The notes below the pieces were generated by a model that made no database searches, was not told the DNA's origin, and worked only from the letters and a program-made list of their open reading frames with translations. A DNA stretch of 64,000 bases, from contig NZ_QGLK01000004.1 of the NCBI RefSeq assembly GCF_003202755.1, forward strand, positions 186,001 to 250,000, read 5' to 3'. How positions within the stretch are numbered: position 1 is the stretch's first letter; each line of letters opens with the position of its first letter. This stretch comes from Bifidobacterium asteroides (GTDB taxonomy: Bacteria; Actinomycetota; Actinomycetes; Actinomycetales; Bifidobacteriaceae). The translations under genes were made by a program, and so were the position numbers. Below are positions 1 through 64,000 of the stretch, piece by piece.

Positions 1-253
1 ACCCTGGCTCCTTTCCTATAGGTCAGTCGGGTTCATTGTCGCCGGGCGGTTGGACCTGGATTGTGTGTTGTCTGTGGGCTGGGTGGTAGGGTGAGAGGCA
101 GGGGACGTCGGGAAGCCGGCTGGCTTCCTCTATGATTCGCGCAATCTGTTGCGCGGACTGGCGTTGAGGTATTGGTAGCTTCCCGACAGGAAGAACCTTA
201 TTCTGCAAGCGGCGTTTGCCCTGCTTGGTGTTCGGTGAAGGGGTTTCGGTTTC
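1..253. other. Non-coding lead-in upstream of the surface protein gene
   Basis: No convincing gene is visible in this stretch on either strand. It is the 5' flank of the surface protein gene starting at 254. A purine-rich GAAGGGG about ten bases before that ATG is a plausible ribosome binding site. The neighbour to the left lies outside the window. Confidence 0.4.
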
Positions 254-3200
254 ATGCATCTGGGTACCCGGCTGCGTCGCATCCTGGCGATGATGCTCGT
301 CCTGCTGGGCCTGCTGGCAGGCCTGGGCGTCGCATCCGCCCAAGAGGACGCTCCTATCCTTGATCTTCGGACCCCTCGCGTAGCTGACGGAACCCCCGGC
401 ACTCTCCCTAGCAACGCAACAGACACTCCACTGTCCTCACCATCGCCAATACAAACCACCACACCATTAAGCCCCACGCCCAGCACCCTGTCGTCGACGG
501 CGGGCACGCCTGACAGCACAGCCCCCGCTCCGGCTGAATCGGCCGACAAGACGGAAGATCAGGCTTCGCACACGGTGCTTTTCGACCCGGCCGACAGCAG
601 CAAGCCCACCCAGGCGAGCGTGAAGACCGGCACCCTCGCTGCTGCCCCGCAACAGAATCCACAGCGTGAGGGCTTCCGGTTCGAGGGTTGGACGCTTGAC
701 GGCCGGCCCTATGATTTCCAAACCCCCGTCCTCCAGGACACGACCCTGAAAGCCCGGTGGACGAAGGTCACGGACTGGACGCTGAGCCCGGATCACGGGC
801 CCGCCACAGGGGCGCGGCTGACCATCAGCCCGCCCGACAGGCAGGAACCTCAAATCGCCAGCATCCAAGCCGCAGGAAACCAGATTGCCGGCCTGACCGG
901 CGACGGCCGCATCTACACCTGGACGCAGGACAGCACACCTGTGCAATTTCCTCTCCCCACCCATGCTGCCGACGGGTTCCGCTACCTGCAGGCCGCAGCC
1001 GGCAGCCACCGGCAGGCCGCCTTGGGATCCGACCAGCGGATCTACACCTGGAACAGCAGTCAAGCGACGCCCACGATCCTCGACACCGGACAGGACACCA
1101 GGTTCACCAGCATCGGCATGAACGATAATCGACTCCTGGCCGTGGACCAGCAGGGACAGGCCCACGCCTATCAGACCAGGGATGCCGGCAGCCAGGAGCC
1201 GAACCCGAAATTCACAAAACAAGCCGAGACCAGCCTGCCCGGAAAGGCGCAGGCCGTGACCGCCATCGCCTCCCCCGGCCGGATCCTCATCGTGGACGCT
1301 GACGGGCAGGCCTGGACCTGGGAGACGGCCAATACCGGAAGCGTCAAGCCCGCGTGCATCAAGCAGGACCCGGGAATGCGCATCATCCAGGCCCATGCCC
1401 TCAACCAGGGGTTCCTCCTCCTGGACACGGAAAGGCGGATCCATTACCTGGCCGACAACACGACCAGTCCCACAGCCGTCAACCTGCCGGCAAACATGAA
1501 AACCAACTCGATTACAGCCAATGATAGCCAGGCCGTTATCACCGACACGGAGGGCCACGTATGGTCCTGGCAGCCCGGCGAAGCACCCATGCGCGCGGAC
1601 GACGGGAACAAGCGGTACATGCAGGCCGCAAGCACCGGCAGCAGGATCACCGCCATTGACCGGCAAGGCAGCATGTTCACGTGGGACGTGGACGGGCAGG
1701 GACAGCCCGGCAAGCCAGCAAGAGTCAGCATCACCACAGCGTCCATCCTGGAGTCAGCCAGCCTGAACGGCCAGCCGCTCAATCTCACCAAGAACAACGA
1801 CGCCTGGCAGACAGACATGCCCGCCAGCAAGCCGGGACCAACCACTGTTCTCATCGTCGGCAGACAGGACGGCCAACCCTTCACCAAAAACCTCAACTAC
1901 ACGGTCGACCAGCCGCTGACACGAGGCGCCGAACCAAGATCCACGTTCACGGTCCACTTCGATACGGGCGGGGGAAACCCCGAACCAGCAGACCAGAACG
2001 TCTCCACTCCAAACGGCAGGGTGAAACGACCCTCCCCCGACCCTGCGCGTGAAGGCTACCTGTTCGACGGATGGTTCACCGGGGAAGTCGCCTACGACTT
2101 CAGCAAGCCCGTCACCAAGAGCCTCACCCTCACCGCCAGATGGACATTCAAAGACCCCGACAACACGTGGAAAATCAACCCCGACCAGGGTAGCCGGCTC
2201 GGCAACGAAACCACCACCATCACCCCGCCAGACACCAGCCGAGGCATTAGGTTCACCCAGGTCAGCGGATCAATGTACGACAGTTCGATCAGCTATGGCT
2301 TTTCATTGGCTGTGGGCAGCGACGGCAACGCCTGGGCATGGGGAAGCAACTACTATGGCCAGCTCGGCATCGACAAGCCCGACCAGCGGAACACGCCCGC
2401 CCCGGTGCCGAAGCCTGCAGACACACCTATGGATTTCACCTACGTGCAGGTCAGCGCCGGAAGTCGGCATTCGCTGGCCCTGGGCAGCGACGGCAACGCC
2501 TACGCATGGGGAGAAAACAGCAAAGGCCAGATCGGCGACGGGACGGACAACACTCCCCCCCGGACGACACCGGTCAAAGTGAAGAAGCCTGCAGGCACGC
2601 CCGCGGACTTCACCTACACACAGGTCAGCGCCGGAGCCTATCATTCGCTGGCCGTGGGCAGCGACGGCAACGCCTACGCATGGGGAGAAAACTACTCCGG
2701 CCAGATCGGCGACGGGACGAGAACCCGCCGGACTACGCCGGTCAAAGTGAAGAAGCCTGCAGGCACGCCCGCGGACTTCACCTACACACAGGTCAGCGGC
2801 GGAGGCCATTATTCGCTGGCCGTGGGCAGCGACGGCAAGGCCTACACATGGGGAGAAAACGACAAAGGCCAGATCGGCGACGGGACGACAACCCGCCGGA
2901 CTACGCCGGTCAAAGTCATGTCGCCTGCAGACACTTCCGCGGACTTCACCTACACACAGGTCAGCGCCGGAGGCTATCATGCGCTGGCCGTGGGCAGCGA
3001 CGGCAACGCCTACGCATGGGGATATAACGACACTGGCCAGATCGGCGACGGGACGACCGATAAGCGGACTACGCCGGTCAAAGTCATGTCGCCTGCAGAC
3101 ACTTCCGCGGACTTCACCTACACACAGGTCAGCGGCGGGAACAATTATTCGCTGGCCGTGGGCAGCGACGGCAACGCCTACGCATGGGGGAGCAACCAGA

Positions 3201-3802
3201 AGGGCGTGCTCGGCAACAACATCGCCATCTGGTGGGGTGACACGAATCCTGTTCCTATGCGCGTGCGCGACCCCTCCAGCCCCAAGGACAAGAGCAAAGG
3301 ACTGCAAGCCGAACAGATCAGCGCCGGATACCAGCATTCGCTAGCCGTAGGCAGCGACGGCAACGCCTACGCTTGGGGGAACAACGAGAATGGCCAGCTC
3401 GGCAACGACAGCATTCCCACAGGGCAATATAACAGTAAAGCTCAGAGTCCTGCTCCTGTGCCGGTGTCGTTCAACCTGCAGCTGGTGATCACCGGGGTCA
3501 GATTCGACCAGACCCCCGCATCAGGGCTGACGCGCGGCGATGGCAGCAGCGTGACCGTGACCACGTCCGCACACGCGCCGGGCACGGTCACGGTCAACGT
3601 GGACTACACGCTGGGCGGCGCACCCAAAACGCCGGACACCTCCCTCCAATACACGTACCTTCCCGCAGGTGTGCTCCCCAATGCTGGGGGGGAAGGCATC
3701 CTGCTCGCCCTGGCCACCGGCATGACCGGCATGGGCGGGGTCCTGGCATCACGCCGCCACCGGAGGGAAACACATATTCTCTCACTTGCTTCGCACGGGT
3801 GA
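254..3802 (+). CDS. Cell-wall anchored RCC1/InlB-repeat surface protein
   Basis: Predicted secreted, wall-attached protein of 1182 residues. Residues 1-30 form a signal peptide: basic start, hydrophobic core, ASAQ end. Two InlB-type B repeats (the FEGW and FDGW segments near residues 110-168 and 565-630, each ending in ARWT) flank a weak beta-propeller-like region. Residues about 660-1075 hold seven RCC1 repeats with the recurring core LAVGSDGNAYAWG. The C-terminus has a sorting-signal layout: LPNAG at residues 1141-1145, a hydrophobic segment, then the basic SRRHRR. LPNAG departs from canonical LPXTG, so anchoring by a class-specific sortase is inferred. The RCC1 coding DNA is almost identical from repeat to repeat with a 168-base period, which suggests recent expansion. 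A role in adhesion or surface interaction is a guess; no ligand can be named. Confidence 0.85.
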   Translation: MHLGTRLRRILAMMLVLLGLLAGLGVASAQEDAPILDLRTPRVADGTPGTLPSNATDTPLSSPSPIQTTTPLSPTPSTLSSTAGTPDSTAPAPAESADKTEDQASHTVLFDPADSSKPTQASVKTGTLAAAPQQNPQREGFRFEGWTLDGRPYDFQTPVLQDTTLKARWTKVTDWTLSPDHGPATGARLTISPPDRQEPQIASIQAAGNQIAGLTGDGRIYTWTQDSTPVQFPLPTHAADGFRYLQAAAGSHRQAALGSDQRIYTWNSSQATPTILDTGQDTRFTSIGMNDNRLLAVDQQGQAHAYQTRDAGSQEPNPKFTKQAETSLPGKAQAVTAIASPGRILIVDADGQAWTWETANTGSVKPACIKQDPGMRIIQAHALNQGFLLLDTERRIHYLADNTTSPTAVNLPANMKTNSITANDSQAVITDTEGHVWSWQPGEAPMRADDGNKRYMQAASTGSRITAIDRQGSMFTWDVDGQGQPGKPARVSITTASILESASLNGQPLNLTKNNDAWQTDMPASKPGPTTVLIVGRQDGQPFTKNLNYTVDQPLTRGAEPRSTFTVHFDTGGGNPEPADQNVSTPNGRVKRPSPDPAREGYLFDGWFTGEVAYDFSKPVTKSLTLTARWTFKDPDNTWKINPDQGSRLGNETTTITPPDTSRGIRFTQVSGSMYDSSISYGFSLAVGSDGNAWAWGSNYYGQLGIDKPDQRNTPAPVPKPADTPMDFTYVQVSAGSRHSLALGSDGNAYAWGENSKGQIGDGTDNTPPRTTPVKVKKPAGTPADFTYTQVSAGAYHSLAVGSDGNAYAWGENYSGQIGDGTRTRRTTPVKVKKPAGTPADFTYTQVSGGGHYSLAVGSDGKAYTWGENDKGQIGDGTTTRRTTPVKVMSPADTSADFTYTQVSAGGYHALAVGSDGNAYAWGYNDTGQIGDGTTDKRTTPVKVMSPADTSADFTYTQVSGGNNYSLAVGSDGNAYAWGSNQKGVLGNNIAIWWGDTNPVPMRVRDPSSPKDKSKGLQAEQISAGYQHSLAVGSDGNAYAWGNNENGQLGNDSIPTGQYNSKAQSPAPVPVSFNLQLVITGVRFDQTPASGLTRGDGSSVTVTTSAHAPGTVTVNVDYTLGGAPKTPDTSLQYTYLPAGVLPNAGGEGILLALATGMTGMGGVLASRRHRRETHILSLASHG
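2437..3180 (+). repeat. 168-bp near-identical tandem repeats inside the RCC1 region
   Basis: The block beginning CACCTACACACAGGTCAGCG recurs at about 2611, 2779, 2947 and 3115, exactly 168 bases (56 codons) apart. A slightly diverged copy at 2437 lies 174 bases upstream of the first. The repeats stay in frame, so copy number can change by recombination without breaking the protein. Confidence 0.9.
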
Positions 3803-3806
3803 GAAC

Positions 3807-3843
3807 GGCCGGGGGCGGCGTATCAATCCCCCCGCCCCCGGCC
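3807..3843 (+). terminator. GC-rich hairpin after the surface protein gene
   Basis: A perfect 12-base inverted repeat, GGCCGGGGGCGG (3807-3818) and CCGCCCCCGGCC (3832-3843), starts four bases after the stop codon. No T run follows, so it is a strong but non-canonical terminator or an mRNA 3' stabiliser. Confidence 0.6.
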
Positions 3844-4153
3844 CATATATGGGGAGCGGGGAGGAAAAGTGTCACTTAAGGCTCAAACCCCAAGAGAGCC
3901 AACACTTCCCTCCCGCGCCTCACCACACTTCCGCAGGCGGAAACCGAGGGCAGGCATGCACGCCCCCGCCCCTGCCTGGCAGAGGAGGAAACACGGCCAG
4001 GTCGGTCAGGAGGCTTAACAGCCCCCAGCCAGCCCGGCCGCTGTTCATCTCCCTACCCCAGCATAATCGCGCAAACAACAGCCTCATCCTCGAGCATTCA
4101 GCCTCGCCCGCCTTCACTCATAGCCAAGCCTTGACGGGCCATGCTGTAAAAGT

Positions 4154-4171
4154 TGCGGTATCGTTACCGCA
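4154..4171. promoter_or_regulatory. LacI-family operator candidate
   Basis: TGCGGTATCGTTACCGCA is a near-perfect palindrome centred on CG, the layout typical of LacI-family operators. It lies about 110 bases before the LacI-type gene, in an otherwise empty 480-base intergenic region. Autoregulation and control of the following ribokinase are inferred. Confidence 0.65.
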
Positions 4172-4282
4172 CTGATATAACTGAAGGCTGTCAGAACCGT
4201 TCGCCTGCCCATGGCGGCGGTCAGGCAACCGCCGAGGTAGGCAGTCCGGCCCGGCGGCCGACCACTTCGACGAAAGGCCATG

Positions 4283-5317
4283 ATGGCGTACGCGACGATC
4301 AGGGATGTGGCCCAACGGGCCGGTGTCTCCGTATCGACGGTCTCCCGAGCCCTTAACGACTCCGGGCGCATCTCCCCTGCCACTCGACAGCGCATCAACC
4401 AGGTCATCCACGACCTGCACTATGTGCCGGACTCCCGAGCCCGATCCATGCACTCCGCCCACTCGCGCACCATCGGCCTGCTCATCCCCGACATCCGCAA
4501 CTCCTACTTCGCAGACCTGGCCTATCTGATCCAGGGCCAGCTGCTCAACCATGGCTTCCAGACCCTGATCTGCACCTCAATCCAGGGCGACCCCGGCGAG
4601 GACCGGGCCCAGGTGCGCAACCTGCTGGGCCAGCACATTGACGGAGCCATCATCGTGCCCGGGCCGCGTTCCTCACACACTCTGGAAGAGCTGACCAGAC
4701 GCGGACTGCCCCTGGTCTGCGTGGACCGTGCCGCCGAGGGTGCCGCCGGTCGCGACGGGCGGACCATCCCCTGCGTGGACGCCGACCCCGAACCCGGCCT
4801 GTGGCAGGCCCTTGAGGATCTGCACACCCAGGGCCACCGACGCATCACCCTGGTGCCTGGGCCCCTCAAGGAATCGGCCACCTTCCGGGAACGCCTGGAC
4901 GTATACCGCAACCTGCTGGCAGGCATCGAGAGCATGGACGACCCCCTCACCGACCAGGTAGAGCCCGGCACTTTCGACCCCGATATGATCGACCTCTGGG
5001 TCCGGCAGGGAATCACCGGCGTGCTCTTCGGGTCCTCCCTGGATGCCATACGCGCCATCAAAACGGCCCAGTCCCGAGGAATCAGCATCGGCTCGGACCT
5101 GTCCATGATCACCTTCGACGACCTGCCCGTCTTCCGCATCCTAACCCCGGCAGTGTCGACCATCTCCCAGCAAATCGACACCATGGGGACCCGCTGCGTG
5201 GACATGCTCCTGCAGCTGATGGCAGGCTCGCCCGTGCGGTCGGTCCGGCTGCAGACCAGCTACCGCCACTGCGCCTCGGTGGGGCGCTCGCCCGCGCACA
5301 CCGGCCAGGATCCCTGA
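4283..5317 (+). CDS. LacI-family transcriptional regulator
   Basis: DNA-binding sugar- or nucleoside-responsive regulator of about 344 residues, a normal family length. The N-terminus carries the LacI helix-turn-helix and hinge (TIRDVAQRAGVSVSTVSRAL, then IHDLHYVPDSRARS). It is followed by a periplasmic-binding-protein-like effector domain (TIGLLIPDIRNSYFADL near residue 65). Two ATGs lie in tandem at 4280 and 4283; the second has AAAGG five bases upstream and is preferred. The stop is 53 bases before the ribokinase start, so the two probably form an operon, and ribose or a nucleoside-derived sugar is the likely effector. A palindromic operator lies upstream at 4154. Confidence 0.9.
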   Translation: MAYATIRDVAQRAGVSVSTVSRALNDSGRISPATRQRINQVIHDLHYVPDSRARSMHSAHSRTIGLLIPDIRNSYFADLAYLIQGQLLNHGFQTLICTSIQGDPGEDRAQVRNLLGQHIDGAIIVPGPRSSHTLEELTRRGLPLVCVDRAAEGAAGRDGRTIPCVDADPEPGLWQALEDLHTQGHRRITLVPGPLKESATFRERLDVYRNLLAGIESMDDPLTDQVEPGTFDPDMIDLWVRQGITGVLFGSSLDAIRAIKTAQSRGISIGSDLSMITFDDLPVFRILTPAVSTISQQIDTMGTRCVDMLLQLMAGSPVRSVRLQTSYRHCASVGRSPAHTGQDP

Positions 5318-5370
5318 ACCTCCACAGCGTGATCATCAAGGCGGACAAGCTCATCAAGGAACGGAGAAAC

Positions 5371-6354
5371 ATGATTCAAGATATGGCGGCGGCACCCGAC
5401 CAGGTGCTCAAGGGACTGGATACCATCACGGGGTCCATCTCGGTGGTCGGGTCCATGAATGCGGACTACACCGTCAACACCGACCGGCTGCCCAAGCCAG
5501 GCGAGACCATAAACGGCGGTCCCCTGCAGGTGCTTCCCGGGGGCAAGTCGGCCAACCAGGCAGCGACCGCAGCCCGCATCGGCGCCCAGGTCAGGCTCTT
5601 CGGGGCCGTGGGATCCGACTCTAACGCCGACTTCCTGTTGGGACAGCTGGGCAACGCCGGAGTGGATGTCTCCCATGTGATGACCGTGCCAGGAGCCAGC
5701 GGAACCACAGTCATCACTGTGGATGCGCGCGGTGAGAACACCATCGTCTACTCCCCCGGCTCCAACGGCAAGGTGGATGTGGACTACGCCCACCGCTCCC
5801 GCCAGGCCCTTACCTCGGCCAAGGTGCTGGGCTTGTGCCTGGAGAGCCCCATCGAGACGGTCACCGAGGCCGCGCGAATGGGCCACGAGGCCGGCATGAC
5901 CGTGCTGCTCAACGACTCCCCATTCCGCGCCGACCTGCCCGCCGACCTGATCGCCAACTCCGACCTGATCCTGGTCAACGAGCATGAGATGGCCCAGCTT
6001 CTGGGCATCGACGAACCCGAGGACGGCGACTGGCTGGGGGCCGACTGGGACCAGATCAACCAGACCATGCAGGACTTCGGCTTCCACCGGGCCATTGTCA
6101 CCCTGGGCGGCGAAGGATCCATGGTGCTGGACCATGGCCAGACCTACCGGATTCACGCCGTGCATGTGGACGCCGTGGACACCACTGGCTGCGGGGACGC
6201 CTTCATGGGTACCGTGCTAGCTGGCCTTGCCTCCGACATGACCCTGGTGCAGGCCGCCCAGCTGGCCTCCTACGTCTCCGCCTACGCTGCCACCGGGCAG
6301 GGGGCGCAGGCCTCCTACGGCACGGCCGAGCAGATTCGGCTACGTTTCTCCTGA
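5371..6354 (+). CDS. rbsK: Ribokinase (PfkB family sugar kinase)
   Basis: Cytoplasmic PfkB-family kinase predicted to phosphorylate ribose to ribose 5-phosphate. Family signs: the substrate-binding start SVVGSMNADYTVNTDRLPK, the glycine-rich PGGKSANQAATAARIG, and the C-terminal signature VDTTGCGDAFMG carrying the catalytic Asp and anion hole. The chosen ATG at 5371 has AAGGA about ten bases upstream; the same frame could extend to an ATG at 5329. It follows the LacI regulator closely. No ribose transporter is next to it, so the substrate may come from nucleosides. A related PfkB kinase specificity cannot be excluded. Confidence 0.85.
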   Translation: MIQDMAAAPDQVLKGLDTITGSISVVGSMNADYTVNTDRLPKPGETINGGPLQVLPGGKSANQAATAARIGAQVRLFGAVGSDSNADFLLGQLGNAGVDVSHVMTVPGASGTTVITVDARGENTIVYSPGSNGKVDVDYAHRSRQALTSAKVLGLCLESPIETVTEAARMGHEAGMTVLLNDSPFRADLPADLIANSDLILVNEHEMAQLLGIDEPEDGDWLGADWDQINQTMQDFGFHRAIVTLGGEGSMVLDHGQTYRIHAVHVDAVDTTGCGDAFMGTVLAGLASDMTLVQAAQLASYVSAYAATGQGAQASYGTAEQIRLRFS

Positions 6355-6489
6355 GTCTGAACGTTCGAGGTCGGAGCCATCAAGGTCGAGCCGTCAGAAC
6401 CCTGACCACCGGGGTCTTGTGACCGGGGTTCGTTGGTCAGGGTCCAACGATTAGACAGGTAGAGCGCTGCTGACTCCCTCCCCTGCGTT

Positions 6490-6538
6490 GTCAGGCCGAT
6501 GAACCGTTGCGAATTGCACGACGGTTTGTCGGCCTGAC
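6490..6538. terminator. Long inverted repeat downstream of ribokinase
   Basis: Arms 6490-6507 and 6521-6538 (GTCAGGCCGATGAACCGT / ACGGTTTGTCGGCCTGAC) pair over 18 positions, with two G-U type pairs in RNA and a 13-base loop. It lies about 135 bases after the rbsK stop. It lacks a T tract, so it may be a terminator, an RNA structure or a protein-binding inverted repeat. Confidence 0.5.
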
Positions 6539-6588
6539 TGGTATCTGTGCAATAGAGGCTGGATGGATGAATATGGGATGCATACTTG

Positions 6589-6728
6589 TTGCCAGTTGAG
6601 TGCAAATGTGGAATTTAGACTCATTGCCAACTGAGAGCAAGTCCGAAATCCGCTTTTGTTGCCAACTGAATTCAAGCACGGAATCTGTTATTAGCGCCAG
6701 TTAAATGCATCTAAGGATCGGACGGGCA
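6589..6728. repeat. Four degenerate 35-bp direct repeats
   Basis: Units start at 6589, 6624, 6659 and 6694, exactly 35 bases apart. Each begins TTGCCARYTGA (the fourth is GCGCCAGTTAA) followed by a CAA and a GGAAT-like element. The period is not a multiple of three, so they are not protein repeats. The units are contiguous without spacers, so this is not a CRISPR array. The region 6355-7018 carries no recognisable gene. Confidence 0.65.
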
Positions 6729-7018
6729 TTGGAGAGTACGCGCGTGTCTTGGACGCGCAAGCTATGCAGAGAGCCATTCGATGCGAGAATTCGTAAACAG
6801 CACCTCGACAAGGAGCGGCAACAAGTCTCTCCAAGCGTTAGACAGCTGACCACCAATCGTCATATGCAAGGCCGCCATCTTTTGACTCACCACTAGGCGC
6901 CCATTCCCGATTACAACTGCTCAGGCTCATCCACCTTGCGAGAGCCTGGGACCACGTTTGACCTCATCATCCCTCGGACTGATAGCACCTCCCGCTGTCC
7001 CCGAATATTGTTGATTCC

Positions 7019-9799
7019 ATGAACACAGTCAGTCAAACAGCGCAGCGACCAATCACCAGGTCCAATAATCGAATGCTACTGACTGACGCCCTCTTCGCCA
7101 TCCTTTTGTTTCTGCTGGTGAGCGGCTCCAGCGCCAATCTACGAGATGGGGCCCTGATCCCCTTGCAGGAAAATCTAATCCTGATGTGGACAGTCCTGCT
7201 CATAGCCCCTGTCGTTATCCGTCGCCGATTCCCGGACGTAGCAGCCGGGCTCTTCGTCGCTGTGGCTCTGGCTCAGCTCCTGTTGGGGCCTGCCATCATG
7301 CTCTCCGATGCAGTCTGCCTGGTGATGGTCTATTCCTGTCTGCTCTACGGACGTCCATCTTGGCGTCGACTCTATCTGACCGTGGCCTGGGTCATGACGC
7401 CCCTTTCCTGCCTTATCTTCACATTGGTCGATTTGGGATTTCTGCCTCCGGGCAAGACGTGGCCGGACCACATCTCAATGTTGCCGACCTCATTCAAAGA
7501 TTTGGCAATCACCTTCCTATCGAATTTTCTGATCGAGGGGCTTCTGCTGCTCATCGCCATCGTTGCAGCCTACTGGACGCGAACCAGACGGGATGCCATT
7601 GATGAGGCCCGGCGACGCAACCACGCCTTGGCCCTGCAGACAGAGCAAAGCGCGGCACTGTCTGCCAGCGCTGAGCGGGCCCGCATAGCGCGTGACATGC
7701 ACGATGTCGTCGCACACACTCTGTCTATCGTCATCGTGCAGGCAGATGCCGGCAGATACGCAGCCACTACCGATGCGGACCTTGCTCTCAAGACCATGCG
7801 CACCATTGATCAAGAGAGCCGTCGCGCCCTACGTGAGCTGAGCTCGCTCTTCGGCAAACTCAAGGCTCCAACCAACCCGGCACCCGAAACCAGCCAAAAA
7901 ACAGCGGATTCTCTTCCAGGCCAACCCTCTTCTTCCCCACCACCAACGAACCCAGCCCATATCCAGCCGCCTCACCAATCTCAAGCAACTGCCCACACGA
8001 ATTCCGCTATTCAATCCGGGAACGCTCGTAATATGAATCCGGCCGGAACAGATTGCACTCAGCCGAGCCAAGCCAGCGGCCATCTTCCCACAATCAAAGA
8101 GAATCCAGCTGCCAACACTGCTAAGACCAACGTTGATACGCCCGACAATGCGCGTATCTGGCCTTCGGTTGCCACCTCTTCAAACAATCCGCCGACCAGC
8201 TACGGATCATGGTCAGAACTGATAGATGCCGCCCGACTTGCTCAGCCAGAATCCCAATTCAGCCGACGCATTGAAGGCCGACCCTGCCCAGAAAAGCTGG
8301 ATCGCAGCCGCACCATAACTGCTTACCGGGTGTTGCAAGAAGCATTGACCAATGTTCGCAAGCATGCCGCTCCGGCTTCGGCTGTGCTAGTTGAAGAACA
8401 GTGGCTCACGGACGGTTTGTGTCTAACCATTGACGACCGCCCATTTGACCATGCCTCTACCAATTCAGATTCTCCGCTACAGATGGACCGACCTGCGCAT
8501 TCAGGTTTCGGTCTTTTAGGGATGCGCGAACGACTGACTTCTCTTGGAGGCGACCTTCAAACAGGTTCCGAACCAGAAGGCGGTTACCACCTCCAAGCGT
8601 GGATTCCTTTTGCCGCTCCGCCAAAATACGACTCTGAAGCGGGGATACGTGCAAATCGACAAGCTCAATGGTCCCTGCGCGCGATTGTCTCCACACTCTT
8701 CGTCTGGTTTCAACGCCATCCATTGACGACCGACCTGGGTTTGGTAATCGGACTCGTATTGATAGAGAATCCAGGTCAAGCTCTTGCTATAGCACCTGTC
8801 ACGCGACAATATGATCCGGGCCGACCAGTAAGAATCATCGCCACGCTAGGTATTGCTTTGCCTCTGATTGTGCGCAGGGTCCGTCCCGGCATTTGCGCCG
8901 CCATAGTATCTGCAGTTGCCGCCCTGCTGCTGCTCTTCTCGCCCTGGCTGCCAGAAGCTGCAGTCTTATCCCCAGTCGCCGTCTATTCAGCAATGGTTTA
9001 CGGTAAATACACCACCAGGCGGTGGGTTCCGTTGGTGGTCATCGCGGATACGGTTTTATGGGCTGTCAGATGTGTAGCCAATAACCAAGGGTGTCCAACC
9101 ATTCTGGCCTACATGATAGAAGGCCCGGCAGAATCATCTTTCTCTGAATCCCATTTAACACTTTTCATAGTGATGGCCGCACCGGCCTTGATCTGTCTGC
9201 TGACCATGCTGATTGCCTCACGCCGACGTACTCGTGGTTCAGTCCTGCTCCTCCAGCAGGAACGCGAGCGCGCGCTAAACCAGACCCTGCAGGAAAGCCA
9301 GGCTCTGGCAGCCAATCAAGAGCGCGAACTCATTGGCTCTACCATGCAGGTAGAAGTGGCTGCAACCCTGAATACAGTTATTGCATCCACTACCAAAGCC
9401 ATCTCCGAGTTGAACCATTACCAAGTCAAGGGGGTGAACCCTCCCCCAGAGCAGGTAGCGCAAGCCTTCGGCGACATTGCTTCTCAAGGACGCCAGGCCC
9501 TGGCTCGCATGCGACAACTGCTCACCGTCCTGCGTCACAGTTCCAGCACCGGTTTGCGCTCAAACACTGACACCGCCGATTCCCCAAACAAGAGCCTCAA
9601 CTCAGACAGGAACCATATTGGCGAGCCCACCCGTAAAAACCCACATATACCAGCTCTTCACCCAGCTAAACCCCTGCCAGTAGATCTTGATGATCAGCTT
9701 GACAACTATTCGCAACAATCGCAACAGGATAAGGAACCAGAGCATGCCCAATCAGACCAACAGGACCACCCAGACTCCAGGCGTGAGCGTTCTTTATGA
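7019..9799 (+). CDS. Double sensor histidine kinase (NarL-type) with degenerate second module
   Basis: Membrane two-component sensor of 926 residues, about twice the usual length. The first module has about six membrane segments (residues 20-190) and a HisKA_3 dimerisation box with phospho-acceptor His228 (RIARDMHDVVAHTLSI). A Pro/Gln/Asn/Thr-rich insert of about 110 residues (285-395) follows, then an ATP-binding domain (N-box EALTNVRKH; G-box GFGLLGMRERL). The second module starts near residue 545 with another set of membrane helices and a second dimerisation-like helix in which the His is replaced by Gln777 (ELIGSTMQVEVAATLNTV). It ends without an ATPase domain. The gene looks like a duplicated kinase whose second copy became a pseudo-kinase. 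The response regulator follows at 10115. Two tandem ABC transporters lie convergent to it and are likely targets. Confidence 0.85.
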   Translation: MNTVSQTAQRPITRSNNRMLLTDALFAILLFLLVSGSSANLRDGALIPLQENLILMWTVLLIAPVVIRRRFPDVAAGLFVAVALAQLLLGPAIMLSDAVCLVMVYSCLLYGRPSWRRLYLTVAWVMTPLSCLIFTLVDLGFLPPGKTWPDHISMLPTSFKDLAITFLSNFLIEGLLLLIAIVAAYWTRTRRDAIDEARRRNHALALQTEQSAALSASAERARIARDMHDVVAHTLSIVIVQADAGRYAATTDADLALKTMRTIDQESRRALRELSSLFGKLKAPTNPAPETSQKTADSLPGQPSSSPPPTNPAHIQPPHQSQATAHTNSAIQSGNARNMNPAGTDCTQPSQASGHLPTIKENPAANTAKTNVDTPDNARIWPSVATSSNNPPTSYGSWSELIDAARLAQPESQFSRRIEGRPCPEKLDRSRTITAYRVLQEALTNVRKHAAPASAVLVEEQWLTDGLCLTIDDRPFDHASTNSDSPLQMDRPAHSGFGLLGMRERLTSLGGDLQTGSEPEGGYHLQAWIPFAAPPKYDSEAGIRANRQAQWSLRAIVSTLFVWFQRHPLTTDLGLVIGLVLIENPGQALAIAPVTRQYDPGRPVRIIATLGIALPLIVRRVRPGICAAIVSAVAALLLLFSPWLPEAAVLSPVAVYSAMVYGKYTTRRWVPLVVIADTVLWAVRCVANNQGCPTILAYMIEGPAESSFSESHLTLFIVMAAPALICLLTMLIASRRRTRGSVLLLQQERERALNQTLQESQALAANQERELIGSTMQVEVAATLNTVIASTTKAISELNHYQVKGVNPPPEQVAQAFGDIASQGRQALARMRQLLTVLRHSSSTGLRSNTDTADSPNKSLNSDRNHIGEPTRKNPHIPALHPAKPLPVDLDDQLDNYSQQSQQDKEPEHAQSDQQDHPDSRRERSL

Positions 9800-10114
9800 T
9801 GAGCACCTCCTATGGATAGCAAACAGGAAAATGACCATATCAGGTAATCAGCACAATCGGAAAATTGAGCACTCCATATATCACGCACCCGAAGATTAGC
9901 CACTCCGGGAATCGATTGCCGACGAGCATAACTTCACCAGTTGAAAGTCTCTCCGACGACAGTCGCTTAGCCAACAATTACTCAATCAGCAATCAACCAG
10001 ACAGCGATTACACTGGCTCCAAATTAAATCCATTTGTAATTTCAAGCAACACTCAACTCAGATAAAATTGGATGGTGGCGCTGGCCACCATATAGCGGAA
10101 AGAAGCAGGCAGTC
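9800..10114. other. Intergenic stretch between kinase and regulator
   Basis: A 315-base AT-richer gap with no supportable gene. Its only clear structure is the hairpin at 10072-10091. The gap suggests that the response regulator can be transcribed separately from the kinase. Confidence 0.4.
10072..10091. promoter_or_regulatory. Hairpin or operator just upstream of the response regulator
   Basis: A perfect inverted repeat, ATGGTGGC-GCTG-GCCACCAT, sits 23 bases before the response regulator ATG. It could be an operator for the regulator itself or an mRNA structure near the ribosome binding site. Confidence 0.45.
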
Positions 10115-10804
10115 ATGGAACGGACCGAACCCATCAGCGTTGCCATCGTGGACGACCAGGATCTGGTCCGAGCTGGCTTTGCCATGGTCATCGGCTCCCA
10201 GGATGACATGACCGTGGTCGGCCAAGGCGCGGACGGCGAGCAAGCAGTGGATCTGGCCTCACGCCTGCGGCCCGATGTGATCCTCATGGATGTCCGCATG
10301 CCCGGCATGGACGGTTTAACAGCCACCCGCCGGATCACTGCTTTGTCACCTGACCGCCCTGAGCCCAGGGTCATTGTGCTAACCACCTTCGATCTTGACG
10401 AATACGTCATGGCGGCTATAAAAGCCGGCGCATCAGGATTTCTGCTCAAGGATACCGAGCCTGAAGCCCTCCTGACCTCCATCCGTACAGTTCACCAGGG
10501 CAATGCGATCATCGCTCCTTCGGCTACAAAACGCCTGATCGAACATATGGCCCATGACATGCCTGCGACCGGGTCCATGCCATCGGGATCGATCTATCGC
10601 GATCCCGAGGCGGACCTGCTCACTGATCGTGAGCTGCAGGTCCTGGTTCACATAGCCCAGGGCCTGAGCAACCAGGAGATCGCCGACAATCTGGGGATTT
10701 CACTGCCCACAGTGAAAACTCATGTAACTCACATTCTTCAGAAGATCAATGCCCGCGACCGCGTCCAGGCGGTGGTCTTCGCTTACGAAAACCATCTGGT
10801 ATGA
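10115..10804 (+). CDS. NarL/FixJ-family response regulator
   Basis: DNA-binding response regulator of 229 residues, the usual size. The receiver domain has the acidic pair near residue 14 (VDDQDLVRAGF), phospho-acceptor Asp59 (ILMDVRMPGMDG), Thr in VLTTFD and Lys in FLLKD. The C-terminal LuxR-type helix-turn-helix covers roughly residues 165-222 (LTDRELQVLVHIAQGLSNQE, then PTVKTHVTHILQK). It follows its likely cognate kinase after 315 bases and converges on the ABC permease gene, whose stop is 18 bases away. Control of the adjacent ABC systems is inferred from position. Confidence 0.92.
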   Translation: MERTEPISVAIVDDQDLVRAGFAMVIGSQDDMTVVGQGADGEQAVDLASRLRPDVILMDVRMPGMDGLTATRRITALSPDRPEPRVIVLTTFDLDEYVMAAIKAGASGFLLKDTEPEALLTSIRTVHQGNAIIAPSATKRLIEHMAHDMPATGSMPSGSIYRDPEADLLTDRELQVLVHIAQGLSNQEIADNLGISLPTVKTHVTHILQKINARDRVQAVVFAYENHLV

Positions 10805-10822
10805 ACCGGCCGTCGGGCGGTA

Positions 10823-13492
10823 TCAATCGTCACTGAGCGCCTCAATGGGTGAAACCTTGACTGCCTCCCTGGCTGGCAGCACACTAGCTACCACCGCAGC
10901 CAGCAAGGCCACTGGCAGTATCAGCGCAAAAGCCGACCACGGCACGGTAAAGGTTACGGACCCTAAGGACACAAAGACCTGATAAGCTCCTATCCACCCG
11001 AATAGCGTTCCTAGAACGATTCCAGCCAGACTGGCTCCTAGGGCAATCATGCAGGCCTCGACTCCCAAGGATCGGCGAACCTGGACACTGCTCATGCCGA
11101 TTGCTCTGAGCGTGGCAGTCTCACGACGGCGCTCCAGCACCGACATCATCAAAGTGTTGGAGACCCCTATCAGGGCGATAATGACGGCAACGCCCAGCAA
11201 TGCCACCATGATCGCCAACAAGGAATCGATCCTTTCGCCCCATATCCTCTTCTGCGTCAGCCCTCCGCTCATAGCCATGTCGTCATGCTCTCCAACAGCC
11301 TGACGTATGTCATCCAAGAGCAGTGCAGCATCGCGATCTCCCTGCGTTCTGATCCAGATTTCATGCGTCTTGGTGTCAATCCCGGCAACATTTTGAGAGT
11401 CCGTGATTGCATAGACGCCACTGGTATCCAGCCCGCCGAATCCAGCAAAGACCCCAGTCAGTGTTCTTCTTGCATCTGTCTCTTTTCCACGTTCATCGTC
11501 CGTCTGAGGATCAGCTATCAACAACTTCAACTGACTTCCATCCCGGTAACCGGAATGCTTGGAAATCGTTCTGGTCGACACCAACAACGCATCAGACCTT
11601 TGCATACCTGGACCCAGATCGCCATGAAGCACACGCCTAATCCGTGGAGTATCCAAGGCATAGACAGTCATGGAATCTTGTGAGGGGCCACCTGACTCGA
11701 CCTCGGCATTGAACCGCTGCACCAGCTCTGCATCAGCAACACCTTGGATACGCTGAATGGCCCGCACATTATTCTTGTTCAGCCCCTGACCGGATATTTC
11801 AATATCCAAGGAATAACGCTGATCAATATCCTTGGCCAAGGTCCGTTTAGTGGTTACCGCACCTGTAGCCAGAGTGGAAACCAAGGTTACGCCGATCAGC
11901 AGAGCAACACCTGTGGCAGCGACTCGTGAGGGATTTCGAGCGATATTCGCCACTCCGACCCTGCAAGATGGTCCAATCCGGGACACAGGTCCACCCAGGC
12001 AACGCAGAAGAGCCGGAATCCATCGACGCGCACCCATCAGGGCACCCAGGAAAATCAGCAAAACACCCAATACCGCAAGACCTAGCAATAGTTCCTGCTG
12101 ATTACTGGTCTGGACTGTATCGCCAGAGTTTGTCCTGACCAGCTCTGTGACGCGCCAAGAGGACCAGATCACGAATACCAAGCCGCTGGCTGCCAGCAGG
12201 ATGCTGATCCACAAACCGGTCCGCTTCCTGCTGCCTTGTTCCTGATGATCCACTGGTTGCAGGGCTTCGAGCGGTCTGACTCTGATAGCCGTACGAGTAG
12301 ACCCAAAGGCAGCCACCAAGGTTGCCAGAACGCCGAGCACAAACGGAACCAGAAGGGCTGTAGGTGTAAGCAGAAGTTCAAGCTTCATGGTGCCCGAATG
12401 CAAACCAAGGCAACGGGCAAGGCCCATCAATCCCATAGCCAACAAGATGCCGACCAGGGAAGATATAACGCCAAGGAACAGGGCCTGCTGCAACACGCCT
12501 GCCCTGATTTGCCATCGATCAGCACCAACAACCCTCAGCAGGGCCAGATACCTGCGCTGTCTGGCCACCATGATCTGGAAGGTGTTGGCAATCACCAAGG
12601 CAGCCACCACCATGGCCAGCACACCGAAAGTCATGAGGAAAACAGTCATGATGTTCACACCATTGCCGGTCTGCTCACTGAGCAGTCTGTCCTCCATGGC
12701 ACGACGGTCCTCCAGCTGGTATCCGTCGGGAACGTCTCGACTGATATTTTGCAGAGTGTTCTGGAGTTCCTTGCCTTGTCCATCAACCTGAAGATAGATG
12801 TTTCCCACAGGAAGGGACTCCGGCCCAACCATTCCCGCCATACTCAGCAGGCGTTCAATCCGAGAACCCGTCAGCACCACAGCTCCGCCGAAATCGTCGT
12901 ACTTTCCCCCATGGCTCTTGCTGGTGCCTGAGATGGTCAAGTCCACAGTGCCTCGGTCGACAAGGCGTTCTTTACTTGAAGAATCCTGAGCACTATCACT
13001 ACCTGGCAGCATCAGCGGGGACAGATGGAGGCGCACCTTATCGCCCAGACCAGCCTGGAGCCTGTTGGCGACGGAATGCGGCAGCACAACCTGATCGTCT
13101 GAATCAGGCCATTGCCCCCGAGCCAGATCGACAGGCATAAGCTCCTGCCTGGCACTCACAATGGCCAGAATTCCCTTGCTGGACTGACCGTTTGCTTCCG
13201 TATCCACCATAAGGTCGACATCAGGGCGCAAACCACTAACACCGCGCAGTTTCGACAGCCCCTTGCCATCGAATTCGTCAAGCAGAATCGGCTTGTCCTG
13301 ATCCCTTCTGGATGTCACAGCATAGTTGGCTTGACCTGCATCCATGCTGATTTCGCGACGCATGGAGGCATTCGCCACGTTGCCAAAAAGGAGCGTCAGG
13401 CACATAAAGAGGGTGCCGATAACGATGGCCAGACCAGCCGGCATCATCATACGTGCATCGCGCTTCATCATCGTACGAGTTATCCGCCACAC
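10823..13492 (-). CDS. ABC transporter permease, FtsX/MacB-like (copy 1)
   Basis: Large membrane permease of 889 residues. One membrane helix near residues 17-40 is followed by a long extracytoplasmic domain. A first FtsX block lies near 275-400 (ANTFQIMVARQRRYLALLRV), and a second at about 765-889 ends with the typical VSPIEAL. The paired FtsX layout with large outer domains matches actinobacterial MacB/LolCDE-like exporters that move peptides, lipids or drugs. The ATPase gene ends 10 bases upstream on the same strand. The gene is a clear paralogue of the permease at 14831-17530. Substrate unknown; the neighbouring two-component system suggests envelope stress or antimicrobial peptide response. 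Confidence 0.88.
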   Translation of the reverse strand: MWRITRTMMKRDARMMMPAGLAIVIGTLFMCLTLLFGNVANASMRREISMDAGQANYAVTSRRDQDKPILLDEFDGKGLSKLRGVSGLRPDVDLMVDTEANGQSSKGILAIVSARQELMPVDLARGQWPDSDDQVVLPHSVANRLQAGLGDKVRLHLSPLMLPGSDSAQDSSSKERLVDRGTVDLTISGTSKSHGGKYDDFGGAVVLTGSRIERLLSMAGMVGPESLPVGNIYLQVDGQGKELQNTLQNISRDVPDGYQLEDRRAMEDRLLSEQTGNGVNIMTVFLMTFGVLAMVVAALVIANTFQIMVARQRRYLALLRVVGADRWQIRAGVLQQALFLGVISSLVGILLAMGLMGLARCLGLHSGTMKLELLLTPTALLVPFVLGVLATLVAAFGSTRTAIRVRPLEALQPVDHQEQGSRKRTGLWISILLAASGLVFVIWSSWRVTELVRTNSGDTVQTSNQQELLLGLAVLGVLLIFLGALMGARRWIPALLRCLGGPVSRIGPSCRVGVANIARNPSRVAATGVALLIGVTLVSTLATGAVTTKRTLAKDIDQRYSLDIEISGQGLNKNNVRAIQRIQGVADAELVQRFNAEVESGGPSQDSMTVYALDTPRIRRVLHGDLGPGMQRSDALLVSTRTISKHSGYRDGSQLKLLIADPQTDDERGKETDARRTLTGVFAGFGGLDTSGVYAITDSQNVAGIDTKTHEIWIRTQGDRDAALLLDDIRQAVGEHDDMAMSGGLTQKRIWGERIDSLLAIMVALLGVAVIIALIGVSNTLMMSVLERRRETATLRAIGMSSVQVRRSLGVEACMIALGASLAGIVLGTLFGWIGAYQVFVSLGSVTFTVPWSAFALILPVALLAAVVASVLPAREAVKVSPIEALSDD

Positions 13493-13502
13493 AATGCACC
13501 CC

Positions 13503-14387
13503 TTAGTCCCGGAACTGGGAATCGCCAGTAGTGCCAGCCGAGACTTGTTCAGCCAGAAGATCGTTCATGACTTTCACTGTCGGATCTTTTCGCTCCGAAA
13601 CAATCCGTCCGTCGGCAAAGACAAGCGCACGATCTGCGTAGGATGCGGCATAGGCATCATGAGTGACCATGATGACGGTCTGATTCAGCTCGCGCACGGA
13701 ATCGCGCAGGAACTTCAGAACACCAGTGCTGGCGGCCAGATCCAGGTTCCCCGTCGGTTCGTCCGCAAAGACCAGACCGGGTTTGGTTATCAGCGCTCTG
13801 GCGATGGCGACCCGTTGCTGCTGCCCCCCGGATAATTCACCGGGAAGATGGTCCAGCCTCTCCGACAAACCGAGGGTCTCTACCAGTTGCTCCATCCACG
13901 AGCTGTCAGGCCGAACGCCGTCCAGTACCAGCGGCATGAGGATATTCTGTTTGGCAGTGAACATAGGCAACAGGTTGAAGCTCTGGAAGATGAATCCCAG
14001 ATGCCTCCGCCTGATCAGAGTCAGCTGACGGTCGTCCAGTCGTGTCAGGTCAACTCGGCCGGCCTGATCAATCGATGGATGGTGACGATCTCCGCTCTTC
14101 GAATGCAGAAGATCAGCGGCCATATAGACATGGCCAGAGGTGACAGTATCCAGACCAGCCAGGACGTGCATAAGTGTTGATTTGCCCGAACCTGAAGGGC
14201 CCATGATGGCAGTGAACCGACCTTGCTCAAAATTCACGTCAATTCCGCGCAGGGCATGGACGGCGTTCGAACCTTGCCCATAATCCTTGGTCAGCTGTCT
14301 GGCACTGACGGCAGGCGGTCCCGCGACACCCGAGACTGCTCTGTCGATTAAACCTTGTGAAGACGAAGTATCCGCTTTGTTCTGCAT
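13503..14387 (-). CDS. ABC transporter ATP-binding protein, MacB/LolD-like (copy 1)
   Basis: Cytoplasmic ATPase of 294 residues that powers the adjacent FtsX-like permease. Motifs: Walker A GPSGSGKSTLMH, Q-loop FIFQSFNLLPMF, signature LSGGQQQRVAIARAL, Walker B LVFADEPTGNLD, and the switch His in VTHD. A variable N-terminal extension of about 30 residues precedes the domain, and an insert near residues 105-120 separates Walker A from the Q-loop. The gene lies directly before its permease in transcription order. It is paralogous to the ATPase at 17536-18426. Confidence 0.92.
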   Translation of the reverse strand: MQNKADTSSSQGLIDRAVSGVAGPPAVSARQLTKDYGQGSNAVHALRGIDVNFEQGRFTAIMGPSGSGKSTLMHVLAGLDTVTSGHVYMAADLLHSKSGDRHHPSIDQAGRVDLTRLDDRQLTLIRRRHLGFIFQSFNLLPMFTAKQNILMPLVLDGVRPDSSWMEQLVETLGLSERLDHLPGELSGGQQQRVAIARALITKPGLVFADEPTGNLDLAASTGVLKFLRDSVRELNQTVIMVTHDAYAASYADRALVFADGRIVSERKDPTVKVMNDLLAEQVSAGTTGDSQFRD

Positions 14388-14769
14388 GGTGCTCCTTTAT
14401 CCGCGAGGAAGCCTTTTTCCCGTCAGCTTCCGACCGTATCCGGCTATCGGCTGCAGCGATATGCTCCCTAGGAGCGATGAAGATAATCATCCTTACGGAT
14501 GAGTGCACTGAAGAACTCTTCCTGTTAGGCTGGCACCATCCAAATCAACGCGGGCGACGGGGATGGACTCTGCGGAGATGAAGCAAATCATGTTCAGCAC
14601 AAAAGACATGAGCCTAAAGACATGGATCCATCAGACCAGAGGATTGAAACACTTGCCTCAATCCCCTTAATCGACTACGAGAATAACGAGGTCCCCGCGA
14701 TCAAGCCGGCTCGCTTCCAAGCAGCCTCAAGAAAACATCATCTGGCAGAATAAATCATTCATTCCCGGT
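14388..14769. other. Intergenic region between the two ABC pairs
   Basis: About 380 bases with no supportable gene. It probably holds the minus-strand promoter of copy 1 of the ABC pair, because the upstream permease copy 2 ends at 14831. Confidence 0.4.
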
Positions 14770-14801
14770 GCCAACCAAGGTGCGCCTTGGTGAAAGTTGG
14801 C
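14770..14801 (-). terminator. Hairpin after ABC permease copy 2
   Basis: GCCAACCAAGG (14770-14780) pairs with CCTTGG and GTTGGC (14785-14801) across a small internal bulge. It sits 30 bases beyond the stop of the minus-strand permease. There is no strong T tract, so termination is only probable. Confidence 0.4.
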
Positions 14802-14830
14802 TGGCTCTGATGCGATCTGACTGCTGGTCG

Positions 14831-17530
14831 TCATTCCTCTGCTAGAGCCACGACCGGTGGAGTCCGGTTGACGCGCCTTGCAGGCAGGACGCTTGCCAGA
14901 ATCGCCGCTACGAGCGCCACCAGCAGAATCACCAGGCCAATGGACCAAGGAATCGGGAAAGCTACCGTCCCCAGAGAAGAGAAGATCTCATAGGCTGCAG
15001 CCCAGCCGAAGAGCAGGCCCAGGACCATGCCGGACAAGGACGACCCCAGGGCTATCAGCCCTGACTCCACAGCCAGGGAACGTCTGATCTGCTTGCGGGT
15101 CATCCCGATGGCCCTCAGGGTGGCAGACTCCCGCCGACGTTCCAACACCGACAGGGAAAGCGTGTTGGCTACGCCGATCAGGGCGATGGCCACTGCAACC
15201 GCAAGCAGGCCCAGGATAATCATGAGCAGGCTGTCGATGGTCCGATCCCACTGCTGCTTTTCAGCCAACCCACCCTTCACGGAAACAGCCGAATATCCAG
15301 AAAGCGCACTCTTCACCTTGTCCATAAACGTCGAGACTGTTGGCGAGCCATCAACCTTGGCCCAGATCTGCACGGTCTGAGGCTGAACGCCATTTAGCAA
15401 GGATGAGTCGGTCATGCCATATAAATTGCTGGCATCAATCCCCTGGTAGGGCGCATAGAGGCTAGTTACGAAGAGTCTTTGAGCCACCGACGTGGATCCG
15501 CCATGAGCGTCGCCTTGAATCGGGCTGAGAATATTGAGCCCAAGATTCCCGCCGTTGTGAAAATCCTTCTGTTTGTCCATGAGGTTTTCTGGAAGCAGCA
15601 GGGCATCCGGTCCGGAAAGATCCTTGCCGACCTTGGAGTTCAGAAGGCGATCGATCTTATGCGCATCCAGGGCGAAAATAGTCATTCCCGCCCCGTTCTC
15701 CCCGCCTGATTTGACCATGGCTGCATACTGGGGCACCAGCTCGGCCTGTGCAACCCCGTCGATCCGTCGAATGTCGTTCAGAGCCTTGGCATCCAGACCA
15801 TCAGCGCTGATCTGCAAATCGACCGAATAGTGCTCATCCAGCATGTCGGCCATAGTCTGCTTGGCGCTAGCGGCGCCTGTGACCAGCGTGGCGACCAGTG
15901 TCACGCCGATCAGGAGGGCGGTACCTGTTGCCGCCACACGGGAATGATTCCGCGCGATGTTAGCCACGGCGATTGTGGACGAGGGCCCAACCCGCGAAAC
16001 CAGGGATCCGATTCCCTTGAGCATGAAAGGAATCCAACGATTGGCACTGAGCAAAATGCCCAGGAAGGCAAGGATAATGCCGACGACAGCTATGACAGCA
16101 ACAATATTCGGCCCGTCTCCAGATGCCTTGCCGGCCTTGTCTCCCGTGACATTGAGCCTGACCTGCCAGAGAGACCAGACAGTCATGGTAATGCCCGACA
16201 GAATCATGACAACGCTGAAAAACAGACGTATCCTGCTCGTCTGTTTGTTCTCCAGAAGATCAGCAGGCCTCAGCGCCTCCAAAGGACTGACTCTGGTGGC
16301 GGCCCATGAAGAGTTGAGGGAGGCCAAGACCGTAACGACGATGCCGAAAACGAGAGGCACCAGGATAACCGCCGGAGTCAGCTTCAATTGGAAGTAGAGG
16401 GAATTCGTATGAGCCTTAACTGCACCCAGAATAGCCATGATGCCAATGGCGGCGCCGACCCCGATCAAGGATGCCACAGCGCCCAGGATGATGGAACGAA
16501 TCAGGACGCTGGCCCTGACCTGGCTCTTATTGGCGCCTATAGTCCTCAGGAGGGCCAGGTAGCGACGTTGCCGAGCAACCATGACCTGGAAGGTGTTGGC
16601 GATGACGGTGGCAGCCACGAACATGGCCAGTGTGCCAAAGACAAGAAGGAAAGTGGTCACGGGGTTTTGGGAACCACCGAGCGCGGTCTTGACCAGTCGG
16701 TCCTCCATGGTGTGACGGTCTTCAAGGGAATAGCCGGAAGGCATGAGCCTGCGCAGAGAAGCCAGACTCCCATCAAGGTCGCTTCCCTGCCCGCCAACAT
16801 TCAGGTAAACGTTCTGGGCATACAGGTTACCCATTTCACCAAGACCTGCTGTAGCCATAAAAGCATCTATGATCTTGGGGGTCAGCACGATTGCGCCGCC
16901 CGACTCGCCAAACTCGCCGCCCTCGTTGCCCTGGTTCGAACTGACGCCCGACAAGGTCAGGGGCTTCGATATGAATCTGCCCGCAACCTGGTCAGCGCTG
17001 GCCTGCCCTTTCTGCCCAAGATCCTCGGAAATATACAGCATATTAGGCGACAGATTCAGACTCACCTTGTCACCCAGGGAGAGCTTGAGTCTGGAAACAG
17101 TCGGCCCGGGTAAAACCACTTGGTCATCAGCGCTGGGCCAGGATCCCTTGGACAAACCGACCGGCATCAGCGATGAATCCGCCATAGGAATGGCAATCAC
17201 GCTCTCGCTTTTGATCTTGCCGGCGCGAACATCCACCATGAGCTGCGTGTCTGATCTGACTCCGTGAAGGCCTGGGACTTTTGCCAGCTCCTCGGTTTTG
17301 AAGTCCTTCACCCTCTTCTGATCGGGATGGCTCCCTTCCGCAGGGATGATGGCGTAGTTGGCCTGAGCAGCATCGGATGAGACCATCCGCCGCATGGAAA
17401 CGTCCATGGTATTTCCGAAGAGGAAGGTCATGGCAATAAACAGTGTTCCGACGACAATGGCAATGCCCGCGGGAATCATCATGCCCAGGTCATGCCGCAT
17501 CATTTTTCTGGCAACGAACAACATAAACAT
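14831..17530 (-). CDS. ABC transporter permease, FtsX/MacB-like (copy 2)
   Basis: Membrane permease of 899 residues with the same architecture as the protein at 10823-13492: one N-terminal helix (AGIAIVVGTLFIAMTFLFGN), an extracytoplasmic domain, an FtsX block around residues 295-410 (ANTFQVMVARQRRYLALLRT) and a second one at the C-terminus (SLSVLERRRESATLRAIGMT). The ATPase gene lies five bases upstream on the same strand. The two permeases share many identical short blocks, which supports tandem duplication of a whole ABC unit. Substrate unknown. Confidence 0.88.
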   Translation of the reverse strand: MFMLFVARKMMRHDLGMMIPAGIAIVVGTLFIAMTFLFGNTMDVSMRRMVSSDAAQANYAIIPAEGSHPDQKRVKDFKTEELAKVPGLHGVRSDTQLMVDVRAGKIKSESVIAIPMADSSLMPVGLSKGSWPSADDQVVLPGPTVSRLKLSLGDKVSLNLSPNMLYISEDLGQKGQASADQVAGRFISKPLTLSGVSSNQGNEGGEFGESGGAIVLTPKIIDAFMATAGLGEMGNLYAQNVYLNVGGQGSDLDGSLASLRRLMPSGYSLEDRHTMEDRLVKTALGGSQNPVTTFLLVFGTLAMFVAATVIANTFQVMVARQRRYLALLRTIGANKSQVRASVLIRSIILGAVASLIGVGAAIGIMAILGAVKAHTNSLYFQLKLTPAVILVPLVFGIVVTVLASLNSSWAATRVSPLEALRPADLLENKQTSRIRLFFSVVMILSGITMTVWSLWQVRLNVTGDKAGKASGDGPNIVAVIAVVGIILAFLGILLSANRWIPFMLKGIGSLVSRVGPSSTIAVANIARNHSRVAATGTALLIGVTLVATLVTGAASAKQTMADMLDEHYSVDLQISADGLDAKALNDIRRIDGVAQAELVPQYAAMVKSGGENGAGMTIFALDAHKIDRLLNSKVGKDLSGPDALLLPENLMDKQKDFHNGGNLGLNILSPIQGDAHGGSTSVAQRLFVTSLYAPYQGIDASNLYGMTDSSLLNGVQPQTVQIWAKVDGSPTVSTFMDKVKSALSGYSAVSVKGGLAEKQQWDRTIDSLLMIILGLLAVAVAIALIGVANTLSLSVLERRRESATLRAIGMTRKQIRRSLAVESGLIALGSSLSGMVLGLLFGWAAAYEIFSSLGTVAFPIPWSIGLVILLVALVAAILASVLPARRVNRTPPVVALAEE

Positions 17531-17535
17531 TACCC

Positions 17536-18426
17536 TCAGCGATGAGCAGCCGAGTCAGCTGTAGCCGCGGAGGCCATGACCTCCTCGGAGAGCAGTGCGT
17601 TCATAGAATCCACAGTGGGTCTGTCCTGGTCTGCCACGATTCGCCCATCCGCAAAGACCAAAGCGCGGTCGGCAAAGGAGGCCGCAAAAACATCATGTGT
17701 GACCATGATGATGGTCTGTCCCAGCTCGCGGACCGAGTCCCTCAGGAAGCTGAGGACCTCCGTCGAGGAGGCTGTGTCCAAGTTTCCGGTGGGTTCGTCC
17801 GCAAAGACAATGGAAGGTTTGGTAATGAGGGCCCTGGCGATGGCCACACGTTGCTGCTGACCGCCCGAAAGCTCGCTGGGCCGGTGGCTCAGCCTCTCCT
17901 CCAAGCCCAGGGTCTTGGCCAGAACCTCCAGCCAGGCTGTGTCTGGCTTGGCCCCATCCAGGATCAGAGGCATGAGGATGTTCTGCTTGGCCGTAAACAT
18001 GGGCAGGAGGTTGAAGCTTTGGAAAATAAAGCCCAGGCTCTGGCGCCTCAAGAGAGTCAGCTGATTGTCGTTGAGCTTGGTCAGGTCGACCACTCCCCTC
18101 CGCCCTCCATGGCGGCTGGCTCGACTGCCCTTCACCCCGGCAGCATCGGTCCCGTTCAGGTAGACATGTCCGGAGGTAACGGTGTCCAAGCCGGCCAAGG
18201 TATGCATGAGAGTGGACTTGCCCGACCCGGAGGGACCCATGATGACTGTGAACCTGCCCCGTTCGAATTCGACATCAACACCCCGTAGGGCATGGACCAG
18301 GTTCTCCCCACTCCCATAGTCCTTGGTCAGTCCCTTGGCCTTGATGGCCACCTGGGCGATCTGCCTCGGTTTCCCCGCACCGGACGACAAATCAGAAGAC
18401 GTCCTCGTCTTTGCTCCATGTTTCAT
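17536..18426 (-). CDS. ABC transporter ATP-binding protein, MacB/LolD-like (copy 2)
   Basis: ATPase partner of the permease at 14831-17530, 296 residues. Walker A GPSGSGKSTLMHTLAGLD, Q-loop FIFQSFNLLPMF, signature LSGGQQQRVAIARAL, Walker B IVFADEPTGNLD and VTHD are all intact. The N-terminal 30 residues are variable and polar. An insert near residues 100-118 is Gly/Arg-rich. The spacing of five bases to the permease points to translational coupling. Confidence 0.92.
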   Translation of the reverse strand: MKHGAKTRTSSDLSSGAGKPRQIAQVAIKAKGLTKDYGSGENLVHALRGVDVEFERGRFTVIMGPSGSGKSTLMHTLAGLDTVTSGHVYLNGTDAAGVKGSRASRHGGRRGVVDLTKLNDNQLTLLRRQSLGFIFQSFNLLPMFTAKQNILMPLILDGAKPDTAWLEVLAKTLGLEERLSHRPSELSGGQQQRVAIARALITKPSIVFADEPTGNLDTASSTEVLSFLRDSVRELGQTIIMVTHDVFAASFADRALVFADGRIVADQDRPTVDSMNALLSEEVMASAATADSAAHR

Positions 18427-18514
18427 GCTTCCATTTTACCCACCACAATATTTCCGCCTGACCAGTCAGATGCTGTCCGCCACTGGAGAGGGGAAGAGGG
18501 AAACATATACAAAA

Positions 18515-18550
18515 GTGCCCATCGAAACGTAATGAGGTTTCGACAGGCAC
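18515..18550 (-). terminator. Terminator hairpin downstream of metY
   Basis: Arms GTGCC-TCGAAAC and GTTTCGA-GGCAC (18515-18527 and 18537-18550) form an interrupted stem. On the minus strand, which carries metY, a TTTT run follows the hairpin. It lies about 70 bases after the metY stop. Confidence 0.65.
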
Positions 18551-18620
18551 CTTGTGCTTCTTCCTCTTCTCGGTCATATATCACGCGGATACGGCACCGA
18601 GAAGGAAGTGTGATTGTCGG

Positions 18621-19940
18621 CTACTTGGCCAGACCGGACTCCTTCAATGCCCGGAAGGCACCCTTGAGGTCATCCAGAATGTCCTCGATGTTCTCCGTGC
18701 CGATGGAGAGCCTGATGGTACCGGGATGGATTGCCTGATCCTCCAGCTCCTCCGGTGTCTCCTGGGAGTGGGTGGTCGATGCTGGATGGATGGCCAGCGA
18801 CTTCACATCAGCCACGTTGGCCAGAAGGGAGAAGAGATGCAGGTTGTTGATGAAAACCCTGGCCGCATCCTTGCCGCCCTTCAGATCGAAGGTGAAGATG
18901 GAGCCGGCGCCGTTCGGGAAGTAGCGCTTGTAGAGCTCGTGGTCGGGGCGCCCCTCAATGGCCGGGTGGCTGACCGACTCCACCTCCGGCACGGTCTGCA
19001 GGTAGTCCACTACCTTCAGGGCGTTCTCAACGTGGCGCTCAACCCTCAGCGAGAGCGTCTCGGTCCCTTGCAGGAGGAGGAAGGCTGCGAAGGGCGAGAT
19101 GACGGCGCCAGTGTCGCGCAGGAGGATGGCACGAATGCGGGTGACGAAGGCCGCAGAACCCAGATCCTGGTAGAAGCGGAGACCGTGGTAGCTGGGGTCA
19201 GGCTCAGTCAGGGTGGGGAACTTGCCGGGCACTGCCGCCCAGTCGAACTTGCCGCCTTCCACGACTACCCCGCCCAAGGTGGTGCCATGGCCACCGATGA
19301 ACTTGGTGGCCGATTCCACGACGATGTCAGCGCCGTGCTCCAGCGGACGGAACAGGTAAGGAGTGGCGAATGTATTGTCGACAATCACCGGCAGGTTGTG
19401 GTCATGAGCGATCTTGGAGATGGCCTCGAAATCGGGCAGGTCGGCGTTGGGGTTGCCGAAGGTCTCGAAGAAGACCAGCTTGGTGTTCTCCTTGATGGCC
19501 GACTCGAAGTTGGATGGGTCCGAAGGATCCACGAAGGTGGTCTCCACACCATCGCGGGGCAAAGTGTGCTTGAGGAGGTTGAAGGTTCCGCCGTAGATGT
19601 TCTTGGAGGACACGATATGGTCTCCGGTCTGGGTGATGTTCCGGAAGGCATACTCCACTGCGGCTGCTCCCGATGCCACGGCCAAGCCGGCAGTGCCGTT
19701 CTCCAAGGCGGCGATCCTGTCCTCGAAGACCCCCTGGGTGGAGTTGGTCAGACGGCCGTAGATGTTGCCCGGATCCTTCAGCGCGAACCGAGCTTCGGCG
19801 TGGTCGAAGTCGTGGAAGACGTAGCTGGTGGTGGCGTAGATGGGCACGGCCCGGGAATCAGTGGCGGGGTCGGCCTGCTCCTGGCCCACGTGGAGCTGAA
19901 GCGTCTCGAAATGGTACTTGTGCGGGTTCTGGTCGGTCAT
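18621..19940 (-). CDS. metY: O-acetylhomoserine sulfhydrylase (MetY-type, PLP enzyme)
   Basis: Cytoplasmic PLP enzyme of the Cys/Met metabolism family. It is predicted to make homocysteine from O-acetylhomoserine and sulfide, or methionine from methanethiol. The start FETLQLHVGQ, the PLP-lysine segment VESATKFIGGHGTT and the C-terminal GTIRLSIGTENIEDI match MetY; the length of 439 residues fits MetY better than the shorter MetB. The ATG at 19940 has TAGGA six bases upstream and is preferred to the longer frame start at 19997. The divergent region to the pyridoxal kinase contains a hairpin flanked by A/T runs that may attenuate this gene. The neighbour makes its PLP cofactor. Confidence 0.88.
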   Translation of the reverse strand: MTDQNPHKYHFETLQLHVGQEQADPATDSRAVPIYATTSYVFHDFDHAEARFALKDPGNIYGRLTNSTQGVFEDRIAALENGTAGLAVASGAAAVEYAFRNITQTGDHIVSSKNIYGGTFNLLKHTLPRDGVETTFVDPSDPSNFESAIKENTKLVFFETFGNPNADLPDFEAISKIAHDHNLPVIVDNTFATPYLFRPLEHGADIVVESATKFIGGHGTTLGGVVVEGGKFDWAAVPGKFPTLTEPDPSYHGLRFYQDLGSAAFVTRIRAILLRDTGAVISPFAAFLLLQGTETLSLRVERHVENALKVVDYLQTVPEVESVSHPAIEGRPDHELYKRYFPNGAGSIFTFDLKGGKDAARVFINNLHLFSLLANVADVKSLAIHPASTTHSQETPEELEDQAIHPGTIRLSIGTENIEDILDDLKGAFRALKESGLAK

Positions 19941-20025
19941 GTCGATTCCTATCTGTTGGTGACGTGCGTCCTCTTGTAAGTTCTTGAATGTGACCATAAG
20001 CGGCCCAAGCCCACCTGTTCAAGCC

Positions 20026-20054
20026 AAAAAGGACTTTTCGGTATCGTCCTTTTT
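20026..20054. promoter_or_regulatory. Symmetrical terminator-like hairpin in the metY leader
   Basis: AAAAAGGAC (20026-20034) and GTCCTTTTT (20046-20054) form a hairpin that ends in a T run when read in either direction. No gene ends here. It lies about 90 bases before the metY start and 150 before the pyridoxal kinase start, so transcription attenuation of metY is possible. I could not match a SAM riboswitch. Confidence 0.5.
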
Positions 20055-20206
20055 TATAACAGCTTCCAAAAGGTTGAAAGCGGGCCTTTTTGTCTCGACA
20101 TTGCACACGCGGCAGTACCCGTTTAATCCCTCCGCTGTAGAGTCGAGTAAGCAACGGAAAAAGCTTCGATGCGAACAGCCTCAGCAGGCATGAAGGAGTT
20201 CAAAAG

Positions 20207-21103
20207 ATGGCCGGACAGACGGACGATCAGAACAGGCTCTACCAGCGCGACAGCAAGTACATCCCCCGAGTCGCCGCTGTGCATGACATGTGCGGGTATG
20301 GCAAGTGCTCGCTGACGGCCGCCATCCCCATTCTTTCGGCGGCCGGATGCGACGTTTGCCCGGTGCCTACAGCCCTGTTCAGCGCGCACACCATGTTCAA
20401 GGACTACACCTTCCACGACACCACCGAGATGCTGCCGGGATACCTGGATGCCTGGCAGAAGGAGGGTGTCGACCTGGACGGGATCTACAGCGGGTTCCTG
20501 GGCAGCGCCGAACAGGTTGACATTATTCAGCGCATGTATCGGGAATACCCCAAGGCCCTGAGGCTGGTCGACCCGGTTATGGGCGACGGCGGATCAATGT
20601 ATCCCACCTACACCGAGGAGATGTGCCGGGCCGTGACCAATCTGGTTGATGGAGCCGACCTGCTCATGCCCAACTTGACCGAGGTCAGTCTGCTGACCGG
20701 CATCGACTACGAAGGCCAGGACCTCGACGATGCCCAGGTTGGTGAGCGTCTGGGCCGTCTGCTGGACATGGGCGCGAAAAACGTCATCATCAAGGGCATT
20801 GACCGGAAGGACGGCAAGCTGCGCAACTTTGTGGCCTCGGCAAATCATGGCGGAGTCAGCGAGCGCACCGAGCTGGTCCATGACAAGCTGCCTTTCATGA
20901 TTCACGGGACCGGTGATGCCTTCGCCTCCAGCCTCTGCGGGGCGCTCTTTGCAGGACGAGGCTTGGCCGATGCCGCCCGAATCGCCGGCGAATTCGTCCG
21001 CTCGGCCATGCAGCACACACGCAATCAGCCCGACTATCAGCAACGCGGGGTCAGTTTTGAGCTGGACCTGGGGCAGATGACTGCTCTGGTGCAGGAGCTG
21101 TGA
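20207..21103 (+). CDS. Pyridoxal/pyridoxamine kinase
   Basis: Ribokinase-fold kinase of 298 residues that phosphorylates vitamin B6 vitamers, supplying PLP by salvage. The early segment DMCGYGKCSLTAAIPILSAA, then DPVMGDGG (about residue 125), PNLTEVSLLTGI (about 160) and the catalytic GTGDAFASSL near residue 240 are typical of PdxK/PdxY. The ATG is preceded by AAGGAG at eight bases. The gene is divergent from PLP-dependent metY, an arrangement that may link cofactor and enzyme supply. PdxK versus PdxY cannot be settled by eye. Confidence 0.88.
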   Translation: MAGQTDDQNRLYQRDSKYIPRVAAVHDMCGYGKCSLTAAIPILSAAGCDVCPVPTALFSAHTMFKDYTFHDTTEMLPGYLDAWQKEGVDLDGIYSGFLGSAEQVDIIQRMYREYPKALRLVDPVMGDGGSMYPTYTEEMCRAVTNLVDGADLLMPNLTEVSLLTGIDYEGQDLDDAQVGERLGRLLDMGAKNVIIKGIDRKDGKLRNFVASANHGGVSERTELVHDKLPFMIHGTGDAFASSLCGALFAGRGLADAARIAGEFVRSAMQHTRNQPDYQQRGVSFELDLGQMTALVQEL

Positions 21104-21264
21104 GCCCAAGGTCGCGAAAGCGGCATAGGAGTCTGGGCATTTGTCAAACGTTGAAGACCAAGGTGGATGAATAAAACCTAGACCGCCTTAATCGGCGCAT
21201 TTTTGCCGGCCAGATACGTGGTCAACAATGTGACAAATCAGTCATAGAGCGACCCGGGCACAGC

Positions 21265-21312
21265 AGACCGGAAGGCGTTGCCAGCGAATTCGCCGGCGGT
21301 ACCTTCCGGTCT
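21265..21312 (+). terminator. Terminator-like hairpin after pyridoxal kinase
   Basis: AGACCGGAAGG (21265-21275) pairs perfectly with CCTTCCGGTCT (21302-21312) around a GC-rich inner stem. A T-rich stretch follows. It lies 160 bases after the kinase stop. Confidence 0.6.
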
Positions 21313-21500
21313 CTGTTATCTCTTTATTCCTGGTTTCTTAGTTGCCTGATGCTCTGCTCCCTTCGCTTATTTCTCTCTATGTGTATCGTGCGTTTCTGTT
21401 TCCTTGGTTTCTGCTTTACTTAGTTCCGCTTTGCTTGCTTACGCTTTCTTTCGCTTCTGTTTCAGCTCTCCTTGCCTCTGCCGACTCTTCCTGGTGTAGA
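21313..21500 (+). other. Pyrimidine-rich, adenine-poor tract
   Basis: About 190 bases made almost entirely of T and C with scattered G and very few A. A small frame at 21342-21599 would encode a hydrophobic peptide, but that follows from T-rich codons and is not evidence for a gene. The rest of the gap to yraN holds nothing recognisable. Confidence 0.5.
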
Positions 21501-21632
21501 GATGAATGCAATCGATACAGCATCAGCATCGGGAATCCACTCGTTCATCCACTTTCGTGCGTGCGCAGGATCATTCGACCACATGCCTGGTTCGGCTAGT
21601 CACCGACTTCCTTCCAGTGGTCTCCTAGAAAC

Positions 21633-22361
21633 ATGGACACACAAGAACTGACTAGACCAAATAATCTGCGCACAGCCATAAACGACAGGGGTGGCAGAAC
21701 TGACGCCGATGTTATGATCACAGACCCATTGGTCGCGCGACCCATAAGAGCTCTGCCCGATTCCAAGAGATCCTTCGACAACCCAGAAAACACACGAACT
21801 AGTGGAGCAAGGTTTAGTACGAACAACGATGAATCCATCGACATAGAACTGGCAGATATTGAACGACAGATCAGAATCAGTGGCATAAACAGCCGAGAGC
21901 TCGGACGTTTGGGCGAGGATTACGCCTGCCAGTGGCTGCGGCAACGAAACTGGAAGATTCTAGCCCGCAATTGGAGAAGCAGATTCGGCGAGTTGGACAT
22001 CATCGCTCTGGATCCCGAGGCGACTCTGGTATTCGTAGAGGTCAAGACCAGGCGCACCGGTCGGTTCGGATCCCCAGAACAGGCTGTCGGCCCGCGCAAG
22101 CAGACCCACCTGCGTCACGCAGCAGTCCAATGGCTGATAAGCCACGACCGAGAACCCAACGCACGGCATCGCAGCACCCGATTCGATGTCATCAGCCTGT
22201 CAGTCAAGTCCGACCCTGGCAGAAGCATGTATTCCGAGGGTGCCCATCCCCTGGCTTCCTGTCAGACATCCGCCGAGACCGTCAGAGGATCCAACCATTC
22301 GGGCAGGGGCGGATGGAAACCGGGATCAGTCTTCCTCAGGCACACCAAAGAGGCCTTCTGA
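21633..22361 (+). CDS. YraN/UPF0102-family nuclease-like protein
   Basis: The conserved UPF0102 domain occupies residues about 88-175: ELGRLGEDYACQWLRQRNW, then a PD-(D/E)xK-like core FGELDIIALD...FVEVKTR with the Asp, Glu and Lys in place. The family is uncharacterised and is often found beside comM and dprA, as here. Residues 1-85 are a polar extension not usual for the family; a later start at 21714 is possible. The stop overlaps the next start (TGATG), so the two genes are translationally coupled. Confidence 0.8.
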   Translation: MDTQELTRPNNLRTAINDRGGRTDADVMITDPLVARPIRALPDSKRSFDNPENTRTSGARFSTNNDESIDIELADIERQIRISGINSRELGRLGEDYACQWLRQRNWKILARNWRSRFGELDIIALDPEATLVFVEVKTRRTGRFGSPEQAVGPRKQTHLRHAAVQWLISHDREPNARHRSTRFDVISLSVKSDPGRSMYSEGAHPLASCQTSAETVRGSNHSGRGGWKPGSVFLRHTKEAF

Positions 22362-23947
22362 TGCGTCTTGGATCTGCTGAATCCGTAGGATTGATAGGGC
22401 TCAAGGCCTTTCTCATTCACGTGCAGTCCTTCATCTCCCCAGGGCTGCCCTACTTCTCCATCATCGGGCTGCCGGATGCCTCCTTGTCGGAGTCGCGGGA
22501 ACGGGTCAAATCCGCCTGCTCGGCCTGCGGATTTCGGTGGCCGCAGACCAGAGTCACCGTCAACATGTCCCCTGCTTCAAAACCTAAACACGGCTCCTCA
22601 CACGACCTGGCCATTGCGACCAGCGTCCTAGAAGCCGGCGGTGCGCTGCCGACGGAAGGCCTGGATCATACAGTCATCTTGGGCGAGCTTAACTTGGATG
22701 GCACGATTCTGCCTATCAACGGTCTGCTGCCCATCCTGACGCAGGTCAGAGCTCAGGGAATCACGCGAGCCTTCGTCCCCGCAGACAACCTTGACGAGGC
22801 CCGTCTGGTTCCCGATATTGAGGTTGTCGGACTGCGTCACCTGGGTCAGCTCATTCAGGCCTTGGGCGGGCGAAGCAGAATCGCCGTCCCTGAAGCAGAC
22901 GGCCATAAGAAAGCCGACGAGCCAACCGCCATAGCGAGTGTGCACACTAGGAACTCAGCTCGTAATGTCAACTCCCCCGCCAATGCCGAACCAGCTCCAC
23001 CGAAGCCGGACATGGCTGACGTGATTGGCCAGGAGGAGACCAAGTGGGCCATGATGGTGGCTGCAGCCGGCGGCCACCACATGCTCATGGTCGGTCCTCC
23101 AGGAGCCGGCAAGAGCATGCTTGCGGAACGGCTTCCCAGCATCATGCCCGCTCTGGATGCTGTTCAACAGCTGGAGGTGGCTTCCATCCGATCCCTATGT
23201 GGCACGCTGAGCCAGTATGGGATTACCAATGTGCCACCCTTCGAGGCCCCTCATCATACGATCTCCATGGCGGCCATGGTCGGGGGCGGGGCCGGACTGG
23301 CCACCCCTGGCGCCATCACCCGTGCCCATCGCGGAGTCCTCTTTATGGATGAGGCGCCGGAATTCTCTCCAAGGGTGATCCAATCCCTACGCGAGCCTCT
23401 GGAGATCGGGCGGATCTTCTTGTCCCGGGCCAAGGGCAGCACCACCTTCCCGGCTCGTTTCCAACTGGTCATGGCCGCCAACCCCTGTCCTTGCGGGTAC
23501 GGATACGGCACAGGCGAGCGCTGCACCTGCACACCCCGCGAGCGCCTCCGCTATTGGAACAGGCTGTCAGGGCCCATCATAGACCGCATCGACATCCAGG
23601 CCACGGTCCCTCCAGTGACCGACCCGGGATTCGACGATCACCGTCCACGCCAGCACAGCGCCCAGATACGCAAACGTGTGACCCGCGCCCGCCAGACGGC
23701 AAAAGAGCGTTTTCACAAGGAAGGCTGGACCTGCAACGCCCAGATCAACGGCGAATGGCTGCGCCAGAACACATCATCCAAGGCGCGTTCGGTCGTGGAC
23801 CAAGCCCTGCGCAGACAGCGAATCAGCCTGCGCGGGGCCGACCGGACCATGCGCCTGGCATGGACTCTGGCAGACCTGGACGGACGGCCCAGCCCCGGTG
23901 CCGACGATGTGACCACCGGCATCCTGCTCAGGACAAGGGCCGTCTGA
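22361..23947 (+). CDS. comM: ComM/YifB-family AAA+ ATPase (Mg-chelatase-like)
   Basis: AAA+ helicase-like ATPase of 528 residues associated with branch migration during natural transformation in other bacteria. The N-terminal Lon-S5-like domain (SPGLPYFSIIGLPDASLSES, NMSPASKPKHGSSHDLAIA) is followed by an AAA+ core with Walker A VGPPGAGKSMLAERL near residue 244 and the sensor region GVLFMDEAPEFSPRV. The C-terminal Mg_chelatase_C domain follows. The ATG at 22361 overlaps the yraN stop, and the dprA ATG follows two bases after the TGA. The cluster yraN-comM-dprA is conserved in many bacteria. Confidence 0.92.
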   Translation: MRLGSAESVGLIGLKAFLIHVQSFISPGLPYFSIIGLPDASLSESRERVKSACSACGFRWPQTRVTVNMSPASKPKHGSSHDLAIATSVLEAGGALPTEGLDHTVILGELNLDGTILPINGLLPILTQVRAQGITRAFVPADNLDEARLVPDIEVVGLRHLGQLIQALGGRSRIAVPEADGHKKADEPTAIASVHTRNSARNVNSPANAEPAPPKPDMADVIGQEETKWAMMVAAAGGHHMLMVGPPGAGKSMLAERLPSIMPALDAVQQLEVASIRSLCGTLSQYGITNVPPFEAPHHTISMAAMVGGGAGLATPGAITRAHRGVLFMDEAPEFSPRVIQSLREPLEIGRIFLSRAKGSTTFPARFQLVMAANPCPCGYGYGTGERCTCTPRERLRYWNRLSGPIIDRIDIQATVPPVTDPGFDDHRPRQHSAQIRKRVTRARQTAKERFHKEGWTCNAQINGEWLRQNTSSKARSVVDQALRRQRISLRGADRTMRLAWTLADLDGRPSPGADDVTTGILLRTRAV

Positions 23948-23948
23948 G

Positions 23949-25610
23949 ATGTCCAAACCCTTGATGAAAACCATGCCCACAGGCCGATCACGACCGATGA
24001 CCATGGTAGAAAGTGACTGGCTTGCCAGAACTGTGCTGACCCTGGCTGCAGACGGTCCGGATGCCTTCATGATCGCGTGCCTGCTGGGCTCGGACCAGTC
24101 GACCGACCTTTGTCGAAATCTGATCGAGCTAAGGGCGCCGGACCAGTCAGATAGCGACGGCACTCATGATGCTGCTCGCACTAGACTAGACGAACGCTTT
24201 CTGAAGGGGACGGCTCGATGGGGACGACAAACGAGCCCTGAAGACCTAACTCGGTTCCACAAGATCAGCGACTCCTGGCGAAGACGCCTAACACCTTTGC
24301 TGGCCATGGACACTGACCAGGTGCGGACCATGATGACTGGTGGAGGTCGATTCTGGGTGATGACCCCTGGCGACCCCTGCTGGCCAGGCCAGGTGGGTGA
24401 CCTGGCACGTCGCTCTGATTGGGCCCCTCCCCTCTGCCTTTGGGGACAAGGCAATCCTGAAGCTTTGATTTGCTGTGACCATCCCTTGGCCGTAGTCGGA
24501 TCAAGGACATGCGACGAGTATGGCCGGTCCACCGCTCACCAGATAGCCAGACAGGCTGCTGGCAAAGGCCACCTGGTCGTCTCCGGCGGGGCCATGGGCA
24601 CGGATGCCGCCGCCCACTGGGGAGCCCTGGCTGCTGGTGGCGGACGCACGGTCGCAGTTTTTGCTGGAGGCTTGCTGCATATGGGTCCCAAACGCAACAG
24701 CCGTCTGTTTGAGAACATTGGGGCAGATGGCGGCGCACTGATCAGCGAGCTGCCGCCCGCCACCATCCCCGAGGCGCGTCGGTTCCTGCTGCGCAACCGG
24801 ATCATCGCCGCTCTAGCCTCCGAGATTGTAGTGGCACAGGCTCGACACCGGTCCGGCGCACTTAACACCGCCAACTGGGGCGTGGAATTGGGTCGCCGAG
24901 TACTGGCCGCTCCTGGCAGGATTGACCAGCCAGAAAACACCGGCTGCAACCGACTGATCCATGAGGGCAAGGCGGAGCTACTCCTGTCGGCATCCGACAT
25001 CCGAGACATCTGCCATCCGGCCCATGGACCTGCCCACCCTGACAAGTCTGTCCAACAAAGAACCGGCGTTTCAGTCAGCGCCACCGAAGATCATGAATAC
25101 CAAGCAAGTAGGCAGCCCACACAGCGCATACCGCCACTTGGCTCCGATCGTCCGACCCAGACCAGCCATGTCAGTCAACCACCCTCAACCACCCTCAAAC
25201 AATCTCGAACAGATAGAGACAGGCTTTCGGCCCGCTCCAAGGACAAAAAGGATTCTTCAACCCCGCCATCAAATCCAGCTATGGACCATGAATGCGGAAA
25301 AGCCAACGATGAGCGCCTAACCAAGGCAGAGACCACAGTGCTGGTGGCGATCCGCAACTGTCAGCGTCAGAATGATCCACCCATGACGGGACAGCTTCGC
25401 GCTCAGCTGGCCAATCAGGGACATGAGCTCTCCGTCAGGCAACTGACGCAGCTGCTGGGATCCCTAGAAATTCGTGGTCTGATCAGTCTGCAGGACGGAT
25501 GCGTGGTAGCTGAAGACCCGAAGAGTCAGGCCTTCCAGCGACAGCGATCCAAATCCACCACCCAACCGTCGGCACCAGCTGATTCGTCACTATGGGGAGG
25601 AATAAAGTGA
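23949..25610 (+). CDS. dprA: DNA-processing protein DprA with extended C-terminus
   Basis: Single-strand DNA-binding RecA loader of natural transformation. The Rossmann-like core spans residues about 175-345: VVGSRTCDEYGRSTAHQIAR, the VSGGAMGTDAAAHWGAL motif, RFLLRNRIIAALA and the end GRRVLAAPGRIDQPENTGCN. Residues 350-445 are a polar linker rich in Ser, Thr, Gln and Pro. A winged-helix domain follows (KAETTVLVAIRNCQ ... LRAQLANQGHELSVRQLTQ). The total of 553 residues is well above the usual 300-400, mainly because of the linker. The 3' end overlaps the opposite-strand MGMT-family gene by 85 bases. Confidence 0.9.
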   Translation: MSKPLMKTMPTGRSRPMTMVESDWLARTVLTLAADGPDAFMIACLLGSDQSTDLCRNLIELRAPDQSDSDGTHDAARTRLDERFLKGTARWGRQTSPEDLTRFHKISDSWRRRLTPLLAMDTDQVRTMMTGGGRFWVMTPGDPCWPGQVGDLARRSDWAPPLCLWGQGNPEALICCDHPLAVVGSRTCDEYGRSTAHQIARQAAGKGHLVVSGGAMGTDAAAHWGALAAGGGRTVAVFAGGLLHMGPKRNSRLFENIGADGGALISELPPATIPEARRFLLRNRIIAALASEIVVAQARHRSGALNTANWGVELGRRVLAAPGRIDQPENTGCNRLIHEGKAELLLSASDIRDICHPAHGPAHPDKSVQQRTGVSVSATEDHEYQASRQPTQRIPPLGSDRPTQTSHVSQPPSTTLKQSRTDRDRLSARSKDKKDSSTPPSNPAMDHECGKANDERLTKAETTVLVAIRNCQRQNDPPMTGQLRAQLANQGHELSVRQLTQLLGSLEIRGLISLQDGCVVAEDPKSQAFQRQRSKSTTQPSAPADSSLWGGIK

Positions 25611-25900
25611 ACACCCTCATCCTCCAGCAGCTGACGCTGACGCTCCGGACCACCAAAGGCGAATCCTGGCGCCAAAGAACCATCACGAAAGACCACGCGA
25701 TGACAGGGAATCACCCCGGGTTCGGGGTTGTCGTGAAGCGCATAACCTACGAACCTGGCATTGCGCGGGTGACCAGTCAGAGAGGCGACCTGACCATAGG
25801 TGGCCACCTTGCCGCGAGGAATCCGCCTGACGACCTGATAAACCTGCTGGGAGAAGGAAAGCTCAGTCATAAGACCCATTCTGCCCGCGTCAACAGACAT
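25526..25900 (-). CDS. MGMT-family DNA alkyl-repair protein
   Basis: Short protein of 124 residues built only from the C-terminal DNA-binding domain of O6-alkylguanine-DNA alkyltransferases. YQVVRRIPRGKVATYGQVA is the helix-turn-helix start, NARFVGYALHDNP holds the arginine finger, and PCHRVV carries the acceptor cysteine. Because the Cys is kept, it could transfer alkyl groups, unlike true ATL proteins where Trp or Ala replaces it; it lacks the N-terminal domain of Ada/Ogt. Starts at 25900, 25879 or 25870 are all possible. It overlaps the dprA end on the opposite strand. Confidence 0.85.
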   Translation of the reverse strand: MSVDAGRMGLMTELSFSQQVYQVVRRIPRGKVATYGQVASLTGHPRNARFVGYALHDNPEPGVIPCHRVVFRDGSLAPGFAFGGPERQRQLLEDEGVHFIPPHSDESAGADGWVVDLDRCRWKA

Positions 25901-25948
25901 AGACCGGATGGGGCGCCGCTATCAATAGGTCGTGACAGTATCGTTGTT

Positions 25949-27850
25949 ATGAATCCCCAGAAGGTCAGAAACCGCTATGATGCCGTCATCGTCGGAGCCG
26001 GAGCGGCCGGGTTGTCAACAGCTCTGGGCCTGTACAGAGCTTTAGAGAACAAAAATAGCAAGAGTGGCTTATCTCCAAAGGTCTTGGTCGTCTCTAAGCT
26101 TCAGCCCCTGCGCTCCCACACCGGCTCAGCAGAAGGCGGCATTGCGGCCAGTCTGGGCAACCAGGAAAAGGATGACTGGCATTGGCACTACTACGACACC
26201 GTCAAGGGCAGCGACTGGCTGGCTGACCAGGATGCCGTGCGGATTTTGGCCGAGCAGGCCCCGGGAATCATCGTTGAGTTGGAGCATGACGGAGTGGCCT
26301 TCTCAAGGACGGAAGATGGGCATATCGCCCAGCGGAAGTTCGGCGGCCATACCGCCGATTACGGCGGCCATCCAGTCAGGAGAGCAGCCTATGCAGCCGA
26401 TCGCATCGGCCACCAGATCCTGCACGCCCTTTGGCAACAGTGCCTGCGTCATGGAGTCGAGTTTGCAGAGGAATGGTATGTAACCGATCTGGTCGTTGAC
26501 CCACCTACCGATGATGAATCCGGCGGCCATGCCCGAGGATTGATAGTCCTAGACACCCACGTCGGCGAGTTGCAGGCCATCCAAGCTGACAATATCGTCC
26601 TATGCACGGGCGGGGCCGGTCGACTCTTCCATACGACTTCCAACTCCTGGGATCTGACCGGAGACGGCATGGCACTCGCCCTACAGGCTGGTCTGCAGCT
26701 GGAGGATGTGGAATTCATCCAATTCCATCCCACCGGCCTAGGCCACACTGGCATCCTGCTTTCAGAGGCCTCCCGCGCAGAAGGCGGCGTGCTCAGAAAC
26801 AGTCAGGGACGGGCTTTCATGCAGGACTACGCGCCAGGACATGGCGACCTGGCCGCCAGGGATGTGGTAAGCCGTTCCATCATGGCCGAGATTGATGCAG
26901 GCCGGGGAGTGGCCGATCCATCGGACCCGGCCGGGCCTCATGATTGCGTCTGGCTGGACCTGACCGGCATTGACAGCCAGCGCATGGCTACTCTGCTCCC
27001 CCAGGTCACCGAGACCATCCATCGATACGCCCACCTGGATCCCACTGTGGACATGGTTCCTGTCAAACCCACCGCCCACTACACCATGGGAGGCATTCCC
27101 ATCACCGATCGTGGCCGCGTCTATCGTTGGCAGGATGGCCGCCGCAGAGTCGTTGATGGGCTGTACGCCGCCGGGGAATGCTCCTGTGTCAGCGTTCACG
27201 GAGCAAACCGGCTAGGCGGCAACTCCCTGCTGGATGCCTGCCTCTTCGGGACCAGGACAGGACAGGCCATCGCCGCCGTCATGGCCAATGCCGGCAAGCC
27301 AAACGACATGGCCGATGCGTCTGCGCTCACACATGCACTGCAAAAGCGTCAGGCCTTCATGGACGAGTTACTTTCTGGCGCAAGTAAAACCGACCCCTCG
27401 GAACCAGCATTGGCTAACGACCTTGACGAAGCATCCGACCCCGATGACAGTGCCAGCCCAAACAACCCTTACGCACTGATGGGTCAACTGGGACGGCTGA
27501 TGGAGGAGGCCGTTGCCGTCCGATGCAATCAAAGCAGCATAGAAAAGGGTTTGCACGGCCTAGATCAACTGGATGCCGATGCCAAGCAGTTGCGTGCGCA
27601 CAGTGGCACAGCAGTGCTCAACCAGGAGGTGACCGCCATCATGGAGGTAGACAACCTGCTGATCCTGGCCCGAGCCGTGCTGAATGCCAGCCTAAAGCGT
27701 CAGGAATCTCGTGGCGCCCTGTACCGGAGCGATTATCCCCAACGCGATGACGAACGCTACTTAGCTCACACTATGATTGATGCCAAGGAAGTTGTCTCCT
27801 GGCAGCCTGTTCATATCGTCGACATGCCTCCCGAGGGCCGTAACTACTGA
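25949..27850 (+). CDS. sdhA: Succinate dehydrogenase/fumarate reductase flavoprotein subunit
   Basis: FAD-linked subunit of about 633 residues that interconverts succinate and fumarate. The dinucleotide fold YDAVIVGAGAAGLSTALGL, the FAD-linking His segment SHTGSAEGGIAASLGN, the substrate region QFHPTGLGHTGILLSEASRA, HYTMGGIPITDRG and the C-terminal HGANRLGGNSLLDACLFG are all typical. The ATG at 25949 is chosen because everything upstream in this frame lies antisense to the MGMT-family gene. The iron-sulfur subunit follows. No cytochrome b or membrane-anchor gene is adjacent. NadB is less likely given the iron-sulfur partner. Confidence 0.85.
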   Translation: MNPQKVRNRYDAVIVGAGAAGLSTALGLYRALENKNSKSGLSPKVLVVSKLQPLRSHTGSAEGGIAASLGNQEKDDWHWHYYDTVKGSDWLADQDAVRILAEQAPGIIVELEHDGVAFSRTEDGHIAQRKFGGHTADYGGHPVRRAAYAADRIGHQILHALWQQCLRHGVEFAEEWYVTDLVVDPPTDDESGGHARGLIVLDTHVGELQAIQADNIVLCTGGAGRLFHTTSNSWDLTGDGMALALQAGLQLEDVEFIQFHPTGLGHTGILLSEASRAEGGVLRNSQGRAFMQDYAPGHGDLAARDVVSRSIMAEIDAGRGVADPSDPAGPHDCVWLDLTGIDSQRMATLLPQVTETIHRYAHLDPTVDMVPVKPTAHYTMGGIPITDRGRVYRWQDGRRRVVDGLYAAGECSCVSVHGANRLGGNSLLDACLFGTRTGQAIAAVMANAGKPNDMADASALTHALQKRQAFMDELLSGASKTDPSEPALANDLDEASDPDDSASPNNPYALMGQLGRLMEEAVAVRCNQSSIEKGLHGLDQLDADAKQLRAHSGTAVLNQEVTAIMEVDNLLILARAVLNASLKRQESRGALYRSDYPQRDDERYLAHTMIDAKEVVSWQPVHIVDMPPEGRNY

Positions 27851-27979
27851 TGTATCCTGAGTCCAATCTGGTCAGACATGCACCTGTTCAAAACCTATCC
27901 CGGTCAGGCAGGGATTAGGATGGAGTCCGCACATATCAGTGGGCATCGGGCCACATCCCGAGCAAGGACAGGAGCAACC

Positions 27980-29191
27980 GTGACATCACAGTCCACCGTC
28001 TCAGTCGGGTCAAAGGCATCCGCATCGGACCGCGATCCCCGTCCGGTAACTTTCCGAATAGCCCGGTTCACTCCACGACCTCAATCAGAACGTCCAGTAC
28101 GAACCAACCCATTCGCCAAAAGTAATCCTTTCGCCACAACAGGCAGCCGAAGGGGTCGAGGCCGTCGTTGGACGCAGGAGTACACCATTCACATTGCCCC
28201 GCAGCGCACGGTCTTGGATGCTCTTCTACAAATCAAGCGAGAGGTGGATCCCACACTGAACTTCCGGTACTCCTGTGGACATGGCATGTGCGGATCGGAT
28301 GCCGTGCTCATCAATGGCCGTCCGGATCTGCTGTGCACAGCCACCATCGCCAACTGCTTGTCCGCCTCCGAGACCATGCCGAAGGCGTACGCAACACCCG
28401 GTATTGTTAATGGAAGTCCACAGGTTCAGCAGCCTCCTGCTTTCCGTCGCACCGGCACGGCGACCACCACAACGGCCACACCTTCGTCGGCATTACACTC
28501 AGATTCGGGCATAGACTCTAGAACCATAGGCCCTAAAGCCACAGATCCTTCTGGAGCCTCAGACCATACAGAAACCACAAACCATAAAGCCAGCACACAC
28601 CTTACAAAAACTTCAGACTCTAACAAATCTTCAGTGGTAGAGATCCGTCCCCTCCCGGGCTTCACCCCACTCAGAGACCTGATAGTGGACACCGACACCA
28701 TGTTTGAGCAGATTCGACGATTCAAGCCTTATCTGCTCCACGACGATTCCTTTGCCGAGAGCAACCACAATCGCTGTGAATCCGATCAGCAGCAAATGCA
28801 TGATTCTGCCCAGGACCCGTTAGCGAAGGCCACCAGTCAAGCAGCCCAGACTAAGGCAGCCAACGCAGAACCAGCGTCAGAATACCGGCAAACTCCCGAA
28901 GAGCTGGCCCGGTATGAACTGCTCAGCACTTGCATCGCCTGCGGACTCTGCCAGGGCGCCTGTCCAATTTATGCGGGTGGTGAGGCCTTCGCCGGCCCGG
29001 CAGCCATGATTGCAGCGGCTCGATTCATCAACGATTCCCGTGACAGCCATCGGCAGGAACGACTTGAAGCCATTGACCAAGTGGACGGAATCCAGGCGTG
29101 CCAGTCCATACGGGCCTGCACCCGACCCTGTCCCAGAGGCATCGACGTGGGTGAAGAGATGTGGAAGCTAGTCGAAGCCGTCAAGGAGTAG
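27980..29191 (+). CDS. sdhB: Succinate dehydrogenase/fumarate reductase iron-sulfur subunit
   Basis: Electron-transfer partner of the flavoprotein. The [2Fe-2S] loop reads SCGHGMCGSD; the third ligand position is Asp, a substitution also known in E. coli SdhB. The closing Cys is in PDLLCTATIANC. The C-terminal ferredoxin part has CIACGLCQGACP and the distal RACTRPCPRGIDVGEE. A low-complexity insert of about 80 residues (Thr/Ser/His/Lys-rich) sits between the two halves, and a further polar stretch precedes the second cluster. The GTG at 27980 has AGGAG five bases upstream and is preferred over the ATG at 27878. No anchor subunits are seen. Confidence 0.85.
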   Translation: MTSQSTVSVGSKASASDRDPRPVTFRIARFTPRPQSERPVRTNPFAKSNPFATTGSRRGRGRRWTQEYTIHIAPQRTVLDALLQIKREVDPTLNFRYSCGHGMCGSDAVLINGRPDLLCTATIANCLSASETMPKAYATPGIVNGSPQVQQPPAFRRTGTATTTTATPSSALHSDSGIDSRTIGPKATDPSGASDHTETTNHKASTHLTKTSDSNKSSVVEIRPLPGFTPLRDLIVDTDTMFEQIRRFKPYLLHDDSFAESNHNRCESDQQQMHDSAQDPLAKATSQAAQTKAANAEPASEYRQTPEELARYELLSTCIACGLCQGACPIYAGGEAFAGPAAMIAAARFINDSRDSHRQERLEAIDQVDGIQACQSIRACTRPCPRGIDVGEEMWKLVEAVKE

Positions 29192-29264
29192 TCAGACTCG
29201 TACGCACACAGGTCAGCATGAGCATTCGACAGGCTTGTGCCCTCTGGTCGTTACCATGGTTAGC

Positions 29265-29942
29265 ATGGATAAAACCTCGTACAACAACATCGCCAGAGGA
29301 TGGGAATTCGCCGAGGCAAGCGTTCTGAACGTCGAATCCGACAAGTTGCAGACCTTGCGAGACAAGGCTTCGGAGGCCGGATTCGCACAGTGTTCCCGGT
29401 CCCAAGGCGCCTTTCTGCAGTTTTTGGCTGGCCGGAACGCTCCGGCATCCATCATCCTGGTCGGCAACGGCTCCGTGGTCGAAGCCCTGCGCCTGATGAC
29501 GGGCCTGCATGGTCATGGCCAGTTCACCGCCGTCGACTCAACAGCCCAAGGCACTTCCTTGGTAAAAAAAATATTCGCGGGCATGGAGAAGGCCCACCCA
29601 GGCATGAGGCTACGAGCGGTCAACTCGGCTGCCAGAACCTACTTCCCCAGGCTCAACCCCAGCGACTACGACCTTATCGTCGTCTCAGGCAATGGGGACA
29701 ACTACCAACAGGTCATGGACCAGGCTCCGCGCCTACTCAAGGACCGAGGACAGCTGATTTTCACGGATGCCTTCAATCTGCTGGAGGACCCAGACAAGGG
29801 TGGCATACTCAACCCGGCCAACAGATCCGCCAAAACCACCACCTTACGGACCATCATAGAGGCCATAAGCAAAGACGATGCCTGGGAATCATGTCTGCTG
29901 CCCATCGGCACAGGTATGATCATGGCCACGCGCGCCCGCTGA
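29265..29942 (+). CDS. SAM-dependent O-methyltransferase-like protein
   Basis: Predicted Rossmann-fold methyltransferase of about 225 residues. The SAM-binding loop is SIILVGNGSVVEALRLMTG, followed by the acidic strand FTAVDSTAQG. Later strands are DLIVVSGNGDNYQQVMDQA and GQLIFTDAFNLLEDPDKGG. This is the layout of the O-methyltransferase family 3 seen in actinobacteria (Rv1220c-like); the substrate is unknown. The ATG at 29265 is preferred; in-frame ATGs at 29235 and 29256 would add up to ten residues. It converges on the LOG gene with 20 bases between the stops. Confidence 0.75.
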   Translation: MDKTSYNNIARGWEFAEASVLNVESDKLQTLRDKASEAGFAQCSRSQGAFLQFLAGRNAPASIILVGNGSVVEALRLMTGLHGHGQFTAVDSTAQGTSLVKKIFAGMEKAHPGMRLRAVNSAARTYFPRLNPSDYDLIVVSGNGDNYQQVMDQAPRLLKDRGQLIFTDAFNLLEDPDKGGILNPANRSAKTTTLRTIIEAISKDDAWESCLLPIGTGMIMATRAR

Positions 29943-29962
29943 CCACTGCTCGCCTTTTATTC

Positions 29963-30730
29963 TCAGCCACAATGGCGCAGGATGACTTCGACAGCCTCAT
30001 CAGGATCATCAGTGCGGATGACCAGATCGGGGTCCAGCTCAGAAATCATGCCCCGCTGCCTCACCGTGTCCGAAAACCAGTCAAAGAGCCCTTGCCAATA
30101 GGCCCTGTCGAAGAGGACAATGGGCATGCTGGGTGCCTTATGGGTTTGGACCAGGGTCAGCACTTCGAACATCTCGTCCAGGGTACCGAACCCACCGGGG
30201 CAGACGATGATGCCTGAGGAGTATTTCATGAACATCATCTTGCGTACGAAGAAGTAACGGAAAGTGATGCCCAGATTTACCCAGCGGTTGAGTCCCTGCT
30301 CCATGGGCAATTCGATGCCCAGACCGACGGACTTGCCCCCGACCTCAGCAGCGCCCTGGTTGGCCGCCTCCATGATACCAGGCCCTCCCCCGGTGATGAC
30401 CGCCATACCGGCCTTGGCCAGGTCGCCGCCCATCTTGCGCGCAGCAGCATAGGTGGGATCATCCCTGCCGGTCCGCGCTGAGCCAAAGATGGCGGCTGCC
30501 GGACCCAGCTCCGCCAGCGCACCGAACCCGTCAACGAACTCAGCCTGGATGCGTAGCACCCGCCAGGGGTCCATATGCAGCCAGTTCGTATCGCCGCCTG
30601 ATGAGAGCAGACCAGCGTTGGCATCCGCCTCGGGAATCATGGGCCCGCGCATGATGACCGGACCGCTGTGGTAGGTCCTGCCCAGGTCCGGGCCTTCATC
30701 GTCATTGTGATTGTCAACCATATCCGCCAT
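29963..30730 (-). CDS. LOG-family (TIGR00730) Rossmann-fold protein
   Basis: Probable nucleoside 5'-monophosphate phosphoribohydrolase of the LOG family, which releases the base from cytokinin-type or other purine monophosphates. The signatures GGGPGIMEAANQGA (about residue 115) and PGGFGTLDEMFE (about 180) are intact. The length of 255 residues, with an N-terminal extension of about 60, fits the type II actinobacterial group. The biological substrate in this lineage is not known. Confidence 0.85.
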   Translation of the reverse strand: MADMVDNHNDDEGPDLGRTYHSGPVIMRGPMIPEADANAGLLSSGGDTNWLHMDPWRVLRIQAEFVDGFGALAELGPAAAIFGSARTGRDDPTYAAARKMGGDLAKAGMAVITGGGPGIMEAANQGAAEVGGKSVGLGIELPMEQGLNRWVNLGITFRYFFVRKMMFMKYSSGIIVCPGGFGTLDEMFEVLTLVQTHKAPSMPIVLFDRAYWQGLFDWFSDTVRQRGMISELDPDLVIRTDDPDEAVEVILRHCG

Positions 30731-30965
30731 GTACGCATTCCTTCATCGGGCCCCGATCCGAAGGACCCGCTCGATTCTGTTCCGGCTCTCATGATAGCGG
30801 CCCCCGCCGCCCGGCTGACAGCAAGGTAGCCATCGGCACTCGACTATTCAAAATGCTGTCTGTCTAGGCAGAGCTCACACGGAATACGAACTATTGAGCC
30901 AAGTTTCTTGCTTCCTTGCTTTACGGTTCTGTTCGATAACTATCAAGGCAGATCTGAATATTTGG

Positions 30966-32357
30966 CTACATCTCAAACTTCATCTGCGCCGAACCAGTCA
31001 TATCAACTTTCTTCAGTGAAGCTGTTTGCGCGAATTGGCTCAATTCCATCTCGGCATGGGCATAGGGGAATGAGACCCGCAACTGGCAGGTTCCCCTTTT
31101 AGTTCTCACGCCGAAATGTGCGTACGATACGCCGCCTTCAGGCGGAACCTGGCGGTAATGGCGTGATGTCTGCAATACGGTGAGACATCCCGCATATTCT
31201 CCGTCAAGCCAGACTTGGATTGTCGGCCAACCTTTGTACTTACCTGTTTCAATGAATCCATGCAGCAATCTCACCCAGACCTCGTCACTGGTGGAGAATC
31301 GGTTAAACAGATCCTGATGCTTTGCCGCACCCGACACACCAACGGTCTGCCACTTATCTATACCCTCTACGATGCACTGACCATCGGGACGCTGATTGCA
31401 TGGGCGATGCACACCCCTTCCCTTGAAACGCCGGGACTGCCTAGGCTGCTTCAAAACCGTAGAAGCACTGGATGAAGAATCTGACGATTTGAAGATAGTA
31501 GTGAACCCTCTACCTAGTTCGCTCATATACCGGCGCATCCATTCAAAGCACTCCTGCGTCTGCGCGGCGTCAGACAATGCACGATGCTCCTCGTTCTCTG
31601 CGATGCCGAATCTGCGAATAAGATCCTGCAGCCGATGGTGCTTCTCCTGTGGAAACAAAGCTCGGCTCATTTGCAAGGTATCCATGCACACTGGGCCGGG
31701 CATGGTATACCCCATTCGTGCACTCTCAGCTTCGAAAAACCTCATATCGAAGCGCAGATTATGACCTACAACAGGGTCGTCGCCGACCCAGGACCAGAAC
31801 AAAGGCAACACATCGCCGATCTTCGGCTGACCCTCCAGCATGGCATCAGTAATGCCGGTCAATTCGACAATCCTGCTGTCCAAACTCCTGCCGGGATCGA
31901 CCAAGGTATCGAAACTGTCGACGATGCTCCGGCCGCGAACCTTCACTGCCCCGATCTCGATGATCTGATCCATCTGTGCACGCAGACCCGTCGTCTCGGT
32001 ATCAAGCGCCACATAATCCGCAGGCAAGCCGTCATCGTTGTCAGCAGGTTTCATATTACCGTTCAAAGGAACTAGCTCGTCAGCGGGCCGTTTTGCATGT
32101 TTTCCTCTCGGACCATGCCTTTTCTTAGCAGTTGGGCTTATATGCTCATTTCCGAGGTCTTGAGTCTTCTGTTTATGCGCCATCGCATACAGCACTACCA
32201 ACAGAATGATAACCGCAATAATGATTCCTGAGATCACCGGATGCATGATGATCACGCCAAGCACTGCAAGAATGACAATACCCAGCAACGTGCCCTTGTC
32301 ATTCTTCCTCTTCCTCACGATTGATAAGCTACACCCAGCCTGGAAACCCATCAACAT
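30966..32357 (-). CDS. Membrane-anchored DnaQ-like 3'-5' exonuclease with unknown C-terminal domain
   Basis: Protein of 463 residues in three parts. Residues about 20-65 contain two closely spaced hydrophobic helices. Residues about 112-275 are a DEDDh exonuclease: ALDTETTG (Exo I), NLRFDMRFFE (Exo II) and the Exo III His/Asp in HRALSDAAQTQ. The C-terminal 140 residues contain DEVWVRLLHGF and WLDGEYAGCLT segments that I do not recognise. DnaQ-type proofreading subunits are normally soluble, so the membrane segment is odd. The role is probably nucleic-acid trimming at the membrane rather than replication, but this is inference. Confidence 0.8.
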   Translation of the reverse strand: MLMGFQAGCSLSIVRKRKNDKGTLLGIVILAVLGVIIMHPVISGIIIAVIILLVVLYAMAHKQKTQDLGNEHISPTAKKRHGPRGKHAKRPADELVPLNGNMKPADNDDGLPADYVALDTETTGLRAQMDQIIEIGAVKVRGRSIVDSFDTLVDPGRSLDSRIVELTGITDAMLEGQPKIGDVLPLFWSWVGDDPVVGHNLRFDMRFFEAESARMGYTMPGPVCMDTLQMSRALFPQEKHHRLQDLIRRFGIAENEEHRALSDAAQTQECFEWMRRYMSELGRGFTTIFKSSDSSSSASTVLKQPRQSRRFKGRGVHRPCNQRPDGQCIVEGIDKWQTVGVSGAAKHQDLFNRFSTSDEVWVRLLHGFIETGKYKGWPTIQVWLDGEYAGCLTVLQTSRHYRQVPPEGGVSYAHFGVRTKRGTCQLRVSFPYAHAEMELSQFAQTASLKKVDMTGSAQMKFEM

Positions 32358-33262
32358 TATTCGGATTCCCTCTATCAGTGCGTGTAAACATCAGCGGACA
32401 CCTTTGCAGGGAACGAAGAGCATGACTCATGCAAGGTCCAGTGTGGATATATCGCTTTCTGCATAAGTTCGCTCACTTACAACATGCCATAATCAAGTAA
32501 CTCGGCAAGACGATACTGAACATCGACCGGCAGTAACTGATGCGTCGCTTATATGTCTTCGCTATGACTGCTGAAAACAAACTTACCTTTGAAACAAATT
32601 CTTGAACATTCCCATTGCTTTCCCAGTCCGCTATAACTTCTGCAGCAGAAGATGTGGGGGGGGGGGGGGGAAAATATATAATGCGGCGTGACTCTGCATC
32701 AAACCTTAAACATATTGAATACAGTACTTTTCGTATATTCTGACCCAGTAAGCAGCAAGCGCTCTGAAAACGGGCTTTATGGTAAATGCGCGTACTTACG
32801 GTAAAAAGCCCAGATAGGCTTGACCTTAATGTCACAGCAGACATATGAATCCTGCCACGCAAACACCTCTTTGATGAAAAAGACTCGATCTATCGTCTGA
32901 TGACTTTCCCATTCAAGCATCTGATCAACAACATCGTCTGCTCTTCAAATAACTGACAGATTGACAGCACATTGACTCTGCAAAAGTATAAGCACGAATC
33001 ACGCTTAAACTTTCGAGCAAGCGGACCCTATTCTGCAACTTATCAATCCAATCAAATACCTGTCCATAGGAGCTATGTACAAAAGCAACGCTAACGAATT
33101 GTTTCCAAACTTGGAGCCGTTTTCCACAGCATTCGATTAGCATCGTAAACCCGTCATCTCTGTGACCTACAGGGTGGGGGGCTGATATGAATGCCAACTT
33201 CAATCTCGATTAGGCCTGCATGATATTCTATTGCCGTTCACTGAAGACGAGAGGAAGCACAA
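32358..33262. other. Gene-poor AT-richer region with a G15 tract
   Basis: About 900 bases without a convincing gene. Two minus-strand frames (32473-32862 and 32925-33203) have no recognisable motifs and no good ribosome binding sites. The first reads through the G15 tract as a proline run. No RNA gene was recognised. Confidence 0.45.
32656..32670. repeat. Homopolymeric G15 tract
   Basis: Fifteen consecutive G bases on the plus strand, directly followed by AAAATATATAAT. Tracts of this length are slippage-prone. It is one of three long G/C homopolymer sites in the window, and the only one without a pairing partner. Confidence 0.9.
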
Positions 33263-33733
33263 ATGCGTAAGGGCATCGCGGCTACAGTTGCCGCAATAGT
33301 CATGTTGATGGGCTTGTCATCCTGCGGAGGAAATTCTTCAACAAGCTCGGATGCAGGAAAGCAAACGACCAGTTCACAAGGGGAGCCTAAGAAAACGAAC
33401 AAAGCTCCACAACCGGCCGATCTAACAGGGACATGGAAGCAGACAAACGGTTCCGATAAAGACCACTACCAGCAGGCAACGGTGACCGCTGATAGCATAG
33501 AAATCAATTGGGTGAGCCCCGACACCACCAGCCTATATTGGTCCGGCAGCTTCACCCCGCCCACCACCGCCGGCGGCTACTCTTGGACCAGCCAGGGAAA
33601 CAAGGACAAAATGTCGCAGAGCTTGCTCGCCTCACAGGACGACACCAAAGATTTCAAATATGAAAACGGTGAAATCACCTACAAGGCCAGCGCGATGGGC
33701 ACCACAACCACCGTTCACCTCAAGAAGCAGTAA
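33263..33733 (+). CDS. Putative lipoprotein of unknown function
   Basis: Small secreted lipoprotein of 156 residues. It has a basic start, a hydrophobic core and the lipobox GLSSC, with Cys21 as the likely lipidated residue. A Ser/Thr/Lys-rich linker leads to a compact domain of about 100 residues (TGTWKQTNGSDKDHYQQATV, SGSFTPPTTAGGYSW). The domain resembles small beta-rich lipoprotein folds, but I cannot name a family. GAGGAAG precedes the ATG at a good distance. A strong terminator follows. Confidence 0.75.
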   Translation: MRKGIAATVAAIVMLMGLSSCGGNSSTSSDAGKQTTSSQGEPKKTNKAPQPADLTGTWKQTNGSDKDHYQQATVTADSIEINWVSPDTTSLYWSGSFTPPTTAGGYSWTSQGNKDKMSQSLLASQDDTKDFKYENGEITYKASAMGTTTTVHLKKQ

Positions 33734-33749
33734 AAATCATCCGTATAAT

Positions 33750-33782
33750 CCCCCCCCCCGAGGGGGGTGGGCATTGTTTTTG
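33750..33782 (+). terminator. C10/G-rich terminator after the lipoprotein gene
   Basis: A C10 run, a two-base loop and a G6-T-G3 run are followed by CATTGTTTTT, 17 bases after the stop codon. The shape is a factor-independent terminator built on homopolymers. A similar C/G element appears at 63139-63189. Confidence 0.8.
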
Positions 33783-33851
33783 AGAACTCCTACCCAAGAA
33801 ATGTTATACAGAAACGCATTTCTAAGGTGCGATCTGCTTTTCCGATGCAAG

Positions 33852-34517
33852 TCAGGTCATGCCAAAGATGTGAATCAGAATCCAGACGATACCTGCACCT
33901 AGAGAGAATCCAACGGCAGAAGTCACACAGAAATGGATGACCGGCCCCACAATCGGATGGGACTTGAACGCCTGGCTGTAGTATTGATTTCCGGGCATGA
34001 CCCACTTTCGTTCAAAGTGGCTTCGTTTACTGCGGTCCACTTCTTCGCCCGACAGAAAGGCCTTGATCTCCCGATAGGTCTGTACATTATTGCGGGCTTT
34101 AATCTGCTCGATGTACGCGGCAGCTATGATATCCAAAATGCCCGTTATCAGAGCCAAGGCAAGCATGGTATACAGAATCACATCTGACTTATTCAACTTC
34201 AAATAGAGAGCAAATCCGACGATAAGGGTCAAAAAGATGAAGAACGTGAGAATTCCACAGACCAAGCCGAGTCGGCGAAGGTTTTTGGTTTCCGAATCAA
34301 TGCTCTTATCCATGGTGTCGAGGTCTCCTTTGATCAGCTGGTCGATGGTCACGTCGAAGAGGTTGGACAGGAGGAGCAGATTCTGCACGTCCGGGTAGGT
34401 GCGGTCGTTCTCCCAGTTGGAAATGGTCTGGCGGGACACGAATATCCTGCCGGCAAGATCATCCTGGGACATGCCCCGCTCCGAGCGATACCGGCGAATC
34501 TGACTGCCGAGTTCCAT
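33852..34517 (-). CDS. XRE-family HTH regulator with membrane C-terminus
   Basis: Protein of 221 residues. Residues about 6-62 are a Cro/CI-type helix-turn-helix (IRRYRSERGMSQDDLAGRIF, SRQTISNWENDRTYPD, LSNLFDVTIDQLIKGD). The C-terminal half has about four hydrophobic segments (GILTFFIFLTLIVGFALYLK, ILYTMLALALITGILDIIAA, FCVTSAVGFSLGAGIVWILI). This membrane-tethered HTH layout is common in Firmicutes and actinobacteria, where such proteins often control a neighbouring transporter. No target gene is obvious here because the neighbourhood is decayed. Confidence 0.85.
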   Translation of the reverse strand: MELGSQIRRYRSERGMSQDDLAGRIFVSRQTISNWENDRTYPDVQNLLLLSNLFDVTIDQLIKGDLDTMDKSIDSETKNLRRLGLVCGILTFFIFLTLIVGFALYLKLNKSDVILYTMLALALITGILDIIAAAYIEQIKARNNVQTYREIKAFLSGEEVDRSKRSHFERKWVMPGNQYYSQAFKSHPIVGPVIHFCVTSAVGFSLGAGIVWILIHIFGMT

Positions 34518-35227
34518 ACCCCTGCCACCCGCCTTCCCCGGCCATCGTCCGCCGGCCGATCGTTGGTTGATGACTATGTGGTTGCATCATCGAGGCCTGC
34601 GCAAGTCCGACCCCCTCAAGCTATCAACCCAACCCCTCACCCAGCAAAAATTTCCCTGCCAAAAGTCTTTGACACCCTCATTTTCAAGGGTTATCAGCAT
34701 AACTCAGCCAGAATGTAGGTTGAAGAAACACCCCCGGACAGGTCATCAGCGCAGCACCAATCACATTCGCCTCCCATTGCCAAGCCCAGATCATGCAATG
34801 ATGCGATACAAGAATAAGAAGGTATAGCCAGCGGGCGAAGACCCCGTCATACACCGTAGAATGCATGAGGCGCATCGGGAGGATTAAGCCAGCGGATGCG
34901 CTTTACACTTGGAAATCAACTCTGGCCACCGCAAAGACGTGAAGGATCCGGTTCATGGATAGTCATAGGCATAAATTTCAAAGGCTGGCTCATGGGAATG
35001 GTGGTCATCTTCAAAAGCGACCTTAAGGAGGGCAGCTCGGGTGAGGGCTTATACACCACGCCATCACACCGACATCAGACAATCCGATAAGTGAGCTCAG
35101 AACTGCCAGGAGTTGACTATGGAGTGGACGGAAATCAACGGCTACTTCTGTATGGACAGCCAATTGCTCGACACCATGGGGTCCAGAAACCTCGACCGGG
35201 GCCTGCCCTGTTTAATTTCACTGACAC
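34518..35227. other. Degenerate intergenic region
   Basis: About 700 bases with only short frames (for example 34684-34875 minus, 34896-35090 plus) that lack recognisable domains. Relics of decayed genes begin just downstream. Nothing here can be supported as a gene. Confidence 0.4.
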
Positions 35228-35770
35228 AGGCTCCTAGGGTCGAAAGATTATTGCAGCAGCACGTTTCACAGTTTGTGCCAGATGCTCGAATGCCTCAGAA
35301 TACGACGGAGTATCCTCCCTTGAAGGTCGGATTCAGGAAGAAATTGCAGGACACGAATACGCTCCAGGTTGACTTGGCACAGGCAACCGCTCAAGAAAAC
35401 TAGTTGGTGGCATCCAGGACAGCAACACTGCCCAGCTCGTGATCCCGCCCCAAATACCAAGAAATGCTCATGCATATCCATCCCTTATCTTCACTTACTG
35501 CCCTTTGCTCTCAATGCCATCAATCAGTAGGACATCGAGCCGTAGGGCGGGGAGATCCTCTGCCTTCTCAGAGACGGGTGAATACAGGCCAAACCGCGAC
35601 AACCGTCCTTCCATGCCAGCCGGGACAGGACATCCGCATCGGATAATGCAGTAGCGCCAACGGCCGATCCACGCCGCGGGGAACGGCAGGACGAACAATA
35701 TCAGAGCCCCCCGCCTGTCGCCAGTAGCCAGCATCAGCCAATAGACTGTATCCAAGATGCTTCAACTACC
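35228..35770 (-). pseudogene. Relic of a C39-like peptidase gene (copy 1)
   Basis: Read on the minus strand, this segment aligns base by base with the better preserved relic at 57440-57939. The tract near 35600, reading W-K-D-G-C-R-G-L-A-C-I, corresponds to the WEDNCCGPACI of copy 2. The later stretch near 35300 (RRILRHSSIWHK) matches GRISWHSGV. Frameshifts and stops break it, and the catalytic CGPA is damaged. The identity is borrowed from copy 2; alone, this copy would not be recognisable. Confidence 0.5.
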
Positions 35771-35999
35771 CGATATGCGCCCATGAAACGCTGCAGGGGA
35801 AGATGTCCAAAACTACGAAGCACAGGTATCAAAGCTTGTTGTTTGGCTCCCCCCTCAGTCATTCGCAAGTGTTACAAAGCCAAACCTTTCTCATCATTGG
35901 CGTTCTATGATTCGTAGGGCCAATCACGAGAGGTCGTCGGCATGTCGCAATGCCTCACATGATGTGGATGCGCAACAATCCGTTGGAATGCTGGGTTGG

Positions 36000-37148
36000 T
36001 CAGGAGTGGTTGAGGATGTGGTCCAGATCCTTGACTATTTGCTGGTTGCCGCCGGACTTTCGCATGTCCTCGCTAATTCTGTTGACATTGTCAGCGATTT
36101 GTTTGTCTGCCAGGATCATCGAGGCTGCACGCCCAGCGTCTGCCCGTTGATCTTTTCGCGCCTCACCACCGTTCCCAGCTCGAGTTCAACGATTCCCGCC
36201 CCTACCGCCAGCTCATCGTCGACCATGGGAACCACCACCATGGGCACCTTTTAGTAAAGATCTTCGTTCACGCTGCTCATGCCGCCATGCGTGATGAACA
36301 GGTCGCCCTCTCAAGGACGGCCAGCTGGTCTACAGACCGGTGGATGAAAATGTTCTGAGGAATCCGCCCCAATTTTGTCCGGTCGAAATCACGGCCCACC
36401 GACATCACCACCGTGACATCATTGTCCCCCGAACGCTGCCACCACCGCCCGGTAAAACGACATAAAGGTATCGAAAATCATACCCAAGGAGGCGTAGATG
36501 ACAGGCCGTCCACCGCCTTTGTTGAGCTCATCATCCAGGCGAGAGTCTCTGGCATGCGCTGCTCTGCCGTCCAGAGAGGGGGCGATGAACTTGAATTGCT
36601 CATCCGAAAACGCTTCATTGCCAAGCTGGAAAGACCGAAACGCGTAGACATAGGTAGGTGTCGGATTGTTGTAGACCATCTCGGTGACGAAACCATCGGT
36701 TTGGATGCGCCCATGCCGCTGCATCGAAAGCGATATCAGTTCACAACGGCAGGAGACTTCAGAAGACTGCTTACGTGCAGCCCGCCCGTATCAGACAGCT
36801 TGGCAAGAATCGACGGATTGTAAGCAAAGGCAGAGGACAGGCGGATAGAGGTTACGCCGATTTGATCAGCAAGGCACTTGCCCGACAGCAACAGACCTTC
36901 ATACACGTAAGCATCGTACTGCTTCTCGGCTGCCAAACGCCGGGCTGTCTCTATCGCATAACCCCCGCCACGAAGACTCTGCACCTTGTTCGGCTGCTCA
37001 GGATAATCATCATAGGGAACAAACAACGCACCCGAATCTTCTATCTAATTTCGCCATCGTAGATCGAGACCGAATAACCGGTCTCCACCAAAAGACACAC
37101 AGTTCCCAAGGTCGGATTGATATGACCTTGATAGGGCATATTCAGCAT
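36000..37148 (-). pseudogene. Decayed MGT-family glycosyltransferase gene
   Basis: The minus strand encodes the whole of a UDP-glycosyltransferase of the macrolide-glycosyltransferase type, split over several frames. The N-terminus reads MLNMPYQGHINPTLGTVCLL from 37148. It is followed after a TAG and frameshift by FVPYDDYPEQPNKVQSLRGG, then in other frames PVIYASLGMIFDTFMSFYRAV, TVVMSVGRDFDRTKLGRIPQ, the sugar-donor signature DLFITHGGMSSVNEDLY, a stop, VPMVVVPMVDDE, and an end ILADKQIADNVNRISEDM closing at 36000. The total would be about 380 residues, normal for the family. At least three frameshifts and several stops make it non-functional. Confidence 0.8.
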
Positions 37149-37513
37149 GAGAAGGGCACCCCTCGTATGCATGAAGCCATATCACGCCGCCCCGGAACAG
37201 CACCCTCCCTTATCCATTACCGTCCCTCCCTTTACTGAACCCGCATCCAAACCACCACATGACGGACATCACAACATTCAGGAAAGTCCCAGCCTTTTAT
37301 GCGCACTGTGCCTCTTGAACACACGCCTTTCAATGCTTCTTAATTTAGTCCAATACTGGCAATCCAGAATCTCTAGGGTTGTCCTAATAATCTCAACTCA
37401 CTCAGCTCAGAACTCGCAACAAGCGGTGCATACTGCCTAGGAATATGACAATGCACTAATCCAGATACAAACAGAAAAAGCTGATGGATCATCACCACCC
37501 AGTCGGCATATGA
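37149..37513. other. Intergenic region between glycosyltransferase relic and acyl-CoA operon
   Basis: About 360 bases without a supportable gene. It lies beyond the 3' end of the minus-strand acyl-CoA operon. I see no clear hairpin terminator in it. Confidence 0.35.
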
Positions 37514-37975
37514 TCAGGCAGCCGCCACATCGTCCAAGGACAAGCCATAGCGTTTCCTAACAGCTCTGATGAACTTCTCCTGATCGGAGCTGTGCACCTC
37601 CAAGGCCGGTACAGGCGAGGGGTTGAAGTTCTCATCCACTGCAATAAAGACAAAGACGCCCTCCCCTACAGTGACTGGTTGCCGCCCGAAACCGAGCATC
37701 AGTACGTTCACGTAAAAGGTCATGGTATGAGTACTGGTGGCGATCATAGTAACTTCGAAATCTATCCGATCGCCAACATGAGTCCGTTGCTTAAAGGAGA
37801 AGTCCCTGATGGACACAGTCAAAACACGCCCATTCACATACTTTTCAGCCAAAAGACCCAGAGCGGAGTCGCACTCGCGGATCATGGCTCCCCCATGGGT
37901 GATTCTCAAATGGTTGAGCATCCTCGGCTCAACGAAAAAATCGCCGATATGCACCTTATAAATGCTCTCGGTCAC
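37514..37975 (-). CDS. Hotdog-fold acyl-CoA thioesterase
   Basis: Predicted thioesterase of 153 residues that would hydrolyse an acyl-CoA to the free acid and CoA. LRITHGGAMIRECDSALGLL is the hotdog helix region; VSIRDFSFKQRTHVGDRIDF and MTFYVNVLMLGF are the strands of the sheet. The sequence resembles the YciA/BFIT acyl-CoA hydrolase group. The start is a GTG with AAGG six bases upstream. It is the last gene of the nine-gene minus-strand operon, 16 bases after the unknown Cys-rich gene. It could release the reduced product from CoA. Confidence 0.8.
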   Translation of the reverse strand: MTESIYKVHIGDFFVEPRMLNHLRITHGGAMIRECDSALGLLAEKYVNGRVLTVSIRDFSFKQRTHVGDRIDFEVTMIATSTHTMTFYVNVLMLGFGRQPVTVGEGVFVFIAVDENFNPSPVPALEVHSSDQEKFIRAVRKRYGLSLDDVAAA

Positions 37976-37991
37976 CGGTCACCTTCTTTCC

Positions 37992-38639
37992 TCAGCCTCT
38001 ATCGATACGGTTGTTGTTTTTACGACGGGGCGATAGGGGAAGACTAAAAACACCATGTTGAGCACAGTGCAGGTACAGGACAAATCCGTTCTTGCACTTG
38101 AAGACGCACTCCTCACAAGGATCCTTGTCACAGTAAACGTAGGCGTCATCGTCAGCCAAAGCAAAAACATAGCCAGACTTATCTGGTCGCAGATAAGTGA
38201 TCTGACAGCCTGTGAAAGTGAGCAGCGCGATCCAGTCCAGGTCGTGCTGCTCTCTGTCTATATCGCCTACCTCAACAGTGATTGCATTGGAATTAAATCC
38301 ACCCACGATGGCATATGAGAACTGATGATCCTGGTCAAGAGGGAGCGCAGAAACCTCTTCATACAAATCCTCGCTTGCTTTGCTAAGGCTCTGGACCACA
38401 CCAGGCACATCCCCATCCGATGTCTGAACATCTTGGCCGCTTTCTCGGACAAGGTCGTGGAGACCACTGGACCGGGTCGAATCAGCATTTGAGGTTCGAT
38501 CCAGGTCCATGTCCAAGAAGATTGAGGAGTCGGCCTGTCTGTAAAAGGCCAACCTCTTTCGCATCATGCGGGGTTTACGACGGGCATGCGACCTGGTCGG
38601 ACTGAAGGTTAACGATCCATGTTCATTGGTCTCGACCAT
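37992..38639 (-). CDS. Unknown Cys-rich protein in the acyl-CoA operon
   Basis: Protein of about 215 residues that I do not recognise. The first 50 residues are strongly basic (SHARRKPRMMRKRLAFYR). An acidic, Ser/Asp-rich middle follows, then a domain with VGGFNSNAITVEVGDIDREQ and WIALLTFTGCQITYLRP. The C-terminal third carries clustered cysteines, in order CDKDPCEECVFKC and then LHCAQHG, which could bind zinc or an iron-sulfur cluster. The ATG at 38639 has GAGG five bases upstream; an upstream ATG at 38654 touches the ligase stop. The tight spacing (20 bases to the ligase, 16 to the thioesterase) argues that it is a real operon member. Confidence 0.65.
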   Translation of the reverse strand: MVETNEHGSLTFSPTRSHARRKPRMMRKRLAFYRQADSSIFLDMDLDRTSNADSTRSSGLHDLVRESGQDVQTSDGDVPGVVQSLSKASEDLYEEVSALPLDQDHQFSYAIVGGFNSNAITVEVGDIDREQHDLDWIALLTFTGCQITYLRPDKSGYVFALADDDAYVYCDKDPCEECVFKCKNGFVLYLHCAQHGVFSLPLSPRRKNNNRIDRG

Positions 38640-38658
38640 GACAACCTCTTTCATGCCG

Positions 38659-40215
38659 TCAGGAAAGCAGATACTTCTTGATCTTGCCGGAACTAGTTCT
38701 GGGCAGAGACTTGCGCACTTTCAAAACTTCGGGCCAGAACTTCTTGATTACTCCACGCGAGGCCAGATACTCTTTGACCTGTTCCAATTCAAGCGGTCGT
38801 TTACCCGTTTTCATGACTATAAATGCACCTATTCGCTCACCCAGACGGGGATCATCAACACCGACCACGGCCGCCTCTGCTATATCTGGGTGCCCCAGCA
38901 GATAGCTCTCCACCAGGCCAGTTGAAATATTCTCGCCTCCTCTGATGACCATGTCCTTAAGCCTGTCATCCATGACAAGAGCTCCGTCCGGCGTCATATG
39001 CCCCTGGTCCCCAGTGGAGAACCAACCATCGCTGGTGAGAACCTTATGGGTCTCTTTTGGATTTCGGTAATACCCTTGAAAGACCGTGGGCCCTTGTACC
39101 AGGATCTGGCCAGACCGGCCCCATTCCCTCACCTGTCTACCTGTCTTGTCGACCAGCCTAATCTTGGTTCCGCATATCGGAAAACCTGCAGTGGTCATCC
39201 CCTCATGAGCACGGTAATAGGCCGGCGTTGTACAGGAAAAGGGGGCGCACTCGGTCAAACCATATATGTTGTAAAGGGGAAGTCCTGATTTCCAAGCCAT
39301 ACCCAGCATGTCCTGTGACAGAGGCGCGCCTCCGGAGATGACCCGTTTCAGGGGGTCACCCGGCCTATACCAAGCAAGCAGGTCATAGACGACGGTGGGC
39401 ACGGTGACCGTGTATGTACAACAGTACCGTCTGGTCAATTCCATCATGGCCTGGCTGCTGTATCGACCAAGAAGCACCATGGATCCACCAGCAAGAAATG
39501 TCGATACGATGCCGTGATGGAAGCCTATGGCATGGTAGAAGCCTGAGGCTAGGATCAATCGATCCTTGTCGGTAATTTCGTAGATTTGATTGAACGAAAT
39601 TTCACTGGCGAGAATATTCTTATTCGAAAGCAGACACCCTTTGGTGTAGCTGGTCGTGCCCGAGGTGCAGAGAATGGCGGCTGGGCGGTTGGATGCAGAC
39701 AGGGAGTCGTAACCAGATTCCGCAGGAGATGCGGACAGAGACAGACGGCGCTGGATGAATAGAGTCCGCTGATTTAGCTGGACCTTCCCGCCACTATAAT
39801 TGTGAGCCCTATCCCTGCAGGCCATGGCCAGAGGACCTTGATCATGGTCCATAACCAGCAGAGATGGCTTCATCTGCTCGACCAGGTAGCAAGCCTCGTC
39901 TGGATTGAGACGGGGACTAAGTGGCATGGTCAGCAATTCCGCCTTGAAACATGCGATGAGCATGATCACATAGGTCAGATTCGTCTCCATCTGCAAGCCC
40001 ACGACATCGCCACGACGCACATGGCATTGATTAAGAATGGAGATGGCCAGGTCGGCCATTCGGTCAGCCTCGGCATAGGTCAGCTCCCTTTCTTCACTAA
40101 TCAGGAAAACGGATCCTGGCGTCGAACGGCATCGCCTTCTCCAACGTTCGCCGAGCGAATCCCCCGACAACACAGAGCGGGACACGACCTGATCTGTTTC
40201 GGCTGCAGCCTCCAT
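38659..40215 (-). CDS. Acyl-CoA synthetase (AMP-forming, CaiC-like)
   Basis: Predicted ANL-family ligase of about 518 residues that activates a carboxylic acid to its CoA thioester with ATP. Motifs: P-loop-like LCTSGTTSYTKGCLLS, the A5 motif NIYGLTECAPFS, STGDQGHM with the AMP-binding Asp, the hinge DRLKDMVIRGGENIS, and the C-terminal catalytic Lys in LPRTSSGKIKKYL. The ATG at 40215 has GGAG six bases upstream and clears the etfA stop at 40238. It may prime the pathway that the CoA-transferase then sustains, as CaiC does for carnitine. The carboxylate substrate is not predictable by eye. Confidence 0.88.
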   Translation of the reverse strand: MEAAAETDQVVSRSVLSGDSLGERWRRRCRSTPGSVFLISEERELTYAEADRMADLAISILNQCHVRRGDVVGLQMETNLTYVIMLIACFKAELLTMPLSPRLNPDEACYLVEQMKPSLLVMDHDQGPLAMACRDRAHNYSGGKVQLNQRTLFIQRRLSLSASPAESGYDSLSASNRPAAILCTSGTTSYTKGCLLSNKNILASEISFNQIYEITDKDRLILASGFYHAIGFHHGIVSTFLAGGSMVLLGRYSSQAMMELTRRYCCTYTVTVPTVVYDLLAWYRPGDPLKRVISGGAPLSQDMLGMAWKSGLPLYNIYGLTECAPFSCTTPAYYRAHEGMTTAGFPICGTKIRLVDKTGRQVREWGRSGQILVQGPTVFQGYYRNPKETHKVLTSDGWFSTGDQGHMTPDGALVMDDRLKDMVIRGGENISTGLVESYLLGHPDIAEAAVVGVDDPRLGERIGAFIVMKTGKRPLELEQVKEYLASRGVIKKFWPEVLKVRKSLPRTSSGKIKKYLLS

Positions 40216-40237
40216 ATTCATCTCCAGACCACCTTGA

Positions 40238-41191
40238 TCAGTTCGATTCTTCAGCAGATCCTGGCGCTGCAGTCTTCTCAATAAGTTCTGTCAGCGCCTG
40301 ACGAGCATCAGCCACCAAGCCATAGTCAGCCAGATCGAAGATGGGCGCCTCGGCATCGGTGTTTATAGCTACCACACACTTGGACTTATCCATCCCGACA
40401 GTGTGCTGAATCGTTCCGGAAATCCCGGCGGCCAGATAGAGATCGGGGGCAACAGTCTTCCCTGATTGACCTACCATTGTGGAAGTAGCGAACCACCCGG
40501 CATCGACCGCAGCCCTTGATGCGCCAACGGCACCATTCAGCTGCTCCGCCAAACTGTTAACCAGTGCGGCCCCATCCTTATCCTGAAGTCCACGACCGCC
40601 AGCTACGACCAATCTGGCTGTGGACAGGTCTGGCCCCTGATTTTGATCAGAGAGCGTGAACTGAGCATCATTGTCATCGACGGTAGCTTCCTTATGAATC
40701 ACTGGAATTGCTTCGTCTCTCTCTGCAGGAGGTACAGCCGTAAGATCAACAGTGAATACTGCAGGCACATTGCACCGGTAGCCCTGGATCAAAGAGCCCG
40801 AATACACTTTTTTATGTACGGTGAGTATTGAAGCTTTCTTTGAAAGATCGATGACATGGGTCACGGCCGGTACTCCCATGATGGCTGCGAGACGGACAGC
40901 GATTTGCTGGGAGAATCTGGTGTCATCAAAGAGCACAAGAGCATCAGATTGCTCTTTGATATAGTCAGCCACGGCCTGAGCGGCACCATCGGGATTGGCT
41001 GGCCCAAGTGCCTGGCTCTCCAGAACAGTGACCTGGTCAAGTCCCTTGTAGCGGGCATCGCCCTGATCAGGCAGGACCAATGCCTCCAATTTCGAACCCA
41101 GATCCGCACGAAGAGCAAAGGAAGTCAAACTCCCAGCTGATTCATCAAGAGAAAGACCGGGTAAGACCAGGAATACGGTATCGAATTGCAT
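40238..41191 (-). CDS. etfA: Electron transfer flavoprotein alpha subunit
   Basis: FAD-binding subunit of about 317 residues. The C-terminal domain has the usual FAD-binding run: VAGGRGLQDKDGAALVNSLA, GASRAAVDAGW, VGQSGKTVAPDLYLAAGISG and IQHTVGMDKSKCVVAINTD. The ATG at 41191 begins right after the etfB stop, with GGAG five bases upstream, so EtfB and EtfA are translationally coupled. It delivers electrons to, or takes them from, the acyl-CoA dehydrogenases encoded just upstream. Whether this ETF bifurcates electrons depends on a second FAD site that I cannot judge here. Confidence 0.92.
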   Translation of the reverse strand: MQFDTVFLVLPGLSLDESAGSLTSFALRADLGSKLEALVLPDQGDARYKGLDQVTVLESQALGPANPDGAAQAVADYIKEQSDALVLFDDTRFSQQIAVRLAAIMGVPAVTHVIDLSKKASILTVHKKVYSGSLIQGYRCNVPAVFTVDLTAVPPAERDEAIPVIHKEATVDDNDAQFTLSDQNQGPDLSTARLVVAGGRGLQDKDGAALVNSLAEQLNGAVGASRAAVDAGWFATSTMVGQSGKTVAPDLYLAAGISGTIQHTVGMDKSKCVVAINTDAEAPIFDLADYGLVADARQALTELIEKTAAPGSAEESN

Positions 41192-41193
41192 GA

Positions 41194-41931
41194 TCACTCC
41201 TTCTTCAGTCGAATGCCAACCTGGTCCAAAGCACGGATCAGGTCATCGACAGAGTCCACCATTATGACCTCCTTGCTGGAGGCTGGAACCTCTTCCATCT
41301 CCAATTTTTCAAGAGGATCCTTTTGGCTCGATTCCGCTTGGAACTCCTTGATCTGATAACGTTTGGCCGCCATCTTCAAACGAAAACTGGGCAGACGCGG
41401 CTTGTTGATGGTGTCGAGGACCGAAACCACTGCTGGAAGCTGAACGGTGCCTTTCACCGCCCCCTTGTCCAGAAGGGACGTGTAGCAAAGACGAGGTCCA
41501 ACGAACCCTAAAGCATCCACTGCATCCACTAAGGGCCAACCGAGGGCGGCAGCCAGTTGGGCAGGAAGGACACCCTGGCTGTCATCCGTAGCCTGATCCC
41601 CGCAAAGAACCAGATCGAATGGCCCTTCCTTGTTGACAGCCTGGGCAAGAATGTCAGCCAGCCCGGCGTTTTCCTGATCCGTCTTGACCTCAATAGCATC
41701 CTGAGCACCTAAGGCCAACGCATCCCTTAGTGCCGTCTCAGAATCCGGACCTACGGAAGCCGCAGTCACGCTACCCTGGTCATCCTGATCCTGAGCCAGC
41801 TGAAGACCCGCTTCGAGCGCATACTTGCCATAATGATCCAGAACTACGTCTCCGCTGGTGAGACGACCTTCAGAAAGAGAAGGCTGGGGACCAGGATCAA
41901 CCACCCCCTTGACCAATACAAGCACCTTCAT
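41194..41931 (-). CDS. etfB: Electron transfer flavoprotein beta subunit
   Basis: Partner of EtfA, 245 residues. The family signs are the start MKVLVLVKGVVDPG, LCGDQATDDSQGVLPAQLA (matching the FixA-type nucleotide-binding segment) and the end NKPRLPSFRLKMAAKRYQI. The ATG overlaps the acyl-CoA dehydrogenase stop by four bases (ATGA), so expression is coupled to that dehydrogenase. The best analogues by layout are FixA and CarD-type ETF subunits that serve a single dedicated dehydrogenase. Confidence 0.9.
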   Translation of the reverse strand: MKVLVLVKGVVDPGPQPSLSEGRLTSGDVVLDHYGKYALEAGLQLAQDQDDQGSVTAASVGPDSETALRDALALGAQDAIEVKTDQENAGLADILAQAVNKEGPFDLVLCGDQATDDSQGVLPAQLAAALGWPLVDAVDALGFVGPRLCYTSLLDKGAVKGTVQLPAVVSVLDTINKPRLPSFRLKMAAKRYQIKEFQAESSQKDPLEKLEMEEVPASSKEVIMVDSVDDLIRALDQVGIRLKKE

Positions 41932-43088
41932 CGCCCCACCTCCTTGCCTGCATACTCCTTGTCAAGTTCGTTGGCGATGGTCACACGTTGAATCTGGTTG
42001 GTCCCCTCGAAAATCTGAAAGACCTTGCTGTCGCGCATGAGTTTTTCTACGGGATAGGCCTTGGAGACTCCGTACCCACCAAAGACCTGGACCGCATCGG
42101 TAACCACGCGTTGCAAAGCGTCGGTCACATAGGTCTTGGTCATCGCCCCTTCCTTGCGCACGAGGTTGCCCTGATCCATCATGGTCATGGTGTTGTGGAT
42201 CAGCACTTGTGAGGTCTCCAGTGCGATTGCCATATCGGCCAGCATCTCCTGCACGGCCTCGAATCGAATGATGGGCCTCTTGAACTGACTGCGAATACGG
42301 GCGTATGAGACAGATTCGTCAAGCGCACGTTGCATGATGCCGGCAGCCAGTGTGGCCACAAACGCCCGAGACAGATTAAGACTGTTCATAGCCACCTTGA
42401 AGCCAGCTCCCTCGTCCCCCAGACGGTTGCTTGCCGGCACACGGACATGATCGAAGTTGACAGTGGAGGTGTCAGACAGGCGCAAGCCCATCTTATCTTC
42501 ATGAGCGCCCACACTGATGCCTTCACGAGAACGCTCGATCATGAAGGCGCTAAGCCCCTTGTTTCCGGTGTCAGCCGTACGGAAGATACCTACATAGACA
42601 TTGGCGATGCTGCCGTTGGTGATGAATGTCTTTTCGCCAGTGAGAATGTAATCATCCCCATCACGGGTGGCCGTGGATTTGACTGATCCCGCATCCGTGC
42701 CTGCATCAGACTCGCTCAGCGCGAAAGCTGCGAAAGCACCTGGTTCGATGATGTCGGCAAAACGCCGGGCCTGGTCCGCGCTGCCTGCAAGCATGACTGA
42801 GCGAAGTGCCACGAAGGTCGAAACCAAGGTGATGGCGTATCCAGCATCATACTCGGCCAGTTTTGAGAAGACCATAGCAGTGGTGGAATAAGGCAAACCT
42901 GCACCGCCATATTCCTCGGGTATCTCCAGCATGTGCAGACCCATGTCGAAAGCGGGCTTGAAGAGTTCCACCGGGCATTGCCCCAAGTGGTCGTACTTGC
43001 TGACGACCTCTGGGGTCAATGTCTGGTCAGCAAACTCCTGAACCATTCTAATGAATTCACGTTGTTCTTGCGTATACAGTAAAGCCAA
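41928..43088 (-). CDS. Acyl-CoA dehydrogenase (reductase) 1
   Basis: FAD enzyme of 386 residues. The middle domain has SESDAGTDAGSVKSTATRDG and LTGEKTFITNGSIANVYVGI. The C-terminal helical domain has KRPIIRFEAVQEMLADMAIA, QVFGGYGVSKAYPVEKLMRD and the catalytic base Glu361 in IFEGTNQIQR. The start is a TTG at 43088 with AAGGAG six bases upstream; the frame can be read further upstream, but this start gives the normal family length. With its own ETF in the same operon and no thiolase or hydratase, it probably reduces an enoyl-CoA, like CarC, AcdA or Bcd. Confidence 0.9.
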   Translation of the reverse strand: MALLYTQEQREFIRMVQEFADQTLTPEVVSKYDHLGQCPVELFKPAFDMGLHMLEIPEEYGGAGLPYSTTAMVFSKLAEYDAGYAITLVSTFVALRSVMLAGSADQARRFADIIEPGAFAAFALSESDAGTDAGSVKSTATRDGDDYILTGEKTFITNGSIANVYVGIFRTADTGNKGLSAFMIERSREGISVGAHEDKMGLRLSDTSTVNFDHVRVPASNRLGDEGAGFKVAMNSLNLSRAFVATLAAGIMQRALDESVSYARIRSQFKRPIIRFEAVQEMLADMAIALETSQVLIHNTMTMMDQGNLVRKEGAMTKTYVTDALQRVVTDAVQVFGGYGVSKAYPVEKLMRDSKVFQIFEGTNQIQRVTIANELDKEYAGKEVGR

Positions 43089-43125
43089 TGTCCTCTCCTT
43101 ATTTCCTTCCCTTAATGGATGGGAA

Positions 43126-44364
43126 TCAAATTGGATCGCCGATGTGCCTGGTAGAAGCCGCCGCCCCGTCCAAGACCATCTGACGGATTTGCTCATCCGT
43201 ATAGCCGGCTTCGCGCAGTACTGACTCGGTGTCGCTTCCTTGGGCACGCGAAGGTCTGAGCTCGGGCTTGCCTAGTGAGGCGAATTTGACAGGATTGGTC
43301 GGGATGAACCGCTCCTGTCCGGAGGGGAAACGCATCTTCCTGACCTCGTCATTGTCCAGAGCCTCATTATCGGTATAGATTTCGGTTGGCAGGTAGCAAG
43401 CCTCCAAGGGCAGATCCTCTTTCTTGAAAGCATCAAGCCAATGCTGAAGTGGCCTCTTGCGGAATTCCCCATCCAGAATGCTAATGAACTCCCGGTTGAG
43501 TCCCTCGGCATTGATCTTGTCTATATCCCTGTATCTGGGATCATCCAGCAGATCTTCACGCCCCAGCAGAGTCATGACCTTGTTGTAGTCCCTGTTGAAT
43601 ACCGGCACACACATGACAAACCACCGGTCGTCGCTGGTCTGGTAACAATTGTTGAACGGGTTGGAAACCTCCATGCGTGTCTTGGGATAGGGATTGCCAT
43701 ACTGGGCTGAAACCATGGCAACGTTCTGCATGAAAATGGCCGCATGATGCAGAGCCACAGTGATCCTGTCGCCCTTTCCGGTTCTGGCCTGTCTGATCAG
43801 AGCGGCACAGATGCCGGCTGTCAGACACATAGCTACTTGAAAGTCGCCATAGCCATTGGGCGGATTCATAGGGCTGGTGCCCTTCTCCATAGTGGTGGCC
43901 AGAACACCGCCGCGCGCCATATAGCTGGTGGCATCGTAACCTGCCGTGTTCTTGTTGGGCCCGTCCTCCCCATAACCGGAACACTGAGCGTAGACCAGCT
44001 TGGGGAATCGATCCTTGAGGGAGTCATAATCAATGCCCAGGTGTTCGAGTGACTTGCTTCTCAGGTTGGTCAGAAAGACATCCGCCCCCTCCAACAGCTT
44101 CATGAAAGCCTTCAGGCCATCCTCCTTCCGCAAGTTGAGTGTTACAAAACGCTTGTTGAGGTTGGAGATATCGAAACCCAAATTCTCGTCATCCGCGTAG
44201 GGCATGTTGAAGACAGCTCCCTGAGTACGCTCAGCATCGCCTTTGGGAGGCTCCACCTTGATCACGTCAGCACCCCACTCGCCCATGATCCTGGCGACCG
44301 TCGGTGCAGCCAGGAATGTGGTCATGTCAACGATGCGGATGCCACTTAAAACCTTGTCAGTCAT
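43126..44364 (-). CDS. Class III CoA-transferase (CaiB/BaiF family)
   Basis: Predicted CoA-transferase of 412 residues that moves CoA from an acyl-CoA product to an incoming acid, saving ATP. The N-terminal GIRIVDMTTFLAAPTVARIM, EWGADVIKVEPPKGDAERTQ and the catalytic Asp174 in NGYGDFQVAM are typical. The ATG at 44364 is chosen to give the usual length; the open frame extends further upstream without support. It lies between the two dehydrogenase genes, as caiB lies with caiA. Substrate unknown. Confidence 0.88.
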   Translation of the reverse strand: MTDKVLSGIRIVDMTTFLAAPTVARIMGEWGADVIKVEPPKGDAERTQGAVFNMPYADDENLGFDISNLNKRFVTLNLRKEDGLKAFMKLLEGADVFLTNLRSKSLEHLGIDYDSLKDRFPKLVYAQCSGYGEDGPNKNTAGYDATSYMARGGVLATTMEKGTSPMNPPNGYGDFQVAMCLTAGICAALIRQARTGKGDRITVALHHAAIFMQNVAMVSAQYGNPYPKTRMEVSNPFNNCYQTSDDRWFVMCVPVFNRDYNKVMTLLGREDLLDDPRYRDIDKINAEGLNREFISILDGEFRKRPLQHWLDAFKKEDLPLEACYLPTEIYTDNEALDNDEVRKMRFPSGQERFIPTNPVKFASLGKPELRPSRAQGSDTESVLREAGYTDEQIRQMVLDGAAASTRHIGDPI

Positions 44365-44423
44365 AAAATTTGCCTTTTCCACATGATCCGCCGACGGTTC
44401 ATCACCGCCGGCGAAAGCTTGTG

Positions 44424-45626
44424 TCACTTGATGATGCCGTTGTCTGCTATCAGCTTGCGAGAGGCCGTCAAGCGCTGAACCGTGCGCGGGCCCTCCTCCA
44501 GCCACATAGCACGGCAATCACGGTACATGCGTTCTACAGGACCATAGGGGTTGTCCTCGAAGTAACCAATGCCCCCGAAGATTTCGAAGCAGTAGTCAGA
44601 GACCAGCTTGACCGTATCTATGCTGAAGAGCTTGCACATGGCAGCTTTCTCCTCGATGTCCTCCCCCCTGTCATACTGCTCAGCCAGGTCGGTCAGCATG
44701 CAACGCAGAGCGAAGATGTGGGTACCCATATCGGCGATCATCTGCTGGATAGCTTGACGCTTGGCCAGGGGCTTACCGAAGGTAACGCGGTCCTTTGCTC
44801 GGGCAATGGCCATCTCCAGGAAGCGCTGGCTCATACCGAGATTGGAAACGGCGATGTGAGCGCGAGAGATGGATAGAGATGCTATCGCCACATGGAGGCC
44901 ATCACCTTCCTCGCCCAGTTGGAATCGCTTGTTGACGCGCATATTGGTGAAGCGCAGCCCGGCATGTCCTGCACCCCTGCAGCCCATCATGTGGGGCATG
45001 GGAACAATCTCATATCCCGGTGTGTCAACAGGCACATAGAAAGCAGTAAGGCGCTCGGGACCTGGCTTGTCGGGATCGGTCACAGCAAAGACATAGGCCG
45101 CGTCCGAACAGTCGGTATGAGAAATCAAGGTCTTTTCGCCGTTGAGAATGAAGTCATCGCCATCCCTGACGGCAGAGGTATGCAGATCGGCGCCCGTTCC
45201 ACCAGTTTCCTCAGTCAGGGCAAAGCAGGTGAAGATGCTTTTGTCCTGAAGCTTGGGCATGACCTCGGCCTTGAGCTCGGGCTGCCCGAACTCATTCATG
45301 ATCCTCCAGTTCAAATCAGCGGCATAATGCAGGTGCATTCTCATGCCGCCGGGTCCACGGGAGAAACGCTCCTGGACTTGGAAGATCTGATGGCAGTTCA
45401 GACCGAAACCACCATACTTCAGCGGAAGCGCAAACCTATATAGATCATTGTCAATAGCCAGTCGGAAGAACTCCTTGGGGAAGGTATTGGTAACTTCCAC
45501 CTCCTTCTGCATTTCATCAAATTCGTTCTCTGCAAGGTGCTGGATCTGCTTCAGATAGAGTTGGAACTCATCATCAGTCATTTTGGTTCCGGGTTGAGTA
45601 TGCACCAGCTTTTGTGTTGGTTCCAT
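44424..45626 (-). CDS. Acyl-CoA dehydrogenase (reductase) 2
   Basis: Second acyl-CoA dehydrogenase-family protein, 400 residues, diverged from the first. The core blocks are FALTEETGGTGADLHTSAVR, LNGEKTLISHTDCSDAAYVF and FGKPLAKRQAIQQMIADMGT. In the C-terminal part EIFGGIGYFEDNPYGPVERM is followed by Glu378 of LEEGPRTVQR, which falls at the catalytic-base position. Its start is only three bases after the MFS stop. The presence of two dehydrogenases may mean a heteromeric enzyme, two steps, or two substrates. Confidence 0.87.
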   Translation of the reverse strand: MEPTQKLVHTQPGTKMTDDEFQLYLKQIQHLAENEFDEMQKEVEVTNTFPKEFFRLAIDNDLYRFALPLKYGGFGLNCHQIFQVQERFSRGPGGMRMHLHYAADLNWRIMNEFGQPELKAEVMPKLQDKSIFTCFALTEETGGTGADLHTSAVRDGDDFILNGEKTLISHTDCSDAAYVFAVTDPDKPGPERLTAFYVPVDTPGYEIVPMPHMMGCRGAGHAGLRFTNMRVNKRFQLGEEGDGLHVAIASLSISRAHIAVSNLGMSQRFLEMAIARAKDRVTFGKPLAKRQAIQQMIADMGTHIFALRCMLTDLAEQYDRGEDIEEKAAMCKLFSIDTVKLVSDYCFEIFGGIGYFEDNPYGPVERMYRDCRAMWLEEGPRTVQRLTASRKLIADNGIIK

Positions 45627-45629
45627 TAC

Positions 45630-46859
45630 TTACTGCTCCTTTTCTTTTGTGCCAATCTTTTTGGCAATCAGAAATACATCAATGACCAGTCCGACCAGGG
45701 CCACACAAATAGCCACCATGTAGGCACCGCGATAGGCCCCCACACCTGCCGACTGGTCTATAAAACGCGCTGCGATCTGAGGACCCAGGAGTGCACCAAT
45801 GGCATAGCCGAAGAACATGATGCCGTAGTTGGTACCGGAGTGGGTTTGGCCAAAGACGCTACTTGTCAGGGTCGGGTAAACCACCAAGACGCCACCGAAG
45901 GAGGCTCCCAGCAGAATGAGGAAAATTGCAAAAAACCAAACATTGTGGGCTACGCTCAGGCCACCCAAACCCACCATGGTCAGGATAAGAATCAGAGCCA
46001 GGGTCTTGGTCTGACCCAGCTTGTCGGTCAAGCGCCCAGTAATTAGACGGCCGCAGAAGTTGGCCAAGGTATTTATGACAACCATATTGGCTGCCGTTAT
46101 CGGAGTCATGCTGAGCTGGACCTGGGCAATGGGCGACAAGGAGCCGATCAGCATGATGCCTGCTGTGCAGGAGATGGCGAACAGGGCCAGCATGAGCCAA
46201 AAGCGACCGGTCTTGAGCATCTGTCCAGGGGTGTAATCGTTGGACTCTACAGTCGCCGTTGTCGCTGTGCCCGTGTTATCCACCTGCTCGGGTGAATCCA
46301 TAAGCCAACCGACAGCCCAGCAAATGATGAGGTAGGCCAGACCAATAGGAATGAAGCCGTTCATCCCAAACTTGTCACAGAGGACAGCACCGACCTTAGC
46401 CAGGACCAGAGGCCCCAATGAAGCGGCAGCGAGCAGGAAGCCGGAAATGGTGCCTCGCTTCTCAGGGAACCACTTCAAAGCAGTCAATAGAGCAGGGTTG
46501 TACATGATTCCATTGCCGGCGCCCGCCATCAAACCTACTGTCAGGTAAAGGAGCGGAAGGCTGTGGACAAACGCCGTCAGGCCCCATCCCAGCCCAAAAA
46601 CGAGTCCTCCCACATACATGAGCTTCTTGGCCCCGAATCTGTCCATGATCCAGCCGGAGGCTACCCCAAAGCAGGCCATGAAGAACTGGTAGAGGGTCAA
46701 TGTGAAGGCAACCTGCGAGGCGGTGCCATTTACAGCCTTGCGTAGGGGTTCAGCGAAGACGGAAAACGCTGACGACGCGGCACAACAGAAAATAATTAAG
46801 AAAGCCGCTGTGAAAACAAACCAACGGTTTCTGTTTTTCCCAGTGACAGCTTCTACCAT
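45630..46859 (-). CDS. MFS transporter, oxalate/formate antiporter (OFA) family
   Basis: Twelve-helix major facilitator of 409 residues and the first gene of the acyl-CoA operon. YQFFMACFGVASGWIMDRFG holds the loop 2-3 signature with DRFG, and GLMAGAGNGIMYNPALLTAL with KWFPEKRGTISGF is characteristic of the OFA group that carries carboxylates, often by antiport. It is therefore the likely importer of the acid or an exchanger of substrate for product. The promoter lies in the 304-base gap shared with the divergent LysR gene. Confidence 0.88.
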   Translation of the reverse strand: MVEAVTGKNRNRWFVFTAAFLIIFCCAASSAFSVFAEPLRKAVNGTASQVAFTLTLYQFFMACFGVASGWIMDRFGAKKLMYVGGLVFGLGWGLTAFVHSLPLLYLTVGLMAGAGNGIMYNPALLTALKWFPEKRGTISGFLLAAASLGPLVLAKVGAVLCDKFGMNGFIPIGLAYLIICWAVGWLMDSPEQVDNTGTATTATVESNDYTPGQMLKTGRFWLMLALFAISCTAGIMLIGSLSPIAQVQLSMTPITAANMVVINTLANFCGRLITGRLTDKLGQTKTLALILILTMVGLGGLSVAHNVWFFAIFLILLGASFGGVLVVYPTLTSSVFGQTHSGTNYGIMFFGYAIGALLGPQIAARFIDQSAGVGAYRGAYMVAICVALVGLVIDVFLIAKKIGTKEKEQ

Positions 46860-46934
46860 TTGGCCTCCTTGCCCGATGAGTATCTGTCAATCTGTCTGCA
46901 CAACTAGGCCTCACGATAGTGACGCAATTCACAT

Positions 46935-46956
46935 ATTCCCAATACAAAATAGGAAT
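46935..46956. promoter_or_regulatory. LysR-type binding site candidate
   Basis: ATTCC-N12-GGAAT is an interrupted palindrome in the divergent intergenic region between the operon's MFS gene (starting at 46859) and the lysR-type gene (starting at 47164). LysR regulators commonly bind such spaced dyads. The region is AT-rich and should also hold both promoters. Confidence 0.5.
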
Positions 46957-47163
46957 GATTTAATAGGGCAACAAAGTATAATCAGCAACTTTGCCAACAA
47001 GAAACTCACAAAACAGATCATCAAGGTTGCTCTGTATTAAAAATACATATAGACCCATAGCGAGTCATTATTTAATTTGTTGGATTTTTTTTCATACGAT
47101 GGGAATGAATCGCAAGGAAGAGATCATATTCATACATGACTGCCGGGGCTAGATAAATTCCTC

Positions 47164-48114
47164 ATGCAGCTTGAAGAAAAGAAGGTACGACCAGTGAATC
47201 TCCATCAGCTCAGTTACTTTCGAACATTGGTTGAATACAGACAATTCACCATAGCGGCAGAGGAATTGCATATCAGTCAGCCGACACTCAGCAATTCCAT
47301 CAAATCCATGGAGAAGGAGCTGGGATGCCTGCTGGTCAAGCGGAGTGGACATCAGATAGAACTTACCGAATATGGCAAAATGTTCTACAACACTGCATGC
47401 TCCACTCTGACTGTATTCGATCAAGGGGTCAAAGCACTCCATGACAAGGTTCAGAGTGATGCCGACTATGTGAATCTAGCCTGCATTCCCACTTTCATCG
47501 GCACCTATCTTCCCCGCGCCATAAAGGCCTTCCAGGAAATGAATGGGGGAATGCCCAAGTTCATACTGGCCAACCAGATCTCCCTGCCCATTCTGGAAGG
47601 GCTGGTCTCCGATAAATACAAGATGGGAATCTGCTCCTACGACCCGAGATTCGAAGAACTCAACTTCATTCCTCTCTATGGCGAACGGTTCGTGGTCGCG
47701 GTTCCGCCGGGCCACCCCCTGGCTGCGTTCGAGACCATTAATCCCTACATGCTAACCTCATACAACTTAATCACCTACGGGGATGACACCCCTATTGGGC
47801 GCGAGATTCGAGAAAGCCTTGCCGATATCTGGGCGGATCTGCACATAGCCGACACCCTGGATGGGGAGATCACGATAGCAGGCGAAGCCTTGGCCAACGA
47901 TGCCGTTGCTGTGGTAGCAGACACTATCCTTCTGGATTCCTTCGAGCTGCGACGAATACCACTCAATGTCAGCAAGGACACCCACAAAGTCTATATCGTC
48001 TACGATCCGCGCCGTCAGCTTTCCCACTGGTACAAGGAATTCGGGCTCTTCCTGCAGAAGGACTTGGGAAAGGGACTGAACCCAAGACTGAACATGCTCC
48101 GATCCTCCAGCTAA
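47164..48114 (+). CDS. LysR-family transcriptional regulator
   Basis: Regulator of about 306-316 residues. The winged helix-turn-helix is at the N-terminus (HQLSYFRTLVEYRQFTIAAE, SQPTLSNSIKSMEKELGCLL). The remainder is a periplasmic-binding-like effector domain (VNLACIPTFIGTYLPRAIKA; FVVAVPPGHPLA). A GTG at 47194 would give the commoner VNLHQLSYF start. It is divergent from the acyl-CoA operon and upstream of the GlcD-like gene, the classic position for controlling both. A carboxylate or acyl-CoA effector is likely. Confidence 0.9.
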   Translation: MQLEEKKVRPVNLHQLSYFRTLVEYRQFTIAAEELHISQPTLSNSIKSMEKELGCLLVKRSGHQIELTEYGKMFYNTACSTLTVFDQGVKALHDKVQSDADYVNLACIPTFIGTYLPRAIKAFQEMNGGMPKFILANQISLPILEGLVSDKYKMGICSYDPRFEELNFIPLYGERFVVAVPPGHPLAAFETINPYMLTSYNLITYGDDTPIGREIRESLADIWADLHIADTLDGEITIAGEALANDAVAVVADTILLDSFELRRIPLNVSKDTHKVYIVYDPRRQLSHWYKEFGLFLQKDLGKGLNPRLNMLRSSS

Positions 48115-48222
48115 CCATCAAGGATCACAGATTACGCCACTGGCCTACACAGTGACAGGGCAAATCATTCTGCATAAAGCAACGACATGAAAAGACAACA
48201 TACCCGTGAAAGGAATGAGGTA

Positions 48223-49671
48223 ATGGACAATATCAATCCAACACAGTCTGCTCAGTTCTCGCAGACCAGCATGGACCCAGTGAAGTCGGATCGGATCGAA
48301 GGGGCCCTGGAGGAACTGAAAGAACACTTTGGCCCGGATGCACTCAAATCAGGAAGCGAAATCAACTCTGACTACGGGCACGATGAGATGGAAACCGTCT
48401 TCCACCTGCCCGATATTCTGATTACGCCGACCTGTACCGAGGATGTCTCCCAGGTCTTGAGAATAGCCGATCGCTACGAGATTCCCGTAGTTGCCAGAGG
48501 CGGGGGAACCGGTCTGGTCGGAGGTTCGGTGGCCGTCGAGGGTGGAATCATGATTGACCTGGCCGGCATGAACAAGATCATCGGAATTGACGTGACCAAT
48601 GCCATGCTGATCACCCAGCCCGGTGTTCTTCTTAAGGATGTAGCGGCCTATGCCAAGGACCACGGTTTCCTCTATGCACCGGACCCTGGTGAAAAAACAG
48701 CCACCATCGGCGGGAACATATCTACTAACGCTGGCGGCATGAGAGCAGTAAAATACGGAGTGACCAGAAATTCGGTAGAAGCCATAACCGTGGTAACAGC
48801 CCCCGGCGATATCGTCAACTTAGGCGGCATCGTCAGCAAGAACAGCTCTGGTTTCGATCTGAAGGACCTGATCATAGGATCCGAAGGCACCTTGGCAATC
48901 GTCACCGAAGCCCGACTCAAGCTCTTCCCACTGCCCAAATTCAGCACCAGCCTGCTCATCCCATTCAACGACTATCATGCAGCTATTTCAAACGTTCCCA
49001 GAATTTTAGCCACTGGAATCAGACCCACTGCTCTGGAGTTTTTTGAGGAGGACTCTATTGCCCTCTGGGAGAACTACGCCCACGATTCCTTCCCTGAAAA
49101 AGGATTCAAGGCCTACCTTCTCCTGACTTTCGATGGAGCCAGTCAGCAAGCCATCGAGGAGGCCTATGAGGAAACGGCTGAACTCTGCCTGGCCCATGAG
49201 GCCGCCGATGTATTCGTTCTGGATGACCAATCTCTCTCTGACCAAGTGTGGCGAGCGCGGGACTCCTTCCTCGAGGCCTTCAAAAACTCGACATCGCAAA
49301 TGGACGAGATTGACGCTGTGGTTCCGGTAGGATCTTTGGCAGACATGGTGGACTTCACGCACTCCTATTCCGAAAATAACGGAATCAGAATAGGCGGGTT
49401 CGGGCACGCCGGAAACGGAAACCTTCACCTCTACATATGCCGAGACGACCTGAACGATCGTGATTGGCGAACCAAATTGCGTCTGGCCTTCGACGCTCTG
49501 TATGGCAAAGCATACGAGCTTCAAGGAAAGATCTCTGGTGAACACGGGATCGGTTACGCTAAGCGCGACTATCTGGTTGCCACAACCCAGCCTCAGGTTC
49601 TCACCATGATGCGTGCTGTGAAGCGGGCCTTGGACCCCAAGAACATTCTCAACCCTCAGAAAGTTATCTGA
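48223..49671 (+). CDS. FAD-linked 2-hydroxyacid dehydrogenase (GlcD/LctD-like)
   Basis: Flavoprotein of 482 residues predicted to oxidise D-lactate, glycolate or another 2-hydroxyacid. The PCMH-type FAD domain shows VVARGGGTGLVGGSVAVEGG, NISTNAGGMRAVKYGV and LIIGSEGTLAIVTEARLKLF. The C-terminal oxidase domain has GFGHAGNGNLHLYICRDD and KISGEHGIGYAKRDYL. The ATG at 48223 follows AGGA at eight bases. No GlcE or GlcF partner is encoded. Proteins of this type can pair with EtfAB (as LctD with LctBC in acetogens), and an EtfBA pair lies in the facing operon, so electron flow from a hydroxyacid to an enoyl-CoA is plausible. Confidence 0.87.
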   Translation: MDNINPTQSAQFSQTSMDPVKSDRIEGALEELKEHFGPDALKSGSEINSDYGHDEMETVFHLPDILITPTCTEDVSQVLRIADRYEIPVVARGGGTGLVGGSVAVEGGIMIDLAGMNKIIGIDVTNAMLITQPGVLLKDVAAYAKDHGFLYAPDPGEKTATIGGNISTNAGGMRAVKYGVTRNSVEAITVVTAPGDIVNLGGIVSKNSSGFDLKDLIIGSEGTLAIVTEARLKLFPLPKFSTSLLIPFNDYHAAISNVPRILATGIRPTALEFFEEDSIALWENYAHDSFPEKGFKAYLLLTFDGASQQAIEEAYEETAELCLAHEAADVFVLDDQSLSDQVWRARDSFLEAFKNSTSQMDEIDAVVPVGSLADMVDFTHSYSENNGIRIGGFGHAGNGNLHLYICRDDLNDRDWRTKLRLAFDALYGKAYELQGKISGEHGIGYAKRDYLVATTQPQVLTMMRAVKRALDPKNILNPQKVI

Positions 49672-49723
49672 TCGCAACCAGTATCCCACAACATTGCCTG
49701 GAAAATTAACGATCCTGGCGAAC

Positions 49724-49776
49724 CGTCCGGGAGCCTGACCGGTCTTAGGTTCCCGGACGCATATTTCATTTTTTTT
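49724..49776 (+). terminator. Terminator between the GlcD-like gene and the second MFS gene
   Basis: CGTCCGGGAGCCT and AGGTTCCCGGACG form a 13-base stem with one mismatch, followed after nine bases by a T8 run. It lies about 50 bases after the stop. The second MFS gene starts 18 bases beyond, with its own AGGGAGG site, so it may depend on read-through or its own promoter. Confidence 0.8.
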
Positions 49777-49794
49777 AGGGAGGAATCCTTAACT

Positions 49795-51084
49795 ATGTCC
49801 ACTCAAAACCCAGGGTCAGTCATGAAGAAACCCAAGCAGTCCAAATATGCTTTCCTGATCGTTCTTTCCGGCATCATTTTCACCGGTGTGCCTGGGGCTA
49901 TGATCTACAGTTGCGCTGGCATCTTCTTCTCACCCGTTTCGGAGTACTTCCATGTTTCCAAGGCAGCCGTGGCAGGATACTTCAGCGCCTTGAACATCAC
50001 CATGATGGTGGCCCTGCCCATAGCAGGCAAGTTGATGAGCAAGTTCGACCTTCGCATCGTTTTAACATGCTGCGCACTCCTGTCGGGGATGGGATGCCTC
50101 TCCATATCTTTCATGTCGGCCGTCTGGCAATTCTACATAGCGGGAGTCGTCATGGGAATCGGTTTGCCGGCCCTCCTTTACCTGGCTGTACCCGCCATGA
50201 TCAATGCCTGGTTCAAAGTCAAGGTAGGTTTTCTGACGGGGCTCTGCATGGCTTTCACCGGCATCGGCGGGGTCATCTTCAACCAGTTGGGTACTGTACT
50301 GATCAGAACAGGGCATGATGGATGGCGCCGTGGATACCTGGTATTCGGACTCATCATATTAGTGGTCACTCTCCCATTCACCATTTTTATCGTCCGTTCC
50401 GATCCCTCAGAAAAGGGTTTGGCCCCCTACGGCTCTGAACGGACAGAAGCCGATAATGAACCTGAGCTTCAAACCAAAGGCGTTATGGCGTCGAGGGCTA
50501 TGAGAACCAGCGCCTTCATCGCCCTGGCAGGTTTCTGCGGCATTATTACCATGAACCAAACCGTCTATCAGTTCCTGCCATCCTATGCTCATTCATTCCA
50601 GAACAGTGCACCACAGATTGCCACCCTGACGGGTCTGATAGCATCCTGCTGCATGGCCGGACAGGCCATAGGCAAGGTCTTCTTGGGAGCTGCCAACGAC
50701 AGAAGCATCATCGGTGGCATGGGGATGGGCATCGGCTGCGGCATTCTGGGTGTGGCGCTGATGGCCTTGATGCCTACGATCGCTCCTGTGCTTTTACTTG
50801 GATCCTTTGCCTTCGGATTCGCCTATGCTTTCCCCTCGGTTCAGACGCCACTTCTGGTTCGCGCTGTATTCGGATCCAAGGACTACACCAACATTTACTC
50901 CAGAGTTCAGATGGTCGGAGTCCTGGCCTCAGCCTTTGCTGCCCTCTTCTGGGGAACCATAGTGGACATGCCCCACGGGTACGCCATCATGTTTGCACTT
51001 AGCGCAGTTTGCATGATCATTACTTTCGTCCTCGGGGCTTGGGCGCTGAAGCAGCGTCCCAAGCTCAAGGCACTCATGGAGTGA
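49795..51084 (+). CDS. MFS transporter (monocarboxylate/OFA-like)
   Basis: Twelve-helix carrier of 429 residues. The sequence blocks IYSCAGIFFSPVSEYFHVSK, MGIGLPALLYLAVPAMINAW and LTGLCMAFTGIGGVIFNQLG resemble carboxylate and OFA-type MFS carriers. It lies downstream of the GlcD-like dehydrogenase, so uptake of its hydroxyacid substrate (such as lactate) or export of a pathway product is a fair inference. It starts after a strong AGGGAGGA site. Confidence 0.85.
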   Translation: MSTQNPGSVMKKPKQSKYAFLIVLSGIIFTGVPGAMIYSCAGIFFSPVSEYFHVSKAAVAGYFSALNITMMVALPIAGKLMSKFDLRIVLTCCALLSGMGCLSISFMSAVWQFYIAGVVMGIGLPALLYLAVPAMINAWFKVKVGFLTGLCMAFTGIGGVIFNQLGTVLIRTGHDGWRRGYLVFGLIILVVTLPFTIFIVRSDPSEKGLAPYGSERTEADNEPELQTKGVMASRAMRTSAFIALAGFCGIITMNQTVYQFLPSYAHSFQNSAPQIATLTGLIASCCMAGQAIGKVFLGAANDRSIIGGMGMGIGCGILGVALMALMPTIAPVLLLGSFAFGFAYAFPSVQTPLLVRAVFGSKDYTNIYSRVQMVGVLASAFAALFWGTIVDMPHGYAIMFALSAVCMIITFVLGAWALKQRPKLKALME

Positions 51085-51094
51085 TCCTGCTCTA

Positions 51095-51745
51095 ATCCAG
51101 AAACCCACGTTCTGAGCCTTTTGTTGAAGTTTGGCGATTCGATCAGGTTGGTCAGTCAGTGAGGCATCGTGCGTAATGATGACGATTGTGGAACCCGAAT
51201 CGTAGAATCTTTGACCTGTTCTCAAAATCGAGAGCGACAGAGGGCTCGTCAGCAAGAACACCCTCGGGATTCATGACGACGGCCCGTGCGAAGACGGCTC
51301 ATGCTTTTCCTCACTAGATCATTCAAGCGGTTTTTGCCACGATAGGCCCGATGTCCAGAGAGCGTCGACAACTGGTCAGATCTTCCGGAATTTCCCTTGC
51401 CGGGTGTCCGTACGTGGAGCAGGAGCAGCTTGACGTTGTCCACTATGCTTAAGGGAGCTGATGAGCGCAGATTCCTGCAGCACGAACCCGATTTTCTAGT
51501 TCCTCCATGCGGCAGATTCCAGGTCTGACAGCATGCACGCGGATCTGCCTAGCAGCATGTATCGAGCAGGCCGAGGATGTTCAGCAATGCTCTCTTGCCA
51601 ACACCAGGCTCTCCTATGATGGCGACCTTCTCGCCCTCTGCAACCGTCAGCGAGCGATGTTCAAAAAGAGTGACTCTTGCGTAAACTGGTAGCACGGGAT
51701 TGGAGATCGTCAATGTAAGTGAGACAGGTAGATAATACGTAAACA
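51095..51745 (-). pseudogene. Decayed ABC transporter ATPase (LolD/MacB-like)
   Basis: Minus-strand frames together spell an ABC ATPase. LTVAEGEKVAIIGEPGVGKR with LLNILGLLDT is a damaged Walker A, IGFVLQESALISS is the Q-loop, VFARAVVMNPEGVLADEPSV with ALDF is Walker B, and STIVIITHDASLTDQPDRIA is the switch region near 51130-51180. Stops and frameshifts separate them, the signature motif is lost, and Lys-Ser-Thr of Walker A has become Lys-Arg-Ala. No permease partner is visible; the gene is dead. Confidence 0.75.
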
Positions 51746-51800
51746 CTGTCCCTTCCCGCACCAACCAGGCAACATCGAAGAATCGATTCAATCCCTCTCC

Positions 51801-53558
51801 CTACAAGGTCCAATCTGCGCTCTCCCCCTGCAAACGAACCATCCGCGCAAACTCACCATCTGCGGTCATGAGTTCCTGCGGGGAGCCCTGTTCGACCACG
51901 CGCCCATGGTCCAGAACCACAATCTTGTCGGCCTGCTCGACAGTGCGCATCCGGTGGGCGATGACCATGACGGTCTTCCCCACCAGCAGTTGTGACAAGG
52001 CTTCCTGCACCTGCGTCTCGTTCTCTACATCCAGGGAGGCGGTAGCCTCGTCAAGCAAGACAATCGGTGCATTCTTGAGGATGGCTCTGGCAATGGAGAT
52101 TCGTTGCCGCTCGCCCCCGGAAAGTCTGGAGCCGTTTTCACCAATCATCGTCTGGTACCCCTGTGGCAGGCACGAGACGAACTGGTCGCAGTTGGCGGCC
52201 CTGGCTGCAGCCAACACTTCCTCATCAGTTGCACCGTTCCGACCCATCCGTATATTGCCCATGACCGTGTCATCAAAGAGCATCACGTCCTGGAAAACCA
52301 CGGCATAGTCGCGCAGAAGAACCTCCGGATCCACTTGGCTCACATCCACTCCTCCTACGGTAATGGAGCCTGCAGCAGCATCCCAGAAGCGAGCCGCCAG
52401 CCGAGCACAGGTCGATTTCCCGGAACCCGAAGGGCCGACCAGGGCCGTGACCTCCCCCTCCCGGGCGGTGAAACTCACATCTTCGAGAACCGGCTCGCCT
52501 ACCGTCTTACCCGCAAGCGCGGGATAGGAAAAGGCAACGTGGTCGAAGACGATATCGTGCCCATCGGGGTGGAATTCCTCACTCCCCTCGGCCACAGTTT
52601 CCTCAGTGATGGAGCGGATCCGCCGTGCCGAACTCTGGGACTGGAAGAGCTCAGAAACCAGCATCAGCGCCTGATCAAACGGGGAATAGATCCGTGAGAC
52701 CATCAGGAGGAAAAGAAACATGACCATGAAGTCGATCCTGCCCTCAATGATCAACCCGGCAGCCACCAGGAAGGTCGTTGCCACACCCAACCTCAAAACC
52801 ACCATGGCAGAGTTCAATATGAGGCCATTGGTCATCTCGGTTCGGACTGTAATGGCTTCGGTGTCATCGATGGTCGAGAAGAGCCTGTCCAGATACCTGT
52901 CTTCTTGGTTAGTGGCGTGAATCTCCCGAACACAGTCGAGCGCCTCCTGAATGCCATCACTGACTCTAATTTGAGCCTGCCTCGTGCGCCGTGACGAAGC
53001 TTCAACGAATCGTCGAGTGGCAAAGATGATAGCGAAGGCCACTGGCACACTCCAGAAGGCAGCCAAGTCAAGAGCCCAATTGATGGGCAGAAGGGACAGG
53101 AATATCAGGACGGATGAGACGACTGCACCATAGAGCTGGCTCAAGGCATGGGCGTAGGCATGCTCCATGGTGGCCACGTCACCCAGAATGGTATCGGTCA
53201 GATCAGCCAGGTCACGCCGCCCGAAAAAGGAGAGCGGCAGTTTGCGCAGTCTCTCGGCCAGGTCGATCCGCTGCTTTCCGGTCTGGCTGAAGACCGCGCC
53301 ATAGGAATAACTGTATTGAAACCAGGAGGAGCAAAAGAGAATCAAGGCAAAAGCCAGGAGACCAGCCAGGTAGGGCAAGATCTCCGGCAGGGGCGCCCCT
53401 GCCGTCAGGTGCTCAACAAAAACCTTCATGACCAGCAGAAGGAAGGCCGTTCCCGCCATGATGATCAGATTGGTCAGCGTGGTCCACAGCGTTCCCAGAA
53501 CCACGATCTTCATGCCTTGGTCGGACAGGGCATACTTCTTCTTGAATGAGGCGAACAC
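51801..53558 (-). CDS. ABC transporter, fused membrane/ATPase half (partner B)
   Basis: Half-transporter of 585 residues: six membrane helices (residues about 20-310) followed by an ATPase. Walker A is VGPSGSGKSTCARLAARFWD, the signature LSGGERQRISIARAIL and Walker B IVLLDEATASLD. The GTG start sits directly after the TAA of the upstream partner, with GAGG five bases before, so the two are coupled. Together they form a heterodimeric exporter-fold transporter. The adjacent (broken) AraC regulator and the partner's ATPase sequence recall YbtPQ/IrtAB siderophore transporters, but peptide or drug export is also possible. Confidence 0.88.
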   Translation of the reverse strand: MFASFKKKYALSDQGMKIVVLGTLWTTLTNLIIMAGTAFLLLVMKVFVEHLTAGAPLPEILPYLAGLLAFALILFCSSWFQYSYSYGAVFSQTGKQRIDLAERLRKLPLSFFGRRDLADLTDTILGDVATMEHAYAHALSQLYGAVVSSVLIFLSLLPINWALDLAAFWSVPVAFAIIFATRRFVEASSRRTRQAQIRVSDGIQEALDCVREIHATNQEDRYLDRLFSTIDDTEAITVRTEMTNGLILNSAMVVLRLGVATTFLVAAGLIIEGRIDFMVMFLFLLMVSRIYSPFDQALMLVSELFQSQSSARRIRSITEETVAEGSEEFHPDGHDIVFDHVAFSYPALAGKTVGEPVLEDVSFTAREGEVTALVGPSGSGKSTCARLAARFWDAAAGSITVGGVDVSQVDPEVLLRDYAVVFQDVMLFDDTVMGNIRMGRNGATDEEVLAAARAANCDQFVSCLPQGYQTMIGENGSRLSGGERQRISIARAILKNAPIVLLDEATASLDVENETQVQEALSQLLVGKTVMVIAHRMRTVEQADKIVVLDHGRVVEQGSPQELMTADGEFARMVRLQGESADWTL

Positions 53559-55577
53559 TTATGCCTCACCTCCTTCCCTCTTAGTGGCGGAATCACCGGT
53601 CGACATGTACGCAACGAATGGATCCGTACCGGGAACGGTGCGATCCTCAACCACAGTGAAGCCTGCGGGGTTTTGATCCGCTTTGTCGGCAGCCTTCGAA
53701 GAGTTGTCGACCTTCCAGGAGACCGCCCGCTCGTAATCAGACCAGAGACGGGCATAGGTACCCTGCGCATCAAGAAGCTGGCGATGAGTGCCCTGCTCAA
53801 CCAGGCGGCCCCCATCCAGCACCAGAATTTGATCGGCATGCGCCACAGTCGACAGACGGTGGGCAATCATAAGAACGGTTCGCCGCCGACCCCCTTCATC
53901 CTGGGTCAGCTTGGTCAGCGCCTTCTGTATCAGGACCTCGTTCTCGGGATCGGCAAAAGCGGTCGCCTCATCCAGGACCACAATGGGAGACTCCTTGAGG
54001 ATCGCCCTGGCCAGGGCCACACGCTGGACCTCTCCCCCGGAAAGATAGGTTCCCCCGGAGCCGAGCATGGTATCCAGCCCCTGGGGGAGCTTGTCCACGA
54101 TGTCCGTGCACTGAGCCGCTCTCAATGCGTCCAGGACCTGCTCGGCAGTCGCTTCCGGCCTGGCTGCGCGGACGTTTTCGAGCAGGGTCGCGGAAAAGAG
54201 CCTGTTTGTTTGGAAGACAAAGGCGATCTGCCCCATCAGATTGTGGGGATCCATGGATCTGACATCAATGCCGCCCACAGCGACCCTGCCTGAGTTCACA
54301 TCCCAAAAGCGCGGCACCAGGCTGGCACAGGTCGATTTTCCTCCTCCCGAGGGACCGACCAGGGCCACCATTCCACCCTCCGGCACCTTGAAGTCAATCC
54401 GGTCCAGTGCCGGACGATTGGCACCCGGATAGGTATATGACGCCTGATCCAGAGACACATCCGCTGACTTCGGGTGTTTCGGTTGAGCAGCTACCGTCAG
54501 GGGATCAATACTGAGCACGCCGGTGATTCTGTTTAAGGCATCGTCGGCCTTACTGAAGGACTCACTGGAGAACTGCAGACGGGTCATGGCTGTGGGAACC
54601 ATGCCCGAGAAGACGGCATAGAAGGCGAAACCGGTCAGGTAAGAGGTGAAGTCACTCTGCCCTGGAGCCAGCAGGATGGCTACAGGAACAAGGAAAACCG
54701 CAGTCCCGTTCAGGGCCGTCATCTGAATGGCCTGAGGCAGGTGACAGATTTTCATGGCATAGTTCCTGGCTATTCTGCTGTAATGCTCGATGGCCTCATG
54801 GAAGGCCTTGAAGGAATAAACCGTCTGCTGGAAGACCTTGACCACCGGAATGCCACGGACATATTCGGTTCCCGTCTTGGACATTCGCACCAGGGCATCC
54901 TGGTATTCCTTCATAAAGGACTGTCCCTGATCGTTCATCATGACACGGATGCAGACCAGGGCAATCAGGATGGGGAAGAGACAGGCCAGGCCCATACGCC
55001 AGTCGAAAATCAGCATCAGTATCGGCATACCCAGAATCATGGCGAAGGAGCCGGCTGCATCAGGGAGTATATGGGCAAGCAGATTCTCGGTATCGCCCGC
55101 CGAGCCATCAATGGTGCGACGCAACTCCCCTGAAGCATGGAGGTCGAAATAACCCAGAGGCAGGCTCATCAGGTGGCTTATGGCCTCTTTACGCATGTTG
55201 GAGGCACTCCGAAAAGCTGCCAGATGCGCCATCAACAGTCCTGCACAGTACAGAATGACGGAAGCCGCCGCAAACCCCAATCCGGCCCATCCGTATATGG
55301 CGATTCCCGTGGCCTGGGACCACTTAGGCGCTACGGCGAGGAGGTCTTTTACCGCCAGCCATATGCAGATATAGGGTCCAAGGCCGGCAATCGTGGAGAG
55401 GGCGGACAGACCACAGCCGAGATAGGAAAACACCTTACGAGGGCCAGCGAAATCAAGCAGCCGCATTAATGAACTACGCCCATGCGACCTCTCCTGTCCA
55501 GGCCAGCCTCCACCACCCTGAGCTTTACTTTCTATAGGATCCGGTTTGCTTCCCGAATCCACCTGGTCTGTGGTCAT
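53559..55577 (-). CDS. ABC transporter, fused membrane/ATPase half (partner A)
   Basis: Half-transporter of 672 residues. The first 40 residues are polar and basic, then six membrane helices span about 55-350, then the ATPase. Walker A is VGPSGGGKSTCASLVPRFWD and the signature LSGGEVQRVALARAIL. The Walker B region VVLDEATAFADPENE keeps Glu but follows it with AFADPE, a wording I associate with siderophore-type ABC proteins. About 45 residues follow the ATPase. The ATG at 55577 has a GGAGG site upstream. It is coupled to partner B, and the AraC-type gene is divergent from it. Confidence 0.88.
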   Translation of the reverse strand: MTTDQVDSGSKPDPIESKAQGGGGWPGQERSHGRSSLMRLLDFAGPRKVFSYLGCGLSALSTIAGLGPYICIWLAVKDLLAVAPKWSQATGIAIYGWAGLGFAAASVILYCAGLLMAHLAAFRSASNMRKEAISHLMSLPLGYFDLHASGELRRTIDGSAGDTENLLAHILPDAAGSFAMILGMPILMLIFDWRMGLACLFPILIALVCIRVMMNDQGQSFMKEYQDALVRMSKTGTEYVRGIPVVKVFQQTVYSFKAFHEAIEHYSRIARNYAMKICHLPQAIQMTALNGTAVFLVPVAILLAPGQSDFTSYLTGFAFYAVFSGMVPTAMTRLQFSSESFSKADDALNRITGVLSIDPLTVAAQPKHPKSADVSLDQASYTYPGANRPALDRIDFKVPEGGMVALVGPSGGGKSTCASLVPRFWDVNSGRVAVGGIDVRSMDPHNLMGQIAFVFQTNRLFSATLLENVRAARPEATAEQVLDALRAAQCTDIVDKLPQGLDTMLGSGGTYLSGGEVQRVALARAILKESPIVVLDEATAFADPENEVLIQKALTKLTQDEGGRRRTVLMIAHRLSTVAHADQILVLDGGRLVEQGTHRQLLDAQGTYARLWSDYERAVSWKVDNSSKAADKADQNPAGFTVVEDRTVPGTDPFVAYMSTGDSATKREGGEA

Positions 55578-55753
55578 CCCTTTCCTCCTGATTTTCATCC
55601 AAAGCCTTGTCGTTCGTTGCCATCGAACGTAATCTGAGAAGCCAACGGCTGGAAGACCGTCACAGAGCAACGGATGAATCCATAAAAGGTGCGAACGAAA
55701 ACGAAAGTCTATCGAGATCGCTGCAAGGCCGGCAGCATGAAACCAGGTGCGCA

Positions 55754-56728
55754 ATGACAGACCACGAGATACGCTCCGAATCCCGCGAGATACAGACCCT
55801 GTATCGCCCCCAGGTGGAGCAACTCGGCATGGAGCTCCACCACCGGTCGGGTGGACTGGAAGGGCATGTCGATGGTGACATCTGTCGGGGAAGATTCCAA
55901 GCTAATCCGGCGGGTCCTTATTGCTTGGTCATATGGCACGACATCACCTTCATGCGCGAGATGAACTTCAGCGAGTACGCCATGACCGACTACGCCTGCC
56001 TGACCCTGGATGAAAGCCCGGCATCCAACCCTGCTTCTTACGGGTTGCAGCCATGTACGATGCAGGAGGGCAATATGGCCTCCCTTGTCCAGCGGGCAGG
56101 ATCGGTCACCAACCGTATGCCGGCAGGCTCCCGCTCACGGACCCGGAGCATCTGCATCCTACCCGACTATTTCATGGAGTTGGAAAACCAATGGCCTGGC
56201 CAGATCAAGGGACTCTTTGACGCCTTCTGCCAACCCTGGCCACCCGGTATTGCCCTGGCCGCTTTAACCGCCATGTCAAAGTTGCCCCCCTGAAGGCCGG
56301 GCCAGACGGAGTTCCTCATCAAAGCACACATCGACCTCCTCATAGCAATGTTGGCTCAGGCTTCCTCTGCACCTGAACAGAGCCACGAACCGTCACTCGA
56401 CCACGACCTAGTCCAGCAGGTCAAAACTCACATCCAATCCCATCTTGGCGGCGACCTCTCCATCGATCAGATAGCCCAATCCCTGTATGTGGGACGCACA
56501 CGTTTATGCCTCGCCTTCAGACGTCAGACCGGTACAAGTCTGGCCAGGTACATCAGAAAGCAAAGAATGGACCGGGCCCGCCACCTTCTCTCGTCAACCA
56601 CGGAGGACATTGCCTGGATTGGCAGGCAGGTCGGATATACGCATCTCAGTTCATTCAGCGCGGCTTTCACCAGAGAAACCGGGATCGCTCCAATCTCTTG
56701 GCGCAAGCAAAGCAAGCGTATCGAATAA
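55754..56728 (+). pseudogene. AraC-family regulator interrupted by an in-frame TGA
   Basis: One continuous frame encodes an AraC-type regulator. The effector part runs from MTDHEIRSESREIQTLYRPQ to ALTAMSKLPP. A TGA at 56291-56293 follows. The same frame then continues through a linker (FLIKAHIDLLIAMLAQ) into an intact double helix-turn-helix (LSIDQIAQSLYVGRTRLCLA, ARHLLSSTTEDIAWIGRQVG, YTHLSSFSAAFTRETG). No frameshift is needed to join them. The second half could be translated alone from the ATG at 56348. It is divergent from the ABC pair, as YbtA-type regulators are, so loss of this regulator would fix expression of the transporter in one state. Confidence 0.8.
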
Positions 56729-56814
56729 GCTCGCTGCAATTTATACGTCCGCAATTGCGAAAGTCAAGTAGACGGTCACAGAACCGAGGACTATGACCTT
56801 ATGAACGTTCCCCT

Positions 56815-57345
56815 AGCTGAGATCCTTGTCAGATTTTGGCGTCCTGGCAGAGGAGCCGTATGAAGCGATGGTGATGTTTCCGTCCTGACAGAAGGGAACC
56901 AGCTCACGTTGCTCCTCACATATAGATCAGGTCCATATGGCTCTGCATCGAAACTAAGGAGCCTATCCGCGGCTTGCCGCCACGTGTCGTTATTTCTAGA
57001 ACTTTCAGGCGTAGATGGCGCTTGCTCCCGGGTAATGTACTTTTCCCGCTTTCACCAGATTGTGCAGAGCATCCATTTCTCTTCGATGATGCGAGGTATT
57101 CCCAGCGGTGACTGATATAGAAGTCTACGTAGACTATTCCCAAACGTTCCAGGCTATAGTCGATTTGCTGCATGATAGGCTAACGGGAATGCACGCGCTA
57201 GTTGGAGTGATCCGACGGGGAGGAAGAAGACTTTGGTGGCAACGGGGATTCCGTCCTACTTCGCTACTTCTTCAGGCCCTGGCCCAGGTATCGTCCAGAA
57301 TTCCTATACGGATAAGCACTGGCAATGTCAAAAAGCTGGATGGGT
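56815..57345 (-). pseudogene. Aldo/keto reductase relic
   Basis: Scattered minus-strand frames give clear aldo/keto reductase blocks in the right order: DIASAYPYRNSGRYLGQGLK, VATKVFF, then DYSLERLGIVYVDFYISHRW with the typical His after strand 4. These are followed by MDALHNLVKAGKVHYPGASA, SLVSMQSHMDLIY and EEQRELVPFCQDGNITIASY. Several stops and shifts separate them, and the N- and C-termini are missing. The gene is dead. The original enzyme was probably an NADP-dependent oxidoreductase of the general AKR type. Confidence 0.75.
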
Positions 57346-57439
57346 CTTCGAGTAACAAAATATGCTTCTTAGCGTTAATCTACGATAACCGAAAGCAGCT
57401 CCTGTCAGGCTTTCGCGCTTTTCAAGATAAGCGCACGAC

Positions 57440-57939
57440 CGGAGAAGCTTGACCAAAATTTGGTCCGCTCTACTTCATCGACAGTGGCTCTTAGGTTGAA
57501 GGATCATCGCAGCAACAGGCTTCACCTATGTGCTAGACGCCCGAGTGCCACGAAATACGACCAAGTGGCCGCAAGTTGCAGGATACAGAGACTATAGGAG
57601 CAACGTGGACTGCGGGTAGACCTTCTAGAAAACCGATTATGGCTTCGGGAAAAACCTCACCATCCAAGCCAAAGGAACGTCCCATTTCAAGAAGACCCTC
57701 AATATCCACCCTTTGGCAACATCGTAGGCTCCGCTCTCAATCCTCTCAGCCAACAAAGTGTCGAGAGTCTGTACAGGAAGTCCTTCGGCATCCAGAATCG
57801 ACTGGATGCATGCCGGACCGCAACAGTTGTCCTCCCACTCCACCCGCGGCAAGGTCGTTCCATCGGGCAAGACGAGGTCCTGGAGCAAAGCATGTTGCGG
57901 ATATCGATGAGACTCTATCAAGGTACCGGGTATGGTCAC
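57440..57939 (-). pseudogene. Relic of a C39-like peptidase gene (copy 2)
   Basis: The frame from 57939 reads MTIPGTLIESHRYPQHALLQ, then RVEWEDNCCGPACIQSIL with a papain-like CGPA motif (Cys40), to YDVAKGW. There it shifts frame and continues as EGLLEMGRSFGLDGEVFPEA, IIGFLEGLPAVHVAPIVSVS and GRISWHSGV before a stop. CGPA followed by a late His in a Gly-rich turn suggests a peptidase C39-like fold, but the assignment is tentative. The 5' half is open and might still make a 100-residue peptide. A more decayed copy lies at 35228-35770. Confidence 0.6.
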
Positions 57940-57945
57940 TTTGCA

Positions 57946-58848
57946 CTCTTTCGCTGAGTTTCATCTTTTCCATACAGTATTTACGGAAAATGTGGCGCGC
58001 CAGCATCAGGCAACAACGAGCACACTTTCCAGAAGTTCCTCTTCACTAAACCGGAACTAACATGCAAATAAACCTGTACAATACTGAAGACATGACATGG
58101 ATGTCCAAACCGGTCGACAGTTGTCGCCGGTCCCAATCTCAGAGCGTGGCGGGCCATTTCGCCAAGCGGATCGAAGCGGGTGAACCGCTGAACGGTGATC
58201 GACCCTCCTTGAAACTTCAACTTGTTCAAAAGTCGGGCATAACACCAGCCATCATTTGGTGCACCGTAGCGCCCAGGCGCTGCTCATATTTCTTCGGTCT
58301 CACCCGAGCTCGAGACAGCTCACAACGATTTTCGATGCCTCACCAGTGTTTGGTCAGGCAGAAGATACGGCTCTGCAGGCCCTGGTGGACCACTCCCACA
58401 TTTGGTCCTCCAGCCATGGTGAGGTACCTATCATCGCGTAGAAAGTTGGTATGGAATAACCGGCTAATACAGGCGAAACAGAAGACGGCGGCACAGTTGC
58501 CTTCCCGCAACTATGCCAAACCCTTGACTCGACTCTGATTGTGCAGATCGGTCCTTACGGTTCCCAGCTCTGTCTGGGCAGCTAGGTCCGAGACATCCTT
58601 GGCCCCCCCTCATCCCTCTGGATACCAAAAGGCAGGCGACTGCCATACATAGGTTGCTCTGCACTAAACCATCCAAGTGCTGCCCCGACCCGAAACAAAC
58701 TCTTACGCCAAACCGGCCGCATCCTTGTCTGTGACAAAAGCCGATCCGGCCACCCGCTCGCACCACAGAAAATCCAAGACTTTACCAACACCAACATGGC
58801 GTTCGTCCAAAATCCGTCAACGAGCGCCACAAGATATGAGGAATCAAC
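57946..58848. other. Decayed region, possibly a former regulator
   Basis: About 900 bases with no intact gene. A plus-strand frame at 58062-58538 contains AKRIEAGEPLNGDRPSLKLQ, faintly like a GntR-type winged helix, and another frame continues with LVHRSAQALLIFLRSHPSSR; neither is convincing. Given the relics to the left, this is most likely eroded coding DNA in front of the NCS1 permease gene. The permease promoter should lie at its right end. Confidence 0.35.
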
Positions 58849-60312
58849 ATGAATGAGCACAGTGCATCCAAAGAAGGAACCGGCAAAGGCTCAGTCCTGA
58901 GCGTTGAGGCCCAAGGCATCGACACCATTGCCGAGTCTGAGCGTAAGGGCAAGCCATCAAGTCTCTTCTGGCCATGGTTCTCCGCCAATATCTCAGTGCT
59001 GGCCATGTCCTATGGCGCCTGGGCGCTAGGATTCGGCATCTCCTTCTGGCAGGCTACATTTACCACCATCGCAGGTGTCGTCATCTCATTCCTGCTTGTT
59101 GGCATCATCTCCATCGCAGGCAAGCGCGGCAACGCCCCAACCATGGTCCTCACCCGGGCAATTTTCGGCGTGGAGGGCGCCAAAGTACCGGCCGCCATGT
59201 CTTGGATAGCCACACTAGGGTGGGAGATATCCCTAACGACCACGGCCGTATTGGCAGCGTCTTCGACCATCGAAAAACTCGGCTGGGGATCAGGCGCAAG
59301 CCCCAAAATCATCTCTACCTTGATAATCATCGGGCTGGTTGTAGTTGCCGGCATTTACGGCTACGACCTGATCATGCGCCTCCAACAGATCATCACCATC
59401 GTCACCGCGATCGTAATTGCAGGTTTCTTCATCATCGGCTGGGGCAATATCGACTTCTCCGCCATCTCCTCCGCCCACTCCGGTTCCTTGCCAGCCATGC
59501 TGGGCTGCTGCTTCTTCGTGATGACAGGCTTTGGCCTGGGATGGGTCAACATCGCAGCGGACTACTCGCGATACCTGCCCCACAGCGCCTCCAAAACAGG
59601 AATCGTTTTCTGGACCACCTTCAGCGCCTCCATCGCCAACATCTTCCTTATCGTCTACGGCCTGCTTCTGGCCGTCTCCAACAAAGGCCTGGCCGAAAAC
59701 GTAGGCAACGACCCCATCGGAGCCATGGCCAGCATATTGCCTACCTGGTATCTGGTTCCATTCACCATTGTTGCGGTGCTGGAGTTGATAGCTGGGGCCA
59801 TCATGGACAACTACTCCAATGGTCTGGCCCTGCTCTCCTTCGGCATCAAGCTCCCGCGGACACTCGCAGCGGCCATCACCGCCGTGCTGACCGTAATCGG
59901 AGTAGTCTATGTAACCTTCTTCTCCTCCACATTCATCGGCCCCTTCCAAGGCTTCCTGATTACGCTCGGCGTACCCATGGCCGCTTGGGCGGGCATGTTC
60001 GTAGCCGACATCCTGCTTCGCCGGAAGGACTATGACACCACCGACCTCTATCAATCCGAGGGACGATATGGTTCCTGGAACATCACCGCTTTTGCCATCC
60101 TTACCATCGCCACCTTCCTTGGCTGGGGACTGGTCGTGAACTCCTCCGCCAACTGGCTCAACTGGCAGGGATACCTACTGGGCCCCATCGGAGGTAAGTA
60201 CGGGACCTGGGCGGCAGCAAATCTGGGTGTCATCATAGCCCTGGCTGTCGGAATCCTCGGAACGATTTTCTTCCAGAAGGGCGATATCCGTCGTCAGGAG
60301 AGCATCAACTGA
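58849..60312 (+). CDS. NCS1-family nucleobase permease (cytosine/purine permease-like)
   Basis: Membrane carrier of 487 residues with about twelve helices, of the nucleobase-cation-symport-1 group that takes up cytosine, other nucleobases, allantoin or related ring compounds. LFWPWFSANISVLAMSYGAW and FGISFWQATFTTIAGVVISF are the helix 1-2 region; GKRGNAPTMVLTRAIFGVEG and GWVNIAADYSRYLPHSASKT are family landmarks. It is followed after 58 bases, including a small hairpin, by an isochorismatase-family hydrolase. The pair probably imports and hydrolyses an amide of a nucleobase or nicotinamide kind; this is inference. Confidence 0.87.
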   Translation: MNEHSASKEGTGKGSVLSVEAQGIDTIAESERKGKPSSLFWPWFSANISVLAMSYGAWALGFGISFWQATFTTIAGVVISFLLVGIISIAGKRGNAPTMVLTRAIFGVEGAKVPAAMSWIATLGWEISLTTTAVLAASSTIEKLGWGSGASPKIISTLIIIGLVVVAGIYGYDLIMRLQQIITIVTAIVIAGFFIIGWGNIDFSAISSAHSGSLPAMLGCCFFVMTGFGLGWVNIAADYSRYLPHSASKTGIVFWTTFSASIANIFLIVYGLLLAVSNKGLAENVGNDPIGAMASILPTWYLVPFTIVAVLELIAGAIMDNYSNGLALLSFGIKLPRTLAAAITAVLTVIGVVYVTFFSSTFIGPFQGFLITLGVPMAAWAGMFVADILLRRKDYDTTDLYQSEGRYGSWNITAFAILTIATFLGWGLVVNSSANWLNWQGYLLGPIGGKYGTWAAANLGVIIALAVGILGTIFFQKGDIRRQESIN

Positions 60313-60320
60313 AATCGCAA

Positions 60321-60342
60321 GGAGCGCAGAGGGATGCGCTCC
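60321..60342 (+). promoter_or_regulatory. Hairpin between permease and hydrolase genes
   Basis: GGAGCGCA (60321-60328) and TGCGCTCC (60335-60342) form a perfect eight-base stem with a six-base loop. No T run follows. It may set differential expression within the two-gene unit. Confidence 0.5.
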
Positions 60343-60370
60343 ACGGTCCACAACAGGAAAGGAAATTATC

Positions 60371-60946
60371 ATGATCAACGATGATGAATGGCTAGTGGTG
60401 ATTGACCGCCAGGAGGTATTCGCCCACAACGAGTGGTCCCGTTGGGCCTGCTCCGACGGCACCTACTATCAGACCAACAAGAACTACATCCGTCTCGCCA
60501 AGGCATACGGCGACCGCGTTGCTTACACCAGATACATTGCGCCGCAGCCGCCAAAAGGCGTATGGGTGGAATATATGAACGAATGGCCGGAATTCCAGGT
60601 CCCCTCCGACGATCCCATGTATGACCTCACACCAGAGACCGCCGAGCTCGCCAAGGGGCATCCAATTGTCTCGCTCAGCACTTTCGGCAAGTGGGGGCCG
60701 GAATTGCAGGCGGCAATAAAGGGATCCCAGAAGATAGCCCTGTGCGGTGTCGCCACCGATGCCTGTGTGTTGCAGACCGCCTTGGCGGCTGCAGACCAAG
60801 GTATCGCCGTTCGATTGGCAGCAGATGTCTGCGCTGGATCCACACCGGAAAACCACAAACTGGCAATCGATACGATGGCCCTGTTCACACCACTCATCAC
60901 CATCACCGACACCGGTTCACTGCTAGTAAGCCACAAAGCAGACTAG
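60371..60946 (+). CDS. Isochorismatase-family cysteine hydrolase
   Basis: Small hydrolase of 191 residues from the family that includes nicotinamidase and other amidases. The first strand WLVVIDRQEVFAHNEW carries the catalytic Asp. The nucleophile Cys lies in CGVATDACVLQTALAAAD with the expected cis-peptide VAT. The segment between them, PIVSLSTFGKWGPEL, differs from the usual Lys-containing strand; by eye the catalytic Lys may be missing or moved to the Lys of FGKW. It likely works on a compound imported by the NCS1 permease upstream. The exact substrate is unknown. Confidence 0.82.
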   Translation: MINDDEWLVVIDRQEVFAHNEWSRWACSDGTYYQTNKNYIRLAKAYGDRVAYTRYIAPQPPKGVWVEYMNEWPEFQVPSDDPMYDLTPETAELAKGHPIVSLSTFGKWGPELQAAIKGSQKIALCGVATDACVLQTALAAADQGIAVRLAADVCAGSTPENHKLAIDTMALFTPLITITDTGSLLVSHKAD

Positions 60947-60977
60947 TCATCATTATTTCAATATATATTTAACTTGA

Positions 60978-61012
60978 AGGTGGTTCTTCTCTTACAAACC
61001 GAAGAACCACCT
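60978..61012 (+). terminator. Strong hairpin after the hydrolase gene
   Basis: AGGTGGTTCTTC (60978-60989) pairs perfectly with GAAGAACCACCT (61001-61012) across an 11-base loop, 32 bases after the stop. The T tract is absent, so termination is probable but not certain. Confidence 0.6.
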
Positions 61013-61581
61013 ACAGCATAAATCAATGATACGTTGAGTACTTTGAGCGTCTGCTGATCACCTGATTACACGTTACCTATAGTATTTAACTGCCACACGT
61101 ATCGTTAAGTGAATTGCCGATCAACCAAATGGCAGAAGGTAAAATACAACAGACCCCCAGCGAAGTGCGCCCGTTAGTGCATAAATAACATACACAGACA
61201 TCAAAAGAATGTATGAAAAATATAAGAGCTATACGAGGTGTACACACGGTAATACAACGTGTCAAAAGCAATGGCTTACTCACTGCTCCACTGGCATACG
61301 TAAGAAGCTAACGAACCCCAAATCCATGCGCCAAAATTGCACTCAAGAAGCTGGCTATCAATGAAGTCCCAGTCAAAGCAGTAGTCAACGACGCACGCAA
61401 AGCAGCCCCTGAGTTGCATTTGTTTTAGAAAACTGTCGCTTTGTAGGTCGATGCACTATAGCATGCCCTGAAAACTCCGTGGAAATTGGATCGATAGCTT
61501 TATCAAAGCATCCCGCCCCTATCTCAGATATAACTATTCTCTTTAACGATAAAGTCCTCATGGATATCTTTCACGCTGAAA
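61013..61581. other. AT-rich gene-free region
   Basis: About 570 bases of AT-rich DNA with only short random frames. It marks the change to lower GC that continues through the MFS gene to the right end. Confidence 0.45.
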
Positions 61582-62817
61582 CTAATCGTTATGCACCCTC
61601 ACAAAAGTCATCAACAGTATACCTACTATTGAGACTACGAAAAGTTCAACCGCTGATATTCCGATACCTAATCTTGAACCTATCTTATTGGCAACAAATC
61701 CGCCAAGTAAATAGCCTATAGAATTCACACCGATTAGAACTGCCTTGTATATACTCGTGACCCTACCAAGGTATTCTTGCCCAACTTCATTCTGTCGATT
61801 CGTGATTATACTGATATTGAGAATCGACTCATTAATCGCAATGCATGCAATAGAAGAAACTAAAATTACTAAATTCGTGCTTAATGCAAATACTGTCCGA
61901 AATAGAGATCCAGCAATAATCGACAGTACCAATAGTTTACCAAACTCGATTTTTTTATTTAACCAATTTACTACGACTGTTCCGATTAGGGCACTGACTG
62001 CTGCGATGGACAAAATCAAACCAATTTGGTCAGAAGAAAGACCTATTTGTTGACGTAAGACGATCAGACTATCGTTCTGAAAGTTAGCCGATGCCATATT
62101 AACCAAGGCGGCAAGCACAAGAGGGTACAGAACAGCGCGAATTTTAGCAGTGTATCGCACCCCATCCTTTATATCTGTGAATACTACATTTATACTGTAC
62201 TTAACAGAGGATAACCTTGCAGAAGGGTCGCTCTGGGATACCAGAATTATATTATTCACCAGCAATAGGCTAATTAAATAGAAAACCGCGCAAATTGCAG
62301 TCAGCAAACTGTGAGGAAAATATTTATACAGCACTCCCCCTAGTATGGGTAAAGCGAAATTGACACCATACTGTATTCCGTAAACCGTACTGTTTAATTT
62401 CGAAAAATCCTCTTTTTTGACTAAGAATGAAACAAAAGTAATTTCCGACACTGTACTTAAAATATTCATAACACTTACTGCAAGCGAAACTATGTAAATG
62501 ACAAAAATCATAAATGCTGACGGTATTTTCAACGCCAATGCGAGAGCAAGAACCGAATAACTCAGCAACCTGATCAAATCACTAAAGACGATGATCTTCT
62601 TTACATCTAATCTATCTATTATCGCACCTATCGGAAGACCCAAGATAAGGAACGGTATTGTTTCGATTGCAGAGATAAATGACAGATGTATTCCGCTACC
62701 TGTTATATCCAGTACCATGAGAGGTAACGCAAACATCATTAAAGAACTCCCAAAGTTATCTGTAACTACTGAGGAAAGATATAATCTGTTGTTCCTATTC
62801 TTTAATAAATTGTCCAT
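61582..62817 (-). CDS. MFS efflux transporter, low-GC and probably acquired
   Basis: Twelve-helix carrier of 411 residues resembling MFS_3-type drug efflux proteins. The start FGSSLMMFALPLMVLDITGS, the loop LGLPIGAIIDRLDVKKIIVF and TLLRAIGM-free helices such as SVMNILSTVSEITFVSFLVK are typical of macrolide-efflux-like carriers. Codon use is strongly A/T-ending (many AAT, ATA, TTA), unlike all other genes in the window, so recent transfer from a low-GC Firmicute is likely. No resistance gene or mobility gene is adjacent. The substrate is unknown. Confidence 0.85.
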   Translation of the reverse strand: MDNLLKNRNNRLYLSSVVTDNFGSSLMMFALPLMVLDITGSGIHLSFISAIETIPFLILGLPIGAIIDRLDVKKIIVFSDLIRLLSYSVLALALALKIPSAFMIFVIYIVSLAVSVMNILSTVSEITFVSFLVKKEDFSKLNSTVYGIQYGVNFALPILGGVLYKYFPHSLLTAICAVFYLISLLLVNNIILVSQSDPSARLSSVKYSINVVFTDIKDGVRYTAKIRAVLYPLVLAALVNMASANFQNDSLIVLRQQIGLSSDQIGLILSIAAVSALIGTVVVNWLNKKIEFGKLLVLSIIAGSLFRTVFALSTNLVILVSSIACIAINESILNISIITNRQNEVGQEYLGRVTSIYKAVLIGVNSIGYLLGGFVANKIGSRLGIGISAVELFVVSIVGILLMTFVRVHND

Positions 62818-63138
62818 GAAAATATCCGAGGCCTTTATCTCCGATTAGTATTACTTTATATGAGTGAACGTCTCGTTCTAGAGCGACAGCATCCATACAA
62901 ATTACGACTATTTAATCTAAATCTACTAGTTTCTCCACCATTAGCTCGTCCATAGTGTTATTCGATACAGTCAAATAGTAGCAATTGTATATGTCATAAT
63001 TTATTTAAAATCTTGATCAACCACGGGAGATAAACGGATATAAATGACTAACAAAATCATTATTACCCTCTTGTATCGAACCAATTCTGCAAGTTGGGCA
63101 TGACCGGGGAATGAGTGAGGGTTCCCCGTCAGTTGCTG
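62818..63138. other. AT-rich upstream region of the MFS gene
   Basis: About 320 bases of AT-rich DNA with no gene. It presumably holds the minus-strand promoter of the MFS gene. No clear operator was seen. Confidence 0.4.
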
Positions 63139-63189
63139 CCCCCCCCCCGCAAGCGTGGTACCGGGCGACAGGGGGGGGGGGGCATTTTT
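63139..63189 (+). terminator. C10...G12 homopolymer hairpin
   Basis: A C10 run (63139-63148) and a G12 run (63171-63182) can pair across 22 bases and are followed by CATTTTT. It looks like a factor-independent terminator built from homopolymers, similar in design to the one at 33750. No gene ending just upstream is visible, so its parent gene may be lost. Confidence 0.6.
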
Positions 63190-63656
63190 GCTCAAAAGAA
63201 TTGATGGTTTGGGTCTGCCGAACATGTTTTGTATAGAATTCCAAGGTGTCACCTAAAGTTGATAGATCAATTGAATCTCTGGGTTGAGATCTGGATAGTT
63301 GCTCTAAATGATCAACTTACGTTAACGATTTTTACCTCAAATTAGAGACAATCGTCATATGCTGTCCATCGGTAATCCTTATCTGCTTCAAAAAAAAATT
63401 AAACTGTCTGTTTACCCGAGTAACGCAAAAGTCTCTCTCGTTCTCCTGGATTTTGCACAAACGAACAGCTGACGTATGAAGAAGTAAAATTGTTAAAATA
63501 CTATAGTTCAACAACTACTAATCTATAGTTTTGAATTTGCCAGTAATAATAGGACCACTTCGGAGCACAAAGGTAACGGCCTTATCAGAAAAATGATAAA
63601 TAATTTGCATATCATTTTTCGAAGATTGCAGACATCAAACTTTTATCCAATACAGG
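63190..63656. other. AT-rich gene-free region
   Basis: About 470 bases of AT-rich sequence. Short frames exist, but none has a recognisable motif or a good ribosome binding site. Confidence 0.4.
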
Positions 63657-64000
63657 ATGGTTATTAACAATTCCACGGTCAATCCCTTGACCGTACCAGG
63701 CTGACCCTGCTGCCACAGGTCTGTGACCTTGCTGAAAAGCCTTCAGGAATATCGGAGATCCGCGCATCGGTTCGAACATATTCGGTTCTCAACTCCTATG
63801 AACATCTCATCGTCTGCGTGCCATCGTTCAGAGAGCACCAATCCGACAAACCATTAAGAACCATCACGAACACTTACAGTGAAGACCAAATCCATTCAAT
63901 GACATGGTTCATCCGGCTTCAGATAAGAAGAACAATGATCAAGATTCCGGAGAACATCACGTCGAACCGGAACCCGCTTAAGGTCTCAAATACAAAAGTC
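63657..64000 (+). other. Partial reading frame running off the window, possibly frameshifted
   Basis: An ATG at 63657 opens a short frame (MVINNSTVNPLTVP) that ends at a TGA near 63702. A second frame, open from about 63674 to the end of the window, reads LTLLPQVCDLAEKPSGISEI, then NSYEHLIVCVPSF and NTYSEDQIHSMTWFIRLQIR. A one-base shift near 63698 would join them. Base composition returns toward the window average here, which favours real coding DNA. I do not recognise the protein; it may be the start of a gene beyond the window or a relic. Confidence 0.35.

What the first reader, a model, noticed from the sequence alone, without database searches (positions are those of the whole stretch)
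37514..46859. Nine-gene acyl-CoA reduction operon with its own ETF in a fermentative actinobacterium
One tight minus-strand operon holds an OFA-type carrier, two acyl-CoA dehydrogenases, a class III CoA-transferase, EtfB, EtfA, an AMP-forming CoA ligase, an unknown Cys-rich protein and a thioesterase. Gaps are at most 59 bases, and several genes overlap or abut. No thiolase, enoyl hydratase or 3-hydroxyacyl-CoA dehydrogenase is present, so it is not beta-oxidation. The set matches the logic of carnitine (CaiABC/FixAB), caffeate (CarABCDE) and reductive Stickland systems: import an unsaturated acid, charge it with CoA, reduce the enoyl-CoA as an electron sink, and recycle CoA. Bifidobacteria are not generally known for this, so it may be a new anaerobic electron-acceptor pathway. 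Plant phenylpropenoates are one candidate substrate class, as inference only.
Basis: partly seen in the sequence, partly recalled or inferred. Interest (0 to 1): 0.88.

Follow-up and report, generated by a model that had tools for sequence, protein, structure and literature searches.

The report
Acquired shikimate-type acid reduction operon
A bacterium from a family that almost always lacks such genes seems to have picked up, from lactic acid bacteria, a gene set that probably lets it burn lactate by passing the electrons to a ring-shaped plant acid such as shikimate.

Summary
The nine-gene operon is real and continues into a divergent LysR gene, an LctD-type lactate dehydrogenase and a second MFS carrier. 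Its marker dehydrogenase is in 1 of 189 sampled genomes of the host's family; the closest relatives, with the same order but without CysX, are in Lactiplantibacillus (88-89%), so it was probably acquired. Beta-oxidation is unlikely: no enoyl-CoA hydratase in the genome. In several lineages the cluster lies near 3-dehydroquinate dehydratase and/or quinate/shikimate dehydrogenase genes, and both dehydrogenases lack a usual pocket tyrosine. Best reading: CoA-dependent reduction of a hydroaromatic acid, probably shikimate, as electron sink for lactate. EtfB lacks a bifurcation-type motif kept in clostridial relatives. The 'unknown Cys-rich protein' has a superoxide-reductase fold with a new four-cysteine motif. 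Substrate, product and donor are inferred. Against: the host lacks the dehydratase, and in Eggerthellaceae the linkage is weak.

The parts
45630..46859 (-). MFS1, OFA-type monocarboxylate carrier (importer of lactate or of the substrate acid)
   Evidence: NCBIfam SfMCT L-lactate MFS transporter 320.8 bits, cut-off 320; 73-75% identical in four Lactiplantibacillus operons
44424..45626 (-). ACADA, acyl-CoA dehydrogenase A (family marker)
   Evidence: Pfam; 88-89% in Lactiplantibacillus; tree; Glu-Glu-Gly at the catalytic Glu in 81 of 81 orthologues
43126..44364 (-). CaiB-type class III CoA-transferase
   Evidence: PF02515 292 bits; 75-76% in Lactiplantibacillus; start read
41928..43088 (-). ACADB, acyl-CoA dehydrogenase B, TTG start
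   Evidence: Pfam; 76% in Lactiplantibacillus; Phe before catalytic Glu (sequence); start read
41194..41931 (-). EtfB without the DGDTGQ bifurcation-type motif
   Evidence: PF01012; alignment; tally of relatives
40238..41197 (-). EtfA, without the N-terminal extension of LctC
   Evidence: PF00766 and PF01012; aligns to the 418-residue LctC only from its residue 126
38659..40221 (-). AMP-forming acyl-CoA ligase
   Evidence: PF00501 213.6 bits; start read
37992..38654 (-). CysX: superoxide-reductase/desulfoferrodoxin-fold protein with CX4CX2CX3C motif
   Evidence: profile A3 against PDB: desulfoferrodoxins, best E 9.8e-8; AlphaFold2 model; Foldseek and VIA-align top rows
37514..37975 (-). 4HBT thioesterase
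   Evidence: PF03061; 42-48% in Lactiplantibacillus operons
46860..47163 (.). 304-base intergenic region between divergent MFS1 and LysR, presumed control region
   Evidence: read; promoter scan no better than shuffles
47164..48114 (+). LysR-type regulator
   Evidence: PF03466 and PF00126; 51-53% and same position in Lactiplantibacillus-type operons
48187..49671 (+). LctD-type FAD lactate (2-hydroxyacid) dehydrogenase, presumed ETF partner
   Evidence: best PDB match LctD of the LDH/Etf complex 7qh2_C, 500 bits, next 236; only match in the genome at E<=1e-30
49795..51084 (+). MFS2 carrier, possibly part of the locus
   Evidence: PF07690; about 31-39% relatives beside ACADA loci, most of them of Eggerthellaceae

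Best explanation
A horizontally acquired operon for CoA-dependent reduction of a hydroaromatic acid, most likely shikimate, used as an anaerobic electron sink for lactate. Steps: MFS1/MFS2 import the acid and/or lactate (inferred). The ligase primes the acid as its CoA thioester, and the CaiB-type transferase then moves CoA from product to new substrate (inferred from family). LctD oxidises lactate and reduces the ETF; the ETF passes electrons to ACADA/ACADB, which reduce the ring enoyl-CoA, giving a dihydroshikimate-type acid (inferred). The thioesterase releases stranded CoA (inferred). In Clostridium, Acetobacterium, Halanaerobium and Sporomusa the same kind of cluster has an EtfB with a bifurcation-type motif; in the Lactobacillaceae and the host that motif is gone, and in the lineages nearest the host (Lactiplantibacillus, Agrilactobacillus) an LctD gene sits beside the operon, suggesting a rewiring to a direct lactate circuit. 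Shown: genes, order, near relatives, linkage, folds. Not shown: substrate, product, donor, electron flow.
For: Linkage: type I 3-dehydroquinate dehydratase (AroD) in 5 and AroD or AroE in 9 of 76 loci (family scans of genes of L101, L071 and L082); beyond the locus ends also in A. composti, L. corticis, L. kimbladii and H. salsuginis at about 10-14 kb and in two of four further genomes, G796 and G1066, at 11 and 16.5 kb. In G796 and A. composti one run holds ACADA-CaiB-ACADB-EtfB-EtfA-LIG-CysX-LctD-MFS-LysR-AroE-AroD-OYE-TE. Active site: no Tyr before the catalytic Glu in either dehydrogenase; passages of PMC11659651 tie replacement of that Tyr to alpha-substituted substrates, cyclohexane-1-carbonyl-CoA among them. 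Donor: LctD best match; one ETF, one LctD, two ACADs found in the genome; LctD at E<=1e-30 in 2 of 27 genus genomes, host included, the other at 35%. Motif loss. Origin. Known phenotype: title of Carr et al. 1957 in a reference list and a passage in PMC13204703.
Against: The host genome has no AroD and one AroE, as each of 13 congeners tested, so quinate use cannot be inferred. In Eggerthellaceae 31 of 46 ACADA genomes have no type I AroD, and AroD is adjacent in only 2 of the 15 that have both, so ACADA may serve other substrates there. In one search six of ten AroD-bearing genomes chosen by taxon have AroD on another contig or more than 100 kb away (about 135 kb in L. mudanjiangensis, over 1 Mb in Actinomycetaceae zg-1166), and so do two of four. 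Thirteen of 76 loci have none of CaiB, ligase, CysX or ACADB-type genes near ACADA. Carriers differ between clusters. The L. corticis/kimbladii group has no LctD beside the cluster; of five of its genomes searched four have 38-41% homologues elsewhere and one none, and G1066 has none in the stretch read. CysX is absent from the Lactiplantibacillus and L. corticis/kimbladii operons. The pocket residues of CarC and CaiA themselves were not compared, and ETF:quinone oxidoreductase was not searched.
Confidence: 0.6

Rival explanations
1. One reading: reduction of a chain-type enoate (cinnamate/caffeate, crotonobetaine or acrylate) as electron acceptor.
For: Same gene kinds as car, cai and acr systems; the best NCBIfam model for both ACADs is acryloyl-CoA reductase, though far below cut-off.
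Against: Equivalog cut-offs missed by a wide margin; no enoyl-CoA hydratase family match (CaiD type) in the genome; no Tyr before the catalytic Glu (the residue in CarC and CaiA was not compared); linkage of relatives to AroD/AroE.
Confidence: 0.15
2. Same substrate class, opposite direction: a cyclohexane- or cyclohexene-carboxylate is oxidised or dehydrated, towards an aromatic acid, with electrons leaving through the ETF.
For: ACADs are reversible; both ACADs also hit cyclohexanecarboxyl-CoA dehydrogenase models below cut-off; CysX and ACADA occur without an ACADB orthologue in many loci, Eggerthellaceae above all.
Against: The only other ETF-linked type of dehydrogenase found in the host is LctD, lactate is far more reducing than these acyl-CoAs (recalled potentials), and lactic acid bacteria are reported to reduce quinate.
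Confidence: 0.15
3. The cluster acts on another ring or alpha-branched acid, and AroD/AroE linkage reflects shared plant-acid regulons only.
For: Weak linkage in Eggerthellaceae; host lacks AroD; UbiD-family genes in Sporomusa clusters.
Against: Linkage recurs in Lactobacillaceae, Halanaerobium, Oscillospiraceae, Eubacterium and Slackia.
Confidence: 0.1

Closest known systems
Lactiplantibacillus garii/dongliensis/mudanjiangensis/songbeiensis operons (no characterisation found; L057, L058, L075, L059)
   Same: LctD-LysR divergent from MFS-ACADA-CaiB-ACADB-EtfB-EtfA-LIG-TE, ACADA 88-89% identical
   Different: No CysX; AroE and AroD genes elsewhere in three of these genomes
Acetobacterium woodii lactate dehydrogenase/Etf complex LctBCD (7qh2)
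   Same: LctD-type dehydrogenase encoded with one ETF
   Different: EtfA lacks the N-terminal extension; EtfB lacks the DGDTGQ motif; the ETF is encoded with two ACADs
Caffeyl-CoA reductase CarCDE (6fah)
   Same: ACAD plus ETF; family-level similarity
   Different: No bifurcation-type motif in EtfB; two ACADs; CarC's pocket residue was not compared
Carnitine CaiTABCDE/FixAB
   Same: CaiB-type transferase, AMP ligase, ACAD, ETF
   Different: Equivalog cut-offs missed; no CaiD-type hydratase; carriers are MFS
[quoted passage not shown] properties recalled)
   Same: ACADs on ring acyl-CoAs; model NF043006 is the second-best NCBIfam hit of both ACADs
   Different: 302.6 and 185.1 bits against a cut-off of 650
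Superoxide reductase/desulfoferrodoxin
   Same: Fold of CysX
   Different: No conserved His in the family; four invariant Cys in CX4CX2CX3C

Membership tests
Carnitine CaiABC/FixAB | NCBIfam equivalogs CaiA, CaiB, CaiC over cut-off | tested here: not met
   CaiA 175 and 129 of 540 bits, CaiB 116 of 413, CaiC 193 of 651
Carnitine CaiABC/FixAB | crotonase-fold hydratase CaiD | tested here: not met
   no PF00378 match in the genome; control rang in 13 of 14
Acryloyl-CoA reductase AcrABC | NCBIfam equivalogs over cut-off | tested here: not met
   308 and 220 of 640 (AcrC), 147 of 600 (AcrA), 50 of 475 (AcrB)
Caffeate CarABCDE / bifurcating ETF-ACAD | EtfB loop of the DGDT type | tested here: not met
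   window reads ATDDSQGVLP; 11 of 25 EtfB near an ACADB orthologue carry DGDTGQ, none of the 11 Lactobacillaceae ones; the meaning of the motif is recalled
LctBCD electron-confurcating lactate dehydrogenase | LctD subunit | tested here: met
   7qh2_C 500 bits, next 236; activity not tested
LctBCD electron-confurcating lactate dehydrogenase | EtfA with N-terminal extension (ferredoxin-type, recalled) | tested here: not met
   319 aa; alignment to the 418-aa LctC starts at its residue 126
Quinate/shikimate utilisation cluster | AroD and/or AroE near the CoA cluster in relatives | tested here: met
   9 of 76 loci, four more of the same genomes beyond the locus ends, two further genomes; weak in Eggerthellaceae
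Quinate/shikimate utilisation cluster | AroD and a second AroE in the host genome | tested here: not met
   no PF01487; one PF08501
Quinate/shikimate utilisation cluster | activity on shikimate | not testable with these tools
   needs enzyme assay
Cyclohexanecarboxyl-CoA dehydrogenase | NCBIfam NF043006/TIGR03207 over cut-off | tested here: not met
   302.6 and 185.1 of 650; 170.4 and 150.4 of 575
Superoxide reductase | fold | tested here: met
   sequence profile; structure
Superoxide reductase | four His and one Cys iron site (recalled) | tested here: not met
   no invariant or nearly invariant His in 36 sequences; one member (L067) matches PF01880
Fatty-acid beta-oxidation | enoyl-CoA hydratase in the genome | tested here: not met
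   thiolase and 3-hydroxyacyl-CoA dehydrogenase were not searched genome-wide

The most novel reading that the evidence does not exclude
ACADA, CaiB, ligase and CysX form a widespread, unrecognised system for reducing (and perhaps dehydroxylating) shikimoyl-CoA in anaerobes. CysX is a superoxide-reductase fold turned into a new four-cysteine metal protein of that pathway. In lactic acid bacteria and this host the ETF was rewired from NADH/ferredoxin bifurcation to a closed lactate dehydrogenase-ETF-acyl-CoA dehydrogenase circuit, giving lactate-dependent, respiration-like growth without membranes, NADH or ferredoxin.
Probability: 0.35. Interest if true: 0.85.

Novelty: new variant of a known kind. 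Interest (0 to 1): 0.74.

Why it matters
Reduction of quinic to dihydroshikimic acid by lactic acid bacteria is the title of a 1957 paper (seen in a reference list), and a 2024 paper on coffee and the gut says that knowledge of the enzymes for gut quinate degradation is mostly lacking and cites reduction to hexahydrobenzoic acid as one proposed route (passages). This locus offers named candidate genes in strains that are in culture. It would also show how an electron-bifurcating ETF can become a plain shuttle for a lactate dehydrogenase, and adds a repurposed superoxide-reductase fold to acyl-CoA metabolism.

Tried and rejected
Beta-oxidation or branched-chain catabolism: rejected, no ECH_1 match in the genome. 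Plasmid or phage origin: megablast of the operon against plasmids found nothing; the best ACADA match in plasmids is 64% (Sporomusa termitida), and all 29 phage records with a match are below 60%. Sigma-70 promoters: 12 found, 10.8 expected, uninformative. Base composition: mean GC 0.533 for 12 locus genes against 0.583 for 17 other window genes, a weak hint only. CaiB catalytic Asp: a pattern found a candidate in 32 of 44 orthologues and missed 12, so no claim is made (a first pattern was too narrow). A comparison with cyclohex-1-ene-carboxyl-CoA dehydrogenase (7p98) residues was not possible because that alignment was not printed. Literature: ten searches, for six names of shikimate-CoA compounds or enzymes, found no paper, and in the listings shown (20 of 124, 20 of 414) none was seen that names genes for quinate or shikimate reduction in lactic acid bacteria. 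Most subscription journals are not held. Carr 1957 and Kung 2013 are not held.


Full report
OBSERVATION. The nine genes are intact and tightly packed on the minus strand. The unit does not end at 46859: a divergent LysR gene, an LctD-type FAD dehydrogenase and a second MFS gene follow on the plus strand. In the genome (2,167,340 bases, 7 contigs) this is the one ETF pair found, these are the two ACADs found and this is the one LctD-type match at E<=1e-30. ETF:quinone oxidoreductase was not searched. No ECH_1 enoyl-CoA hydratase was found (control 13 of 14).

DISTRIBUTION AND ORIGIN. ACADB has no match in 26 congeners and 10 other family members. ACADA was sought in 189 genomes of the family: besides the host only two matched, at 23-25% identity, that is, other ACADs. 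A scan of genome contigs with the ACADA alignment gave 147 relatives, of which the best 80 (76 loci) were kept. The best are four Lactiplantibacillus species at 88-89%, then Agrilactobacillus composti at 79%. The Lactiplantibacillus operons have the same order, including LysR and LctD, without CysX. In a maximum-likelihood tree of 82 ACADA rows the window lies beside Lactiplantibacillus with A. composti outside (98/87 and 98/99). Among 350 sampled Lactobacillaceae genomes 9 have ACADA at E<=1e-120. This supports transfer from a Lactobacillaceae donor; the direction rests on the near-absence in the host family.

SUBSTRATE CLASS. In Oscillospiraceae L101 the cluster holds two AroE-type shikimate dehydrogenases and a type I dehydroquinate dehydratase (Pfam and NCBIfam); L070, a MAG without a family name, has the same set by BLAST. 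Over the 76 loci AroD is found in 5, AroE in 9, either in 9; one AroE hit (L122, 28%) is weak. With AroD searched in whole genomes, 10 of 12 genomes chosen by taxon have it, and in 4 of these 10 it lies about 10-14 kb from ACADA (A. composti, Halanaerobium salsuginis, Lactobacillus corticis, L. kimbladii); in the other 6 it is on another contig or more than 100 kb away. Of four further Lactobacillaceae genomes taken, all have AroD, two of them close by: G796 at 11 kb in one continuous cluster with LctD, and G1066, whose ACADA is 89% identical to the window's, at 16.5 kb. Lineages are related in part, so these are not independent events. Against this: in 138 Eggerthellaceae-type genomes (family of G477) ACADA occurs in 46 and AroD in 21, both in 15 (Fisher p 2e-4), but they are adjacent in only 2. 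The host itself has no AroD and one AroE, so shikimate rather than quinate is the predicted substrate.

ACTIVE SITES. In 32 of 32 ACADB orthologues (at least 52% identical) the residue before the catalytic Glu is Phe (23), Leu (6) or Met (3, read by eye from rows the pattern missed); in 81 of 81 ACADA orthologues it is Glu. [quoted passage not shown] This fits a ring substrate and speaks against chain enoates; it is not proof, and CarC and CaiA were not compared.

ELECTRON DONOR. The plus-strand dehydrogenase matches LctD of the Acetobacterium lactate dehydrogenase/Etf complex at 500 bits, the next structure at 236. Of 25 EtfB near an ACADB orthologue 11 carry DGDTGQ (Clostridium, Acetobacterium, Halanaerobium, Sporomusa and kin); 14 do not: all 11 Lactobacillaceae, two Actinomycetota and a Bacillus with the near-variant DTDAGQ. 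The window reads ATDDSQGVLP. That the motif marks bifurcating ETFs is recalled. EtfA has no LctC-type extension. LctD lies beside the operon in 5 of the 76 loci, all Lactobacillaceae (Lactiplantibacillus and A. composti), and in G784, G796 and G779 but not in the stretch read of G1066. In the L. corticis/kimbladii group it is not in the cluster; four of five genomes searched have 38-41% homologues elsewhere, one none. ETF and ligase diverge much faster than ACADA in Lactobacillaceae (ACADA 97%, EtfB 54%, EtfA 61% between L057 and L058) than between Clostridium ljungdahlii and Acetobacterium paludosum (88, 74, 75). The simplest reading is loss of the NADH/ferredoxin role and a switch to LctD as donor.

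KNOWN BACKGROUND. [quoted passage not shown] PMC11602726 (passages) says knowledge of the enzymes for gut quinate degradation is mostly lacking. Ten searches of the held library showed no gene-level account in the listings seen.

VERDICT. A real, probably acquired operon; most likely a lactate-driven reduction of a hydroaromatic acid through CoA thioesters. The kinds of parts are known; the combination and the substrate appear undescribed in what could be searched.

Noticed in passing
L057 (Lactiplantibacillus garii), downstream of EtfA: The ligase is split into two ORFs, so it may be broken or a sequencing error; not followed further.
   Followed up: no
L165 (G779), about 8489-9678: ACADA is interrupted (287 aa open frame, 1 TGA; two ORFs) in an otherwise intact-looking cluster on an 11-kb contig.
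   Followed up: no
L166:13794-14756: A transposase-like ORF (by eye) lies where LctD is expected beside LysR in genome G1066.
   Followed up: no
L077, L083, L084, L087, L089, L090 (Lactobacillus corticis/kimbladii group): EtfB of L077 and L089 has lost part of the cofactor loop; the clusters also carry a CitG-like gene (by eye), a nitronate-monooxygenase-family gene and an FMN-bind/flavocytochrome-c-like reductase.
   Followed up: partly
L145, L146, L147, L167: Lactiplantibacillus-type AroE-AroD genes sit with a flavin reductase of about 770 aa and a 318-319-aa protein that looks ApbE-like (by eye), perhaps a second reduction route.
   Followed up: no
L047 (Sporomusa termitida plasmid pSPTER): ACADA, CysX, ACADB, ETF and ligase genes on a 131-kb plasmid together with a UbiD-family decarboxylase and SDR/alcohol dehydrogenases.
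   Followed up: partly
window 25592-29191: Fumarate reductase/succinate dehydrogenase-like flavoprotein and iron-sulfur genes side by side; a membrane anchor was not searched for.
   Followed up: no
window 254-3802: Large protein with seven RCC1 repeats and Listeria-Bacteroides repeats, perhaps a surface protein.
   Followed up: no
window 58849-60946: Cytosine/purine-type permease followed by an isochorismatase-family hydrolase.
   Followed up: no
window 61582-62817: MFS gene in a stretch of about 39% GC, well below the rest of the window, possibly a recent import.
   Followed up: no
window 36419-37026: Two short consecutive minus-strand ORFs without Pfam match, perhaps remnants of a longer gene.
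   Followed up: partly
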